Below, piece by piece: positions 1 through 64,000 of a stretch of DNA of 64,000 nt. A program made the position numbers and the translations under genes. The notes under the pieces are model-generated. The model made no database searches. It was not told the origin of the DNA and saw only the letters and a program-made list of their open reading frames with translations. The stretch comes from Blautia sp. (GTDB taxonomy: Bacteria > Bacillota > Clostridia > Lachnospirales > Lachnospiraceae), in contig JAETNR010000002.1 of NCBI GenBank assembly GCA_021772055.1, positions 1-64,000 on the forward strand, in the 5' to 3' direction. How positions within the stretch are numbered: position 1 is the first letter of the stretch; each line of letters begins with the position of its first letter.

Positions 1-48
1 CACAGATAGAGGTCTTTTTCTATTCACCAAATAAGTGAAAGACAAAAT

Positions 49-1083
49 TCAATTAAAATACAGTAACTGTGCGGGTTTCAGCGGTTGATGCTGTTGTACC
101 ATGAATAATTCAGGTTTATTTACATACCCTGTTTTTCCAAGCTTCGGTGCATACACATACCAATAAGAAGGATCGCTGGTATCAATCAGCTGAACTGTGT
201 CACCTGTATACAGCTCTCCGATCTCATTTTTCTCATCGTAGCTTTTGGCAGTTCGAAGGGCAAGATAGCCCTTACTAACGTTCACGATCCTGGAATCATT
301 ATTGCAGGAGCCATTATTGGCAGATACGCTCTCTTTGTATAAATAGTCCTTATTCACATAACCGTATTTCCCATATTTTGGTGAATATACATACCAGTAG
401 GTAGGATCGCTTGAATCATTCACTTCTACCGTATCTCCGGTGTATAGCTGGCCGATTTCATTTGACGCATCATAGCTTTTCGCATTTCGCAGTGCAAGAT
501 AACCGGAATTCACTTTTACGCTCCAGACAGAATCGGAGGAGGGCATACTGGAAAACACCAGATAGTTTTTATTTACGTAACCGTATTGTCCGTATTTTGA
601 TGAGTACACATACCAGTAGGTAGAATCACTGGTATCGCATACCTGCACGGTATCCCCTGTATACAATTCTCCGATCTCATTTTTCTCATCGTAGCTTTTG
701 GCAGTTCGAAGGGCAAGATAGCCTTTGTCCACGCTCACCATCCAGTAAGTGCTGCTGCAGGATGTATCACAGGCAGACAGATAATCCTTATTCACGTAAC
801 CATATTTTCCCAGCCCTGATGCATACACATACCAGTAGGAAGAATCACTGTAGTCAAGTACTTCTACCGTGTCTCCGCTGTACAGCTCACCAATTTCGTT
901 TCTTTCATCATAACTTTTGTCTGTACGCAGAGCCAGATATCCCTTTGCAACCTGTACACGGTAGGTATTGCCTGCCGCCTTGCACTGATACCCTGTCAAA
1001 AACAATGACCAGGCAAAAATAACAGCAAAAAGTGCTGCCCATTTCACAGTCTTCTGTTTTCCTGTACACTTTTCTTTTTTCAT
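49..1083 (-). CDS. Secreted protein with four SH3b-type repeats
   Basis: An N-terminal signal or anchor segment (basic start, then about 20 hydrophobic residues) precedes four repeats of roughly 65-80 residues. Each repeat carries a GYLALR core followed by SYDExNEIGELYxGDTVxV and ends YGYVNKxYL, as in bacterial SH3 (SH3b/SH3_3) domains that bind peptidoglycan or other wall ligands. No catalytic domain is seen, so this is probably a wall-binding or adhesin-like protein; its ligand is unknown. I place the start at the ATG at 1083, because a GGGAGG ribosome site lies just upstream; the longer frame to 1116 has none. Two repeats share an identical 56-base stretch (215-270 and 668-723), pointing to recent duplication or gene conversion. 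The family assignment is from repeat pattern only. Confidence 0.8.
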   Translation of the reverse strand: MKKEKCTGKQKTVKWAALFAVIFAWSLFLTGYQCKAAGNTYRVQVAKGYLALRTDKSYDERNEIGELYSGDTVEVLDYSDSSYWYVYASGLGKYGYVNKDYLSACDTSCSSTYWMVSVDKGYLALRTAKSYDEKNEIGELYTGDTVQVCDTSDSTYWYVYSSKYGQYGYVNKNYLVFSSMPSSDSVWSVKVNSGYLALRNAKSYDASNEIGQLYTGDTVEVNDSSDPTYWYVYSPKYGKYGYVNKDYLYKESVSANNGSCNNDSRIVNVSKGYLALRTAKSYDEKNEIGELYTGDTVQLIDTSDPSYWYVYAPKLGKTGYVNKPELFMVQQHQPLKPAQLLYFN

Positions 1084-1169
1084 ATTCCGATCCTCCCTTT
1101 TCAATTTTATAATCATTTTCTGCAGTTACCCCGTTCTGAATCAATACTGCCCAATGACCGGTTTGCTAC

Positions 1170-3053
1170 TTATTTAGACTTCACCTTATTCCACAATTCC
1201 CCGTAGACTCCGTCGGCCTCTGTCCCCAGATACCGGAAGGTTTCCATTTCCGGAAGCTTCGTAAGATCCGGGAAGGCGATCTCGCTGTTTCGGATCGTCT
1301 CATCCTCAATCATTTCCTGCGCTGCTGTATTCGGAGTAGAATAGGTAATATACTCAAAATTCTTCAGTGCAATATCCGGCCTGCAGAGAAAATTCAGAAA
1401 TTTCTCCGCATTCTCTTTATGTTCCGCATTCTTTGGAATGACCCAGGAATCGATCCAGATATTCGTGCCCTCTTTGGGAATCACGTATTCCAGATCCGGA
1501 TTCTCCCACTGGGTATAAATGGCTTCACCGGAATAAATCACACCCAGGGCCGCCTCATTTCCAATCATCTTATCGCGCACCTGGTCGATCACATAAGCCT
1601 GCACCAAAGGTTTCTGCTGAACCAGAAGCTCCATAGCCTCATTCAGTTCATCCAGATCCGTAGAATTTAAAGAATACCCCAGATACCGAAGAGCCACTGC
1701 GAAAGCATCCCGCACAGAATCCTGCATGAGAATGCTGTCCTTATACTTTTCGTCCCAGAGGATTCCCCAGCTGTCCACAGGTTCGTCCACCATGGTTTTA
1801 TTATAGAGAATCCCCACGGTTCCCCAGCAGTACGGAATGGAGTACTTATTTTCCGGGTCAAACTGCTTTGACTGTTCCATATACTGCTCACCGATATACT
1901 TCACATTGGGAATATTCTCAAAATTAATCTCTGCAAGGAGATCATTTTCCAGCATTCGCTGTATCATATAATCACTTGGGCAAACCAGATCATAGGCAAT
2001 GGCGCCGGAACTCACCTTGGGATACAGAATCTCATTGGTTTCAAATTCTTCGTAGATTACGTCAATTCCTGTTTCTTCCTCAAAAACGGTAATCACTTCC
2101 GGGTCAATATATTCCCCCCAGTTGTACACGATCACCTTATCTCCATTCATCATCTGATTCCTGGTAGCATAGTAGATTCCTCCCCCAAGCACCACAAGAC
2201 AGAGCACTGCGGGAATCACTCTTCTTACAACTACCATTTTCACTTTTGAGGGACGCTTTGCTTTCTTCCTGCGTGCCTTTTCATCTGTTTTCCCTTCAGG
2301 CGAATAATTGATCAGAAGAAGCAGCACAAGCACAGACACAAACAGGAGGGTTGACAAAGCATAAATCTCCGGCTTAATTCCCTTACGGACTTCCGTATAG
2401 ATCTTCGTGGACAATGTATCGATTCCCGGTCCCTTGGTAAAATGAGTGATTACAAAATCATCCAGGGACATGGTAAACGCCAGCATAAACCCAGAAAGTA
2501 CACCAGGCATGATGTCCGGAAAAACCACTTTAAAAAACGCCTGCAGAGGAGATGCCCCAAGATCCAGGGCAGCTTCATAAGTGTGCCTGCTGGTCTGTTT
2601 CAGCTTAGGCGAAACACTCAGGATCACATAAGGAATATTAAAGCTGATGTGGGCAATCAGGATCGTCCCGAATCCCAGCGTTATACGGAGTGCGATAAAC
2701 AGCAGCATGAGGGAAATTCCCATTACGATCTCCGCGTTCATCATAGGGATGTTGGTCAGTCCCATATACAGGGTACGCCATTTCTGCTTCATTCCCTGAA
2801 TGGCAATGGCAGCGGCAGTGCCGATCACCGTAGCGATTCCCGCAGCCAAAAAGGAAATAATGAGCGTGGTATAAAGAGCGCTCATGATCTGCTCATTCTG
2901 GAAAAGCTGTCTGTACCATTTCAGCGTAAATCCGCCCCATTTTGCCCTTGTTTTGGAATTATTAAAGGACAAAACCATCAAGGTCACAATGGGCGCATAG
3001 AGCAGGATAAATATCAGCGCCAGATATATTTTCTGCAAAGATTTCCTGATCAT
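1170..3053 (-). CDS. potCD: Polyamine ABC importer: permease PotC fused to binding protein PotD
   Basis: One 627-residue chain joins two normally separate subunits of the spermidine/putrescine importer. Residues 1 to about 255 are a PotC-type permease with about six membrane helices and the EAA-like loop (EAALDLGASPLQAFFKVVFP). A basic linker and one extra membrane helix (around 272-292) follow. Residues about 300-627 form a PotD-type solute-binding domain starting VYNWGEYIDPEVI, the usual PotD opening. The extra helix would tether the binding domain outside the membrane, replacing a lipid anchor. The start ATG overlaps the potB stop by four bases, indicating translational coupling. It is the last gene of the potA-potB-potCD operon. 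I see no frameshift at the junction, so the fusion is genuine in this sequence. Confidence 0.93.
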   Translation of the reverse strand: MIRKSLQKIYLALIFILLYAPIVTLMVLSFNNSKTRAKWGGFTLKWYRQLFQNEQIMSALYTTLIISFLAAGIATVIGTAAAIAIQGMKQKWRTLYMGLTNIPMMNAEIVMGISLMLLFIALRITLGFGTILIAHISFNIPYVILSVSPKLKQTSRHTYEAALDLGASPLQAFFKVVFPDIMPGVLSGFMLAFTMSLDDFVITHFTKGPGIDTLSTKIYTEVRKGIKPEIYALSTLLFVSVLVLLLLINYSPEGKTDEKARRKKAKRPSKVKMVVVRRVIPAVLCLVVLGGGIYYATRNQMMNGDKVIVYNWGEYIDPEVITVFEEETGIDVIYEEFETNEILYPKVSSGAIAYDLVCPSDYMIQRMLENDLLAEINFENIPNVKYIGEQYMEQSKQFDPENKYSIPYCWGTVGILYNKTMVDEPVDSWGILWDEKYKDSILMQDSVRDAFAVALRYLGYSLNSTDLDELNEAMELLVQQKPLVQAYVIDQVRDKMIGNEAALGVIYSGEAIYTQWENPDLEYVIPKEGTNIWIDSWVIPKNAEHKENAEKFLNFLCRPDIALKNFEYITYSTPNTAAQEMIEDETIRNSEIAFPDLTKLPEMETFRYLGTEADGVYGELWNKVKSK

Positions 3054-3865
3054 AATACCGAGCCCTCCCCATCTGTGTCATACTTCGCCACAAGGGCCAT
3101 GCTTGCAATAATAAATACCATCAGAACCAGAGAAAGGCTGCTGCCCACATGCCAGTTGCTGTTCTGTTTAAAGGACTGTTCGATCACGTTTCCGATCAGC
3201 AGAATTTTGCCGCCGCCCAAAAGATCCGAGATCACAAAGGTGGTCAGTGCGGGCACAAACACCATGGTAATCCCGCTGATCACTCCCGGAATGCTTAAGG
3301 GAAGGGTAATCTTCAAAAAAGTCTGCGCCGGATTCGCTCCCAGGTCCCGGGCCGCATTTACCACATCCTTATCAATTTTAATCAATACGTTATAAATGGG
3401 CAGTACCATAAAGGGCAGAAAATTATACACCATGCCAAGGACAATGGCATAGGGCGTATTTATGATGTCCAGTAAGGGCAGATGAAGAAAGCCCAAAACA
3501 CTGTTGATCACGCCTGTTTTCTCCAGAAGGGTCTGCCACGCCATGGTACGCAGCAAAAAGTTCATCCACATAGGAAGAATAAAGATCAGTACGATAAAGC
3601 TTGACTGATTCATATTTTTAGCGCTTAAGATCATTGCCAGGGGGTAAGCCAGCAAAAGACAGACCACAGTGCTTAAAAAGGAAAGCAAAAGGGAGATGCC
3701 AAGCGCCTTCAGATTCTCCGGTGTCACGATCTGCCCCAGATTGGCAAAGGTAAACCCGCCTTCATCATTGGTAAAGGCATAATAAACAATTACCAGAAGG
3801 GGAATTACCACAAAGGAGACTGACCAGAACAGGTACGGCCCTGCCAGGTAACGTTTATTCTTCAA
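3050..3865 (-). CDS. potB: Spermidine/putrescine ABC transporter permease PotB
   Basis: A 271-residue integral membrane protein with about six helices and the EAA loop seen here as [20 protein letters not shown], which docks to the PotA ATPase. PotB and PotC form the membrane channel for polyamine uptake. It starts 11 bases inside the end of potA and ends four bases into potCD, so all three genes are translationally coupled. Length and order match the classical potABC arrangement. The sequence ends close to the last helix with only a short tail, which is normal for the family. Confidence 0.93.
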
Positions 3866-4928
3866 TATTTACCGCCTCCTCATCTTCAGATTCCGGTTTG
3901 TTCATGATCTGAATGTCAAAGGGATCCACATGAATGCTGACTTCCGTTCCCACAGGGAACATATCCGTGCTGTGCACCAGCCATTCATAATTATTGGCCA
4001 TCACTTCCATTTCATAGTGCACACCCTTAAAAATCAGATGCGTCACTATGCCATCAATACTGCCCTCACCGGGTTTTAAGAGGTCGATATCTTCGGGACG
4101 AATTACCACGTCTACCGGTTTGTTCCTTCCAAACCCTTCATCCACACAGGGGAAAGGAACTCCAAGGATCTTCACCAGCTTATCCTCCAGCATCAGTCCC
4201 GGAAGAATATTGCTCTCTCCGATAAAATCTGCAACAAAGGCATTCTCCGGTTCATTGTAAATCTTCTCCGGAGTGCCGATCTGCTGGATATACCCCTGAT
4301 TCATAACAACAATCGTATCCGACATGGTCAGGGCCTCCTCCTGATCATGGGTCACATAGATAAAGGTAATGCCAAGCTCGTTTTTCAAACGGATCAGCTC
4401 GTACTGCATGTCCTGACGCATTTTCAGGTCAAGGGCACCAAGGGGTTCGTCCAGAAGGAGCACCTTGGGCTCATTCACAATGGCACGGGCAATGGCGATC
4501 CTCTGCTGCTGGCCGCCGCTTAAGGAGTCCGGCATACGGTTCTCAAAGCCATCCAGATTTACAAGCTTTAAGGCATACTTGATCTTGTCATAAATGTACT
4601 GCTTGCTCTTGTTTCTGATCTTCAGTCCAAATGCAATATTATCTGCAATGGTCATGTGGGTAAAAAGAGCATATTTCTGAAAAACGGTGTTCAACTGGCG
4701 CTTATTCGGTGGAAGATTGGTAATGTCTTTTCCTTCAAAAATCACATGTCCGGAATCCGGATTCTCAAAACCTCCCAGGATGCGCAGTGTAGTGGTCTTG
4801 CCGCAGCCGCTCGGGCCAAGCAGGGTCAGGAACTCGTTCTCGCGAATGTACAGATTCAGGTCATCAAGAACGGTCTGTGTTCCATAGGACTTGGTAATGT
4901 TGACGAAATCAATCAACTTATTACTCAT
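3855..4928 (-). CDS. potA: Spermidine/putrescine ABC transporter ATPase PotA
   Basis: The ATP-hydrolysing subunit of the polyamine importer, 357 residues. Visible motifs are Walker [10 protein letters not shown] (about residue 38), signature [14 protein letters not shown] (about 137), Walker [12 protein letters not shown] and the H-loop YVTHDQEEA, followed by a C-terminal TOBE-like regulatory domain ([10 protein letters not shown]). The ATG at 4928 has a good CTGGAGG site. It is the first gene of the pot operon; about 45-110 bases upstream lies a strong nested inverted repeat (listed separately) that could be a regulatory leader. The PotA assignment over other CUT1-type ATPases rests on the adjoining PotB and PotC-PotD genes. 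Confidence 0.94.
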
Positions 4929-4970
4929 CGTTCATTCCTCCAGTCGTATTTAATTTTTTCAGAAATAGCC

Positions 4971-5037
4971 TGTGTACCGGCATGTTTATGCTCCGTCTGA
5001 TCGTGCATTCAGGCGGAATAGGGCCTGTCAGTACACA
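4971..5037 (-). promoter_or_regulatory. Nested hairpin in the potA leader, candidate regulatory RNA
   Basis: A perfect seven-base outer helix (4971-4977 with 5031-5037) encloses a short GGC/GCC helix (4979-4981 with 5023-5025) and an inner hairpin (4992-5000 with 5009-5017, eight of nine pairs, eight-base loop). The helices are separated by asymmetric internal loops, as in many riboswitch aptamers. It ends about 30 bases before the potA ribosome site. One inner pair is A-C on the potA strand but G-U on the other strand, which weakens the strand call. I could not match it to a known riboswitch class. Confidence 0.4.
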
Positions 5038-5116
5038 ATCTCTCAGACCGCATGATAGACTTGTGGTTTTTCTTTGGTCCTCAAAAAAGTGCTATGAGAT
5101 ATAGTATATAATTTTT

Positions 5117-5130
5117 AGACTGGAAAGTCT
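5117..5130. repeat. AGACT-GGAA-AGTCT inverted repeat
   Basis: A perfect five-base inverted repeat around a four-base spacer, between the end of the LacI-type gene and the potA leader, beside an AT-rich stretch that includes TATACT on the minus strand. It could be an operator for the pot promoter or a weak hairpin; there is no T-run after it. Confidence 0.3.
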
Positions 5131-5188
5131 ATCTTTTTCTTCCCGGAAGCTCCAAAAACTTTCCAGAAAACGACATACTCTGCCCCTT

Positions 5189-6202
5189 CTACCTGACACT
5201 CTTCCCGGGAAGGAGTTCACAGTTGGAATAGGCCTTGAATTTCCGGGAAATCACACCCTTCATCTCCTGTTCCAGAAACATCATGACTACCTTTGCACGC
5301 TCTTCATGCTCAATCTTCACCGTAGTAAGAGGGAAGTCCCCTGTAAAGTAACTGGGAAGTTCATCGATTCCCACAAGGGAGACATCCTTCGGCACCTCAC
5401 AGCCCTTTTCCCGCAGGGCATGGAGAACTCCGAGGGAAACCTGATAATTTTCCATAATAAAGGCATCAGGAAGTCTATGGGTTTCCAGATATCTTTTCAT
5501 ATTTTCGTAAACATTATCAATCCTTCCCCCGATTGGCACAATGGAATCGTCCCGAAGCTCCAGCCTGTTTTTCCTAAGTCCCGCGCGGTACCCTGCCCTT
5601 CTCTGCTGAAAATTATAGATCTCTGTTGTATTTGCCAGATATTTTATATCCCTGCACCCCCGGGATACCAGATAATCAACCGTCTGCCTTGAAGCCGCCA
5701 CATTATCGATCGCCACACAATGATATTCCTGGCTCAGATCATTGTCATAGATCACCATGGGATTACGTATAGCACGAAAAGGCTCGAACTGTTCCGGCCG
5801 CATCTCCGTAGCATCCAGGATCACCCCTGCTACGTTTTCTTCATTTGCATCCCGGATCACCTGCTCCACATCCTGTGGATTGGGCTCCACATAGGTAACG
5901 CCCAGCGTATAGCCAAGCCTTCGGCTTTCTCTGTCGAAAACGGCCAGCACTTCTGACCAGAGGTCCAGTTCATAATCCATCATCACTCCGAGACTGTTAT
6001 TCATGATAATGATCTTAATCATCTTTTTGCTGACAGGCCTTTCCTCTTTCTGTTTTAAAAGTTCTCCCTCCATTTCTGCAATGCAGCGCATAATCTTTTC
6101 TTTTGTCTTTTCACTGACCCCGGACTTATTATTCAAAGCCAGTGACACGGTTGCTTTTGATATATTCAGTTTTCTTGCTATATCCACTGACTTTATTTTC
6201 AC
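5189..6202 (-). CDS. LacI-family transcriptional regulator of the neighbouring sugar operon
   Basis: A 337-residue repressor. The first about 50 residues are a LacI helix-turn-helix (SVDIARKLNISKATVSLALN) and hinge, followed by a periplasmic-binding-like effector domain (for example GVILDATE, DNDLSQEYHCVAIDN, VGIDELPSYF). The start codon is GTG at 6202 with GAGGGA five bases upstream. It lies directly downstream of the sugar ABC/hydrolase operon on the same strand but beyond a terminator (6274-6305), so it probably has its own promoter. A perfect ten-base palindrome AGTTTAAACT lies 41 bases before its start, and the same GTTTAAA half-sites cluster in front of the sugar-binding protein gene. 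This supports autoregulation and control of that operon. The effector sugar is not deducible. Confidence 0.88.
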   Translation of the reverse strand: MKIKSVDIARKLNISKATVSLALNNKSGVSEKTKEKIMRCIAEMEGELLKQKEERPVSKKMIKIIIMNNSLGVMMDYELDLWSEVLAVFDRESRRLGYTLGVTYVEPNPQDVEQVIRDANEENVAGVILDATEMRPEQFEPFRAIRNPMVIYDNDLSQEYHCVAIDNVAASRQTVDYLVSRGCRDIKYLANTTEIYNFQQRRAGYRAGLRKNRLELRDDSIVPIGGRIDNVYENMKRYLETHRLPDAFIMENYQVSLGVLHALREKGCEVPKDVSLVGIDELPSYFTGDFPLTTVKIEHEERAKVVMMFLEQEMKGVISRKFKAYSNCELLPGKSVR

Positions 6203-6242
6203 ATCTATCCCTCGCTTCCCTTTTTTATGAAACTTTATAAAT

Positions 6243-6252
6243 AGTTTAAACT
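6243..6252. promoter_or_regulatory. AGTTTAAACT palindrome, likely LacI-type operator
   Basis: A perfect ten-base palindrome upstream of the LacI-family gene; a further TTTAAAC half-site lies at 6256-6262. The same half-site recurs upstream of the sugar-binding protein gene, the pattern expected if one repressor acts at both places. Confidence 0.45.
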
Positions 6253-6273
6253 TTTTTTAAACACTGTCAATGT

Positions 6274-6305
6274 AAAAAGGCCACCGTACCCAAAGTACGG
6301 CGGCC
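6274..6305 (-). terminator. Terminator of the sugar import/hydrolase operon
   Basis: On the minus strand an 11-pair GC-rich stem (6295-6305 with 6279-6289, one G-U pair, five-base loop) is followed by five T residues. It lies just after the hydrolase gene and separates that operon from the LacI-type gene. Confidence 0.8.
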
Positions 6306-6349
6306 GCCTGACTGCTGTTCACTTCCAGGCCTTACACCGGCTGCAAAGC

Positions 6350-7876
6350 TTACTCTTCCCCACGGATTCTTACAGCCATATATTCCCGTCCCGGCAGTTC
6401 AATTTTAAACTTTCCTTTAAATTTTCCCCTGTTTTCAACAGTCATATTCCAGGTATCGATTACTTCTACCTCATATTCCGTTTCATCATCAAAATAGTAT
6501 TCCCTGAATGACGGACGCATAAAACTGTAATAAAACATATAATACTTATGTCTCGAAGGAAATTCATCCACTGTTGCAGCAACCTCATCCCACTGTCCTT
6601 CCATCGGACGCAGTCCGGGTGCAGGTGTCTCCTCCATAAAACGCTTCAAAAACAGGAAGCGTTCCGGGCTTTCCCCATGAAGTTCACCGCCATGAGACCA
6701 CCAGAGGATATTTTCTTTATTTAAATAGGTTTCTCCATGTCCCGGATATCCTCCCCTTAAGTAGGCTTCCCAGAATCTTCTGGTCATCTCTTTGCCGCTG
6801 ATATTTCCCCAGCCATGCTGAATATTTCCTTCATATGCAATTTCATCCAGGATTACCGGTTTTTTGTACCGTTCTCTCCATTCATTTACAAGCTCTGCGC
6901 TTTTATAAAGATCCTGTCTCTGAATGCTGCAGTGGGTTACCCAGGGCCTGGAATAATCATAAAACGGCTTACAGTTATGAATGGAGCGAAGGTGTCCGTA
7001 TACATCCTTTTCGCAGATAATGGAAGCATAGCGTTCCCAGTCTTCCGTAGTCTTTTTCGTAAGAAGGTCATATTCATTTGCCAGTGACCACCATACATTT
7101 CGGAAGGCACTGGTTCTGGCAATAAGATATTTCCAGTAAAGATCATCACATTCCGCGCTCATCTCACTGAAGCCCCAGCGGTCATAAGCATGCATCACGA
7201 TCAGATCCGCCTGAATTCCCATATCCATCAGTTTTTCAATACACTTGTCAATATGCTGAAAATGCTTCACATTGAAGCGCTTATAATCGAAATTATTTCC
7301 CTCGGGACATCCCACATAGTCCATGAAGTTTTCCGTGGTCAGCACAGAGCTGTCCATAGGTGTCCCCTCATACGGATAGCTGATGGGTTCTCCCAGATTG
7401 TAATCATAATGCTTTGGAAAAATACAGAAACGGATCTTGTTAAATGCACTTTCTGCCAGGGTCTCCAGCGTTTTTTTCTGAAGCTCCTCTTTCTGAAGTT
7501 CCCATACATAGCAGGTGGTACCAATGGAATAATAAGGTTTTCCGTCTTCGTAAGCCAAATGATACCTATGGGAAACCCTGACAGGTCCATGGTTGTTTTC
7601 AGAGGGCGCTGTCGCAGTAAAAGACCCTTCAAACGTTTCCTCAGAAAAACTTCCTTTTATGCAGAAGGTATACGCTTCCTCAAAGGACGGCATAAACCGG
7701 ATCCGGTAGGTTCCATTTCCATCATAGAATCCGTCCACTGTTTTGGTTTCATTTTTGCTTTTGAAGGTTCCCCGAACAGTATAATCTGTAAACGGGTTTC
7801 CTTCCGATTTTCCGGGCATCTCAGCCTCGAACACGCCCCATTTTTCTACAGTTTTGTCATACTTCCATGTACTCAT
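6350..7876 (-). CDS. Cytoplasmic glycoside-hydrolase-like protein (DUF5060/DUF4038/DUF5605 type)
   Basis: A protein of about 508 residues without a signal peptide. It has an N-terminal beta-sandwich (DUF5060-like, about 1-75), a TIM-barrel central part (DUF4038-like) and a C-terminal beta domain. Clan-A-like acid candidates are the Glu in WWSLANEYD and the Glu in VILDEIAYEG, spaced as acid/base and nucleophile. Family members act on plant or host oligosaccharides, but the substrate cannot be read from the sequence. I prefer the ATG at 7876, with GAGGGA seven bases upstream, over the TTG two codons earlier. It is the last gene of the sugar operon and presumably cleaves the imported oligosaccharide inside the cell. 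Confidence 0.78.
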   Translation of the reverse strand: MSTWKYDKTVEKWGVFEAEMPGKSEGNPFTDYTVRGTFKSKNETKTVDGFYDGNGTYRIRFMPSFEEAYTFCIKGSFSEETFEGSFTATAPSENNHGPVRVSHRYHLAYEDGKPYYSIGTTCYVWELQKEELQKKTLETLAESAFNKIRFCIFPKHYDYNLGEPISYPYEGTPMDSSVLTTENFMDYVGCPEGNNFDYKRFNVKHFQHIDKCIEKLMDMGIQADLIVMHAYDRWGFSEMSAECDDLYWKYLIARTSAFRNVWWSLANEYDLLTKKTTEDWERYASIICEKDVYGHLRSIHNCKPFYDYSRPWVTHCSIQRQDLYKSAELVNEWRERYKKPVILDEIAYEGNIQHGWGNISGKEMTRRFWEAYLRGGYPGHGETYLNKENILWWSHGGELHGESPERFLFLKRFMEETPAPGLRPMEGQWDEVAATVDEFPSRHKYYMFYYSFMRPSFREYYFDDETEYEVEVIDTWNMTVENRGKFKGKFKIELPGREYMAVRIRGEE

Positions 7877-7940
7877 ACACAAGTCCCTCGCTTCTTTCTA
7901 GTCATTGTGATATCCCGGTGCCGCTTTTTCTATTATTTTA

Positions 7941-8780
7941 TCAGGATTTTACAGCGCCGGCCATACCTTCTACAAAATACCTCTGGAATACCAGATATAC
8001 AACCATAACCGGAATCACCGATACAAGAACCCCGGCGCAAAGATAACCATAATCTGTGCCGTGTTCTCCTACAAATGTCATAATCCCTACCGGAACTGTT
8101 TTCAGTGCGTTGTCATTAATGATCACGCTTGCCAGAAGGTATTCATTCCAGGTTGAAAGGAAATCTGTGATAAACAGTGTTGCAACAGCAGGTTTCGCAA
8201 TTGGAAAAATAATCTTATAAAACAATTGCCATTTATTACATCCGTCAATATAAGCAGCCTCATCAATGTCTCCGGGGATCCCCTTCATAAATCCCCGCAT
8301 AACCAGGATACAATAAGAAAGCCCAAAACCGATATACACGTAAAACAAGCCAAAATAAGTATTCAAAAGTCCAAGCTTACTGTAAATCATATTAATAGGT
8401 ACAAGGGCAGTCTGCATCGGAAGCATCATACCGATAAGGAAAAATACAAAAATCCCTGTACTGTGCCTGATCTTCAGCCTGGTCATGGAAAATGCGGCAA
8501 GAGAGCCTACAAAAATTCCAAGAGGAACTTTCAAAAAGGATACGATCAGGTCATTTTTCATATAAGTGATCAGCCTGCCCTTCGTAATCGCATTGTAAAA
8601 ATTATCCCAGGCAATTTCCGCGGGAAGCTGGAACAGGCTCAGCCCGCTCATAAAATCCTTTTTATGCTTCAGGGAGGTTGCCACCAGAGTAAAGATTGGA
8701 ATAATCCAGATCAAAGCAAGGACTGCCAGAAGCACATATAATAAAACTTTTTTTGTTATTTTTTTACTTTTTCCGCTCAT
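7941..8780 (-). CDS. Sugar ABC transporter permease, MalG type
   Basis: A 279-residue CUT1-family inner permease with six predicted helices and the EAA loop EAAYIDGCNKWQLFYKIIFP, the contact site for the ATPase. It starts 12 bases after the partner permease gene with a GGAGGG site, so the two are coupled. Together with the upstream permease and solute-binding protein it forms an importer for an oligosaccharide. No ATPase gene is present in this operon; the UgpC/MsmX-type ATPase at 17221 is a candidate partner. Confidence 0.92.
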   Translation of the reverse strand: MSGKSKKITKKVLLYVLLAVLALIWIIPIFTLVATSLKHKKDFMSGLSLFQLPAEIAWDNFYNAITKGRLITYMKNDLIVSFLKVPLGIFVGSLAAFSMTRLKIRHSTGIFVFFLIGMMLPMQTALVPINMIYSKLGLLNTYFGLFYVYIGFGLSYCILVMRGFMKGIPGDIDEAAYIDGCNKWQLFYKIIFPIAKPAVATLFITDFLSTWNEYLLASVIINDNALKTVPVGIMTFVGEHGTDYGYLCAGVLVSVIPVMVVYLVFQRYFVEGMAGAVKS

Positions 8781-8792
8781 CCTCTGTCCCTC

Positions 8793-9665
8793 CTATTTTT
8801 CTTTTGCCGTAAAGGATATGTATGGAACAATAACAACCATCATCATAAGTACCATAACACAGGCTACGGCAGTTCCCATTCCTACATTGTTGTACTGGAA
8901 GGTCTGGGAGTACATATAGGTCGCCAGCATCTGTGTGGAGTTGTTCGGTCCGCCTCCGGTAAGACCCTGGACAACATCATAAACCTTCATTGCAGCAACG
9001 ATCAGGGTAGCAATTACCATAACAAAGGTTTCCTTCATCAGAGGGCATGTAACACTGAAAAACTTCCGCACCGGACCTGCACCATCAATCGTTGCCGCCT
9101 CCAGAACATCCGGAGAAACAGACTGCAGGCCTGCCAGAAAAAGGATCATGGGCTGTCCGATTCCCTGCCAGAGAGCCGCAATAAAAATTGCATAAAGACT
9201 GACCTTTGGATCTGAAATCCAGGTCTGTTTAAAGTTAATGCCAAGAGCCTTGAAAAACTGGTTGATAAATCCGATGTTCGGATTGTAGATCCATCTCCAG
9301 ATGATTGCCACTGCAATGGGGGCAATGACACAGGGGAAATAGAAAAATGCACGGAATACGGTACGTCCCCGGAACTGCTTATTCAAAATCACGGCAAATC
9401 CAAGAGACACGGTCATGGTTACACAGATGGTCAGTACGATCCAGATCAGATTGTTTTTCAGTGCCGTAATAAATGTAGGATCATTGATAAATAAATTCAC
9501 ATAGTTTCCAAGCCCTACAAATTCTTTTTCCGCAACGCCGTTCCATTTAAATAAGCTGATAAACAGAGAATAAAAAACCGGAACCACGATTACAGAAAGA
9601 TAAATCACGGCTGCAGGTATCAAAAACACATATGCGCCGAAATTAGAGTTCTTTCCTTTCTTCAT
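8793..9665 (-). CDS. Sugar ABC transporter permease, MalF/UgpA type
   Basis: A 290-residue permease with six helices and the EAA loop EAATIDGAGPVRKFFSVTCP. I start it at the ATG at 9665, where a GGAGGG site is nine bases upstream; the longer open frame to 9740 begins with an Arg/Leu-rich stretch unlike the family. It sits between the solute-binding protein and the second permease, the usual CUT1 order, and probably forms the channel with the following gene product. Confidence 0.92.
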   Translation of the reverse strand: MKKGKNSNFGAYVFLIPAAVIYLSVIVVPVFYSLFISLFKWNGVAEKEFVGLGNYVNLFINDPTFITALKNNLIWIVLTICVTMTVSLGFAVILNKQFRGRTVFRAFFYFPCVIAPIAVAIIWRWIYNPNIGFINQFFKALGINFKQTWISDPKVSLYAIFIAALWQGIGQPMILFLAGLQSVSPDVLEAATIDGAGPVRKFFSVTCPLMKETFVMVIATLIVAAMKVYDVVQGLTGGGPNNSTQMLATYMYSQTFQYNNVGMGTAVACVMVLMMMVVIVPYISFTAKEK

Positions 9666-9765
9666 TCTGCTTTGCCCTCCTTTTTGTACTGGAAATCCTT
9701 TTAGAAACAGGCGGGCCGGCAACCGCCGACCCGCCTCCATATCCGTAAATGTCTATTCGCTCTGA

Positions 9766-11004
9766 TTATTTTGCCAGATAAGTCTCAATTGCAGTCTGGA
9801 TATTGGCGGCACCTTCTTCCGGTGTCATTTCTCCGTTGGCAATGGCATCCTGTGCATTAAACAGAACATCTGCAACCTCTGTCGGGAATGCCTGGTCTGT
9901 AATCGTAAAGGTTCCGTTTGTGTTGGAGGTTTCAATCATGCTGTCTACATTCAGCTGGTCCTCCGGAGCTTTTGCACCGTCTTTTGGAAGCGGAAGGTTA
10001 TAATAAGCGCCGTACTCTGCTACATTTTCATCGCTATAATAGAATTCCATGAATTTTACGCAGGCATCCAGTTCTTCTTCAGAAAGGTTCTTATTAAACT
10101 GGGTCATTTCTGCAAATGCAGACATTCTGTTGGAATCTCCGGACGGAAATGCAAATACGCCGTAGTTTGCCACGTCAAGCTCGTTCTGGATAAGCTGTCC
10201 GTCATACCACTGTCCCTGAAGATCCATTGCACATTCGCCGGAGCCGAAAGACATGATGGTATCGTTCGGGTCTGCAGTCAGGAAACCGTCCGGGAAGTAG
10301 CCTGCATCTACCCATTCTTTATATTTTGCAAGTGCCTTTACAACTGCTTCGTTGTCCCAGCTTTCTTCAAAGCTGTTCATTTTGTCATGAAGCTCAGCCC
10401 CTGCAAAATGTTCTACCAGAAGCTCTACCCATCTCATCACATGCCATCCGTTCAGACCTGCTGCAGCCATGGGTACATAACCGTTTTCCTTCAAAGCGGC
10501 ACATGCAGCTTCAAATTCTTCAAAGGTTGTGGGAACTTCCACTCCGCATTCATCAAAGATTGCTTTGTTATAGTAAACGCCCAATGCATTGTAGCTGGTA
10601 GGATATCCGCAAAGCTGTCCGCCCAGAGTACACAGGTTCAGTGCACCTGCACTGTATGTATCGTTCCATCCGTTTGCCTCTGCATATTCTGTCAGGTCAT
10701 AGGTCTTTCCGTTATCTACATAAAACTGGCCAAGGCTTCCGCCCCAGTTAAACCACATATGTGGAAGGCTGTCAGAGGATGCTGCCACTTTACAGGCATC
10801 TTTAATTCCGTCAGTATCATAATAAGCAGCTGTTACCTGAATATCTTCATTTGCTTCATTAAAGGCTTCCACAATAGGTTCTACTGCTTCCTGCCGTGTA
10901 TTCAAAGTCCAGAAGGTGACCTCTGTTGCCGCACTTACGGTTGCTGCTGTACCAAATACCATTGTTCCTGCCAGTGCTGTTGCGATTAACTTTTTAAACT
11001 TCAT
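9766..11004 (-). CDS. Extracellular sugar-binding protein of the ABC importer
   Basis: A 412-residue family-1 solute-binding protein. Residues 1-25 are a signal peptide ending TVSA-AT, then the mature protein starts TEVTFWTLNTRQEAVEPIVE, typical of the fold. There is no lipobox cysteine, so unlike most Gram-positive binding proteins it would be released or held by other means. A strong AAGGAGG site precedes the ATG. It is the first gene of the operon; repeated GTTTAAA half-sites upstream suggest control by the LacI-type protein at 5189. Confidence 0.9.
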   Translation of the reverse strand: MKFKKLIATALAGTMVFGTAATVSAATEVTFWTLNTRQEAVEPIVEAFNEANEDIQVTAAYYDTDGIKDACKVAASSDSLPHMWFNWGGSLGQFYVDNGKTYDLTEYAEANGWNDTYSAGALNLCTLGGQLCGYPTSYNALGVYYNKAIFDECGVEVPTTFEEFEAACAALKENGYVPMAAAGLNGWHVMRWVELLVEHFAGAELHDKMNSFEESWDNEAVVKALAKYKEWVDAGYFPDGFLTADPNDTIMSFGSGECAMDLQGQWYDGQLIQNELDVANYGVFAFPSGDSNRMSAFAEMTQFNKNLSEEELDACVKFMEFYYSDENVAEYGAYYNLPLPKDGAKAPEDQLNVDSMIETSNTNGTFTITDQAFPTEVADVLFNAQDAIANGEMTPEEGAANIQTAIETYLAK

Positions 11005-11016
11005 TGTTCGTCCTCC

Positions 11017-11237
11017 TTTTAAACTAATATTTAAACTTATTTTATGTTTTAGTTTAAATATATTGTCTTTTGTTGAATTTACAATAACATAGGTTTATCT
11101 ATAATTCAAGTGTCTTTTGCACTTTCTACATTTTCCACAGGAGTTATTTTAACTTTTTATGTATATTTTCTATTGTTTATTGGTATCTTCGTTTGCAAAA
11201 GTTTAAATGTTTAAATTTATATAAACGTTTTATAAAC
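11017..11237 (-). promoter_or_regulatory. Control region of the sugar operon with repeated GTTTAAA sites
   Basis: The 411-base gap between malQ and the sugar-binding protein gene holds TTTAAAC or GTTTAAA half-sites at 11017-11024, 11030-11036, 11051-11058, 11201-11208 and 11209-11216, and a palindromic AAACGTTT core at 11223-11230. This resembles LacI-family operators and matches the palindrome before the LacI-type gene. The region is AT-rich; I could not fix one convincing minus-strand promoter. The rest of the gap (11238-11415) holds only the malQ terminator. Confidence 0.5.
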
Positions 11238-11310
11238 AATCTCAAATCGTAAGCATCGGGAAATTTCAACAGAGAGATTCTCATAACAGAAAACAGGGAC
11301 ATGCCCCAAC

Positions 11311-11350
11311 AAAAAACAGGATGGCCAACACTATGCCATCCTGCGCTTTT
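11311..11350. terminator. Bidirectional terminator after malQ
   Basis: A perfect nine-base stem CAGGATGGC/GCCATCCTG (11317-11325 with 11335-11343) has T-runs on both sides: six on the minus strand just after the stem and seven on the plus strand three bases later. It ends malQ on the minus strand. Confidence 0.82.
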
Positions 11351-11415
11351 TTTATATTAACTCTGTAATTTTTTAACTGTTTGCGCCTGCAGCGCGAAGA
11401 ATCCCTTCTTTTTTA

Positions 11416-12915
11416 CTATATTCTTCCGTATCGAGAGGCAAGGGACGCCATTTCTTTGCGGAGCTTCCTGGAAAACTGTCCCCTTTTAAGACGCCATTTC
11501 CAGTTTTTCCCCAGAGTAGACGGCTGGTTCATACGCGCAGAATCATCCAGTCCCAGATAATCCTGCATAGGGATGATGCAGAGATCTGCTACGCTTCTCA
11601 TTGCCATACAGATAATATCCCAGCATACCTCTTCCTCTGTTCCTTTTGGATCATTCACATATGCACGCACCATCTTCCGCTCATCGGCCGTAATGTCCTT
11701 AAACCAGGAAGCAAGGGTCTCATTATCATGAGTTCCTGTATAAACCACACAGTTGCGCGGATAATTATGCGGCAGATAGTCGCTTGCATTCCCGGTGTCG
11801 CGCTCGTCAAATGCAAATTCAATGACCTTCATGTTCGGATATCCGCTTTCCTCAACAAGACGTTTTACTGTATCGGTCATATATCCCAGATCCTCCGCAA
11901 TAATCGCCTTTTCTCCAAGACGGCTGCGAATAGCCCTGAAAAGTTCCATGCCCGGTCCCTTTTCCCACCAGCCGTTTTCTGCAGTTACATCTCCGAAAGG
12001 AATCGCATAGTATTCGTCAAATCCCCGGAAATGGTCAATGCGCACCACATCATACATGGTAAAACAATGAGCAATTCGTTTTATCCACCAGTCAAAACCG
12101 GAATTTCTATGCACTTCCCAATTGTAAAGGGGATTTCCCCAAAGCTGGCCTGTAGCGGAAAAACCATCCGGCGGGCACCCTGCTACCTGCGTAGGCTGGT
12201 TTTTTTCATCCAGCTTAAAGAGCCACGGGCTTGCCCAGGTATCCGCACTGTCCATTGCCACATAAATCGGAATATCGCCGATGATCAGGATTCCTCTCTC
12301 ATTCGCATATGCTTTCAGTTTCGACCATTGCTCATAAAACTTGAATTGTACATACTCATAAAATTCAATATCAAAATATAATTCTTCTCTGTAATAATCC
12401 AGTGCATTCTGCCAGCGGAGCCGGATATCCTCGGCCCACTCACTCCAGGCAGCACCCCCGAAGCGTCCTTTTACAGCCATAAAAAGTGCATAGTCCGAAA
12501 GCCACCATCCCTGCTCTTTCAGAAATTTCCCAAAATCCGGGTTCTCTGCAATATTGCTGCGCTCGTATGCTTTGCGCAAAAGCATCGTCCTGCCCTCATA
12601 AATCTTTGCATAATCCACATTGGAAGGATCCTTGCCGAAATCCACCTTATCACATTCTCTTTTTGTAAGAACTCCCTCTTCAATCAGATCTTCCAGACTG
12701 ATAAAATAAGGATTTCCTGCAAATGTGGAAAAAGACTGATAGGGAGAATCTCCATAACTGGTCGGCCCAAGGGGGAGTATCTGCCAATAACTCTGCCCTG
12801 CCTCTTTCAGGGCATCTACAAATTCATAAGCGCTTTTTGAAAAACATCCGATCCCGTATTTGGACGGCAGACTGCTTACAGGCAGCAGCACGCCGCAGCT
12901 TCTTTTATTTGCCAT
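11416..12915 (-). CDS. malQ: 4-alpha-glucanotransferase MalQ (amylomaltase)
   Basis: A 499-residue GH77 enzyme that transfers alpha-1,4-glucan segments between maltodextrins, releasing glucose, in the cytoplasm. The N-terminus RSCGVLLPVSSLPSKYGIG is family-typical. The catalytic Asp lies in VVRIDHFRGF (about residue 293), the acid/base Glu in IIAEDLGY (about 340), and the transition-state Asp in YTGTHDNETL (about 395). Length is normal. It is monocistronic, with its own -10 element (12970-12975) and a terminator at 11311-11350. It may process glucans entering through the neighbouring importer, but that link is only positional. Confidence 0.96.
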   Translation of the reverse strand: MANKRSCGVLLPVSSLPSKYGIGCFSKSAYEFVDALKEAGQSYWQILPLGPTSYGDSPYQSFSTFAGNPYFISLEDLIEEGVLTKRECDKVDFGKDPSNVDYAKIYEGRTMLLRKAYERSNIAENPDFGKFLKEQGWWLSDYALFMAVKGRFGGAAWSEWAEDIRLRWQNALDYYREELYFDIEFYEYVQFKFYEQWSKLKAYANERGILIIGDIPIYVAMDSADTWASPWLFKLDEKNQPTQVAGCPPDGFSATGQLWGNPLYNWEVHRNSGFDWWIKRIAHCFTMYDVVRIDHFRGFDEYYAIPFGDVTAENGWWEKGPGMELFRAIRSRLGEKAIIAEDLGYMTDTVKRLVEESGYPNMKVIEFAFDERDTGNASDYLPHNYPRNCVVYTGTHDNETLASWFKDITADERKMVRAYVNDPKGTEEEVCWDIICMAMRSVADLCIIPMQDYLGLDDSARMNQPSTLGKNWKWRLKRGQFSRKLRKEMASLASRYGRI

Positions 12916-12969
12916 AATGATATCCTTTCCTGAATTCCAAAATCATATACTTTCCGTAATAGAACCAAT

Positions 12970-12975
12970 ATTATA
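12970..12975 (-). promoter_or_regulatory. Putative -10 box of malQ
   Basis: A TATAAT on the minus strand 55 bases before the malQ start. A good -35 at 17 bases is not evident (TTGATT lies 20 bases upstream). Confidence 0.4.
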
Positions 12976-13045
12976 GTGTCATATCCTGTTTTCAAAATCA
13001 ATATTAAAATATGTAGATTTATGATAATTTTGCGTGTAATTATGA

Positions 13046-13091
13046 CAAAAACCTCCTGCATACAGGCATTGTTCTGCCTGTATGCAGGAGG
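13046..13091 (-). terminator. Terminator of the orphan NMT1-type binding protein gene
   Basis: A perfect 17-base stem (13052-13068 with 13075-13091, six-base loop) is followed on the minus strand by TTTTT. It lies 54 bases after the stop codon of the binding-protein gene. Confidence 0.88.
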
Positions 13092-13144
13092 TTTATATGG
13101 TTTGCTCGTAACTGTTCAGTATCTTCACAGTTACGTCCATTTTC

Positions 13145-14143
13145 TTATTTTAATGCATTTTCTGCATATTCCGTTGTTACCAGCTTTTCATAATCCGTCC
13201 GTTCTTTCAGTTCCCCTGCGCTTTCCAGGATATCCTGGAGGAGATCAAAACTCTTCTGTTCAAATACCAGATTCTCTTTCCAGGTATCCTGCTCATAATA
13301 GCGCTTCACGATCGTTGTAATTGTCTCAAGATCGGTCTCCGGGAACTGGGGTGCAATCACTTCTGCGATTTCTTCCGGAGAATGTTCCCGTACATATTCC
13401 ATTCCTTTCTGAAGGGCATTGGTAAATTTCTGGATCACCTCCGGGTTTTCTTCCATATAGCTGGTTTTGGCACTGTAGGAAGTATAGGGTACATAGCCGG
13501 AGTCCACCCCAAGGGAAGCCACCACATATCCGGCGCCCTCTTTTTCCAGAGCTGTTGCTGAAGGCTCGAATTCCACGCTGAAATCTCCCAAGCCTCCTGA
13601 AAATGCAGCAGCCGTGGAGCCGAAGTCAATACTCTGGTCAATCTCCAGATCCTTTTCCGGGTCAATTCCGTTTTCTTTCAAAATATACTCAAATACCATC
13701 TCAGGCATGCCGCCTTTTCGTCCGCCAAGCACTTTACTCCCCTTGATATCTTCCCAGGTAAATCCCGGCATTTCTTCTCTGGCTACAAGAAAGTTGCCCG
13801 CCCGCTGAGTAAGCTGGGCAAAATTTACGACTGCATCGTTGGCACCTTCCTGATAAGCATAAATAGAAGCCTCAGCTCCCATAAATCCGATCTGCGCTTC
13901 CCCGGATAGAACAGCTGTCATTACTTTATCCGCGCCGAAGCCTGTGACAATTTCAAGGTCAAGCCCCTCCTCTTTAAAATATCCCTCCTCATAAGCCACA
14001 TACTGAGGGGCATAAAAAATAGAATGGGCAACCTCATTTAAGGTTACCTTTGTCAGTTCTTCTTCCTGCGCAAATACTGTTCCAGGCAGGGAAGTTACCA
14101 TTAGTACTGCGGCGGCTGCCGCTGCAATCCATTTCTTTTTCAT
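13145..14143 (-). CDS. Orphan NMT1/SsuA-type ABC substrate-binding protein
   Basis: A secreted protein of about 332 residues. After a signal peptide ending GTVFA-QEE, the mature chain begins VTLNEVAHSIFYAPQYVA, typical of the NMT1/SsuA/ThiY fold that binds thiamine precursors, nitrate, sulfonates or similar small ligands. GYFKEEGLDLEIV and IGFMGAEASI are further family marks. There is no lipobox cysteine. I start it at the ATG at 14143 with an AGGAGG site, not at the upstream in-frame codon. No permease or ATPase gene lies beside it, so it is an orphan component in this window. A seven-base inverted repeat (14186-14192 with 14205-14211) lies in its leader. Confidence 0.82.
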   Translation of the reverse strand: MKKKWIAAAAAAVLMVTSLPGTVFAQEEELTKVTLNEVAHSIFYAPQYVAYEEGYFKEEGLDLEIVTGFGADKVMTAVLSGEAQIGFMGAEASIYAYQEGANDAVVNFAQLTQRAGNFLVAREEMPGFTWEDIKGSKVLGGRKGGMPEMVFEYILKENGIDPEKDLEIDQSIDFGSTAAAFSGGLGDFSVEFEPSATALEKEGAGYVVASLGVDSGYVPYTSYSAKTSYMEENPEVIQKFTNALQKGMEYVREHSPEEIAEVIAPQFPETDLETITTIVKRYYEQDTWKENLVFEQKSFDLLQDILESAGELKERTDYEKLVTTEYAENALK

Positions 14144-14284
14144 AGAATACCTCCTGAATGATAAAATCATATAGTTCCGGACATCTTTCCGGGCACAACC
14201 ATTGCCGGAAAGCAGCCCTTTCTCCCTATCTTATGGAAAACTGCAAAAAAGGTGACAGAAAGCTGCCAAAAAATCCATATCCTC

Positions 14285-14313
14285 TTGCAAAGCCCTGCAA
14301 AAAACGGTAAAAT
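14285..14313 (+). promoter_or_regulatory. Promoter of the MATE transporter gene
   Basis: TTGCAA (14285-14290), a 17-base spacer and TAAAAT (14308-14313) form a sigma-A-like promoter about 40 bases before the likely start codon. Confidence 0.55.
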
Positions 14314-14353
14314 GTCCCTTACACTATACTTACTTATAGAAATGAGAAGAAAC

Positions 14354-15709
14354 ATGAAGCAGAAACAATCACTGAACCTTACAAACGGTCCGATTCTCCG
14401 GACACTTACAGAACTTTCCCTTCCAATTATGGCATCCGCCTTTTTAGGTACTGCTTATAGTATTACGGACATGGCATGGATCGGAACTCTTGGTTCCAAA
14501 GCCGTAGCAGGAGTCGGGGTGGGCGGCATGTACGTCTGGCTGTCCCAGGGGCTTGTTTCACTGGCACGCATGGGCGGACAGGTTCATGTTGCCCAATGCT
14601 GCGGCCGTGGCGACCGAAAAGCTGCCAGAAATTATGCGGAGGCATCTATACAGCTCACTGCACTGTTTGGCATTCTTTTTGCTGCAGTATGCCTTATTTT
14701 TACCAGGCCTCTGGTATCCTTTTTTCAGCTTACCGATGCCATTACGATTCAATATGCCAGAGAATATCTGAAAGTCACCTGCGGGTTAATCATTTTCTCT
14801 TACCTGAACTATACGCTCACAGGACTTTATACTGCACAGGGAGATTCCAAAACGCCCTTTAAAGCCAACCTGGCCGGACTTGCCGCCAACATGGCTCTGG
14901 ATCCGCTTCTGATTATGGGTGTCGGGCCTTTCCCCAGGCTTGAAGTATATGGGGCTGCCATTGCAACAGTTACTGCACAATTTCTCGTCCTTGCGGTTCT
15001 GATCCTGGAAGTTTTCCGCAAGAAAAATGAAGAGAACCTTCTGAGAGAAATCAGGCTTTTTTCCATACCGGAGAGTATCTGCTTCCGCTCTATCTGCAAG
15101 ATCGGAATTCCTACTGCGCTCCAGGGGAGCGTTTACTGCATGATTTCCATGATCCTTACAAGAATGGTAGCAGCCTTCGGTCCCGGAGCCGTTGCCACCC
15201 AAAGAGTGGGCGGTCAGATTGAGTCCATCTCCTGGAATACGGCAGACGGATTTGCAGCTGCACTGAATGCTTTTATGGCCCAGAATTACGGTGCTGCCAA
15301 ACACGAACGTATCCGAAGAGGCTACAGCATTTCCTTTCGCACCACTGCCCTATGGGGACTTTTGGTCACTGCCCTTTTCCTCCTTTTTCCAAGGCCGATT
15401 GCTCAATTTTTTTTCCACGAGGAGGACGTGATAAGCACTGCGGTAAACTATCTGGTCATCATAGGCATCGGCGAATCCTTTATGTGTGTGGAATTGATGA
15501 CTATCGGGGCACTCTCCGGCCTTGGCCTTACCAAGCTCTGCAGTATTATCAGCATCACCATAACCGGAGCCAGAATTCCCCTTGCATTGCTGCTCACCAA
15601 AGCAGGCATGGGGCTGAACGGAATCTGGTGGGCACTCACACTCTCCTCTATCGCAAAGGGAATTCTATTTTACTTTACATTTAAGCATGTCAGCCGAAAG
15701 CTTGCCTGA
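14354..15709 (+). CDS. MATE-family efflux transporter
   Basis: A protein of about 451 residues with about 12 membrane helices in two homologous halves, the fold of cation-coupled multidrug and toxin exporters. The opening LTNGPILRTLTELSLPIMAS and the second-half signature GGQIESISWNTADGFAAALNAFMAQNYGA are typical. Substrate is unknown. I favour the ATG at 14354, which has a weak GAGAAG site; ATG at 14342 is possible. It is divergent from the orphan binding-protein gene and ends in its own terminator, so it is probably monocistronic. Confidence 0.9.
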   Translation: MKQKQSLNLTNGPILRTLTELSLPIMASAFLGTAYSITDMAWIGTLGSKAVAGVGVGGMYVWLSQGLVSLARMGGQVHVAQCCGRGDRKAARNYAEASIQLTALFGILFAAVCLIFTRPLVSFFQLTDAITIQYAREYLKVTCGLIIFSYLNYTLTGLYTAQGDSKTPFKANLAGLAANMALDPLLIMGVGPFPRLEVYGAAIATVTAQFLVLAVLILEVFRKKNEENLLREIRLFSIPESICFRSICKIGIPTALQGSVYCMISMILTRMVAAFGPGAVATQRVGGQIESISWNTADGFAAALNAFMAQNYGAAKHERIRRGYSISFRTTALWGLLVTALFLLFPRPIAQFFFHEEDVISTAVNYLVIIGIGESFMCVELMTIGALSGLGLTKLCSIISITITGARIPLALLLTKAGMGLNGIWWALTLSSIAKGILFYFTFKHVSRKLA

Positions 15710-15710
15710 A

Positions 15711-15762
15711 GAAGATGCAGCAAACTGTCCATAAACTGTTTTGCTGCATCTTCTTTTATTTT
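15711..15762 (+). terminator. Terminator of the MATE transporter gene
   Basis: A 14-base perfect stem (15711-15724 with 15740-15753) is followed by TTTTATTTT. It starts one base after the stop codon. Confidence 0.85.
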
Positions 15763-15763
15763 C

Positions 15764-15792
15764 TTGCAACATACTGCCATATGCTATATAAT
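15764..15792 (+). promoter_or_regulatory. Strong sigma-A-like promoter for the GNAT-DUF89 pair
   Basis: TTGCAA (15764-15769), exactly 17 bases, then a perfect TATAAT (15787-15792), right after the preceding terminator and about 50 bases before the GNAT gene. Confidence 0.75.
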
Positions 15793-15844
15793 TTTCTTTA
15801 TCCGTAGCTTTTTACGTCGGAAATGAAGGAAAAGGAGAATTCCC

Positions 15845-16126
15845 ATGCTCACATGCGATTTTATTTATGAACCCTACCGTATCTACTGCGAAGACGAAAA
15901 CAAAAAGCTTCTGGCAGAAATCACCTTTCCCGCAATGGATTGCAGAACAGTAAACATCAACCACACTTTTGTGGATGATGAGCTGCGCGGACAGGGCATT
16001 GCCGGCCAGTTAATGCAGGCCGCTGCAGACACCATCCGCTCCCGGGGCAAAAAAGCACTGCCTACCTGCTCCTATGCAGTCCACTGGTTCGGAAAACATC
16101 CCGAATACGAAGATCTGCTGAACTAA
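15845..16126 (+). CDS. Small GNAT-like N-acetyltransferase (YjdJ type)
   Basis: A 93-residue single-domain protein with the acetyl-CoA loop RGQGIAGQLMQAAAD and the closing CSYAVHWFGKHPEY typical of the short Acetyltransf_CG (YjdJ-like) group. These minimal GNAT proteins lack the first strands of full-length GNATs; their substrates are mostly unknown. AAGGAG lies seven bases before the ATG. The DUF89 gene begins 18 bases after the stop, so the two are an operon. Confidence 0.85.
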   Translation: MLTCDFIYEPYRIYCEDENKKLLAEITFPAMDCRTVNINHTFVDDELRGQGIAGQLMQAAADTIRSRGKKALPTCSYAVHWFGKHPEYEDLLN

Positions 16127-16144
16127 AGGAAAAGAGGAATACTG

Positions 16145-17029
16145 ATGAGAATGAATCCCTTCTGCATGTGCTGTGCAGTAAACAAACAGGAAATGAATAT
16201 CCGTAAATTTCAGGATGCAGACAAAAAAGTCCAATATATGAAAAGGGTGATGGCAAGAATCGCCGAAGCAGAGCCATTTGACTGTGCCCCCAACATCTCC
16301 GTTGATCTGAAAAAGCTTTATACGGAATTCTGGAAGGAACAGCCGGAAGATTATACGGCAGTCAAGCATGAATTTAATCAGCTTATGCTGCATCTGGAGG
16401 AACAGCTTGAAAAAAATATCCGGAAGTCCGGGGATCCTCTGGAAACAGCCCTTCTTTACGCACGCATCGGAAACTATATTGACTTTGCAGCCCTCTCCCA
16501 TGTGGATAAGGATACTGTCATTTCTCTGATAGAAGCAGAGAATAAAGCTCCTCTGGATCCTCAGGAATACGCTCATTTTCTTGAAGATTTAAAAAATGCC
16601 TCCTCCCTTGTGTACCTTACTGACAACTGCGGGGAAATCGTACTGGACAAGCTGGTAATTAAAATTCTGAAAGAACTCTATCCCCGGCTTACGATTACCG
16701 TGATCGTGCGTGGATTTCCCGTGATCAACGACGCTACTATGGAGGATGCCGTGGAGGTTGGCCTTACTTCCATTGTAAGAGTCATAGGAAACGGCAGCGA
16801 TGTGGGCGGCACCTGGCTTCCCGGTATCAGCAAAGAAGCCGGAAACCTTCTTCACACTGCTGACCTGCTCCTTGCCAAAGGCCAGGGAAATTTTGAAACG
16901 CTGAATGACAGCGGCCTTAACATTTACTACCTCTTTTTATGCAAATGCCAATGGTTCCAGAAGCTGTTTCACGCAGACCCCCTCCAGGGAATGTTTGTAA
17001 ACGAGCGCCGCATAACCCCGGACCGCTAA
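16145..17029 (+). CDS. DUF89-family metal-dependent phosphatase-like protein
   Basis: A 294-residue protein of the DUF89/ARMT1-like family, whose studied members are metal-dependent damage-control phosphatases acting on sugar phosphates or side-product nucleotides. It shows a cysteine-rich opening (CMCCAVNKQE), the metal-site motif TDNCGEIVLDK (usually DNAGE), RGFPVINDATMEDA and AKGQGNFETLND. It is co-transcribed with the small GNAT. Its substrate is not predictable. Length fits the bacterial subfamily with N-terminal CxxC. Confidence 0.88.
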   Translation: MRMNPFCMCCAVNKQEMNIRKFQDADKKVQYMKRVMARIAEAEPFDCAPNISVDLKKLYTEFWKEQPEDYTAVKHEFNQLMLHLEEQLEKNIRKSGDPLETALLYARIGNYIDFAALSHVDKDTVISLIEAENKAPLDPQEYAHFLEDLKNASSLVYLTDNCGEIVLDKLVIKILKELYPRLTITVIVRGFPVINDATMEDAVEVGLTSIVRVIGNGSDVGGTWLPGISKEAGNLLHTADLLLAKGQGNFETLNDSGLNIYYLFLCKCQWFQKLFHADPLQGMFVNERRITPDR

Positions 17030-17065
17030 TGCATCTGCCAAATTACCCAAACCAGTCATCTCCCT

Positions 17066-17110
17066 TTGACAGATTGACGAAACCTGAATTCCTTTTCGTC
17101 AATCTGTCAA
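17066..17110. repeat. Perfect 17-base inverted repeat upstream of the UgpC-type ATPase gene
   Basis: TTGACAGATTGACGAAA (17066-17082) is repeated exactly in reverse complement at 17094-17110 with an 11-base spacer. It follows the DUF89 stop by 36 bases. There is no T-run on either strand, so a simple intrinsic terminator is unlikely; a large operator or a non-canonical terminator are options. The left arm contains a TTGACA hexamer. Confidence 0.7.
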
Positions 17111-17165
17111 GAAACTTCCAAAAACTTTGTATGATTCTTCCCTAGCCCTTTCCTGAAGTTTTCGT

Positions 17166-17171
17166 TATACT
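17166..17171 (+). promoter_or_regulatory. Putative -10 box of the UgpC-type ATPase gene
   Basis: TATACT 50 bases before the start codon; no clear -35 hexamer at 16-18 bases, which may mean activator dependence. Confidence 0.35.
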
Positions 17172-17220
17172 AAGTACAGTTCAAAAAACGTAAAACAACT
17201 AACTTATTGGAGGAAAAATC

Positions 17221-18312
17221 ATGGCAAGCTTATCATTACAGCACATTTGTAAAAAATATCCAAACGGTTTCGAAGCTGTTAAAGACTTCAACCTGGACAT
17301 CGCAGACAAAGAATTTATCATCTTCGTAGGACCATCCGGATGTGGAAAATCTACAACTCTTCGTATGGTAGCCGGACTGGAAGAAATCTCCAGCGGTACC
17401 TTAAAAATCGGTGACAAGGTTATGAACGATGTAGAGCCTAAGGATCGTGATATCGCAATGGTATTCCAGAACTACGCTCTGTATCCTCATATGACTGTTT
17501 ATGATAACATGGCATTTGGTCTGAAACTTCGTAAAGTTCCGAAGGACGAAATCGACAAAGCAGTTCGTGAAGCAGCAAGAATCCTTGACTTGGAAAAACT
17601 TCTTGATCGTAAACCGAAGGCTCTTTCCGGTGGACAGAGACAGCGTGTTGCTATGGGACGTGCTATCGTTCGTAATCCTAAGGTATTCCTTATGGATGAG
17701 CCTCTTTCCAACCTGGATGCAAAACTTCGTGTACAGATGCGTATTGAGATTTCCAAAATTCATCAGAGACTGGGCGCTACTATCATCTACGTAACACATG
17801 ACCAGACAGAGGCTATGACCCTTGGTACCAGAATCGTAGTTATGAAAGACGGCGTTGTTCAGCAGGTAGATACACCTCAGAACCTGTACCAGAACCCAGG
17901 CAACCTGTTCGTAGCCGGATTCATGGGATCCCCGCAGATGAACTTCCTGGATGCACAGATCGCAGAAAAAGGCGGCAACCTTGTTGCTAAGATTGGTTCT
18001 GACGAAGTAGTTATTCCGGCTTCCAAGGCAAAAGCTCTGAAAGACGGCGGCTATGTAGGAAAAACTGTTGTTCTTGGTATTCGTCCGGAAAACGTTACAG
18101 ATACCCCGAATGGAGCTATGTCTTCTGTTGTTAAGGTTTACGAGCTTCTTGGTGCAGAAGTATTCCTGTACTTCGATGTAAACGGAACTCAGGTTACAGC
18201 ACGTGTTGACCCACGTACAACCGCTAAGACCGGTGATGCTATCAGATTTGATTTTGATATGGAAAAATCTCACTTCTTCGACAAAGAAACTGAGTTGGTT
18301 ATCACCAACTAA
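17221..18312 (+). CDS. ugpC: Multi-sugar ABC transporter ATPase (UgpC/MsmX/MsmK type)
   Basis: A 363-residue CUT1-family ATPase with Walker A GPSGCGKSTT, signature LSGGQRQRVAMGRA, Walker B VFLMDEPLSNLD, H-loop YVTHDQTEA, and a C-terminal TOBE/MalK-like regulatory region (VVLGIRPENVTD). In Bacillus and streptococci the equivalent MsmX/MsmK powers several sugar importers. This fits here, because the sugar importer at 7941-11004 has no ATPase gene. Codon use differs from the neighbours (many GTT, GCT, CGT and AAC codons), as in highly expressed genes. A GGAGG site precedes the ATG. It ends with a strong terminator before the regulator gene. Confidence 0.92.
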   Translation: MASLSLQHICKKYPNGFEAVKDFNLDIADKEFIIFVGPSGCGKSTTLRMVAGLEEISSGTLKIGDKVMNDVEPKDRDIAMVFQNYALYPHMTVYDNMAFGLKLRKVPKDEIDKAVREAARILDLEKLLDRKPKALSGGQRQRVAMGRAIVRNPKVFLMDEPLSNLDAKLRVQMRIEISKIHQRLGATIIYVTHDQTEAMTLGTRIVVMKDGVVQQVDTPQNLYQNPGNLFVAGFMGSPQMNFLDAQIAEKGGNLVAKIGSDEVVIPASKAKALKDGGYVGKTVVLGIRPENVTDTPNGAMSSVVKVYELLGAEVFLYFDVNGTQVTARVDPRTTAKTGDAIRFDFDMEKSHFFDKETELVITN

Positions 18313-18329
18313 TTTATTAAAATACTTCA

Positions 18330-18359
18330 CCCCGGGGAATATTTCCCCGGGGATTTTTT
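18330..18359 (+). terminator. Terminator of the UgpC-type ATPase gene
   Basis: A ten-base stem CCCCGGGGAA/TTCCCCGGGG (18330-18339 with 18343-18352) with a three-base loop and TTTTTT. The regulator gene starts only 20 bases later, so its expression would come from read-through or another start. Confidence 0.88.
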
Positions 18360-18378
18360 CTAAAGAAAGGAGCACTCC

Positions 18379-19464
18379 ATGGCAATACAGCAAATACTGA
18401 AGAAATGTCTCACGGACTGGAAGGAAATCAGTCATCTTGATTTCTGTATGTTAAATGCCAACGACGATATTTATGTAACCACTTGTGACAAAAGGCTTCC
18501 ATCAGACCAGATTCTGCAGGAATTTCGGGAAAGTACGGCTTTATGCAAAGCCAACTCCAGCCTCTGTATGTATAAGCTTCCGGATGATTCCGAATCTCCT
18601 TCCCTCCTGATTGTCTGGGGAAGCGGCGAATCCGTTCCTACCATTGGAGAGCTGGCTGTATGCCAGATTCAAAGTCTCCTCACTGCCTATGCAGAAAAGA
18701 ACGACAAGAATACCTTTATGCAGAATCTGCTTCTCAATACCTATTCCGAAGTAGATGCTTTTAACCGTGCCAAAAAGCTCCACATTGCGACCTCTGTCCG
18801 GCGTGCAGTTCTTCTTGTGGAAACAAAAAAAGCCAGTGATGAACATGCCCTGGCTACCATCCGCAATATTTTCTCCGCACGCTCCAGAGACTTTATTACT
18901 TCTATGGACGATTCCGGCATTATTATTGTACGGGAATTACAGTCCACGGACAATTATGAGAATCTGCGCAGCCTTGCGTTTATGCTGGTGGACATGCTGA
19001 ATACAGAAGCTATGACCTCAGCCTGGGTTTCCTACAGCAATATTGCAGATGACCTGAAGGATTTAAGCAATGCTTACAAGGAGGCACGCACAGCTCTGGA
19101 AGTAGGCAAGATTTTTTATGCAGAAAAAAATGTCTTTGGATACAATCGCCTTGGCATCGGAAGGCTGATCTACCAGCTTCCCCTTTCTGTATGTGAAATG
19201 TTCATGGAGGAAATTTTCCAGGAGGAATCCCTGGATAACATAGATGAAGAAACCCTGATCACCATCCGGACCTTCTTCGAAAATAACCTGAATCTGTCGG
19301 AAACCTCCCGGCAGCTTTATGTTCACCGAAACACTCTGGTTTATCGTTTTGAAAAGCTGCAAAAGAAATTCGGCCTGGATATCCGCACCTTTGAGGATGC
19401 CCTTACCTTCAAGCTGACAATGATGGTTTCTGATTATATTAAGAACAAAAAAAATGGGAGTTGA
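18379..19464 (+). CDS. CdaR/PucR-type transcriptional regulator
   Basis: A 361-residue regulator. The middle part (about 190-280) resembles the degenerate GGDEF-like domain of CdaR proteins (SYSNIADDLKDLSNAYKEAR), and the C-terminus is the PucR/CdaR helix-turn-helix (LSETSRQLYVHRNTLVYRFE). The N-terminal about 100 residues are of unknown type, possibly sensory. An AAAGGAG site precedes the ATG. It follows the shared sugar ATPase on the same strand, separated by a terminator, suggesting that it controls sugar uptake; the effector is unknown. Its stop codon lies at the edge of the hairpin of the downstream terminator. Confidence 0.82.
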   Translation: MAIQQILKKCLTDWKEISHLDFCMLNANDDIYVTTCDKRLPSDQILQEFRESTALCKANSSLCMYKLPDDSESPSLLIVWGSGESVPTIGELAVCQIQSLLTAYAEKNDKNTFMQNLLLNTYSEVDAFNRAKKLHIATSVRRAVLLVETKKASDEHALATIRNIFSARSRDFITSMDDSGIIIVRELQSTDNYENLRSLAFMLVDMLNTEAMTSAWVSYSNIADDLKDLSNAYKEARTALEVGKIFYAEKNVFGYNRLGIGRLIYQLPLSVCEMFMEEIFQEESLDNIDEETLITIRTFFENNLNLSETSRQLYVHRNTLVYRFEKLQKKFGLDIRTFEDALTFKLTMMVSDYIKNKKNGS

Positions 19465-19478
19465 AAAACTCCCATTTT
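19451..19478. terminator. Shared bidirectional terminator between the regulator and glpK
   Basis: A perfect 12-base stem AAAATGGGAGTT/AACTCCCATTTT with a GAAA loop. The regulator's TGA stop (19462-19464) begins at the last stem base and runs into the loop. The minus strand continues with a long T-run, serving glpK from the other side. Confidence 0.85.
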
Positions 19479-19500
19479 GGTATTTCCCAGACACTTTTTT

Positions 19501-20997
19501 CTATTTCTCTTTTGCCCAGGCAAAGGTACACTGTACTGCCTTTTTCCAGCCTTTCAGCAGTTTCTGACGTTGTTCCTTCGATAGTGCAGGATGGAATTCC
19601 CGTTCCTTCTGCCAGTTTTCTTTTATTTCATCAGCATCCTTCCAGAAGCCTGTTGCAAGTCCTGCCAGATAGGCAGCTCCCAGAGCTGTTGTCTCAATAC
19701 AGCTCGGACGTACCACATCGGCATCCAGAAGATCTGCCTGGAACTGCATCAGGAAATTATTGGCGCTGGCTCCGCCGTCTACGCGAAGAGAATTCAGTTT
19801 CACCCCTGCGTCCTTCTCCATTGCAGCGATGAGATCCTGTACCTGATAGGCCAGGGATTCTACAGTTGCCCGTATCAGATGGGCGCGCCCTGCCCCTCTT
19901 GTCAGACCCAGAATCGCCCCTCTGGCATACTGATCCCAGTAAGGCGCACCAAGTCCCGTAAATGCGGGAACCACGTAAACGCCATTGGTATCCGGCACAG
20001 AAAGGCAGTATTTTTCAGACTCTGCTGCGTTTTCCAGAATCTTTACCTCATCCCGCAGCCACTGAATCGCAGCGCCTGCGACGAATACGCTTCCCTCCAG
20101 TGCATAACCCGGCGTTCCATCGGGATTCACCGCAATGGTGGTGAGGAGTCCCTGTCCGGAAGGAACTGCATGATTCCCGGTATGCATCAAAAGAAAACAG
20201 CCTGTTCCGTATGTATTCTTTACATCGCCCTCATGGAAGCAGCACTGTCCGAAAAGAGCAGACTGCTGATCCCCTGCTGCACCGGAAATAGGGATCCTGC
20301 CTCCCAGAAGGCTTTCGTCGGTATAACCATAAATGCAGCTGCTGGGCTTCACTTCCGGAAGCATGCATTTAGGAATCTGAAGTTTCTCTAAAATTTCATC
20401 ATCCCACTGCTTTTTGTAAATGTCAAACAGCATTGTTCTGGACGCATTGGTATAATCCGTCACATAGACTTCGCCTTTGGTCAGCTTCCAGATCAGCCAG
20501 GTATCCACCGTTCCGAAAAGAAGTTCTCCTCTCTCTGCCGCTTCACTGGCCCCTTCCACATAATCCAGGATCCACTTAATCTTTGTCCCGGAAAAATAAG
20601 CATCCGGAACCAGCCCTGTTTTCCTGCGGATCACCTCTGTAAGGCCGTCACGCTCCAGTTCCTCGATTATTCCGGCAGTTCTGCGGCACTGCCATACAAT
20701 TGCCGGGTAAATGGGATTTCCCGTGCGTTTATCCCATATGATCGTGGTTTCCCGCTGATTCGTGATTCCAATGGCCTCAATATCATTTGCATCTGCACCG
20801 ATCTTTCTCATGGCCTCAGTGGCAACTGCCATCTGTGAGGACCAGATTTCATGAGGATCATGTTCCACCCAGCCGGGCTTTGGATAAAACTGCGTAAATT
20901 CTTTCTGTGCCACGCTGCACATTATCCCCTGTTTGTCAAACAGGATGCATCGGGAGCTTGTTGTTCCCTGATCCAGTGCCATTACATATCTTCCCAT
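19501..20997 (-). CDS. glpK: Glycerol kinase GlpK
   Basis: A 498-residue FGGY-family kinase making glycerol 3-phosphate from glycerol and ATP in the cytoplasm. Motifs include the N-terminal phosphate loop [32 protein letters not shown] and the C-terminal ATP site [16 protein letters not shown]. Length is normal. A GGAGG site lies nine bases before the ATG. There is no adjacent glpF, glpD or glpP, so it stands alone. It converges on the CdaR-type regulator and shares its terminator. Confidence 0.97.
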
Positions 20998-21103
20998 AAT
21001 GTGATACCTCCGTTTTCTCTATTCCCTGCAGGCCCCCAATCCTACCGGGACAGTTTATTCTATTTTTTCTCTTTTGTACCTTACAGGATGTTCCTGCGCC
21101 TTA

Positions 21104-22006
21104 TCAGCCCAGAAGTGTTTTCCCGATAAAATATCCCAGTACCAGAATACCAAGGATGATCCGGTACCAGCCAAACGCTTTGAAATCATGCTTTTTAATA
21201 TATCCCATGAGGAATTTAATAGCAAGGATGGATACCACAAAGGCTACTGCCATTCCCACCACCAAGATGACCGCTTCTGCCGCACTAAATGCGAAACCGA
21301 ATTTCACAAGTTTTAAAAGACTGGCGCCAAACATCACCGGGATTGCCAGGAAAAAGGTAAACTCCGCAGCTACCGTACGGGAAGTTCCTACCAGAATTCC
21401 CCCGATGATGGTAGAACCGGAACGGGAGGTTCCTGGAATCACCGCAAGCACCTGGAATACACCGATCAAAAACGCAGTCTTAAAGGACAGATCTTCCAGG
21501 GATGTGCAGACAGGTCTTCTTTTTTTATTATAGTTTTCAATAAAAATAAATAATACACCGTAAACGATCAATGCAATGGCAACCACCACGTAATTATTGA
21601 ACTTCTCTTCAATCACATCGTTAAAAGGAAGTGCAATGATGATGGTGGGCAGACAGGCTACCAGGATCTTAAACCATAAGATCCATTTTTCCTTATCACA
21701 GAACCGTTCCACAAATGTCAGTACCACCCTTGATACTGCAGGCTGTTTTTCAATGGCACGCTGTTTCTTTCTGGGAATCTCCCTTATGTAAAACGGCCAA
21801 AGTTTGCTCCAATAAAGCACTACCACTGCCAATATCGCCCCCAACTGGATGACTACCAGAAAGAATTCCATAAATTCTTCGCTGACATTCAGCTTAATAA
21901 ACTCATCTACCAGGATCATATGTCCCGTACTGCTGATGGGAAGCCATTCTGTGATTCCCTCCACAATTCCAAGGACAATTACTTTGAGCAGTTCCAAAAT
22001 ATCCAT
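21104..22006 (-). CDS. uppP: Undecaprenyl-diphosphatase UppP (BacA)
   Basis: A polytopic membrane enzyme of about 300 residues that dephosphorylates undecaprenyl diphosphate, recycling the lipid carrier for peptidoglycan and wall polymers and giving bacitracin tolerance. Both signature regions are present: [17 protein letters not shown] with its catalytic Glu residues, and [14 protein letters not shown] start it at the ATG at 22006 with a GGGAG site; the longer frame lacks one. It is slightly longer than the usual 260-280 residues because of a loop after the third helix. It could serve the wall polymer genes further on. Confidence 0.95.
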
Positions 22007-22054
22007 AGTTTCTCCCTTCTTAACATACTTGTTCTTTGATAAGTATACCATAAG

Positions 22055-22093
22055 AAAGGCGAAGATTCCATTAAATCAGGTATCTTCGCCTTT
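22055..22093 (-). terminator. Terminator of carAB
   Basis: A perfect 12-base stem AAAGGCGAAGAT/ATCTTCGCCTTT (22055-22066 with 22082-22093) lies 15 bases after the carB stop; the U-rich part on the minus strand is short (TTTCTT). Confidence 0.7.
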
Positions 22094-22107
22094 GTATTTT
22101 TATTTTT

Positions 22108-25100
22108 TTAACGGCCTGCAATTGTAGCAATATCGATCAGCGTCAGATTGTGGACGTCCGTATTTTCAAGGCTTGTTACAAGAGCCTCTGCCGTATCCAG
22201 GGACGTTAAAACATTTACGCCTGTTTCAATGGCATTTCTCCGGATAATAAATCCGTCCTTCTGGTGTTCCACGCCCTGGGGCGGTGTATCAATGACCACA
22301 TCGATCTTATGTCCCAGGATCAGGTCCATCAGATTGGGAGCAGGCTGTTCCAGTTTGTTGGTACGGATTACCTTAATGCCGTTTTCTTTCAGCACCTTTG
22401 CAGTTCCTCTTGTGGCATAAATACGGTATCCGATGGCTTCAAACCGTTTTGCAATGGGAATGATATCTTCCTTGTCCTCGTCTTTTACCGTGATGATCAT
22501 ATTTTTATACTTGGGAAGCCGTATGCCAGCGCCCAGGAACGCTTTGTAAAGAGCCTCGTTAAAGCTTTCTGCTATTCCAAGGCATTCGCCTGTGGACTTC
22601 ATCTCCGGCCCAAGACTGATATCAGCCCCCCGGATCTTTTCAAAGGAAAATACAGGCATTTTAATTGCAATATGTTTCGCTTCCGGCTGCAGTCCGGGCT
22701 CATACCCCAGATCTTTCAGTTTATATCCAAGAATCACCCTGGTCGCCAGCGGGACAATAGGGATTCCGGTTACTTTGCTGATATAGGGAACTGTACGGCT
22801 GGAACGGGGATTTACCTCGATCACATACACTTCATCATTGCATACAATGAACTGAATATTGATCATTCCGATCACATGCAGGGCTTTTGCAAGACGGCGT
22901 GTATATTCCGCTATGGTTGCCTTTGACTCGCTGCTGATGGTCTGGGCAGGATATACGGAAATACTGTCGCCGGAGTGGATTCCTGCACGCTCAATATGCT
23001 CCATGATTCCGGGAATCAGGATTTCTTCCCCATCGCAGACCGCATCCACCTCAATCTCCTTGCCCATCAGGTATTTGTCTACCAGGATGGGGTGCTCCTG
23101 TGCGATCTGATTAATAATGCCGATGTATTCTTCCACATCCTCATCGCTGACTGCAATTCTCATTCCCTGACCGCCAAGCACATAGGACGGGCGTACAAGA
23201 ACCGGATATCCCAGCTCATTAGCTGCCTTTTTTGCCTCCTCTGCGGTAAACACGGTATGTCCCTTCGGACGGGGTATGCAGCACTGTTCTAATATACCGT
23301 CAAAAAGCTCCCGGTCTTCTGCGGCATCCACATCTTTTGCAGAGGTTCCAAGGATTTTTACCCCCATTTTCATCAGTGCTTCCGTCAGCTTAATGGCCGT
23401 CTGGCCCCCAAACTGCACCACTGCGCCATCCGGTTTTTCCACGTTTACAACGTTTTCCACATCCTCGGGAGTCAGAGGCTCGAAGTACAGTTTATCCGCA
23501 ATATCGAAGTCCGTACTCACGGTTTCCGGATTATTGTTGATGATGATTGTTTCGTAGCCCTCTTTAGCAAATGCCCAGGTACAGTGTACGGAACAGAAAT
23601 CGAATTCAATGCCCTGACCGATGCGGATAGGCCCGGAACCCAGAACCAGAACTTTTTTCTTATTCGGAGTTGCCTTTGCTTCGTTTTCTGTTTCACTGTT
23701 TCCGTAAACAGAATAGTAATAAGGTGTCGCTGCCGCAAATTCTGCTGCACAGGTATCTACCATTTTATAGGCTGCCGTAATGCCATATTCCTTGCGCATG
23801 GCTTTTACCTCTGCCTCCGTTTTTCCGGAAAGGGCGGCGATTACATTGTCCGGGAACTCCAGGCGTTTTGCTTCCAGAAGCATCTCAGGCGTCAGCTCCT
23901 GGTTCTTAAGGGCCTGTTCCATCTCAACCAGAATAGCGATCTTATCAATAAACCAATGGTCAATCTTTGTGGTTTCATGAAGCATTTCCTGAGAAAGGCC
24001 CCTGCGGATCGCTTCTGCAATCTTCCAGATTCTCCGGTCGTCAACGATTTTCAGCTCCTCTAAAAGCTCCTCGGAATCCAGATGGGAAAAATCGTAGGAC
24101 ATAAGACTGTCCACATGCTGTTCCAGAGAACGGATGGCTTTCATCAATGCGCCCTCAAAGCTATGGCAGATACTCATCACCTCTCCGGTAGCTTTCATCT
24201 GGGTTGTCAGGGTTCTCTTTGCTGTAATGAATTTATCAAAGGGCAGACGGGGGATTTTGACCACGCAGTAATCCAGCATAGGTTCAAAGCTTGCATAGGT
24301 TTTTCCGGTAATGGCATTGGGGATTTCGTCCAGCGTATAGCCCAGGGCAATCTTTGCCGCAACCTTGGCAATGGGGTATCCGGTAGCCTTACTTGCCAGA
24401 GCAGAAGAACGGCTTACACGGGGGTTTACTTCGATGACGCAGTATTCAAAGCTCTCCGGATGAAGGGCGTACTGTACATTACAGCCGCCGGTGATTCCAA
24501 GCTCCGTAATGATATTCAGTGCAGAGGTACGCAGCATCTGGTATTCCTTATCTCCCAAAGTCTGGGAGGGAGCCACTACAATAGAATCTCCTGTATGAAC
24601 GCCGACAGGGTCTATGTTTTCCATGTTGCAGACAGTAATACAGTTGCCTGCACTGTCACGCATCACCTCATATTCAATCTCTTTCCATCCTGCAATGCAG
24701 CGTTCCACCAGAACCTCTCCCACACGGGAAAGACGCAGGCCGTTCTCCAGAATTTCCCGAAGTTCGTATTCATTATGGGCAATGCCGCCGCCGCTTCCGC
24801 CTAAGGTATAGGCAGGGCGGAGAACCACCGGATATCCGATGGTATTGGTAAATGCAAGGCCGTCTTCCACTGTGGTAACCACCTTGGAAGCAGCTACCGG
24901 TTCCCCAATCTTTTCCATGGTATCCTTAAATTCCTGCCGGTCTTCTGCTTTTTTGATGGTTTCTGCGGTAGTACCGATCAGGCGTACATGGTGCTCTTTC
25001 AAAAAGCCTTTTTCATCCAGCTCCATGGCAAGATTCAGTCCTGCCTGCCCTCCAAGGGTGGGGAGCACGCTGTCCGGTTTTTCCTTAAGGATCAGCCTTT

Positions 25101-25323
25101 CTACCACCTCTACAGTCAAAGGCTCAATATAAACACGATCCGCAATATCTTTATCTGTCATGATGGTGGCGGGATTGGAATTGAGGAGTACCACCTCCAT
25201 GCCCTCTTCCTTCAGGGAACGGCAGGCCTGGGTTCCTGCATAGTCAAATTCTGCTGCCTGGCCGATGATGATCGGGCCTGAACCGATCACCAGAACCTTA
25301 TGAATGTCTTTATTCTTTGGCAT
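22108..25323 (-). CDS. carB: Carbamoyl-phosphate synthase large subunit CarB
   Basis: A 1071-residue enzyme with two homologous ATP-grasp halves (each starting with a GSGPI(I/R)IGQ nucleotide loop, at about residues 13 and 563) and a C-terminal MGS-like allosteric domain. It makes carbamoyl phosphate from bicarbonate, ammonia and two ATP for pyrimidine and arginine synthesis. [20 protein letters not shown] is the second-half metal-binding segment. Its ATG overlaps the carA stop by one base. No pyr or arg genes adjoin it, so the regulatory pathway cannot be told from context. Confidence 0.98.
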
Positions 25324-26399
25324 TAGTGTTTCCCTCCCATCATTTCCATAAATCTGTCAAACAAGTAGCCGGAGTCCTGTGGTCCCGGGCATGCTTCCGG
25401 ATGGAACTGCACAGTAAAAATATTTTTTCCCGTGTACGACATGCCTTCATTGGTATTATCATTTACATTGACAAAAGCCGGCTTTGCAATGTTTTTCTCT
25501 TCAAGCGCCTTGGCGTCTACCACATAGCCATGGTTCTGAGAAGAAATGTAAACCCTCCCTGTGGCAAGATCCTTTACCGGATGATTGCCGCCCCTGTGGC
25601 CGTACTTCATCTTATAGGTGTCCCCGCCTGTCGCCAGAGCCATAAGCTGATGGCCAAGGCAGATGGCAAAGATCGGCACCTGGGAATCATAAAGCTTCCT
25701 GACCTCCTTAATAATCGATGTGCACTCCTTAGGGTCTCCCGGTCCGTTGCTCAGCATGATTCCGTCAGGATGATCCTTTAATATTTCTTCTGCTGTTGTC
25801 AGCGCCGGATATATGGTTACCTGGCAGCCTCTTTCATTTAAAGACCTGGCAATATTTCTTTTTGCGCCAAAATCCATCAGGGCTACCTCCGGGCCATCTC
25901 CTTTGAGGACCTGTTTCTCACGGCAGGTAACCTTTTCCACTACTTTGCCGGTTGTATATGCTTTTAAACGGGGAATGATTGTCTCTAAATCATAGTTTTC
26001 ATTGACGGTAATCATACCATTCATAGTGCCTTTTTCTCTGAGAATTTTTGTGAGGGCTCTGGTATCAATACCTGCGATGCCTGGGATATCATGCTTGGCT
26101 AGAAAATGCTGAATCGTGTCTACGCTTCGGAAATTACTGGGAATTCGGGATAGTTCTCTTACTATAAAGCCGTCGATCCATGGTTTCATGGACTCCTGGT
26201 CATCATAACAGATTCCGTAGTTGCCAATTAAGGGGTAGGTCATGCATACCGCCTGTCCCGCATAGGAAGGGTCAGTCATTACTTCCAGATAACCGGTCAT
26301 CGAAGTGTTAAAGACAATTTCACTGATGACTTCCCTGGCAGACCCGATACTTGTTCCTGTAAAAACATGACCGTCTTCTAAAATCAGAAATGCTTTCAT
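25323..26399 (-). CDS. carA: Carbamoyl-phosphate synthase small (glutaminase) subunit CarA
   Basis: A 358-residue subunit with an N-terminal CPSase domain and a C-terminal class-I glutamine amidotransferase. The catalytic Cys is in [13 protein letters not shown] and the His/Glu pair in [13 protein letters not shown]. It feeds ammonia from glutamine to CarB. The ATG has a GGGAG site, and a good promoter (26454-26482) lies about 50 bases upstream. The leader is too short for a PyrR attenuator, and I see no arginine box. Confidence 0.98.
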
Positions 26400-26453
26400 A
26401 CAATCTCCCTTTCTATCGATTTCTTCCTCATTATTTTATCCTAAATCTTCAAG

Positions 26454-26482
26454 ATTGTATCACAAGCCTTTCTCTTTTTCAA
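26454..26482 (-). promoter_or_regulatory. carAB promoter
   Basis: On the minus strand TTGAAA (26477-26482), a 17-base spacer and TACAAT (26454-26459), about 50 bases before the carA start. Confidence 0.65.
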
Positions 26483-26560
26483 CAAAATTTTTCGTAAAAA
26501 TCAGGATGGGAATGTAAAAAATCTTTTTTATATTTTTTTGAAATTTTTTCAAAAAAACTA

Positions 26561-26589
26561 TTGACTTTTCCTTTAAGATAGGTTATTAT
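26561..26589 (+). promoter_or_regulatory. Promoter of tRNA-Leu
   Basis: TTGACT (26561-26566), a 17-base spacer and TATTAT (26584-26589; an overlapping TATAAT is at 26587-26592), about 35 bases before the mature tRNA. An AT-rich inverted repeat (about 26534-26557) lies between this and the divergent carA promoter. Confidence 0.65.
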
Positions 26590-26626
26590 AATCAAGCAGT
26601 CGCGAGAGAGCGGTTGAGTAAGAAAT

Positions 26627-26710
26627 GCAGGAGTGGCGGAATTGGCAGACGCGCAGGCTTCAGGTGCCTGTGGTCGCAAGATTGTGTGGGTTCAAGTCCC
26701 ATCTCCTGCA
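26627..26710 (+). tRNA. tRNA-Leu(CAG)
   Basis: An 84-base class-II tRNA. The acceptor stem GCAGGAG pairs with CTCCTGC (26703-26709), with discriminator A at 26710. The anticodon stem CAGGC/GCCTG holds the loop TTCAGGT, anticodon CAG, reading CUG. A long variable arm (TGGTCGCAAGATTGTG) and T-arm GGGTTCAAGTCCC are present. The 3' CCA is not encoded. A run of T follows at once. Confidence 0.97.
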
Positions 26711-26750
26711 CTTTTTTATGTTCAAAATGAAGTGCTTTCAGGACTTATGG

Positions 26751-26801
26751 AAGGGGCAGAAACCTTTGTCGTAAAAAACGATATTGAGGTTTCTGCCCCT
26801 T
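26751..26801. repeat. Long inverted repeat after tRNA-Leu
   Basis: A perfect 15-base stem (26751-26765 with 26787-26801) with a further four-base helix TCGT/ACGA inside its 21-base loop. It lies between the tRNA and the convergent lactonase gene, whose stop is 15 bases away. Neither strand has a proper T-run, so terminator function is likely but not typical. Confidence 0.6.
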
Positions 26802-26816
26802 TAAGTTTGTGAATTT

Positions 26817-27863
26817 TTAATTTTTATCTTCGTTTGTATTTCTCACAGCAGATATCATCACCGGTTTTGGTACTGCTTCCTTATGAGACAGCAGCTGCAT
26901 TTTGCCGGTATCTTCTGCATATTCTATCAGTGCAAGATTATCCGTATACTGGTTAGCCACCACGAGCAACTCTCCGAAAACAGAAAAATCTCTGGGGCCT
27001 TTCCCCCCGCATGAAATGATATCCATTTTCTTCAGCATACCATTTTCCTGTACAACAAAACTTGTTATACTGTCACTCCCACGGTTAGAAACAAACAGCA
27101 GTTTTTGATTCTCACTGAATTTTATGGCTGCTGCCGTGTTTTCTCCTTCAAACTCCTCAGGAAGCGAGCTGATGCGCTGCACTATTTCATAGGAATCGCC
27201 TTGCTTCTTAAATACAATCACTTCTCCCGTAAGCTCACCGACCACATAAAGAAGCTCCGGATACTTATCACATACAGCAAAATGTCTCGGCCCCGTTCCT
27301 TCCGGAAAGCAAAGGTTCTTTTCGGTGTTCTCCAATTTTCCTGTCTTATGGTTTAGTTTATAGCAGATCACACGATCCAGACCCAAATCGCACACATATA
27401 AAAATCCGTTCACCATGCCGGAAAAATGTACATGGGGTCCTTCCTGGCGCTCCGGATGCTTTCCGCATCCCACATGCTGCTTATGATCCGTGCACTCCAC
27501 AGGTTTCCCCTCTGCATCCAGTCGGAATACCGTAAGGCTTCCGCTTGTATAATTTGCCACAAACAAAAACTCTCCGGTGTCATCCATCGACAGATGACAG
27601 GGATCCGCCCCTTTTGACGGCAGCGAAAACAAATACTCAGGCATGTCCTCCAAAGAAAATACCGCCAGTCTTCCTTCAGGGGTCAGCTCTTCTACAGAAT
27701 ACATTACTTTTTTATTCGGATGCATCAATAAATAAGAAGGATTGTCAATTCCTTTTACTGCACTGCGCATTTTCACTTCCTGTTTTTCTGCGTCCAGCTC
27801 ATATTGATAAATGCTGTTTTCTTCCTTCCTCGCATAACTGCCAAGATAAAATACGTACTTCAC
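26817..27863 (-). CDS. Lactonase-family beta-propeller (6-phosphogluconolactonase-like)
   Basis: A 348-residue cytoplasmic protein of the YbhE/Pgl seven-bladed propeller family. Typical segments are VFYLGSYARKEENSIY, GADPCHLSMDDTGEFLFVANY, GPRHFAVCDKYPELLYVVGE and ENTAAAIKFSENQKLLFVSNRG. Family members hydrolyse 6-phosphogluconolactone in the pentose-phosphate pathway, though many homologues have untested substrates. The start is GTG at 27863 with an AGGGAG site. It is followed by the long inverted repeat shared with the tRNA side. Confidence 0.87.
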   Translation of the reverse strand: MKYVFYLGSYARKEENSIYQYELDAEKQEVKMRSAVKGIDNPSYLLMHPNKKVMYSVEELTPEGRLAVFSLEDMPEYLFSLPSKGADPCHLSMDDTGEFLFVANYTSGSLTVFRLDAEGKPVECTDHKQHVGCGKHPERQEGPHVHFSGMVNGFLYVCDLGLDRVICYKLNHKTGKLENTEKNLCFPEGTGPRHFAVCDKYPELLYVVGELTGEVIVFKKQGDSYEIVQRISSLPEEFEGENTAAAIKFSENQKLLFVSNRGSDSITSFVVQENGMLKKMDIISCGGKGPRDFSVFGELLVVANQYTDNLALIEYAEDTGKMQLLSHKEAVPKPVMISAVRNTNEDKN

Positions 27864-27881
27864 TTTCCCTTAAACTCCCTT

Positions 27882-28488
27882 CTATTTCACATTTACCTTC
27901 ACACCCTTCGTATTGCAGGGGCCAAGTATATTTTTCGGGATCCCCTTAGAGGGTGCTGCTTTTTTGTAAGGTCTTACTGTATAATAATAGGTTCTGCCCG
28001 GGAGTGTCCTGTGTGTATAGGATGAGGTTTTGGCATTTAATACAATCCGGTATATATACGCTGAGCAGGCTTTTTTTGCCTTCAAAAGCTGAATCCTGAA
28101 TTCCCACTACTTTTCGCCCGGCAAGGGTCTCCGGTATGATCACATTCTCCATGTCATAGTAGTATTCCTCAATGACTACTGTTCCATCATATGTAATACT
28201 GTACGCATATCCGTCTTCACTCAGTTCCTCTTCTGTCTCATCCTCAAATCCGTCCCCAAACACTCCGGTCTCCTCCCGGGACGCCTCTGTTTCTGAATAG
28301 AAAACTTCTTCATCTGCGTCAATTTCTTCCGGGCTTTTTCCCTCAGAGCCATCTCCTGTGAGAATACTGTCCGATTCCATCGCGATCACAGCCTGCTCTG
28401 CTCCGTCTGCGAACTCCGCCCCCGGAACTGCGGCAGGTGCAGATACCGCCAACAGCGCAGCAAGCATCCCGGCTATTTTTCTTTTCAT
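27882..28488 (-). pseudogene. Remnant of a secreted LRR_5/Fn3-type surface protein
   Basis: A good ribosome site and signal peptide (start 28488, MKRKIAGMLAALLAVSAPAA) lead into an acidic region and one BspA-like leucine-rich element (VIIPETLAGRKVVGIQDSAF). The frame then drifts into nonsense and stops at 27946. A different frame (+1) continues with an Fn3-type C-terminus, YRIVLNAKTSSYTHRTLPG and TYYYTVRPYKKAA, to a stop at 27882. The normal large body between the LRR start and the C-terminal Fn3 is missing. I read this as an internal deletion with frameshift in a larger adhesin-like gene. A sequencing error could mimic the frameshift but not the missing middle. Confidence 0.65.
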
Positions 28489-28583
28489 ACGCTCTCCTCC
28501 TTCTTGATAGAGTTTCTATTCTCATTCTAAGTGACCTGCGGACAATTTGCAATACATTTTCCGCCTTCTTATAATTTTTAGCA

Positions 28584-28629
28584 TACAAAAAGCTGCAATA
28601 CATTCCTGTTATGAACATATTACAGCTTT
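28584..28629 (-). terminator. Terminator of the wall-binding serine hydrolase gene
   Basis: A 12-pair stem (28618-28629 with 28589-28600, one G-U) with a 17-base loop and TTTTT on the minus strand, just after the stop codon at 28636. Confidence 0.8.
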
Positions 28630-28635
28630 CACATG

Positions 28636-30273
28636 CTATTTATTCAGATAATTATAAACATATCCGGAAATATTCCTTATACCATTGATTCCATAATATT
28701 CACCGGCGCCTGTGGAGAAAACACAGAGTACATAGGTAGTCTTCGGTCCGTATACGATAGCCATATCGTGCTGGGCTGTGGAAGTCTCACCGGTTTTGTT
28801 GGCAACCTTCGTCCCTGCCGGAAGGCCGGACGGAATCTTCCATCTGCGTGTTTGTCCAAGGAGAAGATTCAGCATATCTTTGGAATACCTGGAGGACACA
28901 CAGGTACCACGATAAATTTTCTCCAGCAAAATTCCGCAGTCTTTCGCAGAAGACTTATTCGTACCGCCGTCACTGGTATAGGAGGAAGAGGACGGATGCA
29001 GTGTAGAATAACATTCTGTGTTTCTATATCCGTTCTTTTTCAGATAACCGTTTACCACGGAGGCACCGCTTACAAAGCTGCGGGACGGGCTGTTCAGCCG
29101 CACAAGCTCATTATACGCCTCATTATCGCTGACGGTGATCATCTCCTTCAAAAGATTCTTCACTCCGGAACTATAAGAAAGTTTTTTATTTTTAATCTGC
29201 TCAAAAGTGGATGCCATGACAAAAGGCTTGATGACACTGGCCGGATACATGGCTTTATCATTGAGATTTACCACATCTCCTGTTTTCAGGTTTTTTACAT
29301 ATACAGACCATGTGCCAGGATAACTGTTTGTCATTGCTGTAAGCTGCCTTTTCATAGCACTCAGCTTCATTTCCGCCTTTGCACATTTATGTCCGTCGCA
29401 ATCCACATAGGAACCGTCAGGAACACGCTGATTCTTCGCTATCGTCCCATCCGAAAGCAGATAATATCCTGACTTCCAGCAATTTTGTGCCTGTCTTCCG
29501 GTGGAAGAAATATAATATCTCTTATTTTTCAGAGTAACCCATCCTGCTTTTTGCACCAGGGCACCGTTTTTCCCGCCAAAGTAATAGGTGCCGTGGAAGG
29601 TCTTTCCGTCCAGCTTCTGATTTACTGTCCGAAAGCTTGGCACTGTGGCAAGCTGACCGGCAGAGTTAAAATAGTAATAGCCGGAAGCAATAGAAACGCC
29701 GCCAACTCTTGTTGCCGAGATTTTACGCACCTGAGCGGATGCGGTCAGTCTTCCGTGGTCACCCAGGTAAAAAATTCCGTTAAACGTTCTCCCGTTACAG
29801 GTTAATTTTTTAAGAGATGCCAGCCCAAAGGAGTTCGACACGAATCTCCCTTTTGAGTTCGTGCAGTGATATCCTTTAAAGGTCACATGTCCAATGGTTT
29901 GCTGTTTAAAATAATAGACCGCGATCTTAGGAACCAGCCTTCCTTTACTGTTAAACATATAGTATCCTGTCTGAAAATCAGATGATTTTGCGACTCTTAC
30001 ATACTGAACTCCGGTCAGTATGTTTCCGGATTCCTCTTTTAAATACCACTGATTTTTTACCTTGATTAAATACTTTCCGCTTTTATCTGTAAAATGAATG
30101 ACCGGTTCTTTTGCGGGTTCTTTCACCGCTGTATTCTTTGACGCTGCCTGAACCTCTGAAATTAACAATATTCCCTGTTCATACCCAAAAATGATTGCCG
30201 TCGTTATCAAAACAACAGCAATCACCTTTTTCAGCCAAAAGCATGGATTTTTTATCCCATCCTTCCGCTTCAT
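28636..30273 (-). CDS. Secreted serine hydrolase (class A beta-lactamase fold) with wall-binding repeats
   Basis: A 545-residue exported protein. An N-terminal membrane/signal segment (about 13-32) is followed by wall-binding-type repeats (about 60-280, with YYFNSAGQLATVPSF and YYFGGKNGALVQ patterns) and a C-terminal penicillin-recognising domain. Its active-site motifs are SVIK (SxxK, Ser at about 346), SDN in TVSDNEAYNE and KTG in ANKTGETSTAQH. The fold is that of Beta-lactamase2 enzymes; anchoring by wall repeats suggests a wall-modifying or carboxypeptidase-like role rather than drug resistance. A strong AGGAGG site precedes the ATG. Confidence 0.85.
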   Translation of the reverse strand: MKRKDGIKNPCFWLKKVIAVVLITTAIIFGYEQGILLISEVQAASKNTAVKEPAKEPVIHFTDKSGKYLIKVKNQWYLKEESGNILTGVQYVRVAKSSDFQTGYYMFNSKGRLVPKIAVYYFKQQTIGHVTFKGYHCTNSKGRFVSNSFGLASLKKLTCNGRTFNGIFYLGDHGRLTASAQVRKISATRVGGVSIASGYYYFNSAGQLATVPSFRTVNQKLDGKTFHGTYYFGGKNGALVQKAGWVTLKNKRYYISSTGRQAQNCWKSGYYLLSDGTIAKNQRVPDGSYVDCDGHKCAKAEMKLSAMKRQLTAMTNSYPGTWSVYVKNLKTGDVVNLNDKAMYPASVIKPFVMASTFEQIKNKKLSYSSGVKNLLKEMITVSDNEAYNELVRLNSPSRSFVSGASVVNGYLKKNGYRNTECYSTLHPSSSSYTSDGGTNKSSAKDCGILLEKIYRGTCVSSRYSKDMLNLLLGQTRRWKIPSGLPAGTKVANKTGETSTAQHDMAIVYGPKTTYVLCVFSTGAGEYYGINGIRNISGYVYNYLNK

Positions 30274-30314
30274 TGCGATACCTCCTGAATTTCCATCCTA
30301 TTTTCTTCTTTTAT

Positions 30315-30330
30315 ATTGCTTATAAGCAAT
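30315..30330. repeat. 16-base palindrome ATTGCTTATAAGCAAT
   Basis: A perfect palindrome in the 70-base gap between the zinc-ribbon gene and the serine hydrolase gene. It may be an operator or a weak hairpin; no T-run follows on the minus strand. Confidence 0.4.
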
Positions 30331-30343
30331 CTTTCTGCTCGTT

Positions 30344-30889
30344 TTATTCTTCTGCTTCCACTGTGATGTGTTCTTCCGTTTCTTCTTCCTTCGGGTCCTG
30401 CTGGCCGCGAAACCCAGGCGCCTCCGTTTCCGGGGGAATTTCTCCCTCATCAGACATCACATCTTCTGCAGACTTCTCTTCTGCATCCTCTGCTGTCTCT
30501 TCTGTTTCCGTCTCCGGTTCCGGACCGGAGCAGGCAGCACCGCAGTATGGGCAGAAAGCAACCGTGCCATCCAAAGATGCCTTGCAGGAAGGACATATTT
30601 TCTTTCCTTTTTTTCCTGCCATCTCTGCCTTACAGCGGCTGATCACTTCTTTATGCCTGTCAATTTTCTGACACAGCTCGTTCTGCTCATCCGTTAACTC
30701 TCCGCCGATTGCATAAGTCCTGTAAAGAGTTTTTCCCAAATCTTCCATGAGCCGGCTGATAGCACGCTCTTCTCCTGAAATTTTGCTGCGGATTTTCTGG
30801 GTTTCGTAGAGAGATTCCGCACGTACCCCAAATTCTTTTGCAGTTTTTGATAACGCAGCACCCAAACCATCAAAAAAATCTGTTCCCAT
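30344..30889 (-). CDS. Zinc-ribbon protein with helical N-terminus and acidic tail
   Basis: A 181-residue predicted soluble protein. The first about 95 residues are helical, possibly coiled coil (FFDGLGAALSKTAKEFGVRAES and on), followed by a four-cysteine zinc ribbon (CPSCKASLDGTVAFCPYC) and a strongly acidic, low-complexity tail of about 60 residues. Function is not known. It follows clpX by 17 bases with its own AAGGAG site, so the two are probably co-transcribed; an adaptor or substrate-related role for this ClpX paralogue is conceivable but unproven. Confidence 0.75.
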   Translation of the reverse strand: MGTDFFDGLGAALSKTAKEFGVRAESLYETQKIRSKISGEERAISRLMEDLGKTLYRTYAIGGELTDEQNELCQKIDRHKEVISRCKAEMAGKKGKKICPSCKASLDGTVAFCPYCGAACSGPEPETETEETAEDAEEKSAEDVMSDEGEIPPETEAPGFRGQQDPKEEETEEHITVEAEE

Positions 30890-30906
30890 ATCCTCATTCT
30901 CCTTTC

Positions 30907-32319
30907 TTACCCTTCCAGCAAAGGCATTTCCTGCCCGCGCAGAAGAATCCTCGGACCGCCTGTTCCACGTATATAATCTCCTGTAATGATTACCTGGCCA
31001 ATACTGTCATCCTTGGGAATCTCATACATAATATCCAGCATATATTCTTCCAGAATGGCACGGAGAGCTCTGGCTCCTGTTTGTTTTTCCATGGCTTTCT
31101 CCGCAATGGCACGAAGGGCATCCTCTTCAAACTCCAGTTTCACTTCATCCAATGCAAGAAGTTTCTGATACTGCTTCAGGATTGCATTCTTCGGTTCACG
31201 CAGAATTTTTACCAGCATATCCTCTGTAAGGCCGTTCAGCGTAAAGATAATAGGCAAACGCCCGATAAACTCCGGAATCATGCCGAAATTGCGCAGATCC
31301 TCCACAGTAACCTTCTCCAGAAGATGGGGATCATTGTCATATTTATCCTTCAGATCTGCATAAAAGCCAATGGACGCCTGTTTATTCAGCCGCTCTTTAA
31401 TAATGTTTTCCAGATCCGGGAATGCACCTCCGCAGATAAAAAGAATATTCCTGGTATTCACCGTGGTCAGCGGCACCATGGCATTTTTGCTGTTGGCCCC
31501 CACCGGAACCTCCACTTCGCTGCCCTCTAAAAGCTTCAGCATTCCCTGCTGAACTGCCTCTCCGCTGACATCACGCTGATTCGTATTTTTCTTTTTTGCA
31601 ATTTTATCAATTTCATCTATAAAAATAATCCCATGTTCCGCTTTTTCCACATCATTATCTGCGGCTGCCAGAAGTTTGGATACTACACTCTCAATATCAT
31701 CGCCAATATAGCCCGCTTCTGTCAGGGATGTGGCATCTGCAATGGCAAGAGGCACATCCAGAAGCTTTGCAAGAGTTTTCACCAGGTAGGTTTTTCCGCA
31801 GCCGGTTGGCCCGATCATGAGCATGTTGGACTTCTCAATGTCAATTTCATCCATGGTGTCTGTGGCAACCCGTTTATAGTGATTGTAAACAGCTACTGAC
31901 ATCACCTTCTTGGCATACTCCTGCCCTATCACATATTCATCAAGGGTAGCTTTTATTTTGTGAGGAGCCGGAATTTTCTTAAGATCAAGAGCCGGCTTCT
32001 TCTCTTCTTTTTTCTTTTTTATCTTTTTCGGCTTCTGCACCGGATTCTGGAAATTGCTCAGATCGATCATGCTGATTCCCGGCATATTCAGCATATCCAA
32101 ATAATTCATCTTTCCGCTGCTCATCTGTTCATTCATTGCATCAAAACTTTTCTGCATGCACTGTGAACAGATATGTATATTATTCGGAAGCTCAATCATC
32201 TTTCCGACCTGGCTCTCAGGCCTGCGGCAGAGGAAACAGAAATTTTCGTATTCCTCCTGCTCCTTCTCCTCTTTTTCTTCCTCCATCAGTTCTTCTCTAT
32301 TTTCAAAATCGTCTGCCAT
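30907..32319 (-). CDS. clpX: ClpX-family AAA+ unfoldase (probable paralogue)
   Basis: A 470-residue AAA+ protein. After an unusual acidic leader (about 25 residues) come the ClpX zinc-binding domain (CFLCRRPE... ICSQC), a Lys-rich linker, Walker A GPTGCGKTYLVK, the pore loop EAGYIGDD (GYVG-like), Walker B IIFIDEIDKI, and sensor/arginine-finger region GMIPEFIGRLPI. The ClpP-docking tripeptide IGF is present (ASIGFYAD), so it could dock to ClpP. No clpP, tig or lon is adjacent, whereas canonical clpX usually sits beside clpP, so I infer a second ClpX. It has its own promoter and a downstream zinc-ribbon gene. Confidence 0.88.
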   Translation of the reverse strand: MADDFENREELMEEEKEEKEQEEYENFCFLCRRPESQVGKMIELPNNIHICSQCMQKSFDAMNEQMSSGKMNYLDMLNMPGISMIDLSNFQNPVQKPKKIKKKKEEKKPALDLKKIPAPHKIKATLDEYVIGQEYAKKVMSVAVYNHYKRVATDTMDEIDIEKSNMLMIGPTGCGKTYLVKTLAKLLDVPLAIADATSLTEAGYIGDDIESVVSKLLAAADNDVEKAEHGIIFIDEIDKIAKKKNTNQRDVSGEAVQQGMLKLLEGSEVEVPVGANSKNAMVPLTTVNTRNILFICGGAFPDLENIIKERLNKQASIGFYADLKDKYDNDPHLLEKVTVEDLRNFGMIPEFIGRLPIIFTLNGLTEDMLVKILREPKNAILKQYQKLLALDEVKLEFEEDALRAIAEKAMEKQTGARALRAILEEYMLDIMYEIPKDDSIGQVIITGDYIRGTGGPRILLRGQEMPLLEG

Positions 32320-32350
32320 AAAAACTCCTTTCCAAATTACATTTATATCT

Positions 32351-32379
32351 ATTATATCACACAGTTGTGTCTTGTAAAA
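32351..32379 (-). promoter_or_regulatory. Promoter of the clpX-zinc ribbon genes
   Basis: On the minus strand TTTTAC (32374-32379), 17 bases, then TATAAT (32351-32356), about 30 bases before the clpX ATG. A CACA/TGTG inverted repeat sits inside the spacer and could be an operator. Confidence 0.6.
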
Positions 32380-32404
32380 TAAACTTTTAGGAAAAAAATA
32401 GAGC

Positions 32405-32545
32405 AGAGGAAGAAAGATGTTACTTTTCCCGGCTGATGAGCTCTCCTTAAATCAGAGGTATTTCTGGACAGGAATCCCTCTCCCTGACCACGCATGAAAG
32501 GCGAGATTCCAAACGCACACCTCCGTCTTAGCAATCTTCCTCCTT
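32405..32545 (-). ncRNA. Candidate structured RNA in the htrA-clpX gap
   Basis: Nested complementary segments: 32414-32418 with 32534-32538, 32454-32461 with 32517-32524, 32471-32476 with 32505-32510 and 32477-32482 with 32496-32501. Several pairs are G-U only on the minus strand (A-C on plus), which favours a minus transcript. A T-run (minus strand, about 32393-32399) follows the closing helix. The rod shape with a large one-sided bulge is reminiscent of 6S RNA, but I cannot confirm this, and no clear promoter is visible. The only open frame here looks non-coding. Confidence 0.35.
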
Positions 32546-32559
32546 CCTGATTCGGGTAA

Positions 32560-32590
32560 AAGAAAACACCGATCATTTCTGATCGATGTT
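32560..32590 (-). terminator. Terminator of htrA
   Basis: An 11-pair stem AACATCGATCA/TGATCGGTGTT (32580-32590 with 32565-32575, one G-U) with a four-base loop and TTCTTTT on the minus strand, 34 bases after the htrA stop. Confidence 0.82.
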
Positions 32591-32623
32591 CTCAAACAAA
32601 TCGTCTCTTCCGATCTTCTATTG

Positions 32624-34417
32624 TCAGGATTCTTCCCGGGCTCCGAGAACCACCTGTATGCTCTGTTCTACGTATTCCCCATTATTCGCTCTTGACACGA
32701 CAACTTCTACTTCTTCGCTTGCTTCATAATAAGTCAGCATTTCAATCAGCTCTTCTCTGCTGCTTACTTTCTGTCCGTCCAGCTTTATAATAATATCACC
32801 TTTGTGGATTCCTGCACTCTCTGCAGCGGTTCCCGCATTCACTTCTGCAACAAAGGCACCCGCAGGCATGTTGTACATCTCAATGGCTTCCTTTGACAGG
32901 TTCAAAAGATTCACACCCAGATAGGATGCTTTATTTTCTGCAACTTTTTCTCTTGTTCTGCGGCTCATCAGTTCTTCCAGTATCGGCTGGGCTTTGGAGA
33001 TGGGAATTGCATATCCCATTCCTTCTACCGCATTGTCTGCATATTTTGCGGAATTAATTCCGATCAGCTCCCCGCGCATATTCAGAAGGGCACCGCCGCT
33101 GTTGCCTGGATTGATCGCTGCATCTGTCTGAATCAGCTCGGAGCTGCTTCCATCCTCCATCATAATGGTACGGTTCAGGGCACTGATCCATCCGGAGGTG
33201 ACAGACTGTCCGTATCCCAGGGCATTTCCAATAGCTACTACCTGCTCTCCCACCACCAGGTCATCAGAATTTCCTAATTGGGCAATTTTAATTTCCTTCA
33301 TGGTCTCATCCGGAATATCAGATTTTAAAACAGCAACCACTGCCAGGTCATTTTCCTCATCAGTTCCTTTAATCTTGGCATTCACAGCGTTTTCCACATT
33401 GATATCACCGTCTCCGCTTGCAAGGCTCTGGGTTTCTTCCTCCGCACCTACTACATCACTGCCGATGAAACATACGCTTAAGGTGGTGGCTCCGGAAACT
33501 ACATGATTATTGGTGGCAATCAAAAGCTCATCATCATTTTCTCCTACAATGATACCGGATCCGCTGCCTGTACTGGGATACTCCCGTGTGCCGTATCCAA
33601 ATCCGTAATAGGAGAAAAAGCTTGGGATTTCCTGAATACTTACGGAAGTAATCGCAACCACCGCAGGCATCGCTGCCTGAGATACACCTGCTACGGTTCC
33701 GTTCTGGGCAACCAGATTTTTCATATCAGACTCTCCCGAAGCATCCTGTCCGTCAGAGTCCTGAGTGGGAACGATTTCCGTGGTTCCTACAGGTGTCTGC
33801 GAAATTGTGCCCAGATGTTTTCCGGTCATTAGATTTATCCCCTGAAAAACAAGTCCTGCAATAAGCCCGAATACGACAGCAAGCACACCTGTGACCAGCA
33901 GCTTATTAAGAAAGCTTCCATTTGTCTTTTTCGGTGTGGGAGGAAGGGGAATGTCCCGTGACTGACGCCCCTGATGCATTTCATAGTGTGCATATTTCGG
34001 CGGAACCTGGCCGCTCTCCCTTTCGTGTCCGGGTTCCTGCTCCTGCCGTGGTTCCTGGCTCATCTGCGGTTTCCGACTCGGCTGCGGTTCCTGCTCCTGT
34101 CCGGATGCCTGCTCCGGCCTTGGTGTTTCCTCCCTGGAAAAAGACGGTCTGTTTATCTGCGCTTCCTGATTCTGACGGTTCTTCCTGTTCATCCCAGGAA
34201 TCTGGTCAAGCCAGGGAATATCAGCCCCTTTCAGTTCTTCCATTTCCCGGGATTCTGCTGTCATCTCTTTTATCTCTGCGTTCTCTTTCTCCTCTGTGGA
34301 GTCCCAGGTCCCGCTCATTTCCGGCGTATCCGCCGCTTCTTCTGTTCTTTCATGAGGTTCTGTGTCTCCCTCACCGGGATTCCCGAAGGGTTCTCCCCAT
34401 CTCATCTCATCACTCAT
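32624..34417 (-). CDS. htrA: Membrane-anchored HtrA/DegP-type serine protease
   Basis: A 597-residue quality-control protease. Residues 1 to about 175 form a long acidic, Gln/Pro-rich cytoplasmic tail, followed by one membrane helix (about 180-202) and an extracellular trypsin-like domain. The triad is His in TNNHVVSG, Asp in ENDLAVVAV and Ser in NPGNSGGALL. One PDZ domain ends the protein (AGIHKGDIIIKLDGQKV). HtrA proteases degrade misfolded exported proteins at the membrane-wall interface. The tail is longer than in most Firmicute HtrA proteins. The ATG has a GGGAG site, and a terminator follows the gene. Confidence 0.95.
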   Translation of the reverse strand: MSDEMRWGEPFGNPGEGDTEPHERTEEAADTPEMSGTWDSTEEKENAEIKEMTAESREMEELKGADIPWLDQIPGMNRKNRQNQEAQINRPSFSREETPRPEQASGQEQEPQPSRKPQMSQEPRQEQEPGHERESGQVPPKYAHYEMHQGRQSRDIPLPPTPKKTNGSFLNKLLVTGVLAVVFGLIAGLVFQGINLMTGKHLGTISQTPVGTTEIVPTQDSDGQDASGESDMKNLVAQNGTVAGVSQAAMPAVVAITSVSIQEIPSFFSYYGFGYGTREYPSTGSGSGIIVGENDDELLIATNNHVVSGATTLSVCFIGSDVVGAEEETQSLASGDGDINVENAVNAKIKGTDEENDLAVVAVLKSDIPDETMKEIKIAQLGNSDDLVVGEQVVAIGNALGYGQSVTSGWISALNRTIMMEDGSSSELIQTDAAINPGNSGGALLNMRGELIGINSAKYADNAVEGMGYAIPISKAQPILEELMSRRTREKVAENKASYLGVNLLNLSKEAIEMYNMPAGAFVAEVNAGTAAESAGIHKGDIIIKLDGQKVSSREELIEMLTYYEASEEVEVVVSRANNGEYVEQSIQVVLGAREES

Positions 34418-34580
34418 CGTCTATGCTCCCTTCCATCTATATCGGCTGCTGCACCTCTGCCGTCTATTCTCCGCCAGAAGTCTTAAACAATAACAAAATC
34501 TCTTCCAGTCATAAATTATAAAAACAGTGTAACAGGGAATTGTGTTGAAAGTGTGATAAATATAGTAAAAAAGTATGTTT

Positions 34581-35489
34581 CTAATTCCAATACTCTTTAT
34601 TCATTGTACACCAACGGACAAGAAATAACGGAAGTTTACGGAAATTTTTTCCCAAAACATATCCTGTATATTTTGCTCCGCTTTGCATGATCAGCTCAGG
34701 GATCAGCCATACCCGTCCTTTTTTGCAGAGATAGGACATACATCCCTTCACCATTTTGATTCCTTCTCCTTCGGAATGGATACCGCCGAAAATCTCCGGA
34801 TGTTCAGCCTGGGATACGCCAAGGTCAAAATTTCTGTGAAACTGCATCCTCGAAGAGTAATTGTGGGAATGAATCACTTTCGCATCTCCTGCATAGGCAA
34901 TTTTGTATCCGTTCTGTATCATTTTTCCTGCCAGGATCATATCCTCATTGAAAATCGTCTGTTCAGCAAAACCGCCCATTTCTTCGTAAACACTCTTTTT
35001 ATAGGCAGCACAGACATTTGAGCAGAAAAATGTTTTAATCCCCTGCTTTGGCAGATCCTCCACAGTTTTTACAGAATTTTCTTCCGGATAATTAAATGCT
35101 CTTGTATAGCGCTCCAGGAAACTGCATTCCGCATTCGGAAGCTGCCTCGCATAAGCAGCCCCCACACCCTCCTGTGTGACAGCAGCAGCCAGGTTTTCAA
35201 TCAGATACCTGTCCTTTGGCATAGCATCCTGGGTCATAAAGATCATGATTTCTGCATCCGAAAGCAGTGCCGCTGCCTTCCTGGTGCCCCCGTGATCAAA
35301 TTCTTCTTTTTTCAGATGATGTATTTCCAGTACTGGAAATTCCTCCTCCCAGCTTTTTTCCCAAAAGCTTTCCTCTGTATTCATGATCAGAATCTTTTGT
35401 ATCGGAAAGCTCTGCTTCATCAGCCTTGTAAGAAGTCTCCGAAATTCTTTTCCCGGCCGGTAGGTGGGGATAATTACGTCTGCTTTCAT
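34581..35489 (-). CDS. GT2 glycosyltransferase, rhamnosyltransferase-like
   Basis: A protein of about 303 residues with a GT-A fold: opening ADVIIPTYRPGKEF, then FDHGGTRKAAALL and MTQDAMPKDRYLIENL, the pattern of RfbF/RgpB-like rhamnosyltransferases, and NEDMILAGKMIQNG as the acceptor-side acidic motif. It would add dTDP-rhamnose to the growing polymer on the cytoplasmic face. I start it at the ATG at 35489, six bases after AAAGG. It follows the LCP gene but beyond a terminator, so read-through or a local promoter drives it. Acceptor and linkage are unknown. Confidence 0.85.
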   Translation of the reverse strand: MKADVIIPTYRPGKEFRRLLTRLMKQSFPIQKILIMNTEESFWEKSWEEEFPVLEIHHLKKEEFDHGGTRKAAALLSDAEIMIFMTQDAMPKDRYLIENLAAAVTQEGVGAAYARQLPNAECSFLERYTRAFNYPEENSVKTVEDLPKQGIKTFFCSNVCAAYKKSVYEEMGGFAEQTIFNEDMILAGKMIQNGYKIAYAGDAKVIHSHNYSSRMQFHRNFDLGVSQAEHPEIFGGIHSEGEGIKMVKGCMSYLCKKGRVWLIPELIMQSGAKYTGYVLGKNFRKLPLFLVRWCTMNKEYWN

Positions 35490-35538
35490 ATTCATCCTTT
35501 CCGCAGTATGCAGCTGCACACCTGTCTCTCATTTTATC

Positions 35539-35573
35539 AAAAAACCATCCCCGCTTTCTTTGCAGGGATGGTT
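35539..35573 (-). terminator. Terminator of the LCP gene
   Basis: A 12-pair stem (35562-35573 with 35543-35554, one G-U) with a seven-base loop and TTTT on the minus strand, 10 bases after the stop codon. Confidence 0.82.
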
Positions 35574-35583
35574 CGCCATCCAT

Positions 35584-37011
35584 CTATGCTTCACTGTCCC
35601 CGGTGTCTGCTGTATCCGTCCATCCGGAATCGTCGTCTCCGACGTAATCACCGCCGCCATCTTCGCCCGAATAATCTCCGCCGCCGTAGTCGTCACCGCC
35701 TGTGTAATCTCCGCCGCCGTAGTCGTCACCGCCTGTGTAATCTCCACCGCCGTAGTCATCACCGCCTGTGTAATCTCCGCCGCTGTAGTCATCGCCGCCT
35801 GTGTAATCTCCGCCGCTGTAGTCATCGCCGCCGTAATAGTCATTATCACCGCTATAATCATTTCCTGAATCCGTATAGCTGTCATCAGTCCAGCTCTGTT
35901 CTGTCTCTGCAGGTGCTTCCGGAATTTCCGTAATGGATGCTCCTTCTCCGCCTGTTGCAGCAATTTCGTCGATCCGGCTACTGTAGGAAGTAACTTCCTG
36001 GGAAGGTGTATAAGGCACATCCTGCCCATAGAGAAATCTATGCAGCTCCTGTACATTATTAATCAATGAAGTAGGCAGAATCACACTCTGTTTATTGATA
36101 TCCGCGAACTTATAGCTTGCAGGGAAACCTGCCGTTTCATTCAGGCTGTACCCGATCAGGGTAGGAAGCATCTGCAGGATCTGATTCTTATTCAGCGATG
36201 TGGTTACCATCGGGAAAATCTCATCCATCAGATTGAAAATGCTTGTCAGGCCTGCCTGCTTTGCCTTATCCATCAGCATCTGAAGAACCCGTCTCTGGCG
36301 CTCCGTCCGTCCCATATCCATACTTGCAGTGTATCGGATACGGCAATAGGAGGTTACCTGTACACCGTTCAGATGATAGGTATCTACAATAGCCTCCAGA
36401 TCCTCAGGCTCCGGCTCCGGTTTCGTCACAGGCGTATAGCTTTTGCCCGTTTCCTTGGAAACTTCAACACAGTAATTGTTCATATGCTCTATCTCTGCAT
36501 AGGAAAGAGGAATATCAAGCCCTCCCAATGCATCAACCGCTTCCGTCAGCGCACTGAAATCAACGGTGGCATAGTCCTTGATATCCAGATCCAGATTCGT
36601 ATTCAGCATGGAAATCGCCTGCTCCGGGCCGCCGTAGGCATAGGCTGCATTAGCCTTGGAATACGTATCATTCCCCACATTCAGAAGCGTATCCCTGTAA
36701 ACAGAAACAAGCTTTACTTCCTTCGTATCGTTGTTTACACTGGCAATAATAATGGTATCACTGTTTTCCCCTGTGTAATTTTCATTCTTTGTCCGCCTGT
36801 CAATTCCGAACAGAGCGTACGTGGTGTAACCGGTCATACCTGATTCCTTTACTGCCGGATTCACGAAGATCTTCTCTTCATCCAGGACCGGCTGTTCAAT
36901 CTTGTCCAGTCTTGACATGATCTGTCCGTATACAAACAGCCCGCCGATAAATAAAAGCAAAACAACAATTTCAAGGATAAACAGAACTCTTTTCTTTCCT
37001 CGCTTTGACAT
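35584..37011 (-). CDS. LytR-CpsA-Psr (LCP) glycopolymer ligase with repetitive acidic tail
   Basis: A 475-residue membrane protein: one N-terminal helix (about 8-28), then an extracellular LCP domain (about 65-330) with ALFGIDRRT, the arginine-bearing VSVYRDTLLN and RIRYTASMDMGRTERQRR. LCP enzymes transfer undecaprenyl-PP-linked glycopolymers to peptidoglycan. The last about 95 residues are a low-complexity tail with five copies of an 11-residue GGDDYxGGDYx unit, not found in typical LCP proteins. It follows the priming transferase gene by 18 bases, fitting a role in anchoring the polymer made here. Confidence 0.92.
   Translation of the reverse strand: MSKRGKKRVLFILEIVVLLLFIGGLFVYGQIMSRLDKIEQPVLDEEKIFVNPAVKESGMTGYTTYALFGIDRRTKNENYTGENSDTIIIASVNNDTKEVKLVSVYRDTLLNVGNDTYSKANAAYAYGGPEQAISMLNTNLDLDIKDYATVDFSALTEAVDALGGLDIPLSYAEIEHMNNYCVEVSKETGKSYTPVTKPEPEPEDLEAIVDTYHLNGVQVTSYCRIRYTASMDMGRTERQRRVLQMLMDKAKQAGLTSIFNLMDEIFPMVTTSLNKNQILQMLPTLIGYSLNETAGFPASYKFADINKQSVILPTSLINNVQELHRFLYGQDVPYTPSQEVTSYSSRIDEIAATGGEGASITEIPEAPAETEQSWTDDSYTDSGNDYSGDNDYYGGDDYSGGDYTGGDDYSGGDYTGGDDYGGGDYTGGDDYGGGDYTGGDDYGGGDYSGEDGGGDYVGDDDSGWTDTADTGDSEA
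35667..35835 (-). repeat. 33-base tandem repeats coding the LCP tail
   Basis: About five in-frame copies of a 33-base unit, each coding GGDDYxGGDYx, with small differences (GTC/ATC, GCC/GCT/ACC positions on the plus strand). The unit is a multiple of three, so copy-number change would lengthen or shorten the tail without a frameshift. Confidence 0.85.
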
Positions 37012-37029
37012 GAATCTTCCCCTTATCTT

Positions 37030-38433
37030 TTAATATGCATTCTTGTTGATAAAACCTTTAAACAATGTGAGAAACAATATTTTTATATCAAATCCAATGG
37101 TCCAGTTCTCAATATAGTACAGATCACAGTCAATTCTCTTTCGGATGGAAGTATCTCCACGGTATCCGTTCACCTGCGCCCATCCCGTAAGTCCGGGCCT
37201 GACCTGGTGCTTCACCATATACCTCGGAATTTCCTCCCGGAACTTCTCCACAAAAAAGGGGCGTTCCGGCCTTGGTCCCACCAGGCTCATATCCCCCTTC
37301 AGAATATTGAAAAGCTGCGGCAATTCATCAATACTGGTATGTCTCATGAATTTCCCGATAGGGGTTACCCTTGGATCGTTTTTCACTGTCCACGCCTTTT
37401 TCTCCTGAGATTCCGGCTGAACTTCCATGGAACGGAACTTGTACATCCGGAAGGTCCTGTTATGAAGCCCTACGCGCTCCTGCCTGTAGATCAGCGGACC
37501 AGGGGAGGTCAGCTTGATCAGGATACTCGCAGCAAGCATCACCGGCGATGACACGATGATCGCTGCAATGGAACCGAAAATGTCCATCACACGTTTTATA
37601 AGCGCATTGAAGGTATTATTGAGCGGTACATACCGGATATTGATCACCGGCAGTCCCAGAATATCCTCTGTATACGGCTTTGTGGGAATAATTTTATTGT
37701 AATCAGGAATAAACTTCGTGTGTACTCCAGACTTCTCACATAATGCTACGATTTCCTCCAGGCGGTAATACTCACTAAGGCCCAGTGTAATTGCAATCTC
37801 ATCCAGCCTGTTCGCCGGAAGAATTACCAGAAGGTTTGCAATTCTTCCAATGACCTTGATTCCCTTATACATCGTTCCCGCAGGAACATTGTCATCCAGA
37901 ATTCCTCTGACAACATATCCCCACTGAGGGTTCTGAATAATGCGGTCAATATATTCCTCCGCAGCCCGGCTGTATCCTACCAGAATCATCTGCTTCTGAT
38001 TCAGTCCGTGCTTGCGCATATCCTGAAGGATCATAAAGACCAGCATCCGCATGCCCCAGTCAAAGCAGATATTGATGATATAGAATATAAAAAAAGTCGT
38101 ACGGGACAGGTTATTTTCTCCAACCACATACAAAGCGGATATGATGATCAAAAGCCCAAGAGTATTGGCCTTAATAATATTGGACAAAACCAGCCGCCGT
38201 CCCTGCATGTGCATCGGAGTGTATAACGTAAATGCCTGATAAAGAAGCAGGTACAGCGGAATCATAAAGATCAGCAGGGACATATACTGCTCAAAGCTCC
38301 TGGCCCTCACCGCGCTTGCAGCAAAGGGACCGACAAAGCGGATCGCCCATGCCAGAATATAGGAAATACAAATCACAAGGATGTCTATCAGCACATGAAG
38401 ACGACTGAAGTTTTTCTGATTGTCTTTAATCAA
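37030..38433 (-). CDS. Polyprenyl glycosylphosphotransferase (priming enzyme, WcaJ/WbaP type)
   Basis: A membrane protein of about 468 residues with four to five N-terminal helices, a nucleotide-binding-like middle domain and a C-terminal bacterial sugar-transferase domain. Motifs are KFRSMEVQ, HTSIDELPQLFNILKGD, MSLVGPRPERP and VRPGLTGWAQVNGYRG. Such enzymes place a sugar phosphate on undecaprenyl phosphate, the first step of the repeat or linkage unit. The start is probably the TTG at 38433 with GAGGTGG six bases upstream; the upstream TTG at 38448 lacks a site. A minus-strand TATAAT at 38468-38473 marks a likely promoter. Confidence 0.93.
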   Translation of the reverse strand: MIKDNQKNFSRLHVLIDILVICISYILAWAIRFVGPFAASAVRARSFEQYMSLLIFMIPLYLLLYQAFTLYTPMHMQGRRLVLSNIIKANTLGLLIIISALYVVGENNLSRTTFFIFYIINICFDWGMRMLVFMILQDMRKHGLNQKQMILVGYSRAAEEYIDRIIQNPQWGYVVRGILDDNVPAGTMYKGIKVIGRIANLLVILPANRLDEIAITLGLSEYYRLEEIVALCEKSGVHTKFIPDYNKIIPTKPYTEDILGLPVINIRYVPLNNTFNALIKRVMDIFGSIAAIIVSSPVMLAASILIKLTSPGPLIYRQERVGLHNRTFRMYKFRSMEVQPESQEKKAWTVKNDPRVTPIGKFMRHTSIDELPQLFNILKGDMSLVGPRPERPFFVEKFREEIPRYMVKHQVRPGLTGWAQVNGYRGDTSIRKRIDCDLYYIENWTIGFDIKILFLTLFKGFINKNAY

Positions 38434-38467
38434 TTTCTGCCACCTCAATCTATTTCATAACACATAT

Positions 38468-38473
38468 ATTATA
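38468..38473 (-). promoter_or_regulatory. Putative -10 box of the priming transferase-LCP genes
   Basis: TATAAT on the minus strand 35 bases before the TTG start; the -35 is weak (TTGCTT at 15 bases). The 126-base gap here breaks the otherwise tight gene spacing. Confidence 0.4.
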
Positions 38474-38574
38474 ATAGATAGGTTTCAAAAGCAACTATAT
38501 CTTATTCTTTATTTTATAAAATTTCTGTAAAACCGGGAAGTACGCTCCTGCTGCATCCTCGGTTTTCCAAAAAA

Positions 38575-39531
38575 TTATACCACGAACCTGCGGATAATAT
38601 TTACCCATAATTCTATCTGAATCCTGCAATAATTCGGCAGATTTGCCGGAGAAAAGGGAATCTTTCTCTCCTTATGGCTGATCTGAAAACCATTCTTGAT
38701 TCCTGCAAGGTATTCTCTTCCCATCCCTTTTTTGAGGAAAAACAGAAGCTTCACCCCAAAGCCTGCTGCCAGAAAGGGCAGATTCAGGAGAATCTGCAAA
38801 AAGGGCATATTTTTATAGATCAGGTAAATATTATTTCTGGAAGAATACCTGGTCTTGAAATGATTATAGCGGGAACCTGTGGTTCCGCTGCCCACATGAT
38901 ATACAACAGCCCTTGGGGCATACCAGTTCTCATAGCCGAAGATTTTTGCCCTGTACCCCACATCCGTGTCCTCCAGATAGGCAAAATGCTCTTCGTCAAA
39001 CAGACCGATCTTTTCAAAAATTTTTTTCCTGTAGATTGCAGCACCGCCGCAGGCTGAAAAAATCTGCTCTTCCTTTTCATATTTGTGCACATCCCTGCCT
39101 TTTCCCCTGGCATAGGACCAGCCTAATGCGCAATAATAATTGCCTGCGTCATCCAGCTTGTCTCTGTCATGAAACTGCACCATTCTGGCAGCACAGGAAA
39201 AAGCCTTCCTGTGCCTGTCAAGCGCTGCTGCCATCTCATCCAGAAAATCCGGCTCCACCTCTGTATCATTATTCAGAAGCAGAACATAGGGTGCACGGGA
39301 CGCACGAATCCCCTCATTTACTGCTCTGCAAAAGCCGAAATTCTCCGGCAGTTCTATAAGATGCACCCAGGGATAATTCGCCATCACAAAAGCACTGCTT
39401 CCGTCTGTTGAGCCATTATCCACCAGGATCACTTCGTATTTTTTCATTGTCTGCCTCTCCAGAGTGCTTAATACACCATCCAGATAAGCAATTCCATTAT
39501 AATTCGGAATTATGACAGATACTTCCTCCAT
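38575..39531 (-). CDS. GT2 glycosyltransferase, WbbL-like
   Basis: A 318-residue GT-A enzyme with opening VSVIIPNYNGIAYL, the nucleotide-sugar metal motif LLLNNDTEVEPDF, and the acceptor acidic motif YLEDTDVGYRAKIFGY. A hydrophobic C-terminal segment (about 255-275) would hold it at the membrane. The pattern resembles WbbL/RgpB-type rhamnosyltransferases. It begins nine bases after the preceding 620-residue glycosyltransferase gene. Donor and acceptor are inferred from the rhamnose pathway genes in the same locus. Confidence 0.87.
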   Translation of the reverse strand: MEEVSVIIPNYNGIAYLDGVLSTLERQTMKKYEVILVDNGSTDGSSAFVMANYPWVHLIELPENFGFCRAVNEGIRASRAPYVLLLNNDTEVEPDFLDEMAAALDRHRKAFSCAARMVQFHDRDKLDDAGNYYCALGWSYARGKGRDVHKYEKEEQIFSACGGAAIYRKKIFEKIGLFDEEHFAYLEDTDVGYRAKIFGYENWYAPRAVVYHVGSGTTGSRYNHFKTRYSSRNNIYLIYKNMPFLQILLNLPFLAAGFGVKLLFFLKKGMGREYLAGIKNGFQISHKERKIPFSPANLPNYCRIQIELWVNIIRRFVV

Positions 39532-39540
39532 TGCTTCTCC

Positions 39541-41403
39541 TTATCTCGTCTTTTCTCCCATCCCTGGCAGAGGCCGAAGGGAATAATTCCACTTCGTCAG
39601 AGAGAGATTTTTATTATAATAGGGATCCCCCTTTTTCAGAATCTCGCCCCAGTGACTGCGCATATACTCAATCTCGTTCTGAAAGCGTACCACCTTCTCC
39701 CTGCTGTCCTCTTTTCCTCTGGATTTGGACTCCATATGGTAAAGCTGCACATAGGGATCATAAACGATCAAATGTCCTCCCTGATTTACCTTCAGACAGA
39801 GATCCACATCGTTAAACGCCACAGCAAGCTGCTCCGTAAAGCCGCCGGCTTCTTCAAAAACCGATTTCTTCATCATCATACAGGCAGCCGTTACCGCGCT
39901 CATGTCCTGCAGGATCGATGCTTTATGAAGATAACCGCTCCTGTTTGCAGGCATGTCCGTAAACATATGCCCTGCGACCCCTCCCATTCCCACAACGCAT
40001 CCTGCATGCTGAATGGTATTATCCGGATAAAGCAGCTTCACTCCCACTGCCCCTACTTCCCTGCGCTGGCACACGCCCAGCATTTCTTTCATCCAGCCCT
40101 TTGTGATCACGGTGACATCATTGTTTAAAAAGAGCAGGTAATCTCCTTTTGCCTCCCTGGCACCGTAATTATTAATGGCAGAATAATTAAATTCTTTTTT
40201 CCAGCGAAGAAGCCGGATTCCCGGTTCCCCGGCCAGTTCCTTATAGTACCGGAAAATTTCTTCTGTGGTGCTGTTATTTTCGATGATGAGAATCTCGTAA
40301 TTATCGTATTCTGTTTTTTCCCGGATGGATTTTAAGCATGCTACAAGAGCTTCCTTCTCATCCTTATTTGGAATAATGATGGATACCTTTGGCTTCTCCT
40401 GCACGGGATACTGTACACGGAAAAAGCCGAAATCCGGAGTGTGGCTTACACTGCCTTTGGTTCCTGTGCGCGCCAGATGGGCTTCCACTGCCCGTTTTCC
40501 TGCATCATAGGCATACATCTTGCTTGCAGGATTGTCTGCTGTGGAATCTTTGTGGGTCCTCCAATGATAAAGGATCTCCGGTACATGTCCTACCCGCCGG
40601 GAATTTTCCACACAGCGGAAAATAAAATCATGATCCTGTGCTCCCTCAAATTCCTTCCGAAAACCGCCCGCCTTTTCTACTACAGAACGCCTGGCTGCAA
40701 AGAAATGGCAGATATAATTGTTGGAGCGCAGCAGATCCAGATTAAAATCCGGCTTCAAATGAGGCTGAAAGTGCTCGTCCAGATTCATGGTTACTTTATC
40801 CTCATCCGTGTAGATAGCATCGATCATCTCATCTCCGGAAATTGCCCGTACGATTTCATAAAGGGCATTGGGAGCCAGAAGGTCATCATGATCCAAAAGG
40901 CCGACAAATTCTCCTTTTGCCATGGAAAGAGCTGCATTGGTATTTTCTGCGATCCCCAGATTCTCTTTTAAGTTCAGGACACGTATCCGGCTGTCCTTTG
41001 CTTCATATTCTTTTAAGATCCGGCCCATCTCCTCATCTTCCGGACTTCCGTTGGCAATACAAAGCTCCCAGTTTTCATAAGTCTGGGCAAAAAGAGAGTC
41101 AATCATTTCCCGCAGAAATACCGGCGGAGTCTTATAGGCAGGTACTGCAATGCTGATCAGAGGTGCGCAGGAAAATGCGTGCGCTCTCTGTTTTTGCAGC
41201 GTCTTTTCATCCGGGGCATATGCTTCATACCAGGGGCCATAGGGAACCTCCTCCGGTTCAAACCTCTCATGAAGACGGATCCAGAATTCCTTTGGTCCGT
41301 AATGTTTTAAATACAGCAGGCCTTTCTTAATGGTATAGGGAGAAAGTTTCTTCACGATACGTCCCCATTCTATTTTTCCGATCAGACTGCGATTTTCACT
41401 CAT
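39541..41403 (-). CDS. Bifunctional GT2 glycosyltransferase with two GT-A domains
   Basis: A 620-residue protein with an N-terminal about 80-residue segment and two GT-A domains. Domain one (about 82-310) has ISIAVPAYKTPPVF, the metal motif GLLDHDDLLAP and GAQDHDFIFRCVE. Domain two (about 345-600) has VSIIIPNKDEKEAL, LLFLNNDVTVI and AVAFNDVDLCLKV. Both domains keep their acidic motifs, so two successive transfers are possible. It is closely related in layout to the 814-residue protein at 46338. It is the first gene of the proximal minus-strand group. Confidence 0.88.
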   Translation of the reverse strand: MSENRSLIGKIEWGRIVKKLSPYTIKKGLLYLKHYGPKEFWIRLHERFEPEEVPYGPWYEAYAPDEKTLQKQRAHAFSCAPLISIAVPAYKTPPVFLREMIDSLFAQTYENWELCIANGSPEDEEMGRILKEYEAKDSRIRVLNLKENLGIAENTNAALSMAKGEFVGLLDHDDLLAPNALYEIVRAISGDEMIDAIYTDEDKVTMNLDEHFQPHLKPDFNLDLLRSNNYICHFFAARRSVVEKAGGFRKEFEGAQDHDFIFRCVENSRRVGHVPEILYHWRTHKDSTADNPASKMYAYDAGKRAVEAHLARTGTKGSVSHTPDFGFFRVQYPVQEKPKVSIIIPNKDEKEALVACLKSIREKTEYDNYEILIIENNSTTEEIFRYYKELAGEPGIRLLRWKKEFNYSAINNYGAREAKGDYLLFLNNDVTVITKGWMKEMLGVCQRREVGAVGVKLLYPDNTIQHAGCVVGMGGVAGHMFTDMPANRSGYLHKASILQDMSAVTAACMMMKKSVFEEAGGFTEQLAVAFNDVDLCLKVNQGGHLIVYDPYVQLYHMESKSRGKEDSREKVVRFQNEIEYMRSHWGEILKKGDPYYNKNLSLTKWNYSLRPLPGMGEKTR

Positions 41404-41511
41404 TGCATTTACCTCTATCTAATATCTTTTCTCTGTTTTTCATACAGCAAATCCAGATTACGAATCGTACAATGGATTATTGTAAATTATTTTAACATTC
41501 TACTATATTTT

Positions 41512-41564
41512 TTGCAAGAAAGGGAATGATTGTGTTATACTATTCTTGTCGTTTATTATGACAA
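41512..41564 (+). promoter_or_regulatory. Promoter and operator-like repeat of the D,D-carboxypeptidase gene
   Basis: TTGCAA (41512-41517), 18 bases, TATACT (41536-41541). A TTGTC/GACAA inverted repeat (41546-41550 with 41560-41564) sits at the expected transcription start and could be an operator. Confidence 0.6.
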
Positions 41565-41603
41565 TATCTATTATTTTTACCAAAACAGGAGATTGTATTT
41601 ACT

Positions 41604-42869
41604 ATGAGATTAAGAAAAATATGTACAGGCCTTTTTACATTGGGAATTTCTTTTTCCCTGCTTTTCCAGACTCCGGTCATGGCTGCTGAGGAAACCTCTG
41701 GGGATACTTCCGTTCAGGATACAGTTGCAGGTATTACCACAAACTCCATTCCGGGATGGCCCCAGGGGGCAGATATTACTTCCACTGCGGCAGTCGTAAT
41801 GGAAGATTCCACCAACACGATCCTTTATGCAAAAAATATGGATCAGCCTCTCTATCCGGGCAGTGCCGTAAAAATCATGACTACCCTTCTGGCACTGGAG
41901 AACAGTCAGCTATCAGACGAGGTCACCATGACCCAGACAGGGGTTTCCGGTGTCACAGACGGAGGGGCCAATATTTCCGCCCAGCTTGATGAGGTCTTTA
42001 CCATGGAGCAGTGTCTTTACGCCATCATGGTTGCCTCGGCAAATGATATTGCCCTGCAGGTTGCAGAGCATATCGGCGGTTCTGTGGAAGCCTTTGTAGA
42101 AAAAATGAACACCCGGGCCAAGGAGCTTGGCTGTACCAATACCGTATTTACCAATCCCACCGGGCTTCCGGATGAAAATCAGCACATCACAGCCCACGAT
42201 ATGGCGCTGATCATGAAGGCAGCTATCAGCAATGAATCTTTCCGAACCATTGCTTCCACCCCTTCCTATACTATTCCCGCCACCAATGTTTCCGGCGGCG
42301 AACGGGCGCTGACCAACAATTTCTCAATGATCTCTGCAGGCAATGCCGCTTATTATCAGGAATGTATCGGCGGAAAGGAAGGCTTTACCGATGCTTCCGG
42401 AAGCACCATCGTCTGTGCCGCATCCCGTAATGATATGACCCTGATCGCCGTAGTTCTCCAGGGTGCCCAGGGACAGACCGCAGCGGAAGCCGGGGCACTT
42501 CTTGATTACGGATTCCAGAATTTCCAGATGCGGAATCTGGGAGACACGGATTTTAACGTTATTTCCGGCGGAACGGTGGTTGCTCCCGCAGGTATTTCCG
42601 AAAGCGACATTACTTCCGAGGATACACCCGCTGAGGATGGTAATCTGAAACGCACCTATCTTTACCAGGGCAATGCCATCGGAACTGCCACAGCCATGGC
42701 TTCCCAGGAGCAGGATGATACCATGCTCATCCGGGGTGAAAAAAATATGACTGCAGCGAAAGACTTTTCCGCCGGCAAAACCTATGTGCCCTATTATGTC
42801 ATCGGAGGAGTCGGCATTGTTCTTCTGATTCTTCTCATCCTGTGGATCGTCCGGATTGCCAAAGCCTGA
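41604..42869 (+). CDS. D-alanyl-D-alanine carboxypeptidase (DacF-like) with atypical third motif
   Basis: A 421-residue exported penicillin-binding-type enzyme that trims the terminal D-Ala of peptidoglycan stems. It has a signal peptide (about 1-28), SAVK (SxxK), SAND (SxN) and a third motif reading KEG (GGKEGFTD) where KTG is usual, then a C-terminal membrane helix (about 395-415). The Thr-to-Glu change could alter or reduce activity. It is a paralogue of the carboxypeptidase at 54548, whose motif is normal. It is the only plus-strand gene in the wall locus, with its own promoter and terminator. Confidence 0.88.
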   Translation: MRLRKICTGLFTLGISFSLLFQTPVMAAEETSGDTSVQDTVAGITTNSIPGWPQGADITSTAAVVMEDSTNTILYAKNMDQPLYPGSAVKIMTTLLALENSQLSDEVTMTQTGVSGVTDGGANISAQLDEVFTMEQCLYAIMVASANDIALQVAEHIGGSVEAFVEKMNTRAKELGCTNTVFTNPTGLPDENQHITAHDMALIMKAAISNESFRTIASTPSYTIPATNVSGGERALTNNFSMISAGNAAYYQECIGGKEGFTDASGSTIVCAASRNDMTLIAVVLQGAQGQTAAEAGALLDYGFQNFQMRNLGDTDFNVISGGTVVAPAGISESDITSEDTPAEDGNLKRTYLYQGNAIGTATAMASQEQDDTMLIRGEKNMTAAKDFSAGKTYVPYYVIGGVGIVLLILLILWIVRIAKA

Positions 42870-42932
42870 AAGGCCGGTCATAAAACACCGCAGTAAATAC
42901 AAAGTTCTTATCTGTACTTTCAATTATAAATC

Positions 42933-42966
42933 AAAAGCAGAGGTTCTCACATCCTCTGCTTTTTTT
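42933..42966. terminator. Shared bidirectional terminator between the carboxypeptidase gene and yfhO
   Basis: An 11-base stem AAAAGCAGAGG/CCTCTGCTTTT (42933-42943 with 42953-42963) with a nine-base loop and T-rich flanks on both strands. It overlaps the yfhO stop codon. Confidence 0.88.
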
Positions 42967-45460
42967 ATGCGGCAGATCCCTGCTTTCTTTTTCTGTATGC
43001 AATGGTCTGCCGGCAAAGATAGATTACCCAGAAGAAAATACTGACTATCACACCCTCCCGCAAAAGAGGCGGCCGGAAAGTAAGCTCTATTTCATACACT
43101 CCTTCCTCCACGGAACATGCCAGGAACCCTAAGTCTCCCCGGATAAGCTCCTTTTCTTCTCCGTTCAGAGTCAGGCTCCAGCCTTTTTCATAAGGGATCA
43201 GAAACAGTACATACCCGTCTGTTCCTGCCCGGATCCTGCCTGTGATCCTGGAATCCTTTTCCGGAGCGTCCAGTACGACGGAGGATTCTTCCCCGGAAGC
43301 TCCGCCGGTTTCTTTTTGCAGGTCCGGAAGCTCTTTGACATCCTGTATGTCGGTTCCGTCCTCAATCGCTATGGCCCCAAAAAGAAGTTCCTGTCTGTTT
43401 TCCTTTATGCAAAGCTTTCCAAGGCTCTCCTCCGATATGGCAGTTTCATAAAATCTCGCCGTATCCGCTTCCAGTACATTCTGATAGAGATAAATCTCCC
43501 CAAACTGCCCAAGGAGCCTGTATTTTGACGAATCCAGATCCGGCTCTCTGGAAATAAGATAACGCACTCCAAAAAAGGCGGCCATCTGGTTATCCTCTGC
43601 ATTTTTCCAGAAAACATAGTGGTTTTTATCCGGATAATGCAGTTCCGGATAGCAGGTATCCACAAATTCTTTTACATTTCCGTTTATTACTGAATTGTAC
43701 GTACTGATTCCCCGATATCCCTGGGCCAGGGAATCCATTGCAACAGTGCCTCCCCGGTAGTCCTTTTCCATGCGGTAAAATTCCGGGTCTAATTCCTTCA
43801 GATAGCTTTTGATCTCTTCCATCTCCGGAAAATACATGGTCCGGAAATAATCCTGGGGTCTGTCCAGCGCTTCCCGCACCTTTCTGTCTCCATAGGTCTG
43901 TACATATGTTTTGTGTTCTGCAGCCTGCTCCTCCATCTCCTCTGCGGGGGTATCCATTTTACGCATGGTAACCCTGGAACTATAGCCTGTCCCCCCTTCC
44001 GAAAGAACATTGACTGCTGCAGCCACAGCCAGAATGGCCACGGCCGCCCGCCGAAGCTTCTCTTTTTTGAGCCGCACCGCAGCCTCGATTCCAAGGACCA
44101 TAACGCTTCCCGTGACCGCCAGCACAACTGCATTGATGCGGTAAACCTTAAGAACACTGTAACCATATCCTTCATAAGTTATCAAAAGCAGCAGCACTTC
44201 CGTAATGAGCAGGCAGATCCTGCTGATCCGTCTCTGTTGATACAGGTAATCCCACATCCATACTCCGGAAAGTACAAAAAACGGCATCAGTACAAAGGTA
44301 TAGCGATGGCTTGGGGCCACAAATGCGTTGAACATGGTTCCGCCCCACGGCATCAGCACACAAAGCACCATCAGAACCGCTGCAGAATAAACCGCAGCCT
44401 TCACTCTTTTGGAAGCATTGCTGCGCCAGAAAACTGCCAGAAACTGAACACACAGAAAAAGAGTCAGCGTACCGCAAAACAGCACAGGCGCTTCATAATA
44501 ATTCCATGCAGTTCCTTCTCCGTCCATCAGAAAGCTTGCGTTTTCCAGATGGGACGAAAAGAAACGCATTTTCAGCATACGATAATATTCCCCTCCATAA
44601 AGGGAAAAGAAATTCTTTATCCAGCCAAGGATCCCGTTTCCTTCCCCGCTGATTCTGCTGGAAACTCCCAGCAGCACATTCACCGTAGGAAGAAAAGCCG
44701 CGGCGCTCATACCAACTCCGAAAAGTATCTGCCCGCAGCCTGCAAGGAACCGACCCATCCGTTCCTTCACATTCCAGCCATCCATCATCCATACACGGAA
44801 CAGAAGGTAAAAGCCAACAGCCGCCAGAGTCATGTAGCTGAAATATACACTGTCACAGGCGCACAGAAACACTGCCGCAGGGAAAAGTCCCCTGCCCTTT
44901 TCTCTTCGTAAAAGCTTCTCTGCAAACAGAAGAAGAAGAGGAAGATAAATGGTCACGATCCCGAACTGATAATGCTGCCCCCAGACCAGAAGGTAGCCGT
45001 TGAGTCCGTAAATATAGGCCCCTGCAAATCTGGCCTGCCTGCTGAATGGAAACTTTTTCAGATAACGGTAAAACACATACCCTGCCGCCAGGATCCGAAG
45101 AACCTGTACCCAGCTGATATAGATCATCATATGGGCAGGCCCCAGAATCACGCCGATTCCGTAAAGAAGGATCAGGGTGGGGTCAAACATATTCAGACTG
45201 AACATACTGGTTCCCAGTCCATTGGTAAAATCCCAAAAGGAGAAGGTTCCGCTTCGCAAGTGATTGATGATACTGGCATAATGCATGGTATACTGCTGCC
45301 AGGTATCGCTTCCGATATCATCAAAAACCATCATTTCCTCTCCGAACAGATAGCTTCTGAACATAATGCAGCAGCTCACCAGAAGCAAAGCAAGCAGTCC
45401 GGCCTGGGAAAGAAATTCCGGATTCTTATAAAATCCGCGAAGTCTCTGTTTCATCTTCAT
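42965..45460 (-). CDS. yfhO: YfhO-family membrane protein, probable GT-C glycosyltransferase
   Basis: An 831-residue protein with about 12-14 membrane helices, a long first extracellular loop holding FDDIGSDTWQQY (acidic residues where GT-C enzymes carry the catalytic Asp), and a large C-terminal extracellular beta region (about 600-800) before a last helix. In Bacillus and Listeria, YfhO acts with the GT2 CsbB and the flippase GtcA in extracellular glycosylation of lipoteichoic acid. Here a matching GT2 and small flippase candidates lie in the same operon (57119-60020). It starts six bases after rfbD. A role in transferring a sugar from a lipid carrier to the wall polymer is my inference. 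Confidence 0.85.
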   Translation of the reverse strand: MKMKQRLRGFYKNPEFLSQAGLLALLLVSCCIMFRSYLFGEEMMVFDDIGSDTWQQYTMHYASIINHLRSGTFSFWDFTNGLGTSMFSLNMFDPTLILLYGIGVILGPAHMMIYISWVQVLRILAAGYVFYRYLKKFPFSRQARFAGAYIYGLNGYLLVWGQHYQFGIVTIYLPLLLLFAEKLLRREKGRGLFPAAVFLCACDSVYFSYMTLAAVGFYLLFRVWMMDGWNVKERMGRFLAGCGQILFGVGMSAAAFLPTVNVLLGVSSRISGEGNGILGWIKNFFSLYGGEYYRMLKMRFFSSHLENASFLMDGEGTAWNYYEAPVLFCGTLTLFLCVQFLAVFWRSNASKRVKAAVYSAAVLMVLCVLMPWGGTMFNAFVAPSHRYTFVLMPFFVLSGVWMWDYLYQQRRISRICLLITEVLLLLITYEGYGYSVLKVYRINAVVLAVTGSVMVLGIEAAVRLKKEKLRRAAVAILAVAAAVNVLSEGGTGYSSRVTMRKMDTPAEEMEEQAAEHKTYVQTYGDRKVREALDRPQDYFRTMYFPEMEEIKSYLKELDPEFYRMEKDYRGGTVAMDSLAQGYRGISTYNSVINGNVKEFVDTCYPELHYPDKNHYVFWKNAEDNQMAAFFGVRYLISREPDLDSSKYRLLGQFGEIYLYQNVLEADTARFYETAISEESLGKLCIKENRQELLFGAIAIEDGTDIQDVKELPDLQKETGGASGEESSVVLDAPEKDSRITGRIRAGTDGYVLFLIPYEKGWSLTLNGEEKELIRGDLGFLACSVEEGVYEIELTFRPPLLREGVIVSIFFWVIYLCRQTIAYRKRKQGSAA

Positions 45461-45466
45461 AAGCCA

Positions 45467-46327
45467 TTAAGCCTTTCTTTCCCCCAGGGCATCCAGGTAG
45501 CGGGAAAGAGCATCCTGCCAGGTGGGAAGGCGGTCAAAGCCATGTTCGCTGAGTTTCTTCTTTTCCATTCTGCTGTTAGAAGGGCGCTTCGCCTTTGCTT
45601 TATATTCCTCGGCGCTTACAGGAATCACATTTACCGTAAGCCCTGCCTGGCGGAAGATTTCTTTTGCAAAATCATACCAGGAAATATAGCCGCCTTCATT
45701 GGTTACATGGTATTTGCCGTACTCCTCTTTTTCAAGCATATCTACCAGAAGCTTTGCAAGGTCGTAAGTATAGGTGGGGGTACCGATCTGATCATTGACC
45801 ACAGTAATAGTATCATGGGTTTTTCCCAGATTCAGCATGGTTTTTATAAAGTTCTTTCCATTAATGCCGAATACCCAGGCAATGCGTACGATATAATATT
45901 TTTCCAGGTATTTTTCAATTGCCTGCTCCCCTTCATATTTTGTCTGTCCGTAAACATTCAGAGGTTCCGTTACAGGGTCATCCGGCTCCCAGGGTCTTGT
46001 TCCCTCTCCGTCAAACACGTAGTCCGTGCTCAGGTAGATCAGAGGAATATCCAGTTCCTTACACATTTTCGCGATATTTTCTGTTCCAAGTGCATTGACC
46101 CTGCGGCACAGCTCTACCTGATCCTCCGCAGCATCTACGGCTGTCCAGGCAGCGCAGTGGACCACTTTTTCTGCGCGAACCTCACGCATCACTTTTGCCA
46201 CTGCCTCGCTGTCCGTAATATCCATTTCCGCAACATCCACACCAATACCTTCATAGCCTCTTTTTTTCAGTTCATTCATTACATCATAGCCAAGCTGTCC
46301 TTTGACTCCGGTCACCAATACGCGCAT
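45467..46327 (-). CDS. rfbD: dTDP-4-dehydrorhamnose reductase RfbD
   Basis: A 286-residue short-chain reductase making dTDP-L-rhamnose in the last step of the pathway. It has the Rossmann loop VTGVKGQLGYDV, the catalytic YxxxK as YGQTKYEGE and STDYVFDGEG. It lies in the operon 10 bases after the large glycosyltransferase gene; rfbA, rfbB and rfbC are all in the same operon. Confidence 0.96.
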   Translation of the reverse strand: MRVLVTGVKGQLGYDVMNELKKRGYEGIGVDVAEMDITDSEAVAKVMREVRAEKVVHCAAWTAVDAAEDQVELCRRVNALGTENIAKMCKELDIPLIYLSTDYVFDGEGTRPWEPDDPVTEPLNVYGQTKYEGEQAIEKYLEKYYIVRIAWVFGINGKNFIKTMLNLGKTHDTITVVNDQIGTPTYTYDLAKLLVDMLEKEEYGKYHVTNEGGYISWYDFAKEIFRQAGLTVNVIPVSAEEYKAKAKRPSNSRMEKKKLSEHGFDRLPTWQDALSRYLDALGERKA

Positions 46328-46337
46328 AATTTCCTCC

Positions 46338-48782
46338 TTAGATCTTTTTCAGTGAAAAATCCTGACTCTTTAATGTCAAATTCGGGTTATAGTAAGGATC
46401 TGTCTTTGCAAACGCTTCCGGCCAGCGGGATTCCAGGGTTTCTATTTCCTTCTGGAATCTTGCCAGCTTCTCCGGCGTATCTTCAAGCCCTCTGGACTTG
46501 GATTCATAATGATAAAGCTCCACATAAGGGTTATAAACGATCCTGTATCCTGCTGCCCCTACTTTCAGGCAAAAATCAATATCATTAAACGCCACGGCAA
46601 GCTCCTCGCTAAGGCCGCCTACTTCCTCAAACACCTTCCGATCCACCATCATACATGCAGCGGTCACGGCAGAATAATCCTGGGCAGAAATGATCCTGTG
46701 CTGATAGCCGCTGTTGCTTCTTGGCTGCTGTACAAAACAATGCCCTGCAATACTGCCGAACCCTAAGATCACCCCTGCATGCTGTACAGTATCATCCTCA
46801 TAGAAAAGCCGGGCTCCTACAATTCCCACATCAGGGCGCATACAATACCCCAAAAGTTCCTCTATCCAGTCCGGATTGATCACTTCCGTATCATTATTTA
46901 AAAGCAGGTAATACTGTCCTTTCGCAAAAGATGCTCCGAAATTATTGATGGCAGAATAATTAAAGGGACCGTCCCAGTAAACCATGCGGATCCTGGGATT
47001 CTTTTCTTCCAGCTGTTTATAATAGGTAAAGGTTCTCTCCTCTGTACTGTTGTTCTCAATAATAATATACTCCAGATTCCGGTAAGTGGATTTCTCCTCT
47101 ATCGCCGAAATGCAGCGCTCCAGATCCTCAATATGATCCTTGTTGGGAATCAGAATGGAAACCAGCGGCTTCTCCTGCCAGTGATAACGTGTACGGTAGA
47201 GCCCCGGATATTCTCCCTCAAATACGGTGGCAGGAATGGAAAGCCTGTCAAAATGCGCCTGCACAGCCCGCATTCCCGCAAGGTTTAATTCCTGCTCCTT
47301 CCCAAGCCGCTCCTCCCCATAGTCCTCCCGCAGTCTCCAGTGATAAAGGATCCTGGGGATATGGCAGATTTCCTTTGCCTGCTCCACACAGCGGAAGATC
47401 AGGTCATAGTACATGGCAGTGCCAAATTCTTCCCGAAACAGTCCCACTTTCTCCAGAAGCGTTTTTTTCGCTGCAAAAAGATGGGAAATGTAATTGGTGG
47501 TACACAGAAGATCCAGATTAAAGTCCGGCTTGAAATGAGGCTTCTGATAGTGGTTTCCAAAAATGGAAATCCTGTCCTCATCAGAATAGAACACCTCCCC
47601 ATCGGGTTTCCCGTTCAATGCTTCCACGCAGGAAAACAATGCGTGGGCTGTCAGAACATCCTCCTGTCCGCAAAAGGCGACATACTCTCCGATTGAAGAA
47701 TTCACGGCCTTATTCAGACACGCAGAGGTGCTTAAGGAATCCTCCGCCCGGATCACCCGGATCCGTTTGTCTTCCTTTTCTATTCGATTAAGGTACCTGC
47801 TGATATCATCAGCCAAACCCTGGCATACCACACAAAGCTCCCAGTTTCCGTAAGTCTGCCCCTGTATGGATTCCACAAGCTGAACCAGCATCTTCAGTCC
47901 GGCATGCGTAAGAAGCACCACCACACTGATCGTGGGGCTTAAAGCAAACTCTGTTTTCTGCTGCTTCTTTAATTCCGAAGGGGAAGGCAGATGCTTTGGA
48001 AGCCAGCTTCCGTAATCCACCGCCTTATTTTCCATTTTGGAAAGCTTATTCATCCCTTTTCGCATCAGAGCACGTACGCCATGAACCCGGAAATAATCCA
48101 TCCCTTTTTTTCCGTATTTCATTACTTTTCCCTGAAAAGCCCGGGATGTGCTTAAGCCCACAGGATAAATGGCCTTTTCCCCTTTTTTTGTGCCCATGAC
48201 CAGATATAAATATTTTCCCGGAATATGGTCCAGTTCCACATAAAAGCCGCATTCCTCTTCTATGGGACATTCCTGATAAATGCTTTTTACATCCACGCGG
48301 CTCATACGCTGTACCCGGCATTGGATGGGCTTTTTCCCCTCGTCATAGAGTTTGATGAAAACATGTCCTTCCCCTGCTGCCCAGCCGCTGATGCAGACGA
48401 TCTGAGATTTCCGGTCAACCCGCTCCTCTTCAATAAAAAACTGAGGCTTTCCTCTCTGTTTCAAAAGCTCCCGAACCTTTACCTGATGCCAGAGAAGCTT
48501 TTCCTTTCCCTTTACTGCATAGATGGTCAGCTTTTTATAAGAGTCCAGATTTTCCGGCAAAGTAATACATGCTTCCACTCGCATTCCGTCCGAAAGCTCG
48601 CTGTCTTTTAACCGTTCCACAGCATTGCGGGGCTCACGGTTTTCCCAGGAAAGTGCAGCACTCACTCCGTCCAGGTCTGCCTCCAGAGAAAATCCCCCAG
48701 GGATCAGGCCATGGACAGAATATTTATTGGGATCGTTCAGATAGAATCGATCCCGCTCTACTTCTAAGCTTTGATATCTCAT
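46338..48782 (-). CDS. Large GT2 glycosyltransferase with N-terminal beta domain and one altered GT-A domain
   Basis: An 814-residue protein. Residues 1 to about 250 form a beta-rich domain of unknown role, followed by two GT-A domains. In the first (about 285-520) the metal motif that reads LLDHDD in the related 620-residue protein is FCGQED, and the GAQDHDFIFR motif is GTAMYYDLIFR, so this domain may have lost activity. The second (about 540-800) keeps LLLNNDTEVI and AVAFNDIDFCLKV. It may therefore add one sugar and use the first domain for binding. It lies between the kinase-like gene and rfbD. Donor is probably dTDP-rhamnose, by context. Confidence 0.85.
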   Translation of the reverse strand: MRYQSLEVERDRFYLNDPNKYSVHGLIPGGFSLEADLDGVSAALSWENREPRNAVERLKDSELSDGMRVEACITLPENLDSYKKLTIYAVKGKEKLLWHQVKVRELLKQRGKPQFFIEEERVDRKSQIVCISGWAAGEGHVFIKLYDEGKKPIQCRVQRMSRVDVKSIYQECPIEEECGFYVELDHIPGKYLYLVMGTKKGEKAIYPVGLSTSRAFQGKVMKYGKKGMDYFRVHGVRALMRKGMNKLSKMENKAVDYGSWLPKHLPSPSELKKQQKTEFALSPTISVVVLLTHAGLKMLVQLVESIQGQTYGNWELCVVCQGLADDISRYLNRIEKEDKRIRVIRAEDSLSTSACLNKAVNSSIGEYVAFCGQEDVLTAHALFSCVEALNGKPDGEVFYSDEDRISIFGNHYQKPHFKPDFNLDLLCTTNYISHLFAAKKTLLEKVGLFREEFGTAMYYDLIFRCVEQAKEICHIPRILYHWRLREDYGEERLGKEQELNLAGMRAVQAHFDRLSIPATVFEGEYPGLYRTRYHWQEKPLVSILIPNKDHIEDLERCISAIEEKSTYRNLEYIIIENNSTEERTFTYYKQLEEKNPRIRMVYWDGPFNYSAINNFGASFAKGQYYLLLNNDTEVINPDWIEELLGYCMRPDVGIVGARLFYEDDTVQHAGVILGFGSIAGHCFVQQPRSNSGYQHRIISAQDYSAVTAACMMVDRKVFEEVGGLSEELAVAFNDIDFCLKVGAAGYRIVYNPYVELYHYESKSRGLEDTPEKLARFQKEIETLESRWPEAFAKTDPYYNPNLTLKSQDFSLKKI

Positions 48783-48810
48783 AAACCTTGGATCCTTTCA
48801 CAAACACCTC

Positions 48811-50013
48811 TTATCTGCGGAGATGTTTTTTCACCTTTGTCAAAAATCGGTTTTCTTTCCGTAACTTATTCTCAGGAAACTGCCTGCACATTCCCTCCAG
48901 AACCTTCTGATCCACAGGATAAACCAGCAGCCGGACGGTAAGCTCTCTTCCGTTCTCCGGAACCGGAATATCCGCAAGAAAAGGATCCGTCTTTGGAATA
49001 TAGGCCCAATGACCTGCCCTGCATCCGCCTTCCACTACTACATCCCTGAGGGAAAGGTTCTCCCCGTCAACAGACAGATGCGCAATGGAAACTGCACACG
49101 GGTTATCTCCGGGATCCAGGCGGATTCTTCTGCATCCTTTCGGAAGGGAAACCTTTACAGACACTTTCTTTTCTTTGATGGGATATCTTCTGGAATTCTC
49201 CTGGGTATATCCCTCCCCCAGGTCAAAAAACACCTGCAGTTCCTCTGCAGGAACGATCTGAAGGGGTGCATTTCCCGGAGTCATATCCCGGTACATTTCC
49301 CGCATAGGTACATGCCCAGCTGTAAGATAATCCTGAAAATTCAGTTCCATCTGAAGAAAAGTCTCTGTAAGAGCCTCCGTGATTCCATAATCCCTGTAAA
49401 AATCTACGTCACACAAAGGTTTTCTGGCACTATAGGGATCCTGACAGTACCGGATGATCCGGTAAAGCACAAATTCGCAGGGAATGGGGAAATCAAAAGT
49501 CCATTCATAATCCAGAATGATGGGCTTCTCTGCAAGCACCAGATTGCTGCATACCATGTCAATATCCGTGATCCGGCCGCAGGTAAATGTTCCCTCAGGT
49601 TCCAGATCTCCGAAAACCTCCCGGAAGCGGTCTGTCATCACAAAAGGCTCCCCCTGATACATTTCCTTTACTTTATCCAGATATTCCCGCAGCATCCCCG
49701 CTGCCTTTTCCACTTCTCCCCGGACAGACAGCTCGTCCAGCACAGTCTCCAGAGTCTGCCCGCTTACATATTCCAGATACAGGCTTTCCCCCTCAAGCGT
49801 TCCTTTATTAAAAGAAAAAAAGCGTTCTCCGTACATCTCGTTCAGCTTTTCATACCAAAGCCCGATCTGCTCAACATACTGTTTTCCCTCAGGAGTGAGG
49901 GCTGTCTTTTTCACATAGCGGCTCTTGTCCGCCTCTTCCATAATATCCGTGCGGATAGCAAACCGGCGGCTGCGCTCATTGGAATATTTGGTAAAAATCA
50001 AATCCGCCATCAT
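48811..50013 (-). CDS. Kinase-fold protein paired with the methyltransferase
   Basis: A 400-residue protein with a protein-kinase/APH-like fold in the first about 240 residues: a likely ATP-binding Lys in SRYVKKTAL, hinge LYLEYVSGQTLETVL, catalytic loop DIDMVCSNLVL (Asp and Asn) and metal Asp in IILDYEWTF. Residues about 250-400 form a beta-rich domain opening FDLGEGYTQENS. Its start overlaps the stop of the methyltransferase gene (ATGA), so they are coupled. In E. coli O8/O9a the fused WbdD methyltransferase-kinase caps the growing chain; this pair has the same order as separate genes. A sugar or glycan kinase role is inferred and untested. Confidence 0.6.
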   Translation of the reverse strand: MMADLIFTKYSNERSRRFAIRTDIMEEADKSRYVKKTALTPEGKQYVEQIGLWYEKLNEMYGERFFSFNKGTLEGESLYLEYVSGQTLETVLDELSVRGEVEKAAGMLREYLDKVKEMYQGEPFVMTDRFREVFGDLEPEGTFTCGRITDIDMVCSNLVLAEKPIILDYEWTFDFPIPCEFVLYRIIRYCQDPYSARKPLCDVDFYRDYGITEALTETFLQMELNFQDYLTAGHVPMREMYRDMTPGNAPLQIVPAEELQVFFDLGEGYTQENSRRYPIKEKKVSVKVSLPKGCRRIRLDPGDNPCAVSIAHLSVDGENLSLRDVVVEGGCRAGHWAYIPKTDPFLADIPVPENGRELTVRLLVYPVDQKVLEGMCRQFPENKLRKENRFLTKVKKHLRR

Positions 50014-50936
50014 TCTCCCTCCTTTTCCACAAGTACCAGAAATGAGTTGGAAAATTCCGGAAACAGTCCGCCCTCCGCCAGCGTATCATAAACCTTTGCC
50101 TCGTCAAACAACTGGATGCGCGCCCTGTCAAAATTGCTGAAATTCCCTTTCAGCTCGCCTTTTTTCGGCAGATACCTGTCTGAATAAATGGTCAGAGGGA
50201 ATTTATAATCCGGAAACGGATAATAAAACTGAGTCTTAAAATTTCCGGCCTTCCGGATCAGATTTCCAAGCTCTGTCCTGGAAAAAGTCTTTACCCCTTT
50301 GGTATCCGGATATCCCATCAGCCCTTCAAAATACCTGCCTGCATGATCCTCCGTACATCCCGCCCAGTATTTCATGCCCAGCCGATTCTCAATGGCAATG
50401 ACGATCTTTCCTCCCGGAGCAAGGTGACGGGAAATACACCGGAGCATTTCCACATAGGGTTCCTTTGTCCCCATATATCCTTCCGAATATTCAAACACCC
50501 CGATAAGGGTGATATAGTCAAACTTTTCTTCCAGGTTTTTCTCAATGTCCCGGAAATTTCCTACCATAATCTTTACATTATCATAGTCACGGTTTCTGTA
50601 TGCATTGATGGTGCTTCGCATCCTGGACAGATCAATACAGGTGACCTCTCCTGCCTTGCGTGCAAGGGCACCGGTAATGGCGCCGCAGCCGGAGCCCACC
50701 TCCAGAACCCGATCCTTTTTTTCTATTGGAAGCCATTCCAGAATATTCTGGCGGATATGGGAAAAATGGTACAGAACAGGCCAGCTTTTCCGCTCACTGA
50801 TCACCTGATTCAGTTCTTCTTCCCTGTAGTTTTTGGCAATTTCCAAAAGCTCCTCTTCCACAGGACCATCACTATATAAATCTTTCCCGGAATAGTATTC
50901 CAGATCCAGTACAATATTTCCAATCTTTTCCTGCAT
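50010..50936 (-). CDS. Class I SAM-dependent methyltransferase, possible chain-capping enzyme
   Basis: A 308-residue protein with the SAM-binding loop VLEVGSGCGAITGALA, acidic motif II in TCIDLSRMR and post-motif TLIGVFEYSEGY. After the Rossmann core comes IAIENRLGMKYWAGC, a segment I associate with methyltransferases in glycan clusters. It precedes and overlaps the kinase-fold gene and follows the ABC exporter ATPase by 28 bases. The arrangement suggests methylation of the polymer end before export, as in WbdD systems; an alternative is O-methylation of an internal sugar. Confidence 0.8.
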   Translation of the reverse strand: MQEKIGNIVLDLEYYSGKDLYSDGPVEEELLEIAKNYREEELNQVISERKSWPVLYHFSHIRQNILEWLPIEKKDRVLEVGSGCGAITGALARKAGEVTCIDLSRMRSTINAYRNRDYDNVKIMVGNFRDIEKNLEEKFDYITLIGVFEYSEGYMGTKEPYVEMLRCISRHLAPGGKIVIAIENRLGMKYWAGCTEDHAGRYFEGLMGYPDTKGVKTFSRTELGNLIRKAGNFKTQFYYPFPDYKFPLTIYSDRYLPKKGELKGNFSNFDRARIQLFDEAKVYDTLAEGGLFPEFSNSFLVLVEKEGE

Positions 50937-50964
50937 AAATTCTCCTTCACCAATTTATGAGTAT

Positions 50965-52215
50965 TTACTGCGTTACAGATACCCGGGAGTTCATATCATA
51001 AAATCCTACGGTATTTTTTGTGGAAATCACGGTAATGCTGCATGCGTCATACAAACGGTGGAACACGGTAAAATCCCCGTCCCGGTATCCTGTACAGCCA
51101 AAGGAAAGAAGGTATTCTCCACCCTGGAGGTTCATCTTCTGTGTAAAGGTCACAATGCATTCCTTTCCTGCTTCCGGATGCTTCACAGACACCTTTTCAT
51201 ACATGGTATTGGTTCCGGTGATTTCCGTTCCCTGAACATTTTTAAAGGTAAAAGCCATGATCGGCTCCTGAATGTCTTCATGAAAATGTACCTTCATCTT
51301 TATTTGGAAGGTGGTTCCCTTCTCGATGGTATTGCTCTGGCGGCCGTTTTCGTCCAGCACGGTGTAGTCGATGATCTCCGCCTGTTTTTCTCCATATTCC
51401 AGGGTATCCGGATTTACCTGGAAGCCTTCCCGCCAGTTTTCCTGCACAGTCTCCTGGCTTGTCTGCTTTACAGGATCCTGATTCACCAGAAGCTGCTTGT
51501 ACATATCCACCATGGCCTTGGGCGTTCCTTCGTCCAGCTTGACCCCCTTATTCAGAAGAATCACCCTGTCGCAGTACTTTGCAATGCTGCCAAGGTCGTG
51601 GCTGACAAACAGAATGGTTTTTCCCTGTTCCTTAAATTCTTCAAATTTATGATAGCATTTTGCCTGAAAAAATACATCGCCCACAGAAAGAGCCTCATCC
51701 ACAATGAGGATCTCCGGGTCAATGTTAATGGCCACTGCAAAAGCCAGGCGCACAAACATTCCGCTGGAATACATCTTTACAGGCTGGTGGATAAAATCAC
51801 CGATATCCGCAAACTCCAGAATGGCATCCAGGCGCTGGTCGATCTCCTTTTCCGAAAAACCGATCATGGTTCCGTTCAGGTAGACGTTTTCCAGTCCTGT
51901 ATATTCCATATTAAAGCCTGCTCCCAGCTCCAGAAGGGCGGAAATTCTGCCGTCTACTTTCACATCCCCCTCTGTTTTTGAGAGAACACCTGTAATAATC
52001 TTCAAAATGGTGGATTTTCCGGAGCCATTGGTTCCGATGATTCCCACACATTCCCCTTCCTCTATATCAAAGCTTACATTCCGCAATGCATAATGCTCTT
52101 TGTATCGCTTCTTTCTGGAAAGCCCCAGGGATTCCTTTAAGCGGTCCGACGGCCTGTCGTAAAGCTTATACATTTTGGAAAGATTCTGTATCTGAATTAC
52201 TTTCTTTTTTTCCAC
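50965..52215 (-). CDS. wzt: Polysaccharide ABC exporter ATPase with Wzt-type C-terminal sugar-binding domain
   Basis: A protein of about 416 residues. The N-terminal ATPase (about 1-245) has Walker A GTNGSGKSTILK, a signature region with MYSSGMFVRLAFA, Walker B ILIVDEALSVGD and switch FVSHDLGSIAKYC. The C-terminal about 145 residues are a beta-sandwich with GEKQAEIIDYTVLDENG and GTEITGTNTMY, matching the Wzt carbohydrate-binding domain that recognises the capped chain end in E. coli O8/O9a. I set the start at GTG 52215 with a GAGAGG site; the upstream open frame overlaps the permease gene and lacks one. It pairs with the permease at 52239. Confidence 0.9.
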   Translation of the reverse strand: MEKKKVIQIQNLSKMYKLYDRPSDRLKESLGLSRKKRYKEHYALRNVSFDIEEGECVGIIGTNGSGKSTILKIITGVLSKTEGDVKVDGRISALLELGAGFNMEYTGLENVYLNGTMIGFSEKEIDQRLDAILEFADIGDFIHQPVKMYSSGMFVRLAFAVAINIDPEILIVDEALSVGDVFFQAKCYHKFEEFKEQGKTILFVSHDLGSIAKYCDRVILLNKGVKLDEGTPKAMVDMYKQLLVNQDPVKQTSQETVQENWREGFQVNPDTLEYGEKQAEIIDYTVLDENGRQSNTIEKGTTFQIKMKVHFHEDIQEPIMAFTFKNVQGTEITGTNTMYEKVSVKHPEAGKECIVTFTQKMNLQGGEYLLSFGCTGYRDGDFTVFHRLYDACSITVISTKNTVGFYDMNSRVSVTQ

Positions 52216-52238
52216 GTAAGAACCTCTCGATCTCAAGA

Positions 52239-53054
52239 CTACAGGATATCTGCAAAATGTACCCGCAGACGCTGGAATACCCAGTTTCCAAACACAAAGC
52301 ACAAAACAGTAAATATCCAGAAATAGACAGTCCACAGCGGACGTTCCCAAAACCAGTTTTTCATAATAAATGCATCCCTGTAGCCTGACACAATATAATA
52401 GACAGGATTGAGCTGCAGCACCTTCTGAAGGACCTCATGCCCCTTCAGCGAAGTTTCCGCGATCCACATAATCGGAGTCAGCCAGATTCCCACCTGAAGC
52501 CCGATATTGATGATCTGTGTCAGATCCCGGAAAAACACCACCACTGCAGAGGTTGCATAACAGAGCCCCAGCACCAGCAAAAACAGGCAGGCGCTGTAGT
52601 AGATCAGCTGCAGATAATACAGATCCGGAAAACGTCCGTAGCACACATACAAAATCATGGTAAACACGATAAAAAAGATGTGTACGAACAATGCGGAAAG
52701 CATCTTTACCACAGGCAGCACACTGATGTTAAAAACCACCTTTTTTACAAGATAATCGTATTGGATCAGTGCATTGGTACCTCCTGTCAGTGCCTCCTGG
52801 AAAAAAAACCAGGGGATAATTCCCGCAACCAAATAAAGCACAAAAGGCACACCTAAGTCCCCTGTTCCTGACCGAAAGCCCACGGAAAATACAAACCAGT
52901 ACACCAGAACCGTTACTACCGGCTGGATGAAAGCCCATATGGTTCCAAGATAGGAGCCTGCGTATTTTGTTTTAAAGTCATTTTTTGCAAGCTTGGCTAC
53001 CAGGCGCCGGTTCCTGTACACATCCAAAGGCAGCGAAAAAATTGTTTTCAGCAT
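52239..53054 (-). CDS. wzm: Polysaccharide ABC exporter permease (Wzm/RgpC/TagG type)
   Basis: A 271-residue ABC-2 membrane protein with about six helices. The opening KNDFKTKYAGSYLGTIWAFIQP and the C-terminal LNPVYYIVSGYRD are family signatures. It moves lipid-linked polymer across the membrane with the ATPase that follows 23 bases later. The lack of Wzx or Wzy genes in the window supports an ABC-dependent route in which the chain is completed inside before export. Confidence 0.93.
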   Translation of the reverse strand: MLKTIFSLPLDVYRNRRLVAKLAKNDFKTKYAGSYLGTIWAFIQPVVTVLVYWFVFSVGFRSGTGDLGVPFVLYLVAGIIPWFFFQEALTGGTNALIQYDYLVKKVVFNISVLPVVKMLSALFVHIFFIVFTMILYVCYGRFPDLYYLQLIYYSACLFLLVLGLCYATSAVVVFFRDLTQIINIGLQVGIWLTPIMWIAETSLKGHEVLQKVLQLNPVYYIVSGYRDAFIMKNWFWERPLWTVYFWIFTVLCFVFGNWVFQRLRVHFADIL

Positions 53055-53063
53055 TCCCTTCTC

Positions 53064-53618
53064 CTATCTGCGAAATTCCCGGAAGCTTCCCCATTTCTTG
53101 TCTTTCTCAGAGAAGATCAGTTCCATTCCCTCCGGAATCGGCCATTTTACTCCAATGTCAGGATCACTCCACAAAAGTCCGCCTTCATCTCCCGGATGAT
53201 AAAAATCCGAACACTTATAAGTAAATTCCGCATTTTCGGAAAGTACTAAAAATCCGTGGGCAAAGCCCTGGGGAATAAAAAACTGTTTCTTATTTTCTGC
53301 GGAAAGGATCACACCAAACCATTTTCCATAGGTCTTGGAGCCTTCCCGGAGATCCACAGCTATATCAAATACTTCTCCGCTTACCACCCGTACCAGCTTT
53401 GCCTGGGGATACTGAATCTGAAAGTGCAGGCCGCGCAGCACGCCGTAGCGTGAGCTGGACTGATTATCCTGTACAAACTGTACATCGATTCCCGCTTCTT
53501 TAAAATCATTATAATTATAGGTTTCCATGAAATAGCCGCGGGCATCCCCGAAAACGGAAGGCTCAATCACTTTCAGTCCCTCGATTTCCCCGCAGTCCGT
53601 CACTTTGATTTTTCCCAT
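53064..53618 (-). CDS. rfbC: dTDP-4-dehydrorhamnose 3,5-epimerase RfbC
   Basis: A 184-residue cupin-fold epimerase of the dTDP-L-rhamnose pathway. The catalytic His lies in GVLRGLHFQIQYPQAKLVRV, the pathway's typical motif, and YKCSDFYHPGDEGGLLWSDP marks the active-site face. It is followed by wzm after nine bases and preceded by rfbA, 25 bases away, within one operon. Confidence 0.96.
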   Translation of the reverse strand: MGKIKVTDCGEIEGLKVIEPSVFGDARGYFMETYNYNDFKEAGIDVQFVQDNQSSSRYGVLRGLHFQIQYPQAKLVRVVSGEVFDIAVDLREGSKTYGKWFGVILSAENKKQFFIPQGFAHGFLVLSENAEFTYKCSDFYHPGDEGGLLWSDPDIGVKWPIPEGMELIFSEKDKKWGSFREFRR

Positions 53619-53643
53619 GTCCCATCCTCTTTTCTGATTTTTT

Positions 53644-54522
53644 TTATAAGCCTTCCGATACCTCTATGAGATATTTTCCGTAGGCAGTTTTTAAAAGGGG
53701 CTGTGCCAGTTCCACAAGCTGGTCTTTTGTAATAAAGCCCCGTTTATATGCGATTTCTTCAATGCAGGAAATATAAAGTCCCTGGCGTTTCTGGAAAGCT
53801 GCCACAAAATCCGCGGCATCCAGAAGGGAATCATGATTTCCCGTATCCAGCCATGCAAAGCCTCTTCCAAGGGTTTCCACCTTTAAGGTTCCCCGCCTTA
53901 AATATTCATTATTCACACTGGTGATCTCAATCTCCCCTCTTGCGGAGGGCTTCACATTCTTCGCGATCTCCACCACATCATTGTCATAAAAATATAAGCC
54001 CGGTACTGCATAATTGGATCTGGGATGCTCCGGCTTCTCCTCAATGGAAAGGGCATTGCCCTCTTCATCAAATTCCACGACCCCGTATTCCCTGGGATCC
54101 CTTACATAGTAGCCGAAGATCGTGGCGCCCTTCTGCTCTTCTGTACGGCGGTATACATTCTGAAGCACTCTGGAAAAGCTCTGCCCGTAAAAGATATTAT
54201 CTCCCAGAACCAGAGCCACTTCGTCCTTTCCGATAAAATCCGCACCGATGATAAAAGCATCCGCCAGTCCTCTGGGTTCCTCCTGAACCGCATAGGCGAA
54301 TCGCATTCCCAGCTGGCTGCCGTCTCCCAAAAGTTCCTGAAACACAGGAAGATCCCTGGGGGTGGAAATGATCAAAACTTCCCGGATTCCGGAAAGCATC
54401 AGGGTTGACAGTGGATAATAAATCATAGGTTTATCATATACCGGCATGATCTGTTTGGAGATTGCCTTTGTCAATGGATACAGTCTGGTTCCGGAACCTC
54501 CGGCAAGAATAATTCCCTTCAT
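53644..54522 (-). CDS. rfbA: Glucose-1-phosphate thymidylyltransferase RfbA
   Basis: A 292-residue nucleotidyltransferase forming dTDP-glucose, the first committed step to dTDP-rhamnose and dTDP-amino sugars. The signature [20 protein letters not shown] and [12 protein letters not shown] are present. Normal length. It lies between a carboxypeptidase gene and rfbC in the operon. Confidence 0.97.
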
Positions 54523-54547
54523 TCGAATTGTCCTCCTATTGTATATG

Positions 54548-55885
54548 TTATTTTCTTTTTTTCAAAATTAAAGCAATAATCAGAATCATTAATAAAACGA
54601 CCATGCCAGCCATGACCGCCAGAAGATTTCTGGCAAGGCTGGAAATTCCCTTAGTTTCCCGGGATGTTCGGTTTTCCGAAACCTTCTCCCCGGAAATTTC
54701 CTCCTTGCCGGGCTCTTCCCCGGACGTCTCTGCCCGGTAAAGGGGTTCGCTGTTCGCATCTCCCACTTCCTCCAGAGGAGGCTCCGTCTCCTTTGGCGCT
54801 TCTGTCTCCTTGGGCTCTTCCGGCACAGGCGCGCTTCCCATATAGCGGCCCTGGTAACTGTATTTCCGGACAGTTTTTCCCTCTTCCTGCACATCCTCTG
54901 TCTCCAGGCTTTCCAGGGGTACACTCTTCGGCAAAGTTACCGAGCCCTGTCCTTCTATCTTCACGGTTTCAAACTGGTCGTATGCGTAATCAAACAATGC
55001 TGCCGTATCAAAGCAGGACTGGGGCAGGCCCACAGAGCGCAGAACCACCACAATGTAGGTTCTTCCCTCCTTTTCTGCAAAGGAAACCAGGGTTGACCCC
55101 GCATCATTGGTATTCCCGGTCTTTCCCCCCAGACAGCCTTCATAATAATACTCCTTCAATTCAGGAAAAACCATCGGATGATGGCTTGAAAATCCTCTCT
55201 TCTCCGGATTCTTGTTGGTAGGGGGCATGGTATGGCTTAATGTTTTCATAATCCCAAGAGCAGTCTCATTTCGAAGCACTGCCTGGAAAATAAGGGCCAT
55301 ATCGTGTGCAGTGGTGTACTGCCCTTCCCCCGGAAGGCCGTTGGCATTGATAAATCTGGTATTCTCACACCCCAGCTGTCCGGCACGCTCATTCATCATC
55401 TCAATGAACTGCGCTTCCGTTCCTCCGATAAATTCCGCAATCTGTGTGGAAACCTCGTTGGCAGAAGCAAGGATCATGGCATAGAGGCATTCCTCCAGGC
55501 TCACCACTTCTCCCGGAACCATGCCGATATTGGCAGAATCCGGCGACACATCCCGAAGACAGGTCTCCGTAAACGTAACCTCATCCTGAAGGTCTCCGTT
55601 CTCCACAGCCAAAAGAAGGGTCATCAGCTTCGTGATACTGGCAGGATAACGGAGAGCATCCGCACCCTTTTCATACAGGATCACACCGGAATCCCCATCC
55701 ATGACAATGCCTGTATCCGAAGTGATCTCAGGGCCTTTCGGCCAGTTTTCGATACTGTTTGTAGAAATCTCGTATACCTCCCTCAAATTTACTGTCCTCT
55801 CTCCGGCCAGTACAGGGGAAGCCAAGAGTACCGCTACAGCCATTCCTGTAGCAAGCACATTCCAAAAAGGCTTTCTTTTTTTCAC
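54548..55885 (-). CDS. D-alanyl-D-alanine carboxypeptidase (DacF-like)
   Basis: A 445-residue exported enzyme with a signal peptide (about 1-27), SITK (SxxK), SANE (SxN) and KTG (GGKTGNTND), all intact. A Glu/Pro-rich stretch (about 350-415) precedes a C-terminal membrane helix and a basic tail. It trims the terminal D-Ala of stem peptides. Unusually, it lies inside the glycopolymer operon between rffA and rfbA, suggesting co-regulation of peptidoglycan trimming with polymer attachment. It is a paralogue of the gene at 41604. Confidence 0.93.
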
Positions 55886-55906
55886 TGTGATACCTCATTT
55901 TATTTG

Positions 55907-57040
55907 TTAAAACTCCGGAAAGGAATCCATCGCATCCACAATTTTCTTCACATCTTCCATATCCAGATTATAATACATGGGCAGGCGAAGCAGGCGTTCA
56001 CTTTCTTTTGTGGTATAAACATCCTCCCCGCAAAATCTTCCGAACCGCATTCCTGCGGGAGAGCTGTGAAGAGGAACATAGTGGAATACGCTCTGAATCC
56101 CCTGTTCTCTCAGATATGCGATGAGACGGTCTCTTGTTTTCAGGTCGCGCACCTTCAGATAGTACATGTGGGCATTATGGCTTGCTCCCTCCGGAACAAA
56201 AGGCTGTTCAATTTTTCCTTCCTCTCTCAGGTGCCTGAGATTTTTATGATAATATTCATAGATTTCCATCCGTTTTTCCATAATACGCCGGCTGGCTTCC
56301 AGCTGCGCATACAAATATGCGGCGTTCAATTCACTGGGCAGATAGGAAGAGCCGTAATTCATCCAACGGTATTTATCCACCTGTCCACGAAAAAATTTAC
56401 TTCTGTCCGTTCCTTTTTCTCTCAGGATTTCTGCCCGTTCCAGATACTCCTCCTTCTGAAAAACAAGGGCGCCCCCTTCCCCCATGGTATAATTTTTCGT
56501 TTCATGGAAGCTGTAGCAGCCAAAATCTCCGATGGTTCCAAGAGCCTTTCCCTTATAGGATGCATCCACACCCTGGGCTGCATCCTCCACTACCTTCAGA
56601 TGATATTTCCGGGCAATGGCCATAATCGTATCCATCTCGCAGGCTGTTCCTGCATAATGCACGGGCACGATCACCCGTGTTTTCGGCGTAATGGCAGCCT
56701 CGATCAGTTTTTCATCCATATTCATGGTATCCGGCCGGATGTCCACAAATACGATCCTGGCCCCCCGAAGGACAAAAGCATCTGCCGTAGACACAAACGT
56801 ATAGGAGGGCATGATCACCTCTTCTCCGGGCTGGATATCCGAAAGATAGGCAGCCATCTCCAGTGCATGAGTACAGGAGGTAGTGAGAAGTACATGGTTT
56901 ACGTCAAAATGCTCCTGCATCCATAAAGAACACCTGCGGGTATATTCTCCGTCTCCGCACAGCTTGCCATTATCGATTGCTTTTTTAATATACTCCAGTT
57001 CCCTCCCCACAAAGGCAGGTTTATTAAAATCTATCATCAT
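55907..57040 (-). CDS. rffA: dTDP-4-amino-4,6-dideoxy-hexose aminotransferase (RffA/WecE-like)
   Basis: A 377-residue DegT/DnrJ/EryC1-type PLP enzyme. The PLP Lys is in SFHETKNYTMGEGGAL and the fold marks are TSCTHALEMAAYL and VIMPSYTFVSTADAF. WecE/RffA converts dTDP-4-keto-6-deoxyglucose, the RfbB product, to dTDP-4-amino-4,6-dideoxygalactose. So RfbB would feed two branches here: L-rhamnose and a 4-amino sugar. Stereochemistry of the product cannot be read from sequence. It is in the operon, 21 bases before the carboxypeptidase gene. Confidence 0.9.
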   Translation of the reverse strand: MMIDFNKPAFVGRELEYIKKAIDNGKLCGDGEYTRRCSLWMQEHFDVNHVLLTTSCTHALEMAAYLSDIQPGEEVIMPSYTFVSTADAFVLRGARIVFVDIRPDTMNMDEKLIEAAITPKTRVIVPVHYAGTACEMDTIMAIARKYHLKVVEDAAQGVDASYKGKALGTIGDFGCYSFHETKNYTMGEGGALVFQKEEYLERAEILREKGTDRSKFFRGQVDKYRWMNYGSSYLPSELNAAYLYAQLEASRRIMEKRMEIYEYYHKNLRHLREEGKIEQPFVPEGASHNAHMYYLKVRDLKTRDRLIAYLREQGIQSVFHYVPLHSSPAGMRFGRFCGEDVYTTKESERLLRLPMYYNLDMEDVKKIVDAMDSFPEF

Positions 57041-57118
57041 AAAATCCTCTTCTATTCCGGGAATTTTTTTCTTCTGTTATTGTCGCACAATCCCCCGGCA
57101 AATTCAACGCCTATTTTA

Positions 57119-57454
57119 TCAGAGCATGTAAAGAAACACTCCTGTAATGATCATTAAATTTCCTATAATCTGGCCTCTGGAAAATTTTTCCTTCAAAATT
57201 GCCCAGGAAAGCAGCATCACAAACACATAGCTGAAAGTATCGATCACTGCCCCGTATTTCATGTCCACTTTCGTGTAGGCATACATGTTCAGAAATAATA
57301 CGGAAAAAGAAATGCCGTATGCAGTGATCACTCTCCAGTTCAAATATTCCAGAATCTGATTTTTATATGTTTGATTGGCGCTCTGTTTCAGCAGCACCTG
57401 CGATATGGCTGAAAAAAAGGTGGCACCAAACATCAATAATAAATATGGAAGCAT
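57119..57454 (-). CDS. SMR/EamA-like small membrane transporter, subunit 1
   Basis: A protein of about 111 residues with four predicted helices and SMR-like features (opening LLLMFGATFFSAISQVLLKQSA). I place the start at ATG 57454, with TAAGGA seven bases upstream and only four bases after the preceding stop; an earlier GTG at 57481 is weaker. Paired SMR proteins such as ArnE/ArnF flip undecaprenyl-phosphate-linked amino sugars in Gram-negative bacteria. Next to an ArnC-like glycosyltransferase, a flippase role is likely here, but drug transport is not excluded. Confidence 0.7.
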   Translation of the reverse strand: MLPYLLLMFGATFFSAISQVLLKQSANQTYKNQILEYLNWRVITAYGISFSVLFLNMYAYTKVDMKYGAVIDTFSYVFVMLLSWAILKEKFSRGQIIGNLMIITGVFLYML

Positions 57455-57458
57455 TCTT

Positions 57459-57824
57459 CTATTCCTTACTTTCTTTTCCACTGACGGAAACTATCACAAC
57501 ACCTGCAAACACTACCAAAAGCCCCGCCACATTTTTTGCGGTCAGGCTTTCGCCAAAAATCACAACCGCCCACAGCTGACTCCAGAACAAATAAACGCTA
57601 CGGTTGGCATAGCCGATATGCAGGTCAAATTTCCTGATGATCTTCTGCCAGCAAATTGCATAAAGGAAACAGTCCGCCAACATCAGGAATGCAAAAAAAT
57701 ACAGTTTCGGATTTCTGATCCCCCCCTCTGTAAGCTGCATGGATGCCATTTTGGAAAACACACTGGTAAACGAAAACAGCAGCACACAGAAATGAAGGAA
57801 GATATAATTCTTTACTCTCTCCAT
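57459..57824 (-). CDS. SMR/EamA-like small membrane transporter, subunit 2
   Basis: A 121-residue protein with four predicted helices and closing helix NVAGLLVVFAGVVIVSVSG. It overlaps the end of the ATP-grasp gene by 13 bases and is followed after four bases by the second small transporter, so both are made together, consistent with an antiparallel heterodimer. Its sequence differs from its partner, as with ArnE and ArnF. A role in flipping a lipid-linked amino sugar is inferred from context. Confidence 0.7.
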   Translation of the reverse strand: MERVKNYIFLHFCVLLFSFTSVFSKMASMQLTEGGIRNPKLYFFAFLMLADCFLYAICWQKIIRKFDLHIGYANRSVYLFWSQLWAVVIFGESLTAKNVAGLLVVFAGVVIVSVSGKESKE

Positions 57825-59059
57825 AATTCCTCTAAAGATTTATTGTTAATATAAATACACCGATTTACCTGCTTCAGGATCTCGTCAAATTCCAGCTCTG
57901 ACGCTGCCCTGGAAATCACATGGCCGATTCTCGTGGTCCCGTTCTGCATTTTTTCCACCGGATGTCCCAAAGGATAATCCAGAACCACCTCAATCCCTCT
58001 CTTTCGAATTTCCTCAAGCCTTTTTTCATCGAGAAAAGTGATTTTTCCATCCAAAGGGCTCATGAGCAGTTTGGCCATACAGGGAATCTTCTCCCTTTTC
58101 TCCGGAAAATCCCAGGGAATGCCCAGAGCGCTTTTGATGATCGTTTCGTAAAAATCAAATCCATAATGAAGGGAAATCAGTTCCGGGATACAGGTTGCAC
58201 CAACCCTTCCTCCGATTTCAATCACGGAAACTTTCGTTCCATGAAGCATAACATCTGCATTAAATGCACATTGATCCATTCCAGCCGCATTTACTGCAAG
58301 CTGCATCTGTCCGGCAATTTCCGCAAGCTGCTCCTCTGAGGCCTGGAGTGGAAATCCGTGTCCTGCCGGAATGGTTACGTTTTCCCCATGATATAGAAAC
58401 TTCTCATGAGGTGCCAGAAATACTACTTTCCCGTTTTGGACCATTCCATCCACGCCGATCTCTTTTCCGGTGAGCAGTTCTTCTACCAGAACATAATCCT
58501 TCCGGGAACCTGCTTTTGCGTATGCAAAGGCAGACCTCACTCCCTGTGCATCCTTTACAATGGTGATTCCCCTGCTGCCGGAGCTGTCCACACGCTTCAC
58601 CACAGCCGGAAACCCGATCTCCCCGGCTGCTTCCAGTGCTTCCTTGGGCGTAAATACCTTTCGATATCCGGCTGCAGACACATGTCCTTTCAGAAAAGCA
58701 TCTTTCATGCGGCCTTTTTCCGTAACACAGGCAGCGGATGAGCTTGACAGACCGGAAAGTCCCATTTGTTCACATACATATCCCAGGGAAAACACGGCCA
58801 CATCGGTTCCTGCAGTACAGATTCCGCTGATATTCTCTTTCTCTGCTGCTTCCAGAACCGCCTCTTTATTTCTGGTATCAATATGGTAAACCCGGTCAGC
58901 CCACAGAAAGCCCGGATAATTGCCCGGAATACTCACCACAATGGTATAAAGCCCCATCCTTCTGGCAGCTTTGATCAGCGGCACCTGGTAAACTCCTGCA
59001 CCGAGGATCATGATTTTCTTTTGATTCCCCTGTCTGTCAAACCTTATTTCTTCCTGCAT
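57812..59059 (-). CDS. ATP-grasp ligase of the carbamoyl-phosphate-synthase-like type
   Basis: A 415-residue ATP-grasp protein. A Rossmann-like pre-domain (KKIMILGAGVYQVPLIKAA) is followed by the central ATP-binding region (PAVVKRVDSSGSRGITIV) and the metal-binding strand VIEIGGRVGATCIPEL (Glu, then Arg). Relatives include L-amino-acid ligases and biotin-carboxylase-like ligases that make amide bonds through acyl phosphates. In this operon it is a candidate for acylating the 4-amino sugar with an amino acid or other acid. The start at 59059 overlaps the glycosyltransferase end by 23 bases; a later ATG at 59011 is possible. Confidence 0.8.
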   Translation of the reverse strand: MQEEIRFDRQGNQKKIMILGAGVYQVPLIKAARRMGLYTIVVSIPGNYPGFLWADRVYHIDTRNKEAVLEAAEKENISGICTAGTDVAVFSLGYVCEQMGLSGLSSSSAACVTEKGRMKDAFLKGHVSAAGYRKVFTPKEALEAAGEIGFPAVVKRVDSSGSRGITIVKDAQGVRSAFAYAKAGSRKDYVLVEELLTGKEIGVDGMVQNGKVVFLAPHEKFLYHGENVTIPAGHGFPLQASEEQLAEIAGQMQLAVNAAGMDQCAFNADVMLHGTKVSVIEIGGRVGATCIPELISLHYGFDFYETIIKSALGIPWDFPEKREKIPCMAKLLMSPLDGKITFLDEKRLEEIRKRGIEVVLDYPLGHPVEKMQNGTTRIGHVISRAASELEFDEILKQVNRCIYINNKSLEELWRE

Positions 59060-60020
59060 CTCCCTCTTCTTTCTGCAGTGGAACCTGTTTCCTGTCTGCT
59101 TTTATATTTACCGTCTCTCTTACAATATACTGAGGCGTATCATTTAAAATGAGGATGATTTTGCCCAGATATTCCCCAATAATTCCCAGAACCATCAATA
59201 CCAATGAAAAAAACAGCACAGTCACACATAGAGAGGAGGACCATCCTACCGGAACATTGGGATGAAGCAGCTTATTGATCACTACAAGCAATGCGATCAC
59301 CACTCCTGCCACACCGGCAAATACCCCAAGAAAAAAAGAAATCCGAAGGGGAATCACAGAAAAATTCCAGTAGGCAAGCCATAAATTCAGAAGTTTCCGG
59401 AAAGTATAATTGGAGCTTCCCTGCTCTCTCCTGAAATGTTCCACTTCCACATTTCCGATATTATGTGTCACACGATAAAAAACGCCGTCAATATAAGGGT
59501 TGTAACTTTTGTACTTTACAACCTCCTCTTTTACAGCGTTTGTGATAATCCAGAAATTACTGGAACATATTTCTTTTGGCCTGTTCAGCATGATCCTGGA
59601 TGTTACCTCATTGAGTCTGCTGGAAAAATTCTTAAGCCTGGAATTTTTTCTGTCCGGATAAACACCGTAAACCAGGTCATAACCCTCCTCCATCTTATGG
59701 ATCAGCTTAAAAATCTGGGAAGGGTGTGTCTGCATATCATCGTCCATTCCCAATACATAATCCCCCTCAGCATAGGCAAGCGCTGCCATCAGAGCATTAT
59801 GCTGTCCGAAATTCCGCATGAGGTTCACGCCCCGGACACAGGAATACCGGGAGGCAAGCTTTTGGATTTCCTCATAGGTTCCATCTTTGGAACCGTCATT
59901 TACAAGCACAAAGTTACAGTCGTATCCATCATTCTTATCAAACTCCGCCATTACCATTTCCACCACTTTTCCTATAGTAGCCTGGGAATAATAGCATGGT
60001 ATCACAATCGAAACTAACAT
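59037..60020 (-). CDS. ArnC/GtrB-like polyprenyl-phosphate glycosyltransferase
   Basis: A 327-residue enzyme with a GT-A domain (VSIVIPCYYSQATI; MRNFGQHNALMAALAYA; metal motif GMDDDMQTHPSQ) and two C-terminal membrane helices (about 230-250 and 262-287). This is the layout of enzymes that load a sugar onto undecaprenyl phosphate, as ArnC, GtrB and CsbB do. In this operon the donor may be the dTDP-4-amino sugar from RffA. It is 14 bases after the PLP-enzyme gene. A GtcA-type flippase is absent, and the SMR pair may take that part. Confidence 0.87.
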   Translation of the reverse strand: MLVSIVIPCYYSQATIGKVVEMVMAEFDKNDGYDCNFVLVNDGSKDGTYEEIQKLASRYSCVRGVNLMRNFGQHNALMAALAYAEGDYVLGMDDDMQTHPSQIFKLIHKMEEGYDLVYGVYPDRKNSRLKNFSSRLNEVTSRIMLNRPKEICSSNFWIITNAVKEEVVKYKSYNPYIDGVFYRVTHNIGNVEVEHFRREQGSSNYTFRKLLNLWLAYWNFSVIPLRISFFLGVFAGVAGVVIALLVVINKLLHPNVPVGWSSSLCVTVLFFSLVLMVLGIIGEYLGKIILILNDTPQYIVRETVNIKADRKQVPLQKEEGDAGRNKV

Positions 60021-60034
60021 GTTCTCCTCCGGTT

Positions 60035-61012
60035 CTATGCCTTTTCCGTTCCTTCCTGTTCTTTCTGTTCTGCCATAAAATCATAAAATAAGGGAGTTCC
60101 GCCTGTATGGAGAAACAGGATCCTGCTGTTCTCTATTTTTTTCTCCCGGATATACTCCTTCATTCCCCAGAATGCTTTTGCAGTGTAAACAGGATCCATG
60201 GGGATTCCGTTCTTAAGATATACTTCTTTCAGACAGTCTGTGATGCGTTTGTCGTACTTCCCGTACCCTTCCTGCCTGTACTGGTCTAAAAGGCAGATTT
60301 CCTGCGCAAAATTCTCCGACAATGGCTGCTGCTGTTTTTCAAAATATGCCCGTACACTGTCTGCAATGACCCGGTATGCCCGTTCCGTCTCACGGGAAGA
60401 AATCATCACTCCCATAACTTTTTTGTGATCTCCTGCCAGCAAATGTCCGCAGATCAGTCCGGCCTGGGTCGCCCCGGTTCCTGACGGGCAGAATACATAA
60501 TCAAATTCCCATCCCGCCTGCCTTTCAAAGGCAGTAATCTCTTTGTACGCATCTGCATAGGCACCAGCCAGTGTCCCTTCATTTCCGGTTCCAAGCCTGC
60601 TTCCGTAAATATAATAGGGCCTTTTGCCCCTTTTTCGGATCTGTTCCATTACTGAATCCACAGTTTGGGCGATCTCATTTTTTGTACAGTGGACAATGGG
60701 GGTTCCTGTCCATTGGATCAGCTTTTCATTATTGGTTTCCTCTGAATTCTCTCCCTCTTCGTGAGAGCAAATCATCGTACATTCCATGCTTCTATGATAA
60801 CACATAGCAGAAAGAACACGGCAGAGATTGGAATGGACGCTTCCATAAATAATCATGCTGTCGCAGTCTTTCTCCTGCATATCCTGAAAAAGTGCTTCTG
60901 CAATCCGGACTTTATTTCCTCCCATGGAAAAAGGAAGCAGATCCTCCCTTTTGATATAAAGAGAATTGCCGTCCTTTTCCTCCCAGCATAACTGCTGTAT
61001 CAATGTATTCAT
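60035..61012 (-). CDS. PLP enzyme of the ACC deaminase/D-cysteine desulfhydrase family
   Basis: A protein of about 325 residues of fold-type II. The PLP Lys is in MGGNKVRIAEALF, with IIYGSVHSNLCRVLSAMCY and CPSGTGATQAGLICG forming the phosphate and substrate loops. Characterised relatives deaminate ACC or cleave D-cysteine and other D-amino acids, giving 2-keto acids. It could supply or reshape an acid or amino acid for the ATP-grasp step, but that is a guess. I start it at ATG 61012 with GGAAGAGG upstream; the longer frame to 61093 overlaps rfbB. Confidence 0.82.
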   Translation of the reverse strand: MNTLIQQLCWEEKDGNSLYIKREDLLPFSMGGNKVRIAEALFQDMQEKDCDSMIIYGSVHSNLCRVLSAMCYHRSMECTMICSHEEGENSEETNNEKLIQWTGTPIVHCTKNEIAQTVDSVMEQIRKRGKRPYYIYGSRLGTGNEGTLAGAYADAYKEITAFERQAGWEFDYVFCPSGTGATQAGLICGHLLAGDHKKVMGVMISSRETERAYRVIADSVRAYFEKQQQPLSENFAQEICLLDQYRQEGYGKYDKRITDCLKEVYLKNGIPMDPVYTAKAFWGMKEYIREKKIENSRILFLHTGGTPLFYDFMAEQKEQEGTEKA

Positions 61013-61049
61013 GTTTCCTCTTCCTGCCGGATACGGCCAAAATGCCATG

Positions 61050-62132
61050 TTATCTGTTTTGGTACATATCTTCGTAGTATTTCTGATAGTCACCGCTGGT
61101 TACATTCTTCATCCAGTCCTCATGTTCAAAGAACCACTGGATCGTCAGACGGATGCCATCCTCAAAACAGGTTTCCGGATACCAGCCCACTTCTGCTTTG
61201 ATTTTATCCGGTGCAATGGCATAACGGCGGTCATGACCTTTACGGTCCTCCACATAAGTGATGAGATTTTCGCTTACCAGTTTCTTCCTGGGATCCTCAT
61301 CCGGCAGCATCTCCTGCAGAGTGTCCAGAATGATATGGATGATCTGAATATTCTGCTTCTCATTATGCCCGCCGATATTATAGGTTTCAAACAAACGACC
61401 CTGCTCCTGAACCATATCGATTCCTTTTGCATGATCCATTACATACAGCCAGTCACGGACATTTTTTCCATCACCGTATACGGGAAGCGTTTTCCCCTGG
61501 AGAGCGTTGTTGATGATCAGTGGGATCAGCTTCTCAGGGAACTGGTATGGTCCATAGTTGTTGCTGCAGTTGGTAATGTTTGCAGGGAATTTATAAGTAT
61601 CCATATATGCTTTTACAAGCATATCAGAAGATGCCTTGCTTGCGGAGTAGGGGCTGTGGGGTGCATAGGGCGTTGTCTCGTAAAAATATTCCCCTTCCTC
61701 CTCCAGGGAACCATATACCTCATCTGTGGAAACATGAAGGAATTTCTTTCCTTCTTTGAAGGTTCCGTCCGGAAGCTCCCATGCGGCTTTTGCAGCATTC
61801 AGCATGACAAGTGTTCCAAGAACATTGGTTTTTACAAATACATCTGGATTTTTTATACTGCGGTCAACGTGGCTTTCTGCTGCAAAATGTACAACGCGGT
61901 CAATGTCATTTTCTTCAAAAATCTTCATGATGGCTTCACTGTCGCAGATATCCGCTTTCACGAAGGTATAGTTTTCTCTGTTCTCAATATCCTTCAAGTT
62001 TTCCAGGTTTCCGGCATAGGTCAGCTTGTCCACATTGATGATGCGGATCTCATCCCCGTATTTCTGAAACATGTAGTGAATATAATTGGAACCAATAAAG
62101 CCTGCTCCTCCTGTTACTAAATAAGTTCTCAT
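61050..62132 (-). CDS. rfbB: dTDP-glucose 4,6-dehydratase RfbB
   Basis: A protein of about 360 residues of the extended SDR family. It has TGGAGFIGSNYIHYM, STDEVYGSLEEEGEYF, YSASKASSD (YxxxK) and NNYGPYQFPEKLIP, as in RfbB/RmlB. It makes dTDP-4-keto-6-deoxyglucose, the branch point for rhamnose and for the RffA amino sugar. The ATG at 62132 is 32 bases after the amidase stop; the AAAGGAG site is about 12 bases away, rather far. A longer frame reaching 62195 overlaps the amidase gene and is less likely. Confidence 0.96.
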   Translation of the reverse strand: MRTYLVTGGAGFIGSNYIHYMFQKYGDEIRIINVDKLTYAGNLENLKDIENRENYTFVKADICDSEAIMKIFEENDIDRVVHFAAESHVDRSIKNPDVFVKTNVLGTLVMLNAAKAAWELPDGTFKEGKKFLHVSTDEVYGSLEEEGEYFYETTPYAPHSPYSASKASSDMLVKAYMDTYKFPANITNCSNNYGPYQFPEKLIPLIINNALQGKTLPVYGDGKNVRDWLYVMDHAKGIDMVQEQGRLFETYNIGGHNEKQNIQIIHIILDTLQEMLPDEDPRKKLVSENLITYVEDRKGHDRRYAIAPDKIKAEVGWYPETCFEDGIRLTIQWFFEHEDWMKNVTSGDYQKYYEDMYQNR

Positions 62133-62163
62133 AATGTCTGTGTACTCCTTTATTCTTTTTCCA

Positions 62164-63642
62164 TTATTTGCGGTTGGTGCATACACCTTTTGCATTGAAT
62201 TTGTATACCTTGCCGTTTTCTTTCAGCGTGGTGCTTTTCAGCATCCGTTTTGTCTTTTTATCGAAATAATAATACTTTCCGGAATATTTCACCCATCCTG
62301 ACCTGGCCTTTCCGTTGGAGGCAAAGCAGTAAGTTCCTGATTTCAGTTCCTTGAAACCTTTATTATAGCGGATTCCGTCAGGATCAATGTAATAGACTGC
62401 ACTGTCCGTTCCTTTTATTATTTTGTTCTTTACTAAGTATGCTTCTTTTTGATCAAAATAATAATAATTTCTGCCGATTTTTACAAATCCGGTCAGTGCA
62501 TATCCATTAGAGCCAATGTAGTAGCGCTTTTTCTGAAATGTAGACCAGCCTTCCAGTCTCTTACCGTCATCCCCAAAAAGATACATTTTTCCTGTACCGG
62601 AAACAAGCTTTGCATTTTTGTACAGGTAACCCAGCTTACTGTTAAAGTAATACCAGTTGCCCTCGTCTCTCATCCAGCCGAGCCAGGCTGCGCCATCCTC
62701 CTGAAAATAATAGGTTTTCCCCTGGAAGTCCTGCCAGCCATACTGGCGTTTTCCTTCCTCGTTCACATAGTAAGTTTCGTCCTTAATGGTCAAAAGCTGG
62801 TTGACTGCTTTTTTGTCATTCTTATAATAGTAAAAGTCTTCGCCCTCTTTCAGCCAGCCGTTTTTTTTCGCCGGATCTACCGGCTCTTCTTTTGCAGGAA
62901 GCTGCCTGATATAGCGGACGATGGCATTTGCATCTGCTTTTGCGATCTTTTTCAGCTTTGCTTCGGAACTTAAGAATTTCGTGGCATCAGAGTAATTGCT
63001 GACAAATGCATGTTCAATAATCACTCCGGGAAGATTGCTTTCTACGCTTAATGCTACAATACTGTAGTAATCACGCTGTTTTCCGTTGGGATATTTGCTT
63101 CCATCCGTACTCATGCGGTATTCCATACCTCCGGTGGAACTATAGCGTTTAGAAATTCCCAGTTTTCCAAGTTCCGACATGACATAGCTTCCAAACAATT
63201 TCTCTTTTGCAGCCAGATTCGCACGATAGGTTCCTTTGGAAATCAGCACGGAGGCGCCTTTTGCCCTGCCGGTTTCTTCATCATTGATGTGCTGGCTTAC
63301 CAGAAGGTCTGCCTTAGCCTTTTGGGCTGTTTTTACCCTGTCCTTAAGGCTTGGACATTGAGTCCTGGTTCTGGTTAAAACCACTTTAATATTGGTGTAT
63401 TTTGCCAGTTCCTGCTTGGTATAATTGGAGATCTTCCAGTTGATCTCGGATTCCACATACTTTTTGCCATTATGCACTTCTACTGCACCGGAATCAATTC
63501 CTCCGTGGCCCGGGTCTAAAGCTACCACAAACTGTCCTGTATTCACTGTAGCTGCGGATATGACCTCCGGTACTCCTCCCAAAATGGTGACTGCACTGAT
63601 TGCTGCGCTAAGAAGTACGGCACGTATTCTTTTCTTTTTCAT
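62164..63642 (-). CDS. Secreted N-acetylmuramoyl-L-alanine amidase with wall-binding repeats
   Basis: A 492-residue exported amidase. A signal peptide (about 1-30) precedes an Amidase_3 zinc domain (about 38-245) with VVALDPGHGGIDSGAVE (His ligand), VSQHINDE and the Glu in VIIEHAFVSN. Residues about 260-492 are wall-binding repeats (YYFDQKEAYLVKNK, YYFDKKTKRMLK and others). It cuts between MurNAc and the stem peptide. It is the first gene clearly belonging to the wall operon. Confidence 0.93.
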   Translation of the reverse strand: MKKKRIRAVLLSAAISAVTILGGVPEVISAATVNTGQFVVALDPGHGGIDSGAVEVHNGKKYVESEINWKISNYTKQELAKYTNIKVVLTRTRTQCPSLKDRVKTAQKAKADLLVSQHINDEETGRAKGASVLISKGTYRANLAAKEKLFGSYVMSELGKLGISKRYSSTGGMEYRMSTDGSKYPNGKQRDYYSIVALSVESNLPGVIIEHAFVSNYSDATKFLSSEAKLKKIAKADANAIVRYIRQLPAKEEPVDPAKKNGWLKEGEDFYYYKNDKKAVNQLLTIKDETYYVNEEGKRQYGWQDFQGKTYYFQEDGAAWLGWMRDEGNWYYFNSKLGYLYKNAKLVSGTGKMYLFGDDGKRLEGWSTFQKKRYYIGSNGYALTGFVKIGRNYYYFDQKEAYLVKNKIIKGTDSAVYYIDPDGIRYNKGFKELKSGTYCFASNGKARSGWVKYSGKYYYFDKKTKRMLKSTTLKENGKVYKFNAKGVCTNRK

Positions 63643-63666
63643 ATCTTTTTTTCTCCCTGAATGCCC

Positions 63667-64000
63667 TTATCTCTTCCTGTACTGCTTTGTACAGACCCCG
63701 TTTTTATCAAAAACGGATACCAGACCTGTAGAACTGGTCAAAGTGACACTCTGAGCCCGTACTCCGGACTTTTTTGAAGTACCCTTGTAAAAATAGTACT
63801 TTTTCCCTTTAATCGTATGCCATCCTTTATAGGCACGGCCGTTTTTGTCAAAATAGTAGGTGTTTTTTACTCCGTTTTCTTTGATGGTATAGAATCCGTT
63901 GGCGCAGCTTACGCCATTGCTTCCCATATAATAGATATTTCCCGAGGTTGTAATGACTTTACAGTTCTTCGTCATATAAGCGTTCGCTTTATGGAAGTAA
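63667..64000 (-). CDS. C-terminal part of a wall-binding repeat protein, cut by the window edge
   Basis: The frame runs off the right end of the window, so the N-terminus is not visible. The seen part (about 111 residues) holds wall-binding repeats such as NTYYFDKNGRAYKGWHTIKG and ends GVCTKQYRKR, similar to the C-terminus of the following amidase (GVCTNRK). It is probably another secreted wall enzyme or adhesin with the same anchoring module. Its stop is 24 bases before the amidase start, so it may be part of the same operon. Confidence 0.8.
   Translation of the reverse strand, partial: YFHKANAYMTKNCKVITTSGNIYYMGSNGVSCANGFYTIKENGVKNTYYFDKNGRAYKGWHTIKGKKYYFYKGTSKKSGVRAQSVTLTSSTGLVSVFDKNGVCTKQYRKR

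Follow-up and report, generated by a model that had tools for sequence, protein, structure and literature searches.

The Arn system (ArnA-F and ArnT) combines an amine-masked amino sugar, its loading on undecaprenyl phosphate by a GT2 enzyme, two unlike SMR proteins and transfer by a GT-C enzyme, the sugar being UDP-Ara4N and the mask a formyl group; in the synthesis of enterobacterial common antigen, WecD acetylates Fuc4N, and its addition by WecF is a cytoplasmic step. In Bacillus subtilis, CsbB, GtcA and YfhO place GlcNAc on lipoteichoic acid (PMC5836110), and in Streptococcus mutans, SccN-SccM/SccP-SccQ use polyprenyl-phosphate donors from which GT-C enzymes add side sugars to exported polyrhamnose, LCP proteins carrying out the wall attachment of this rhamnan (PMC11754754). 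Lachnospiraceae rhamnans, such as the glucorhamnans of R. gnavus, are immune-active surface polymers (PMC12413058). Here we describe a window of Blautia DNA (the whole 64-kb stretch analysed) that appears to carry an exchangeable gene set, recurring in relatives, for adding an amino acid to a rare amino sugar of a wall rhamnan. A preliminary description had proposed that a dTDP-4-amino sugar is acylated by an ATP-grasp ligase, loaded on a lipid, flipped by an SMR pair and transferred to the rhamnan by YfhO. That interpretation is partly supported: gene content, family assignments and co-variation are shown here, and from them we infer the reactions, the acceptor and the placing of acylation before loading. 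We lean towards an N-aminoacyl-Fuc4N that would be attached to polyprenyl phosphate, flipped and then transferred by YfhO to the rhamnan.

Open frames and family scores confirmed the six genes of that description, which encode an RffA-like aminotransferase, two SMR proteins, an ATP-grasp enzyme, a GT2 and a PLP enzyme; all six are open, lie on the minus strand at the coordinates given below and belong to the leading part of a rhamnan operon of 17 genes (62135 to 42965, on the same strand). All genes from rmlB (dTDP-glucose 4,6-dehydratase, 61050..62135; TIGR01181, 482.4 bits, cut-off 365.1) to yfhO run in this one direction and either overlap or stand no more than 78 bases apart, and the gene after yfhO (41604-42869) is convergent; the layout therefore fits yfhO as the operon end, as had been proposed. 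Between the six genes and yfhO lie a D-Ala-D-Ala carboxypeptidase of the Peptidase_S11 family (54548..55885; PF00768, 158.4 bits), rmlA (53644..54522) and rmlC (53064..53618), both assigned from gene order and sequence reading, the ABC exporter permease wzm (52239..53054; gene order and six TM-like segments), the exporter ATPase wzt with a carbohydrate-binding C-terminal domain (50965..52218; ABC_tran 88.2 and Wzt_C 158.4 bits), a SAM methyltransferase (50010..50936; Methyltransf_12, 48.4 bits), a protein without known family (48811..50013), a tandem GT2 that is probably a rhamnosyltransferase (46338..48782; PF00535 in two stretches, 103.9 bits) and rmlD (45467..46327; TIGR01214, 321.2 bits, cut-off 224.05). 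The protein behind the methyltransferase matched no NCBIfam or Pfam family, and its best match among solved structures had an E value of 0.19; a kinase role was dropped on these grounds. A promoter scan returned 33 sites against 29.0 expected, and terminator-like sites numbered 43 against 20.1 expected.

The aminotransferase (wecE/rffA, 55907..57040) exceeds both curated cut-offs for dTDP-Fuc4N transaminase (NF008687, 630.6 bits, cut-off 375; TIGR02379, 620.6 bits, cut-off 434.85) and has 4piw and 6blg as solved relatives, whereas the ArnB-type model NF008658 reached 196.8 bits against a cut-off of 631. ArnB, to which the enzyme had been likened, is therefore the wrong parallel. RmlA, RmlB and WecE together would yield dTDP-4-amino-4,6-dideoxygalactose (dTDP-Fuc4N), and Fuc4N is very likely the sugar. 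A search of relatives for the gene set, suggested as a check in the preliminary description, found WecE in all 26 of the 299 genomes of the family that carry an ATP-grasp relative of at least 170 bits, a line set after the scores were known, compared with 71/273 of the others (Fisher P = 1.5e-14), and in 33/33 genomes of the genus with the ATP-grasp compared with 18/31 without it. With weaker ATP-grasp relatives, WecE occurred in 1/4 genomes at 140-170 bits, 20/30 at 110-140 and 7/18 at 70-110. Alternatively, the GT2 enzymes might build the WecE product into the main chain or the linkage on the cytoplasmic side, and the ATP-grasp, GtrB and YfhO might serve another sugar. In line with this, wecE is kept among rhamnan genes while the cassette lies elsewhere in five genomes (G093, G140, G152, G250 and G532), and a GT2 resembling the tandem GT2 of the window directly follows wecE in several genomes; in four more (G509, G530, G543 and G549) the rhamnan operon includes wecE, the stretch read lacks both ATP-grasp and GtrB, and an ATP-grasp search gave no match at E 1e-10, G530 being 92% complete and the other three 66 to 81%. 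We consider this alternative unlikely, however, because WecE accompanies every close ATP-grasp carrier of the family even where the genes are non-adjacent, because weaker ATP-grasp relatives in other genera adjoin wecE or stand one gene off (L099-L101, L103 and L083), and because another sugar aminotransferase usually accompanies the PLP/ATP-grasp pair where WecE is absent from the cluster.

Coupling of an amino-acid carboxyl to the 4-amino group of this sugar would fall to the ATP-grasp ligase (57812..59059; PF13535, 42.4 bits). Its nearest solved chain is 4dim (187.5 bits), solved amino-acid ligases match more distantly (BacD, 47.5 bits; BL00235, 33.8 bits), LAL_C2 scored 21.9 bits, below its cut-off, and the protein lies under every NCBIfam cut-off; residues K155, S162-R163-G164, E193, D269, E281 and R285 are invariant in nine aligned sequences. 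ATP-grasp enzymes also form bonds to things other than sugars, which we counted against the assignment, and amide formation on Fuc4N by this enzyme is probable.

The fold-type-II PLP enzyme (60035..61018; PF00291, 103.1 bits) probably starts at an ATG near 61012, where the preliminary description had placed its bound, and belongs to the D-cysteine desulfhydrase/CuyA/ACC deaminase superfamily, its PLP lysine being kept in 20/20 aligned sequences. Its nearest NCBIfam family, CuyA, was matched at 167.9 bits (cut-off 450). We rejected a true D-cysteine desulfhydrase because scores fell far under the cut-offs (PRK03910, at most 118.3 bits, cut-off 429; TIGR01275, 158.7 bits, cut-off 289.4), and an ACC deaminase because the score was similarly low (121.9 bits, cut-off 392) and the glutamate after the active-site tyrosine, the hallmark of that enzyme, is replaced by Thr, Val or Ser in the 20 aligned sequences. 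A kept Ser-Asn pair, which we take to bind the carboxylate in relatives, suits the enzyme to a free alpha-carboxylate; it would furnish the amino acid for acylation, whether a D-amino acid or some other unusual type, and we think this supply role reasonably likely, more so than an action on the product.

That the ATP-grasp and PLP genes stay together was borne out in 46/46 genomes found with the PLP enzyme, in which the two are fused, neighbours or in the same cluster; they form one protein in 26/46, fused proteins being recognised by phmmer and shared open frames. Twenty fused PLP domains group together in a single clade (support 0.996), and 14 fused ATP-grasp domains split over two lineages. 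One genome (G504) entered the genus count as lacking the PLP enzyme, its gene being broken at a contig end (84 aa). A loss of linkage among these genes, which the preliminary description had named as a refuting outcome, did not emerge, although wecE lies within 10 kb of the ATP-grasp in only 16/36 loci; GtrB is on the same strand and no more than 2 kb from the ATP-grasp in 34/36. This pattern speaks for a variant of the same donor pathway in which the amino sugar is acylated after loading, when already lipid-linked, or in which the aminoacyl sugar, and not the free acid, is the substrate of the PLP enzyme; we nevertheless regard the variant as improbable, because ArnA/ArnC and WecD/WecF mask the amine at the nucleotide-sugar stage, because the Ser-Asn pair suits a free alpha-carboxylate and because two loci (L094 and L096) combine the PLP/ATP-grasp pair with a phosphoglycosyltransferase instead of GtrB. 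Acylation of the nucleotide sugar before loading is the order that we favour.

Loading of the aminoacylated sugar on polyprenyl phosphate would be the task of the GtrB/PgfS/ArnC-like GT2 (59037..60020; PF00535, 97.1 bits), a role that we assign with high confidence. The enzyme has a DDD motif and, as in loaders of three-component extracytoplasmic glycosylation systems, C-terminal membrane segments, here two that are hydrophobic and TM-like; its nearest NCBIfam families are PgfS (165.9 bits, cut-off 500) and ArnC (NF007986, 131.3 bits, cut-off 529), and like the aminotransferase it falls outside the Arn families. The neighbouring small membrane proteins SMR1 (57459..57824; EamA, 22.3 bits, under the Pfam cut-off of 28.2) and SMR2 (57119..57481; EamA, 44.3 bits) are placed next but one to the GT2, as a flippase beside its loader would be, and the two genes adjoin in many relatives; by tblastn, GtrB is present in L046 and SMR1 in L037. 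The pair would turn the lipid-linked sugar to the outer leaflet, and we have good confidence in this assignment. SMR-type proteins include drug exporters, and the pair might be an EmrE-type exporter whose genes stand here by chance, an outcome that the preliminary description had itself raised. We disfavour this as highly improbable because a Ser of SMR2 aligns with EmrE Glu14 (a weak match, E 0.079), because an acidic residue at this place was absent among the listed rows of SMR2 (at most 45 of 61 sequences) and of SMR1 (at most 45 of 60, the place being set by counting from a conserved Lys), and because 20/36 loci have the pair at most 2 kb from the ATP-grasp.

YfhO (42965..45460; PF09586, 209.5 bits) is a GT-C-like membrane protein whose nearest NCBIfam family, PgfM2, was matched at 80.2 bits against a cut-off of 1500, which together with the PgfS score puts the locus outside the Pgf protein glycosylation families. 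Both its family and its co-variation fit a GT-C transferase partner of a three-component system: across the 64 genomes of the genus it occurs in 25/33 with the ATP-grasp compared with 2/31 without, in agreement with the earlier view that it belongs with this module, and in the family WecE is present in 16/16 genomes with this YfhO (P = 6e-9). The two genus genomes with this YfhO but without the ATP-grasp are both fragmented; in one of them, G538, the contig carrying wecE breaks off behind a GtrB and an SMR pair of the same type. Among the 8/33 ATP-grasp genomes of the genus without this YfhO, five are less than 90% complete, so the absence in G498, G506 and G532 does not come from gaps. In five phylogeny-controlled pairs on a Wzm+Wzt tree, YfhO followed the ATP-grasp in four, opposed it in none and tied in one (P = 0.125, underpowered). 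Other Pfam-confirmed YfhO proteins adjoin the cassette in L038 and L058. The 59037 GT2 is the sole GtrB-like gene in the 64 kb (the next GT2 matches score 24.1 and 15.8 bits), leaving no other GtrB in the window for this YfhO, and the second YfhO of the genome has its own GtrB. YfhO would transfer the sugar as a side group onto the rhamnan exported by Wzm-Wzt; its role as the transferase is likely, and the rhamnan is likewise the probable acceptor. Following the precedent of the CsbB-YfhO and Pgf systems, the side group might instead go to lipoteichoic acid, protein or peptidoglycan. Of the named enzymes, those of Pgf systems lie closest to the GT2 and YfhO, albeit far below cut-offs, and lipoteichoic acid glycosylation in B. 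subtilis needs YfhO (PMC5836110). We judge another acceptor quite unlikely, since yfhO sits in the rhamnan operon and remains there, behind rmlD, in two genomes (G501 and G503) whose cassette lies elsewhere.

Species with similar rhamnan operons differ in the cassette ahead of wecE, and the same PLP enzyme accompanies PRK12767-like, PylC-like or ATPgrasp_Ter-like ATP-grasps together with other sugar aminotransferases; such other ATP-grasp and aminotransferase types also occur with it in two genomes of other families. A tentative extension is a general, exchangeable aminoacyl-sugar module. Its PLP enzyme would make an amino acid outside the standard set, a single ATP-grasp or two consecutive ones would couple one residue or two to a nucleotide-linked 4-amino sugar, and a matching GtrB-SMR-YfhO set would hang the product on the rhamnans of gut Lachnospiraceae, giving serotype-like variation; if so, the side group of two-ATP-grasp species would be a short sugar-borne peptide made without ribosome or NRPS. 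A phage-borne cassette was considered and rejected: two short patterns picked out 53 viral stretches, but no relative was encoded in any of them. Plasmid records gave 12 with distant ATP-grasps, at most 33.2% identical in the best 10 of 12. Should rhamnans indeed be tagged by an exchangeable cassette, charged, species-specific side groups are predicted, ATP-grasp and fold-type-II PLP enzymes would have a new use, and surface variation of gut commensals would gain a genetic handle. Such a gene set was not described among the matches listed in open-access literature (titles and abstract beginnings, most subscription journals lying outside).

Among known systems, the locus resembles Arn in its predicted masked amino sugar, GT2 loader, two unlike SMR proteins and GT-C transferase, but would use dTDP-Fuc4N made by WecE, with an amino acid proposed for formyl and YfhO for ArnT. 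With the enterobacterial common antigen pathway (WecE-WecD-WecF) it shares WecE making dTDP-Fuc4N, whereas an ATP-grasp here stands in place of the acetyltransferase. The fold is common to this enzyme and the ATP-grasp amino-acid ligases (BacD, L-amino acid ligases, Ddl and PylC), although the amine acceptor proposed here is a nucleotide sugar. Polyprenyl-phosphate-borne side sugars and GT-C transfer to a rhamnan liken the locus to S. mutans Scc, where the side sugar is glucose, the flippase is not known and an acylation module is unmentioned in the available part of the account (PMC11754754). CsbB-GtcA-YfhO and related three-component systems, as far as the available parts of their accounts go, offer the likeness of a GtrB-like loader, a flippase and a YfhO-family transferase (PMC5836110, PMC7389260), from which the Blautia locus differs in its amino sugar pathway, its SMR pair, its ATP-grasp and PLP enzymes and its setting in a rhamnan operon.

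The extra module heads a run of 17 minus-strand genes (62135 to 42965) separated or overlapping by at most 78 bases. The order is rmlB, PLP enzyme, GtrB-like GT2, ATP-grasp, SMR1, SMR2, wecE and a D,D-carboxypeptidase gene, then rmlA, rmlC, wzm, wzt, a methyltransferase, an unassigned protein, a tandem GT2, rmlD and yfhO. RmlB, RmlD and WecE exceed curated cut-offs in profile scores, Wzt carries a C-terminal carbohydrate-binding domain, and rmlA, rmlC and wzm are predicted names based on gene order and sequence reading. The co-directional run ends with yfhO and the next gene is convergent, in agreement with the preliminary description, which had placed yfhO last in the operon. Genes further downstream on the minus strand encode two GT2 proteins (a tandem one of 620 aa and one of 318 aa), a polyprenyl glycosylphosphotransferase (37030-38448) and, at 35584-37011, a wall ligase of the LCP type; given these and the operon genes, we take the region to be a wall-rhamnan locus with an additional module at its head.

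The methyltransferase and the unassigned 400-aa protein (48811-50936) lie between wzt and a GT2, as in many relatives, a layout reminiscent of chain-capping pairs (WbdD with Wzt is an example); a kinase role for the 400-aa protein finds no support among family matches. The D,D-carboxypeptidase-like gene inside the operon (54548-55885, between wecE and the rml genes) keeps its position in many relatives, and a putative second one, named from sequence reading, lies just behind the operon (41604-42869). Immediately upstream is an N-acetylmuramoyl-L-alanine amidase with choline-binding-type repeats (62164-63642), whose position is occupied by similar-sized proteins in some relatives. The LCP-family protein at 35584-37011 ends in a long tail of near-identical acidic, Tyr/Gly-rich repeats.

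The claim that the module genes are kept together was examined in 299 Lachnospiraceae genomes (298 genus codes), searched with several queries. Relatives of the ATP-grasp scoring at least 170 bits, a line set after the scores had been seen, occurred in 26 genomes, all 26 of which encode WecE, versus 71 of the remaining 273 (Fisher P = 1.5e-14 with genera treated as independent; relatedness of the genomes inflates this and the other P values). The association is weaker below that line, with WecE present in 1/4 genomes at 140-170 bits, 20/30 at 110-140 and 7/18 at 70-110; overall it accompanied 54 of 78 genomes with any ATP-grasp match and 43 of 221 without one at E 1e-20. In another collection, WecE was found in eight of nine records, four of which are genomes of our genus set. 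At 36 loci the ATP-grasp reached a tblastn score of 170 or more (some genomes contribute two). Of these, 34 have GtrB on the same strand no more than 2 kb away (exceptions, L042 and L067), 20 have both SMR genes at that distance (in one case on the opposite strand) and 16 have wecE no more than 10 kb away; GtrB and ATP-grasp therefore make up the core of the module. The SMR pair accompanies about half of the loci, and wecE may be elsewhere in the genome. Many of the genomes are incomplete, and gene calls in relatives come mostly from similarity to the window proteins.

The PLP enzyme is tied to an ATP-grasp. Strong relatives (224 bits or more, or a gene cut at a contig end) were found in 17/299 family genomes, 28/64 genomes of the genus and three more among 196 genomes sampled from the order and 299 from the phylum, 46 different genomes in total. 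Outside the family the enzyme is rare: at E 1e-40 the phylum sample had it in two of the 298 other genomes, both from other families. In all 46 save G117, in which it is the fifth gene downstream, the ATP-grasp is fused to the PLP enzyme, adjoins it or lies one gene away. Fusions occur in 26 of the 46 (seven family and 20 genus genomes, one common to both; of the 20, 14 were read directly and six by a shared open frame). Fused PLP domains form a single clade (n = 20, support 0.996) and fused ATP-grasp domains two separate lineages (n = 14), so the partner was either attached on two occasions or exchanged. Eight PLP loci (G003, G007, G117, G241, G298, G447, G515 and G550) have other ATP-grasp kinds (PRK12767-like, PylC-like or ATPgrasp_Ter-like). 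Seven of these stretches contain another DegT-like gene (weak in G550, 56 bits), which is absent within 20 kb of the PLP locus in G447; those of G003 and G241 also contain a phosphoglycosyltransferase. At L163 (G550), L162 (G515) and L143 (G447), the PLP enzyme adjoins a PRK12767-like ATP-grasp, and these clusters lie away from any rhamnan operon. In G562 and G622, from other families, it adjoins an ATP-grasp, and a DegT-like gene is close by, as are rmlA and rmlB in G622. Counting WecE anywhere in the genome, 45 of the 46 have a sugar aminotransferase, one of them weak.

In the PLP enzyme, the PLP lysine, a Ser-Asn pair and HTGG are present in 20/20 aligned sequences, Gly-Tyr-Gly in nearly all and Tyr-Thr in most; compared with D-cysteine desulfhydrase, His, Arg or other residues replace Gln and the Gly-rich loop is longer. 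The enzyme exceeds the profile cut-off of no named family, and we take it that it would supply an unusual amino acid. In the ATP-grasp (closest match 82%, from an uncultured Blautia; closest solved relative 4dim, named generically only), nine sequences agree without exception on Lys155, a Ser-Arg-Gly loop, Glu193, Asp269, Glu281 and Arg285. Both SMR partners keep an early Lys and a late Glu in all 60 and 61 aligned sequences, SMR2 has Ser at the place of EmrE Glu14, and none of the SMR relatives listed has an acid there. ArnE/ArnF form a lipid flippase, and the SMR pair probably acts likewise.

Within the genus, 60 further stretches were read together with the window and L061, and five arrangements before wecE were distinguished. 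Type A (PLP-GtrB-ATP-grasp-SMR1-SMR2 before wecE) is found in the window, G546 and G528. In type B a fused ATP-grasp-PLP stands before wecE, accompanied except in G510 by a further ATP-grasp, the SMR pair and GtrB; it occurs in 17 genomes whose stretch includes wecE (G263, G494, G497, G498, G499, G502, G506, G510, G514, G518, G521, G522, G524, G527, G541, G542 and G553) and, with parts hidden by contig ends, in G496, G504 and G540. Type C has one or two ATP-grasps without PLP enzyme, the SMR pair and GtrB before wecE (G492, G505, G526, G533 and G536); in G548 this set precedes rmlC and wecE is elsewhere. Most type B and some type C genomes have two successive ATP-grasps, which would permit two residues. 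Ten genomes are of type D (G500, G507, G515, G516, G519, G520, G529, G534, G535 and G552): before wecE they have a different GtrB, a protein of 320 aa whose start is GGYFE-like, an ATP-grasp of 430 aa and an SMR pair. Listed with this type, G493 has wecE with an SMR pair and an ATP-grasp 30 kb off. This 320-aa protein (L173:7657-8619, L169:7505-8476, between GtrB and ATP-grasp) has no match in Pfam, NCBIfam or PDB; in our reading of its sequence it looks like a small DegT-type (fold-type-I) PLP enzyme. Type E stretches lack GtrB and ATP-grasp (G509, G530, G543 and G549; G509 carries an SMR pair farther along its contig). The cassette is elsewhere in the genome in G501, G503 and G532 and present without wecE near in G531; G538 shows GtrB and the SMR pair before the contig end, and in G537 and G539 contig ends lie too near for an assignment.

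The rhamnan genes of type D genomes are as near the window's as those of types B and C in G515, G519, G529 and G552, and clearly more distant in G500, G507, G516, G520 and G534. On the Wzm plus Wzt tree, G519, G529 and G552 fall among genomes of types A, B and C, an indication that the cassette is exchanged on one chassis. In the window's own genome, a separate glycan cluster (G000:C109, 20000-53900; L080, L112) encodes a further WecE, scoring 582 bits to the window's, together with a second SMR pair, an additional GtrB (238 bits), a GGYFE-like protein and a distant ATP-grasp (116 bits).

The distribution of YfhO bears on its proposed role as final transferase. Of the 299 family genomes, 16 have the window's YfhO clade; each of these encodes WecE (P = 6e-9), and 11 have a close ATP-grasp. 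In the genus, 25 of the 33 genomes that have the ATP-grasp carry this YfhO, versus 2 of the 31 that do not; among WecE carriers the figures are 25/33 and 1/18 (P = 1e-6). All ten type D and all four type E genomes lack it. One of the two exceptions with YfhO and no ATP-grasp is G508 (77% complete, WecE not found); the other is G538, in which the contig with wecE has the same-type GtrB and SMR pair before it ends. G538 counts for the YfhO reading, as do G501 and G503, in which yfhO stands behind rmlD in the rhamnan operon with the cassette far off; G530 counts against it. The Wzm plus Wzt tree of 33 genomes yields five independent supported pairs differing in ATP-grasp, which YfhO follows in four, opposes in none and ties in one (P = 0.125; with fewer than six pairs, 0.05 is out of reach). 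Eight ATP-grasp genomes of the genus lack the YfhO clade, three of them more than 90% complete, and genome incompleteness does not explain these in full. Other YfhO-family proteins adjoin the cassette in L038 and L058, which suggests that another GT-C may serve where the window-type YfhO is missing. The second YfhO of the window's genome has its own GtrB (L114).

By score, the system falls outside both the Arn and the Pgf systems. Three-component systems decorate exported polymers (PMC11754754, PMC11127046, PMC5836110), and the system in the window would work likewise. Titles and abstract beginnings of the open-access matches listed contain no description of an ATP-grasp plus PLP module with such a system. 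As far as can be told, what is new here is an ATP-grasp and PLP acylation module tied to a three-component system, together with its variation between species.
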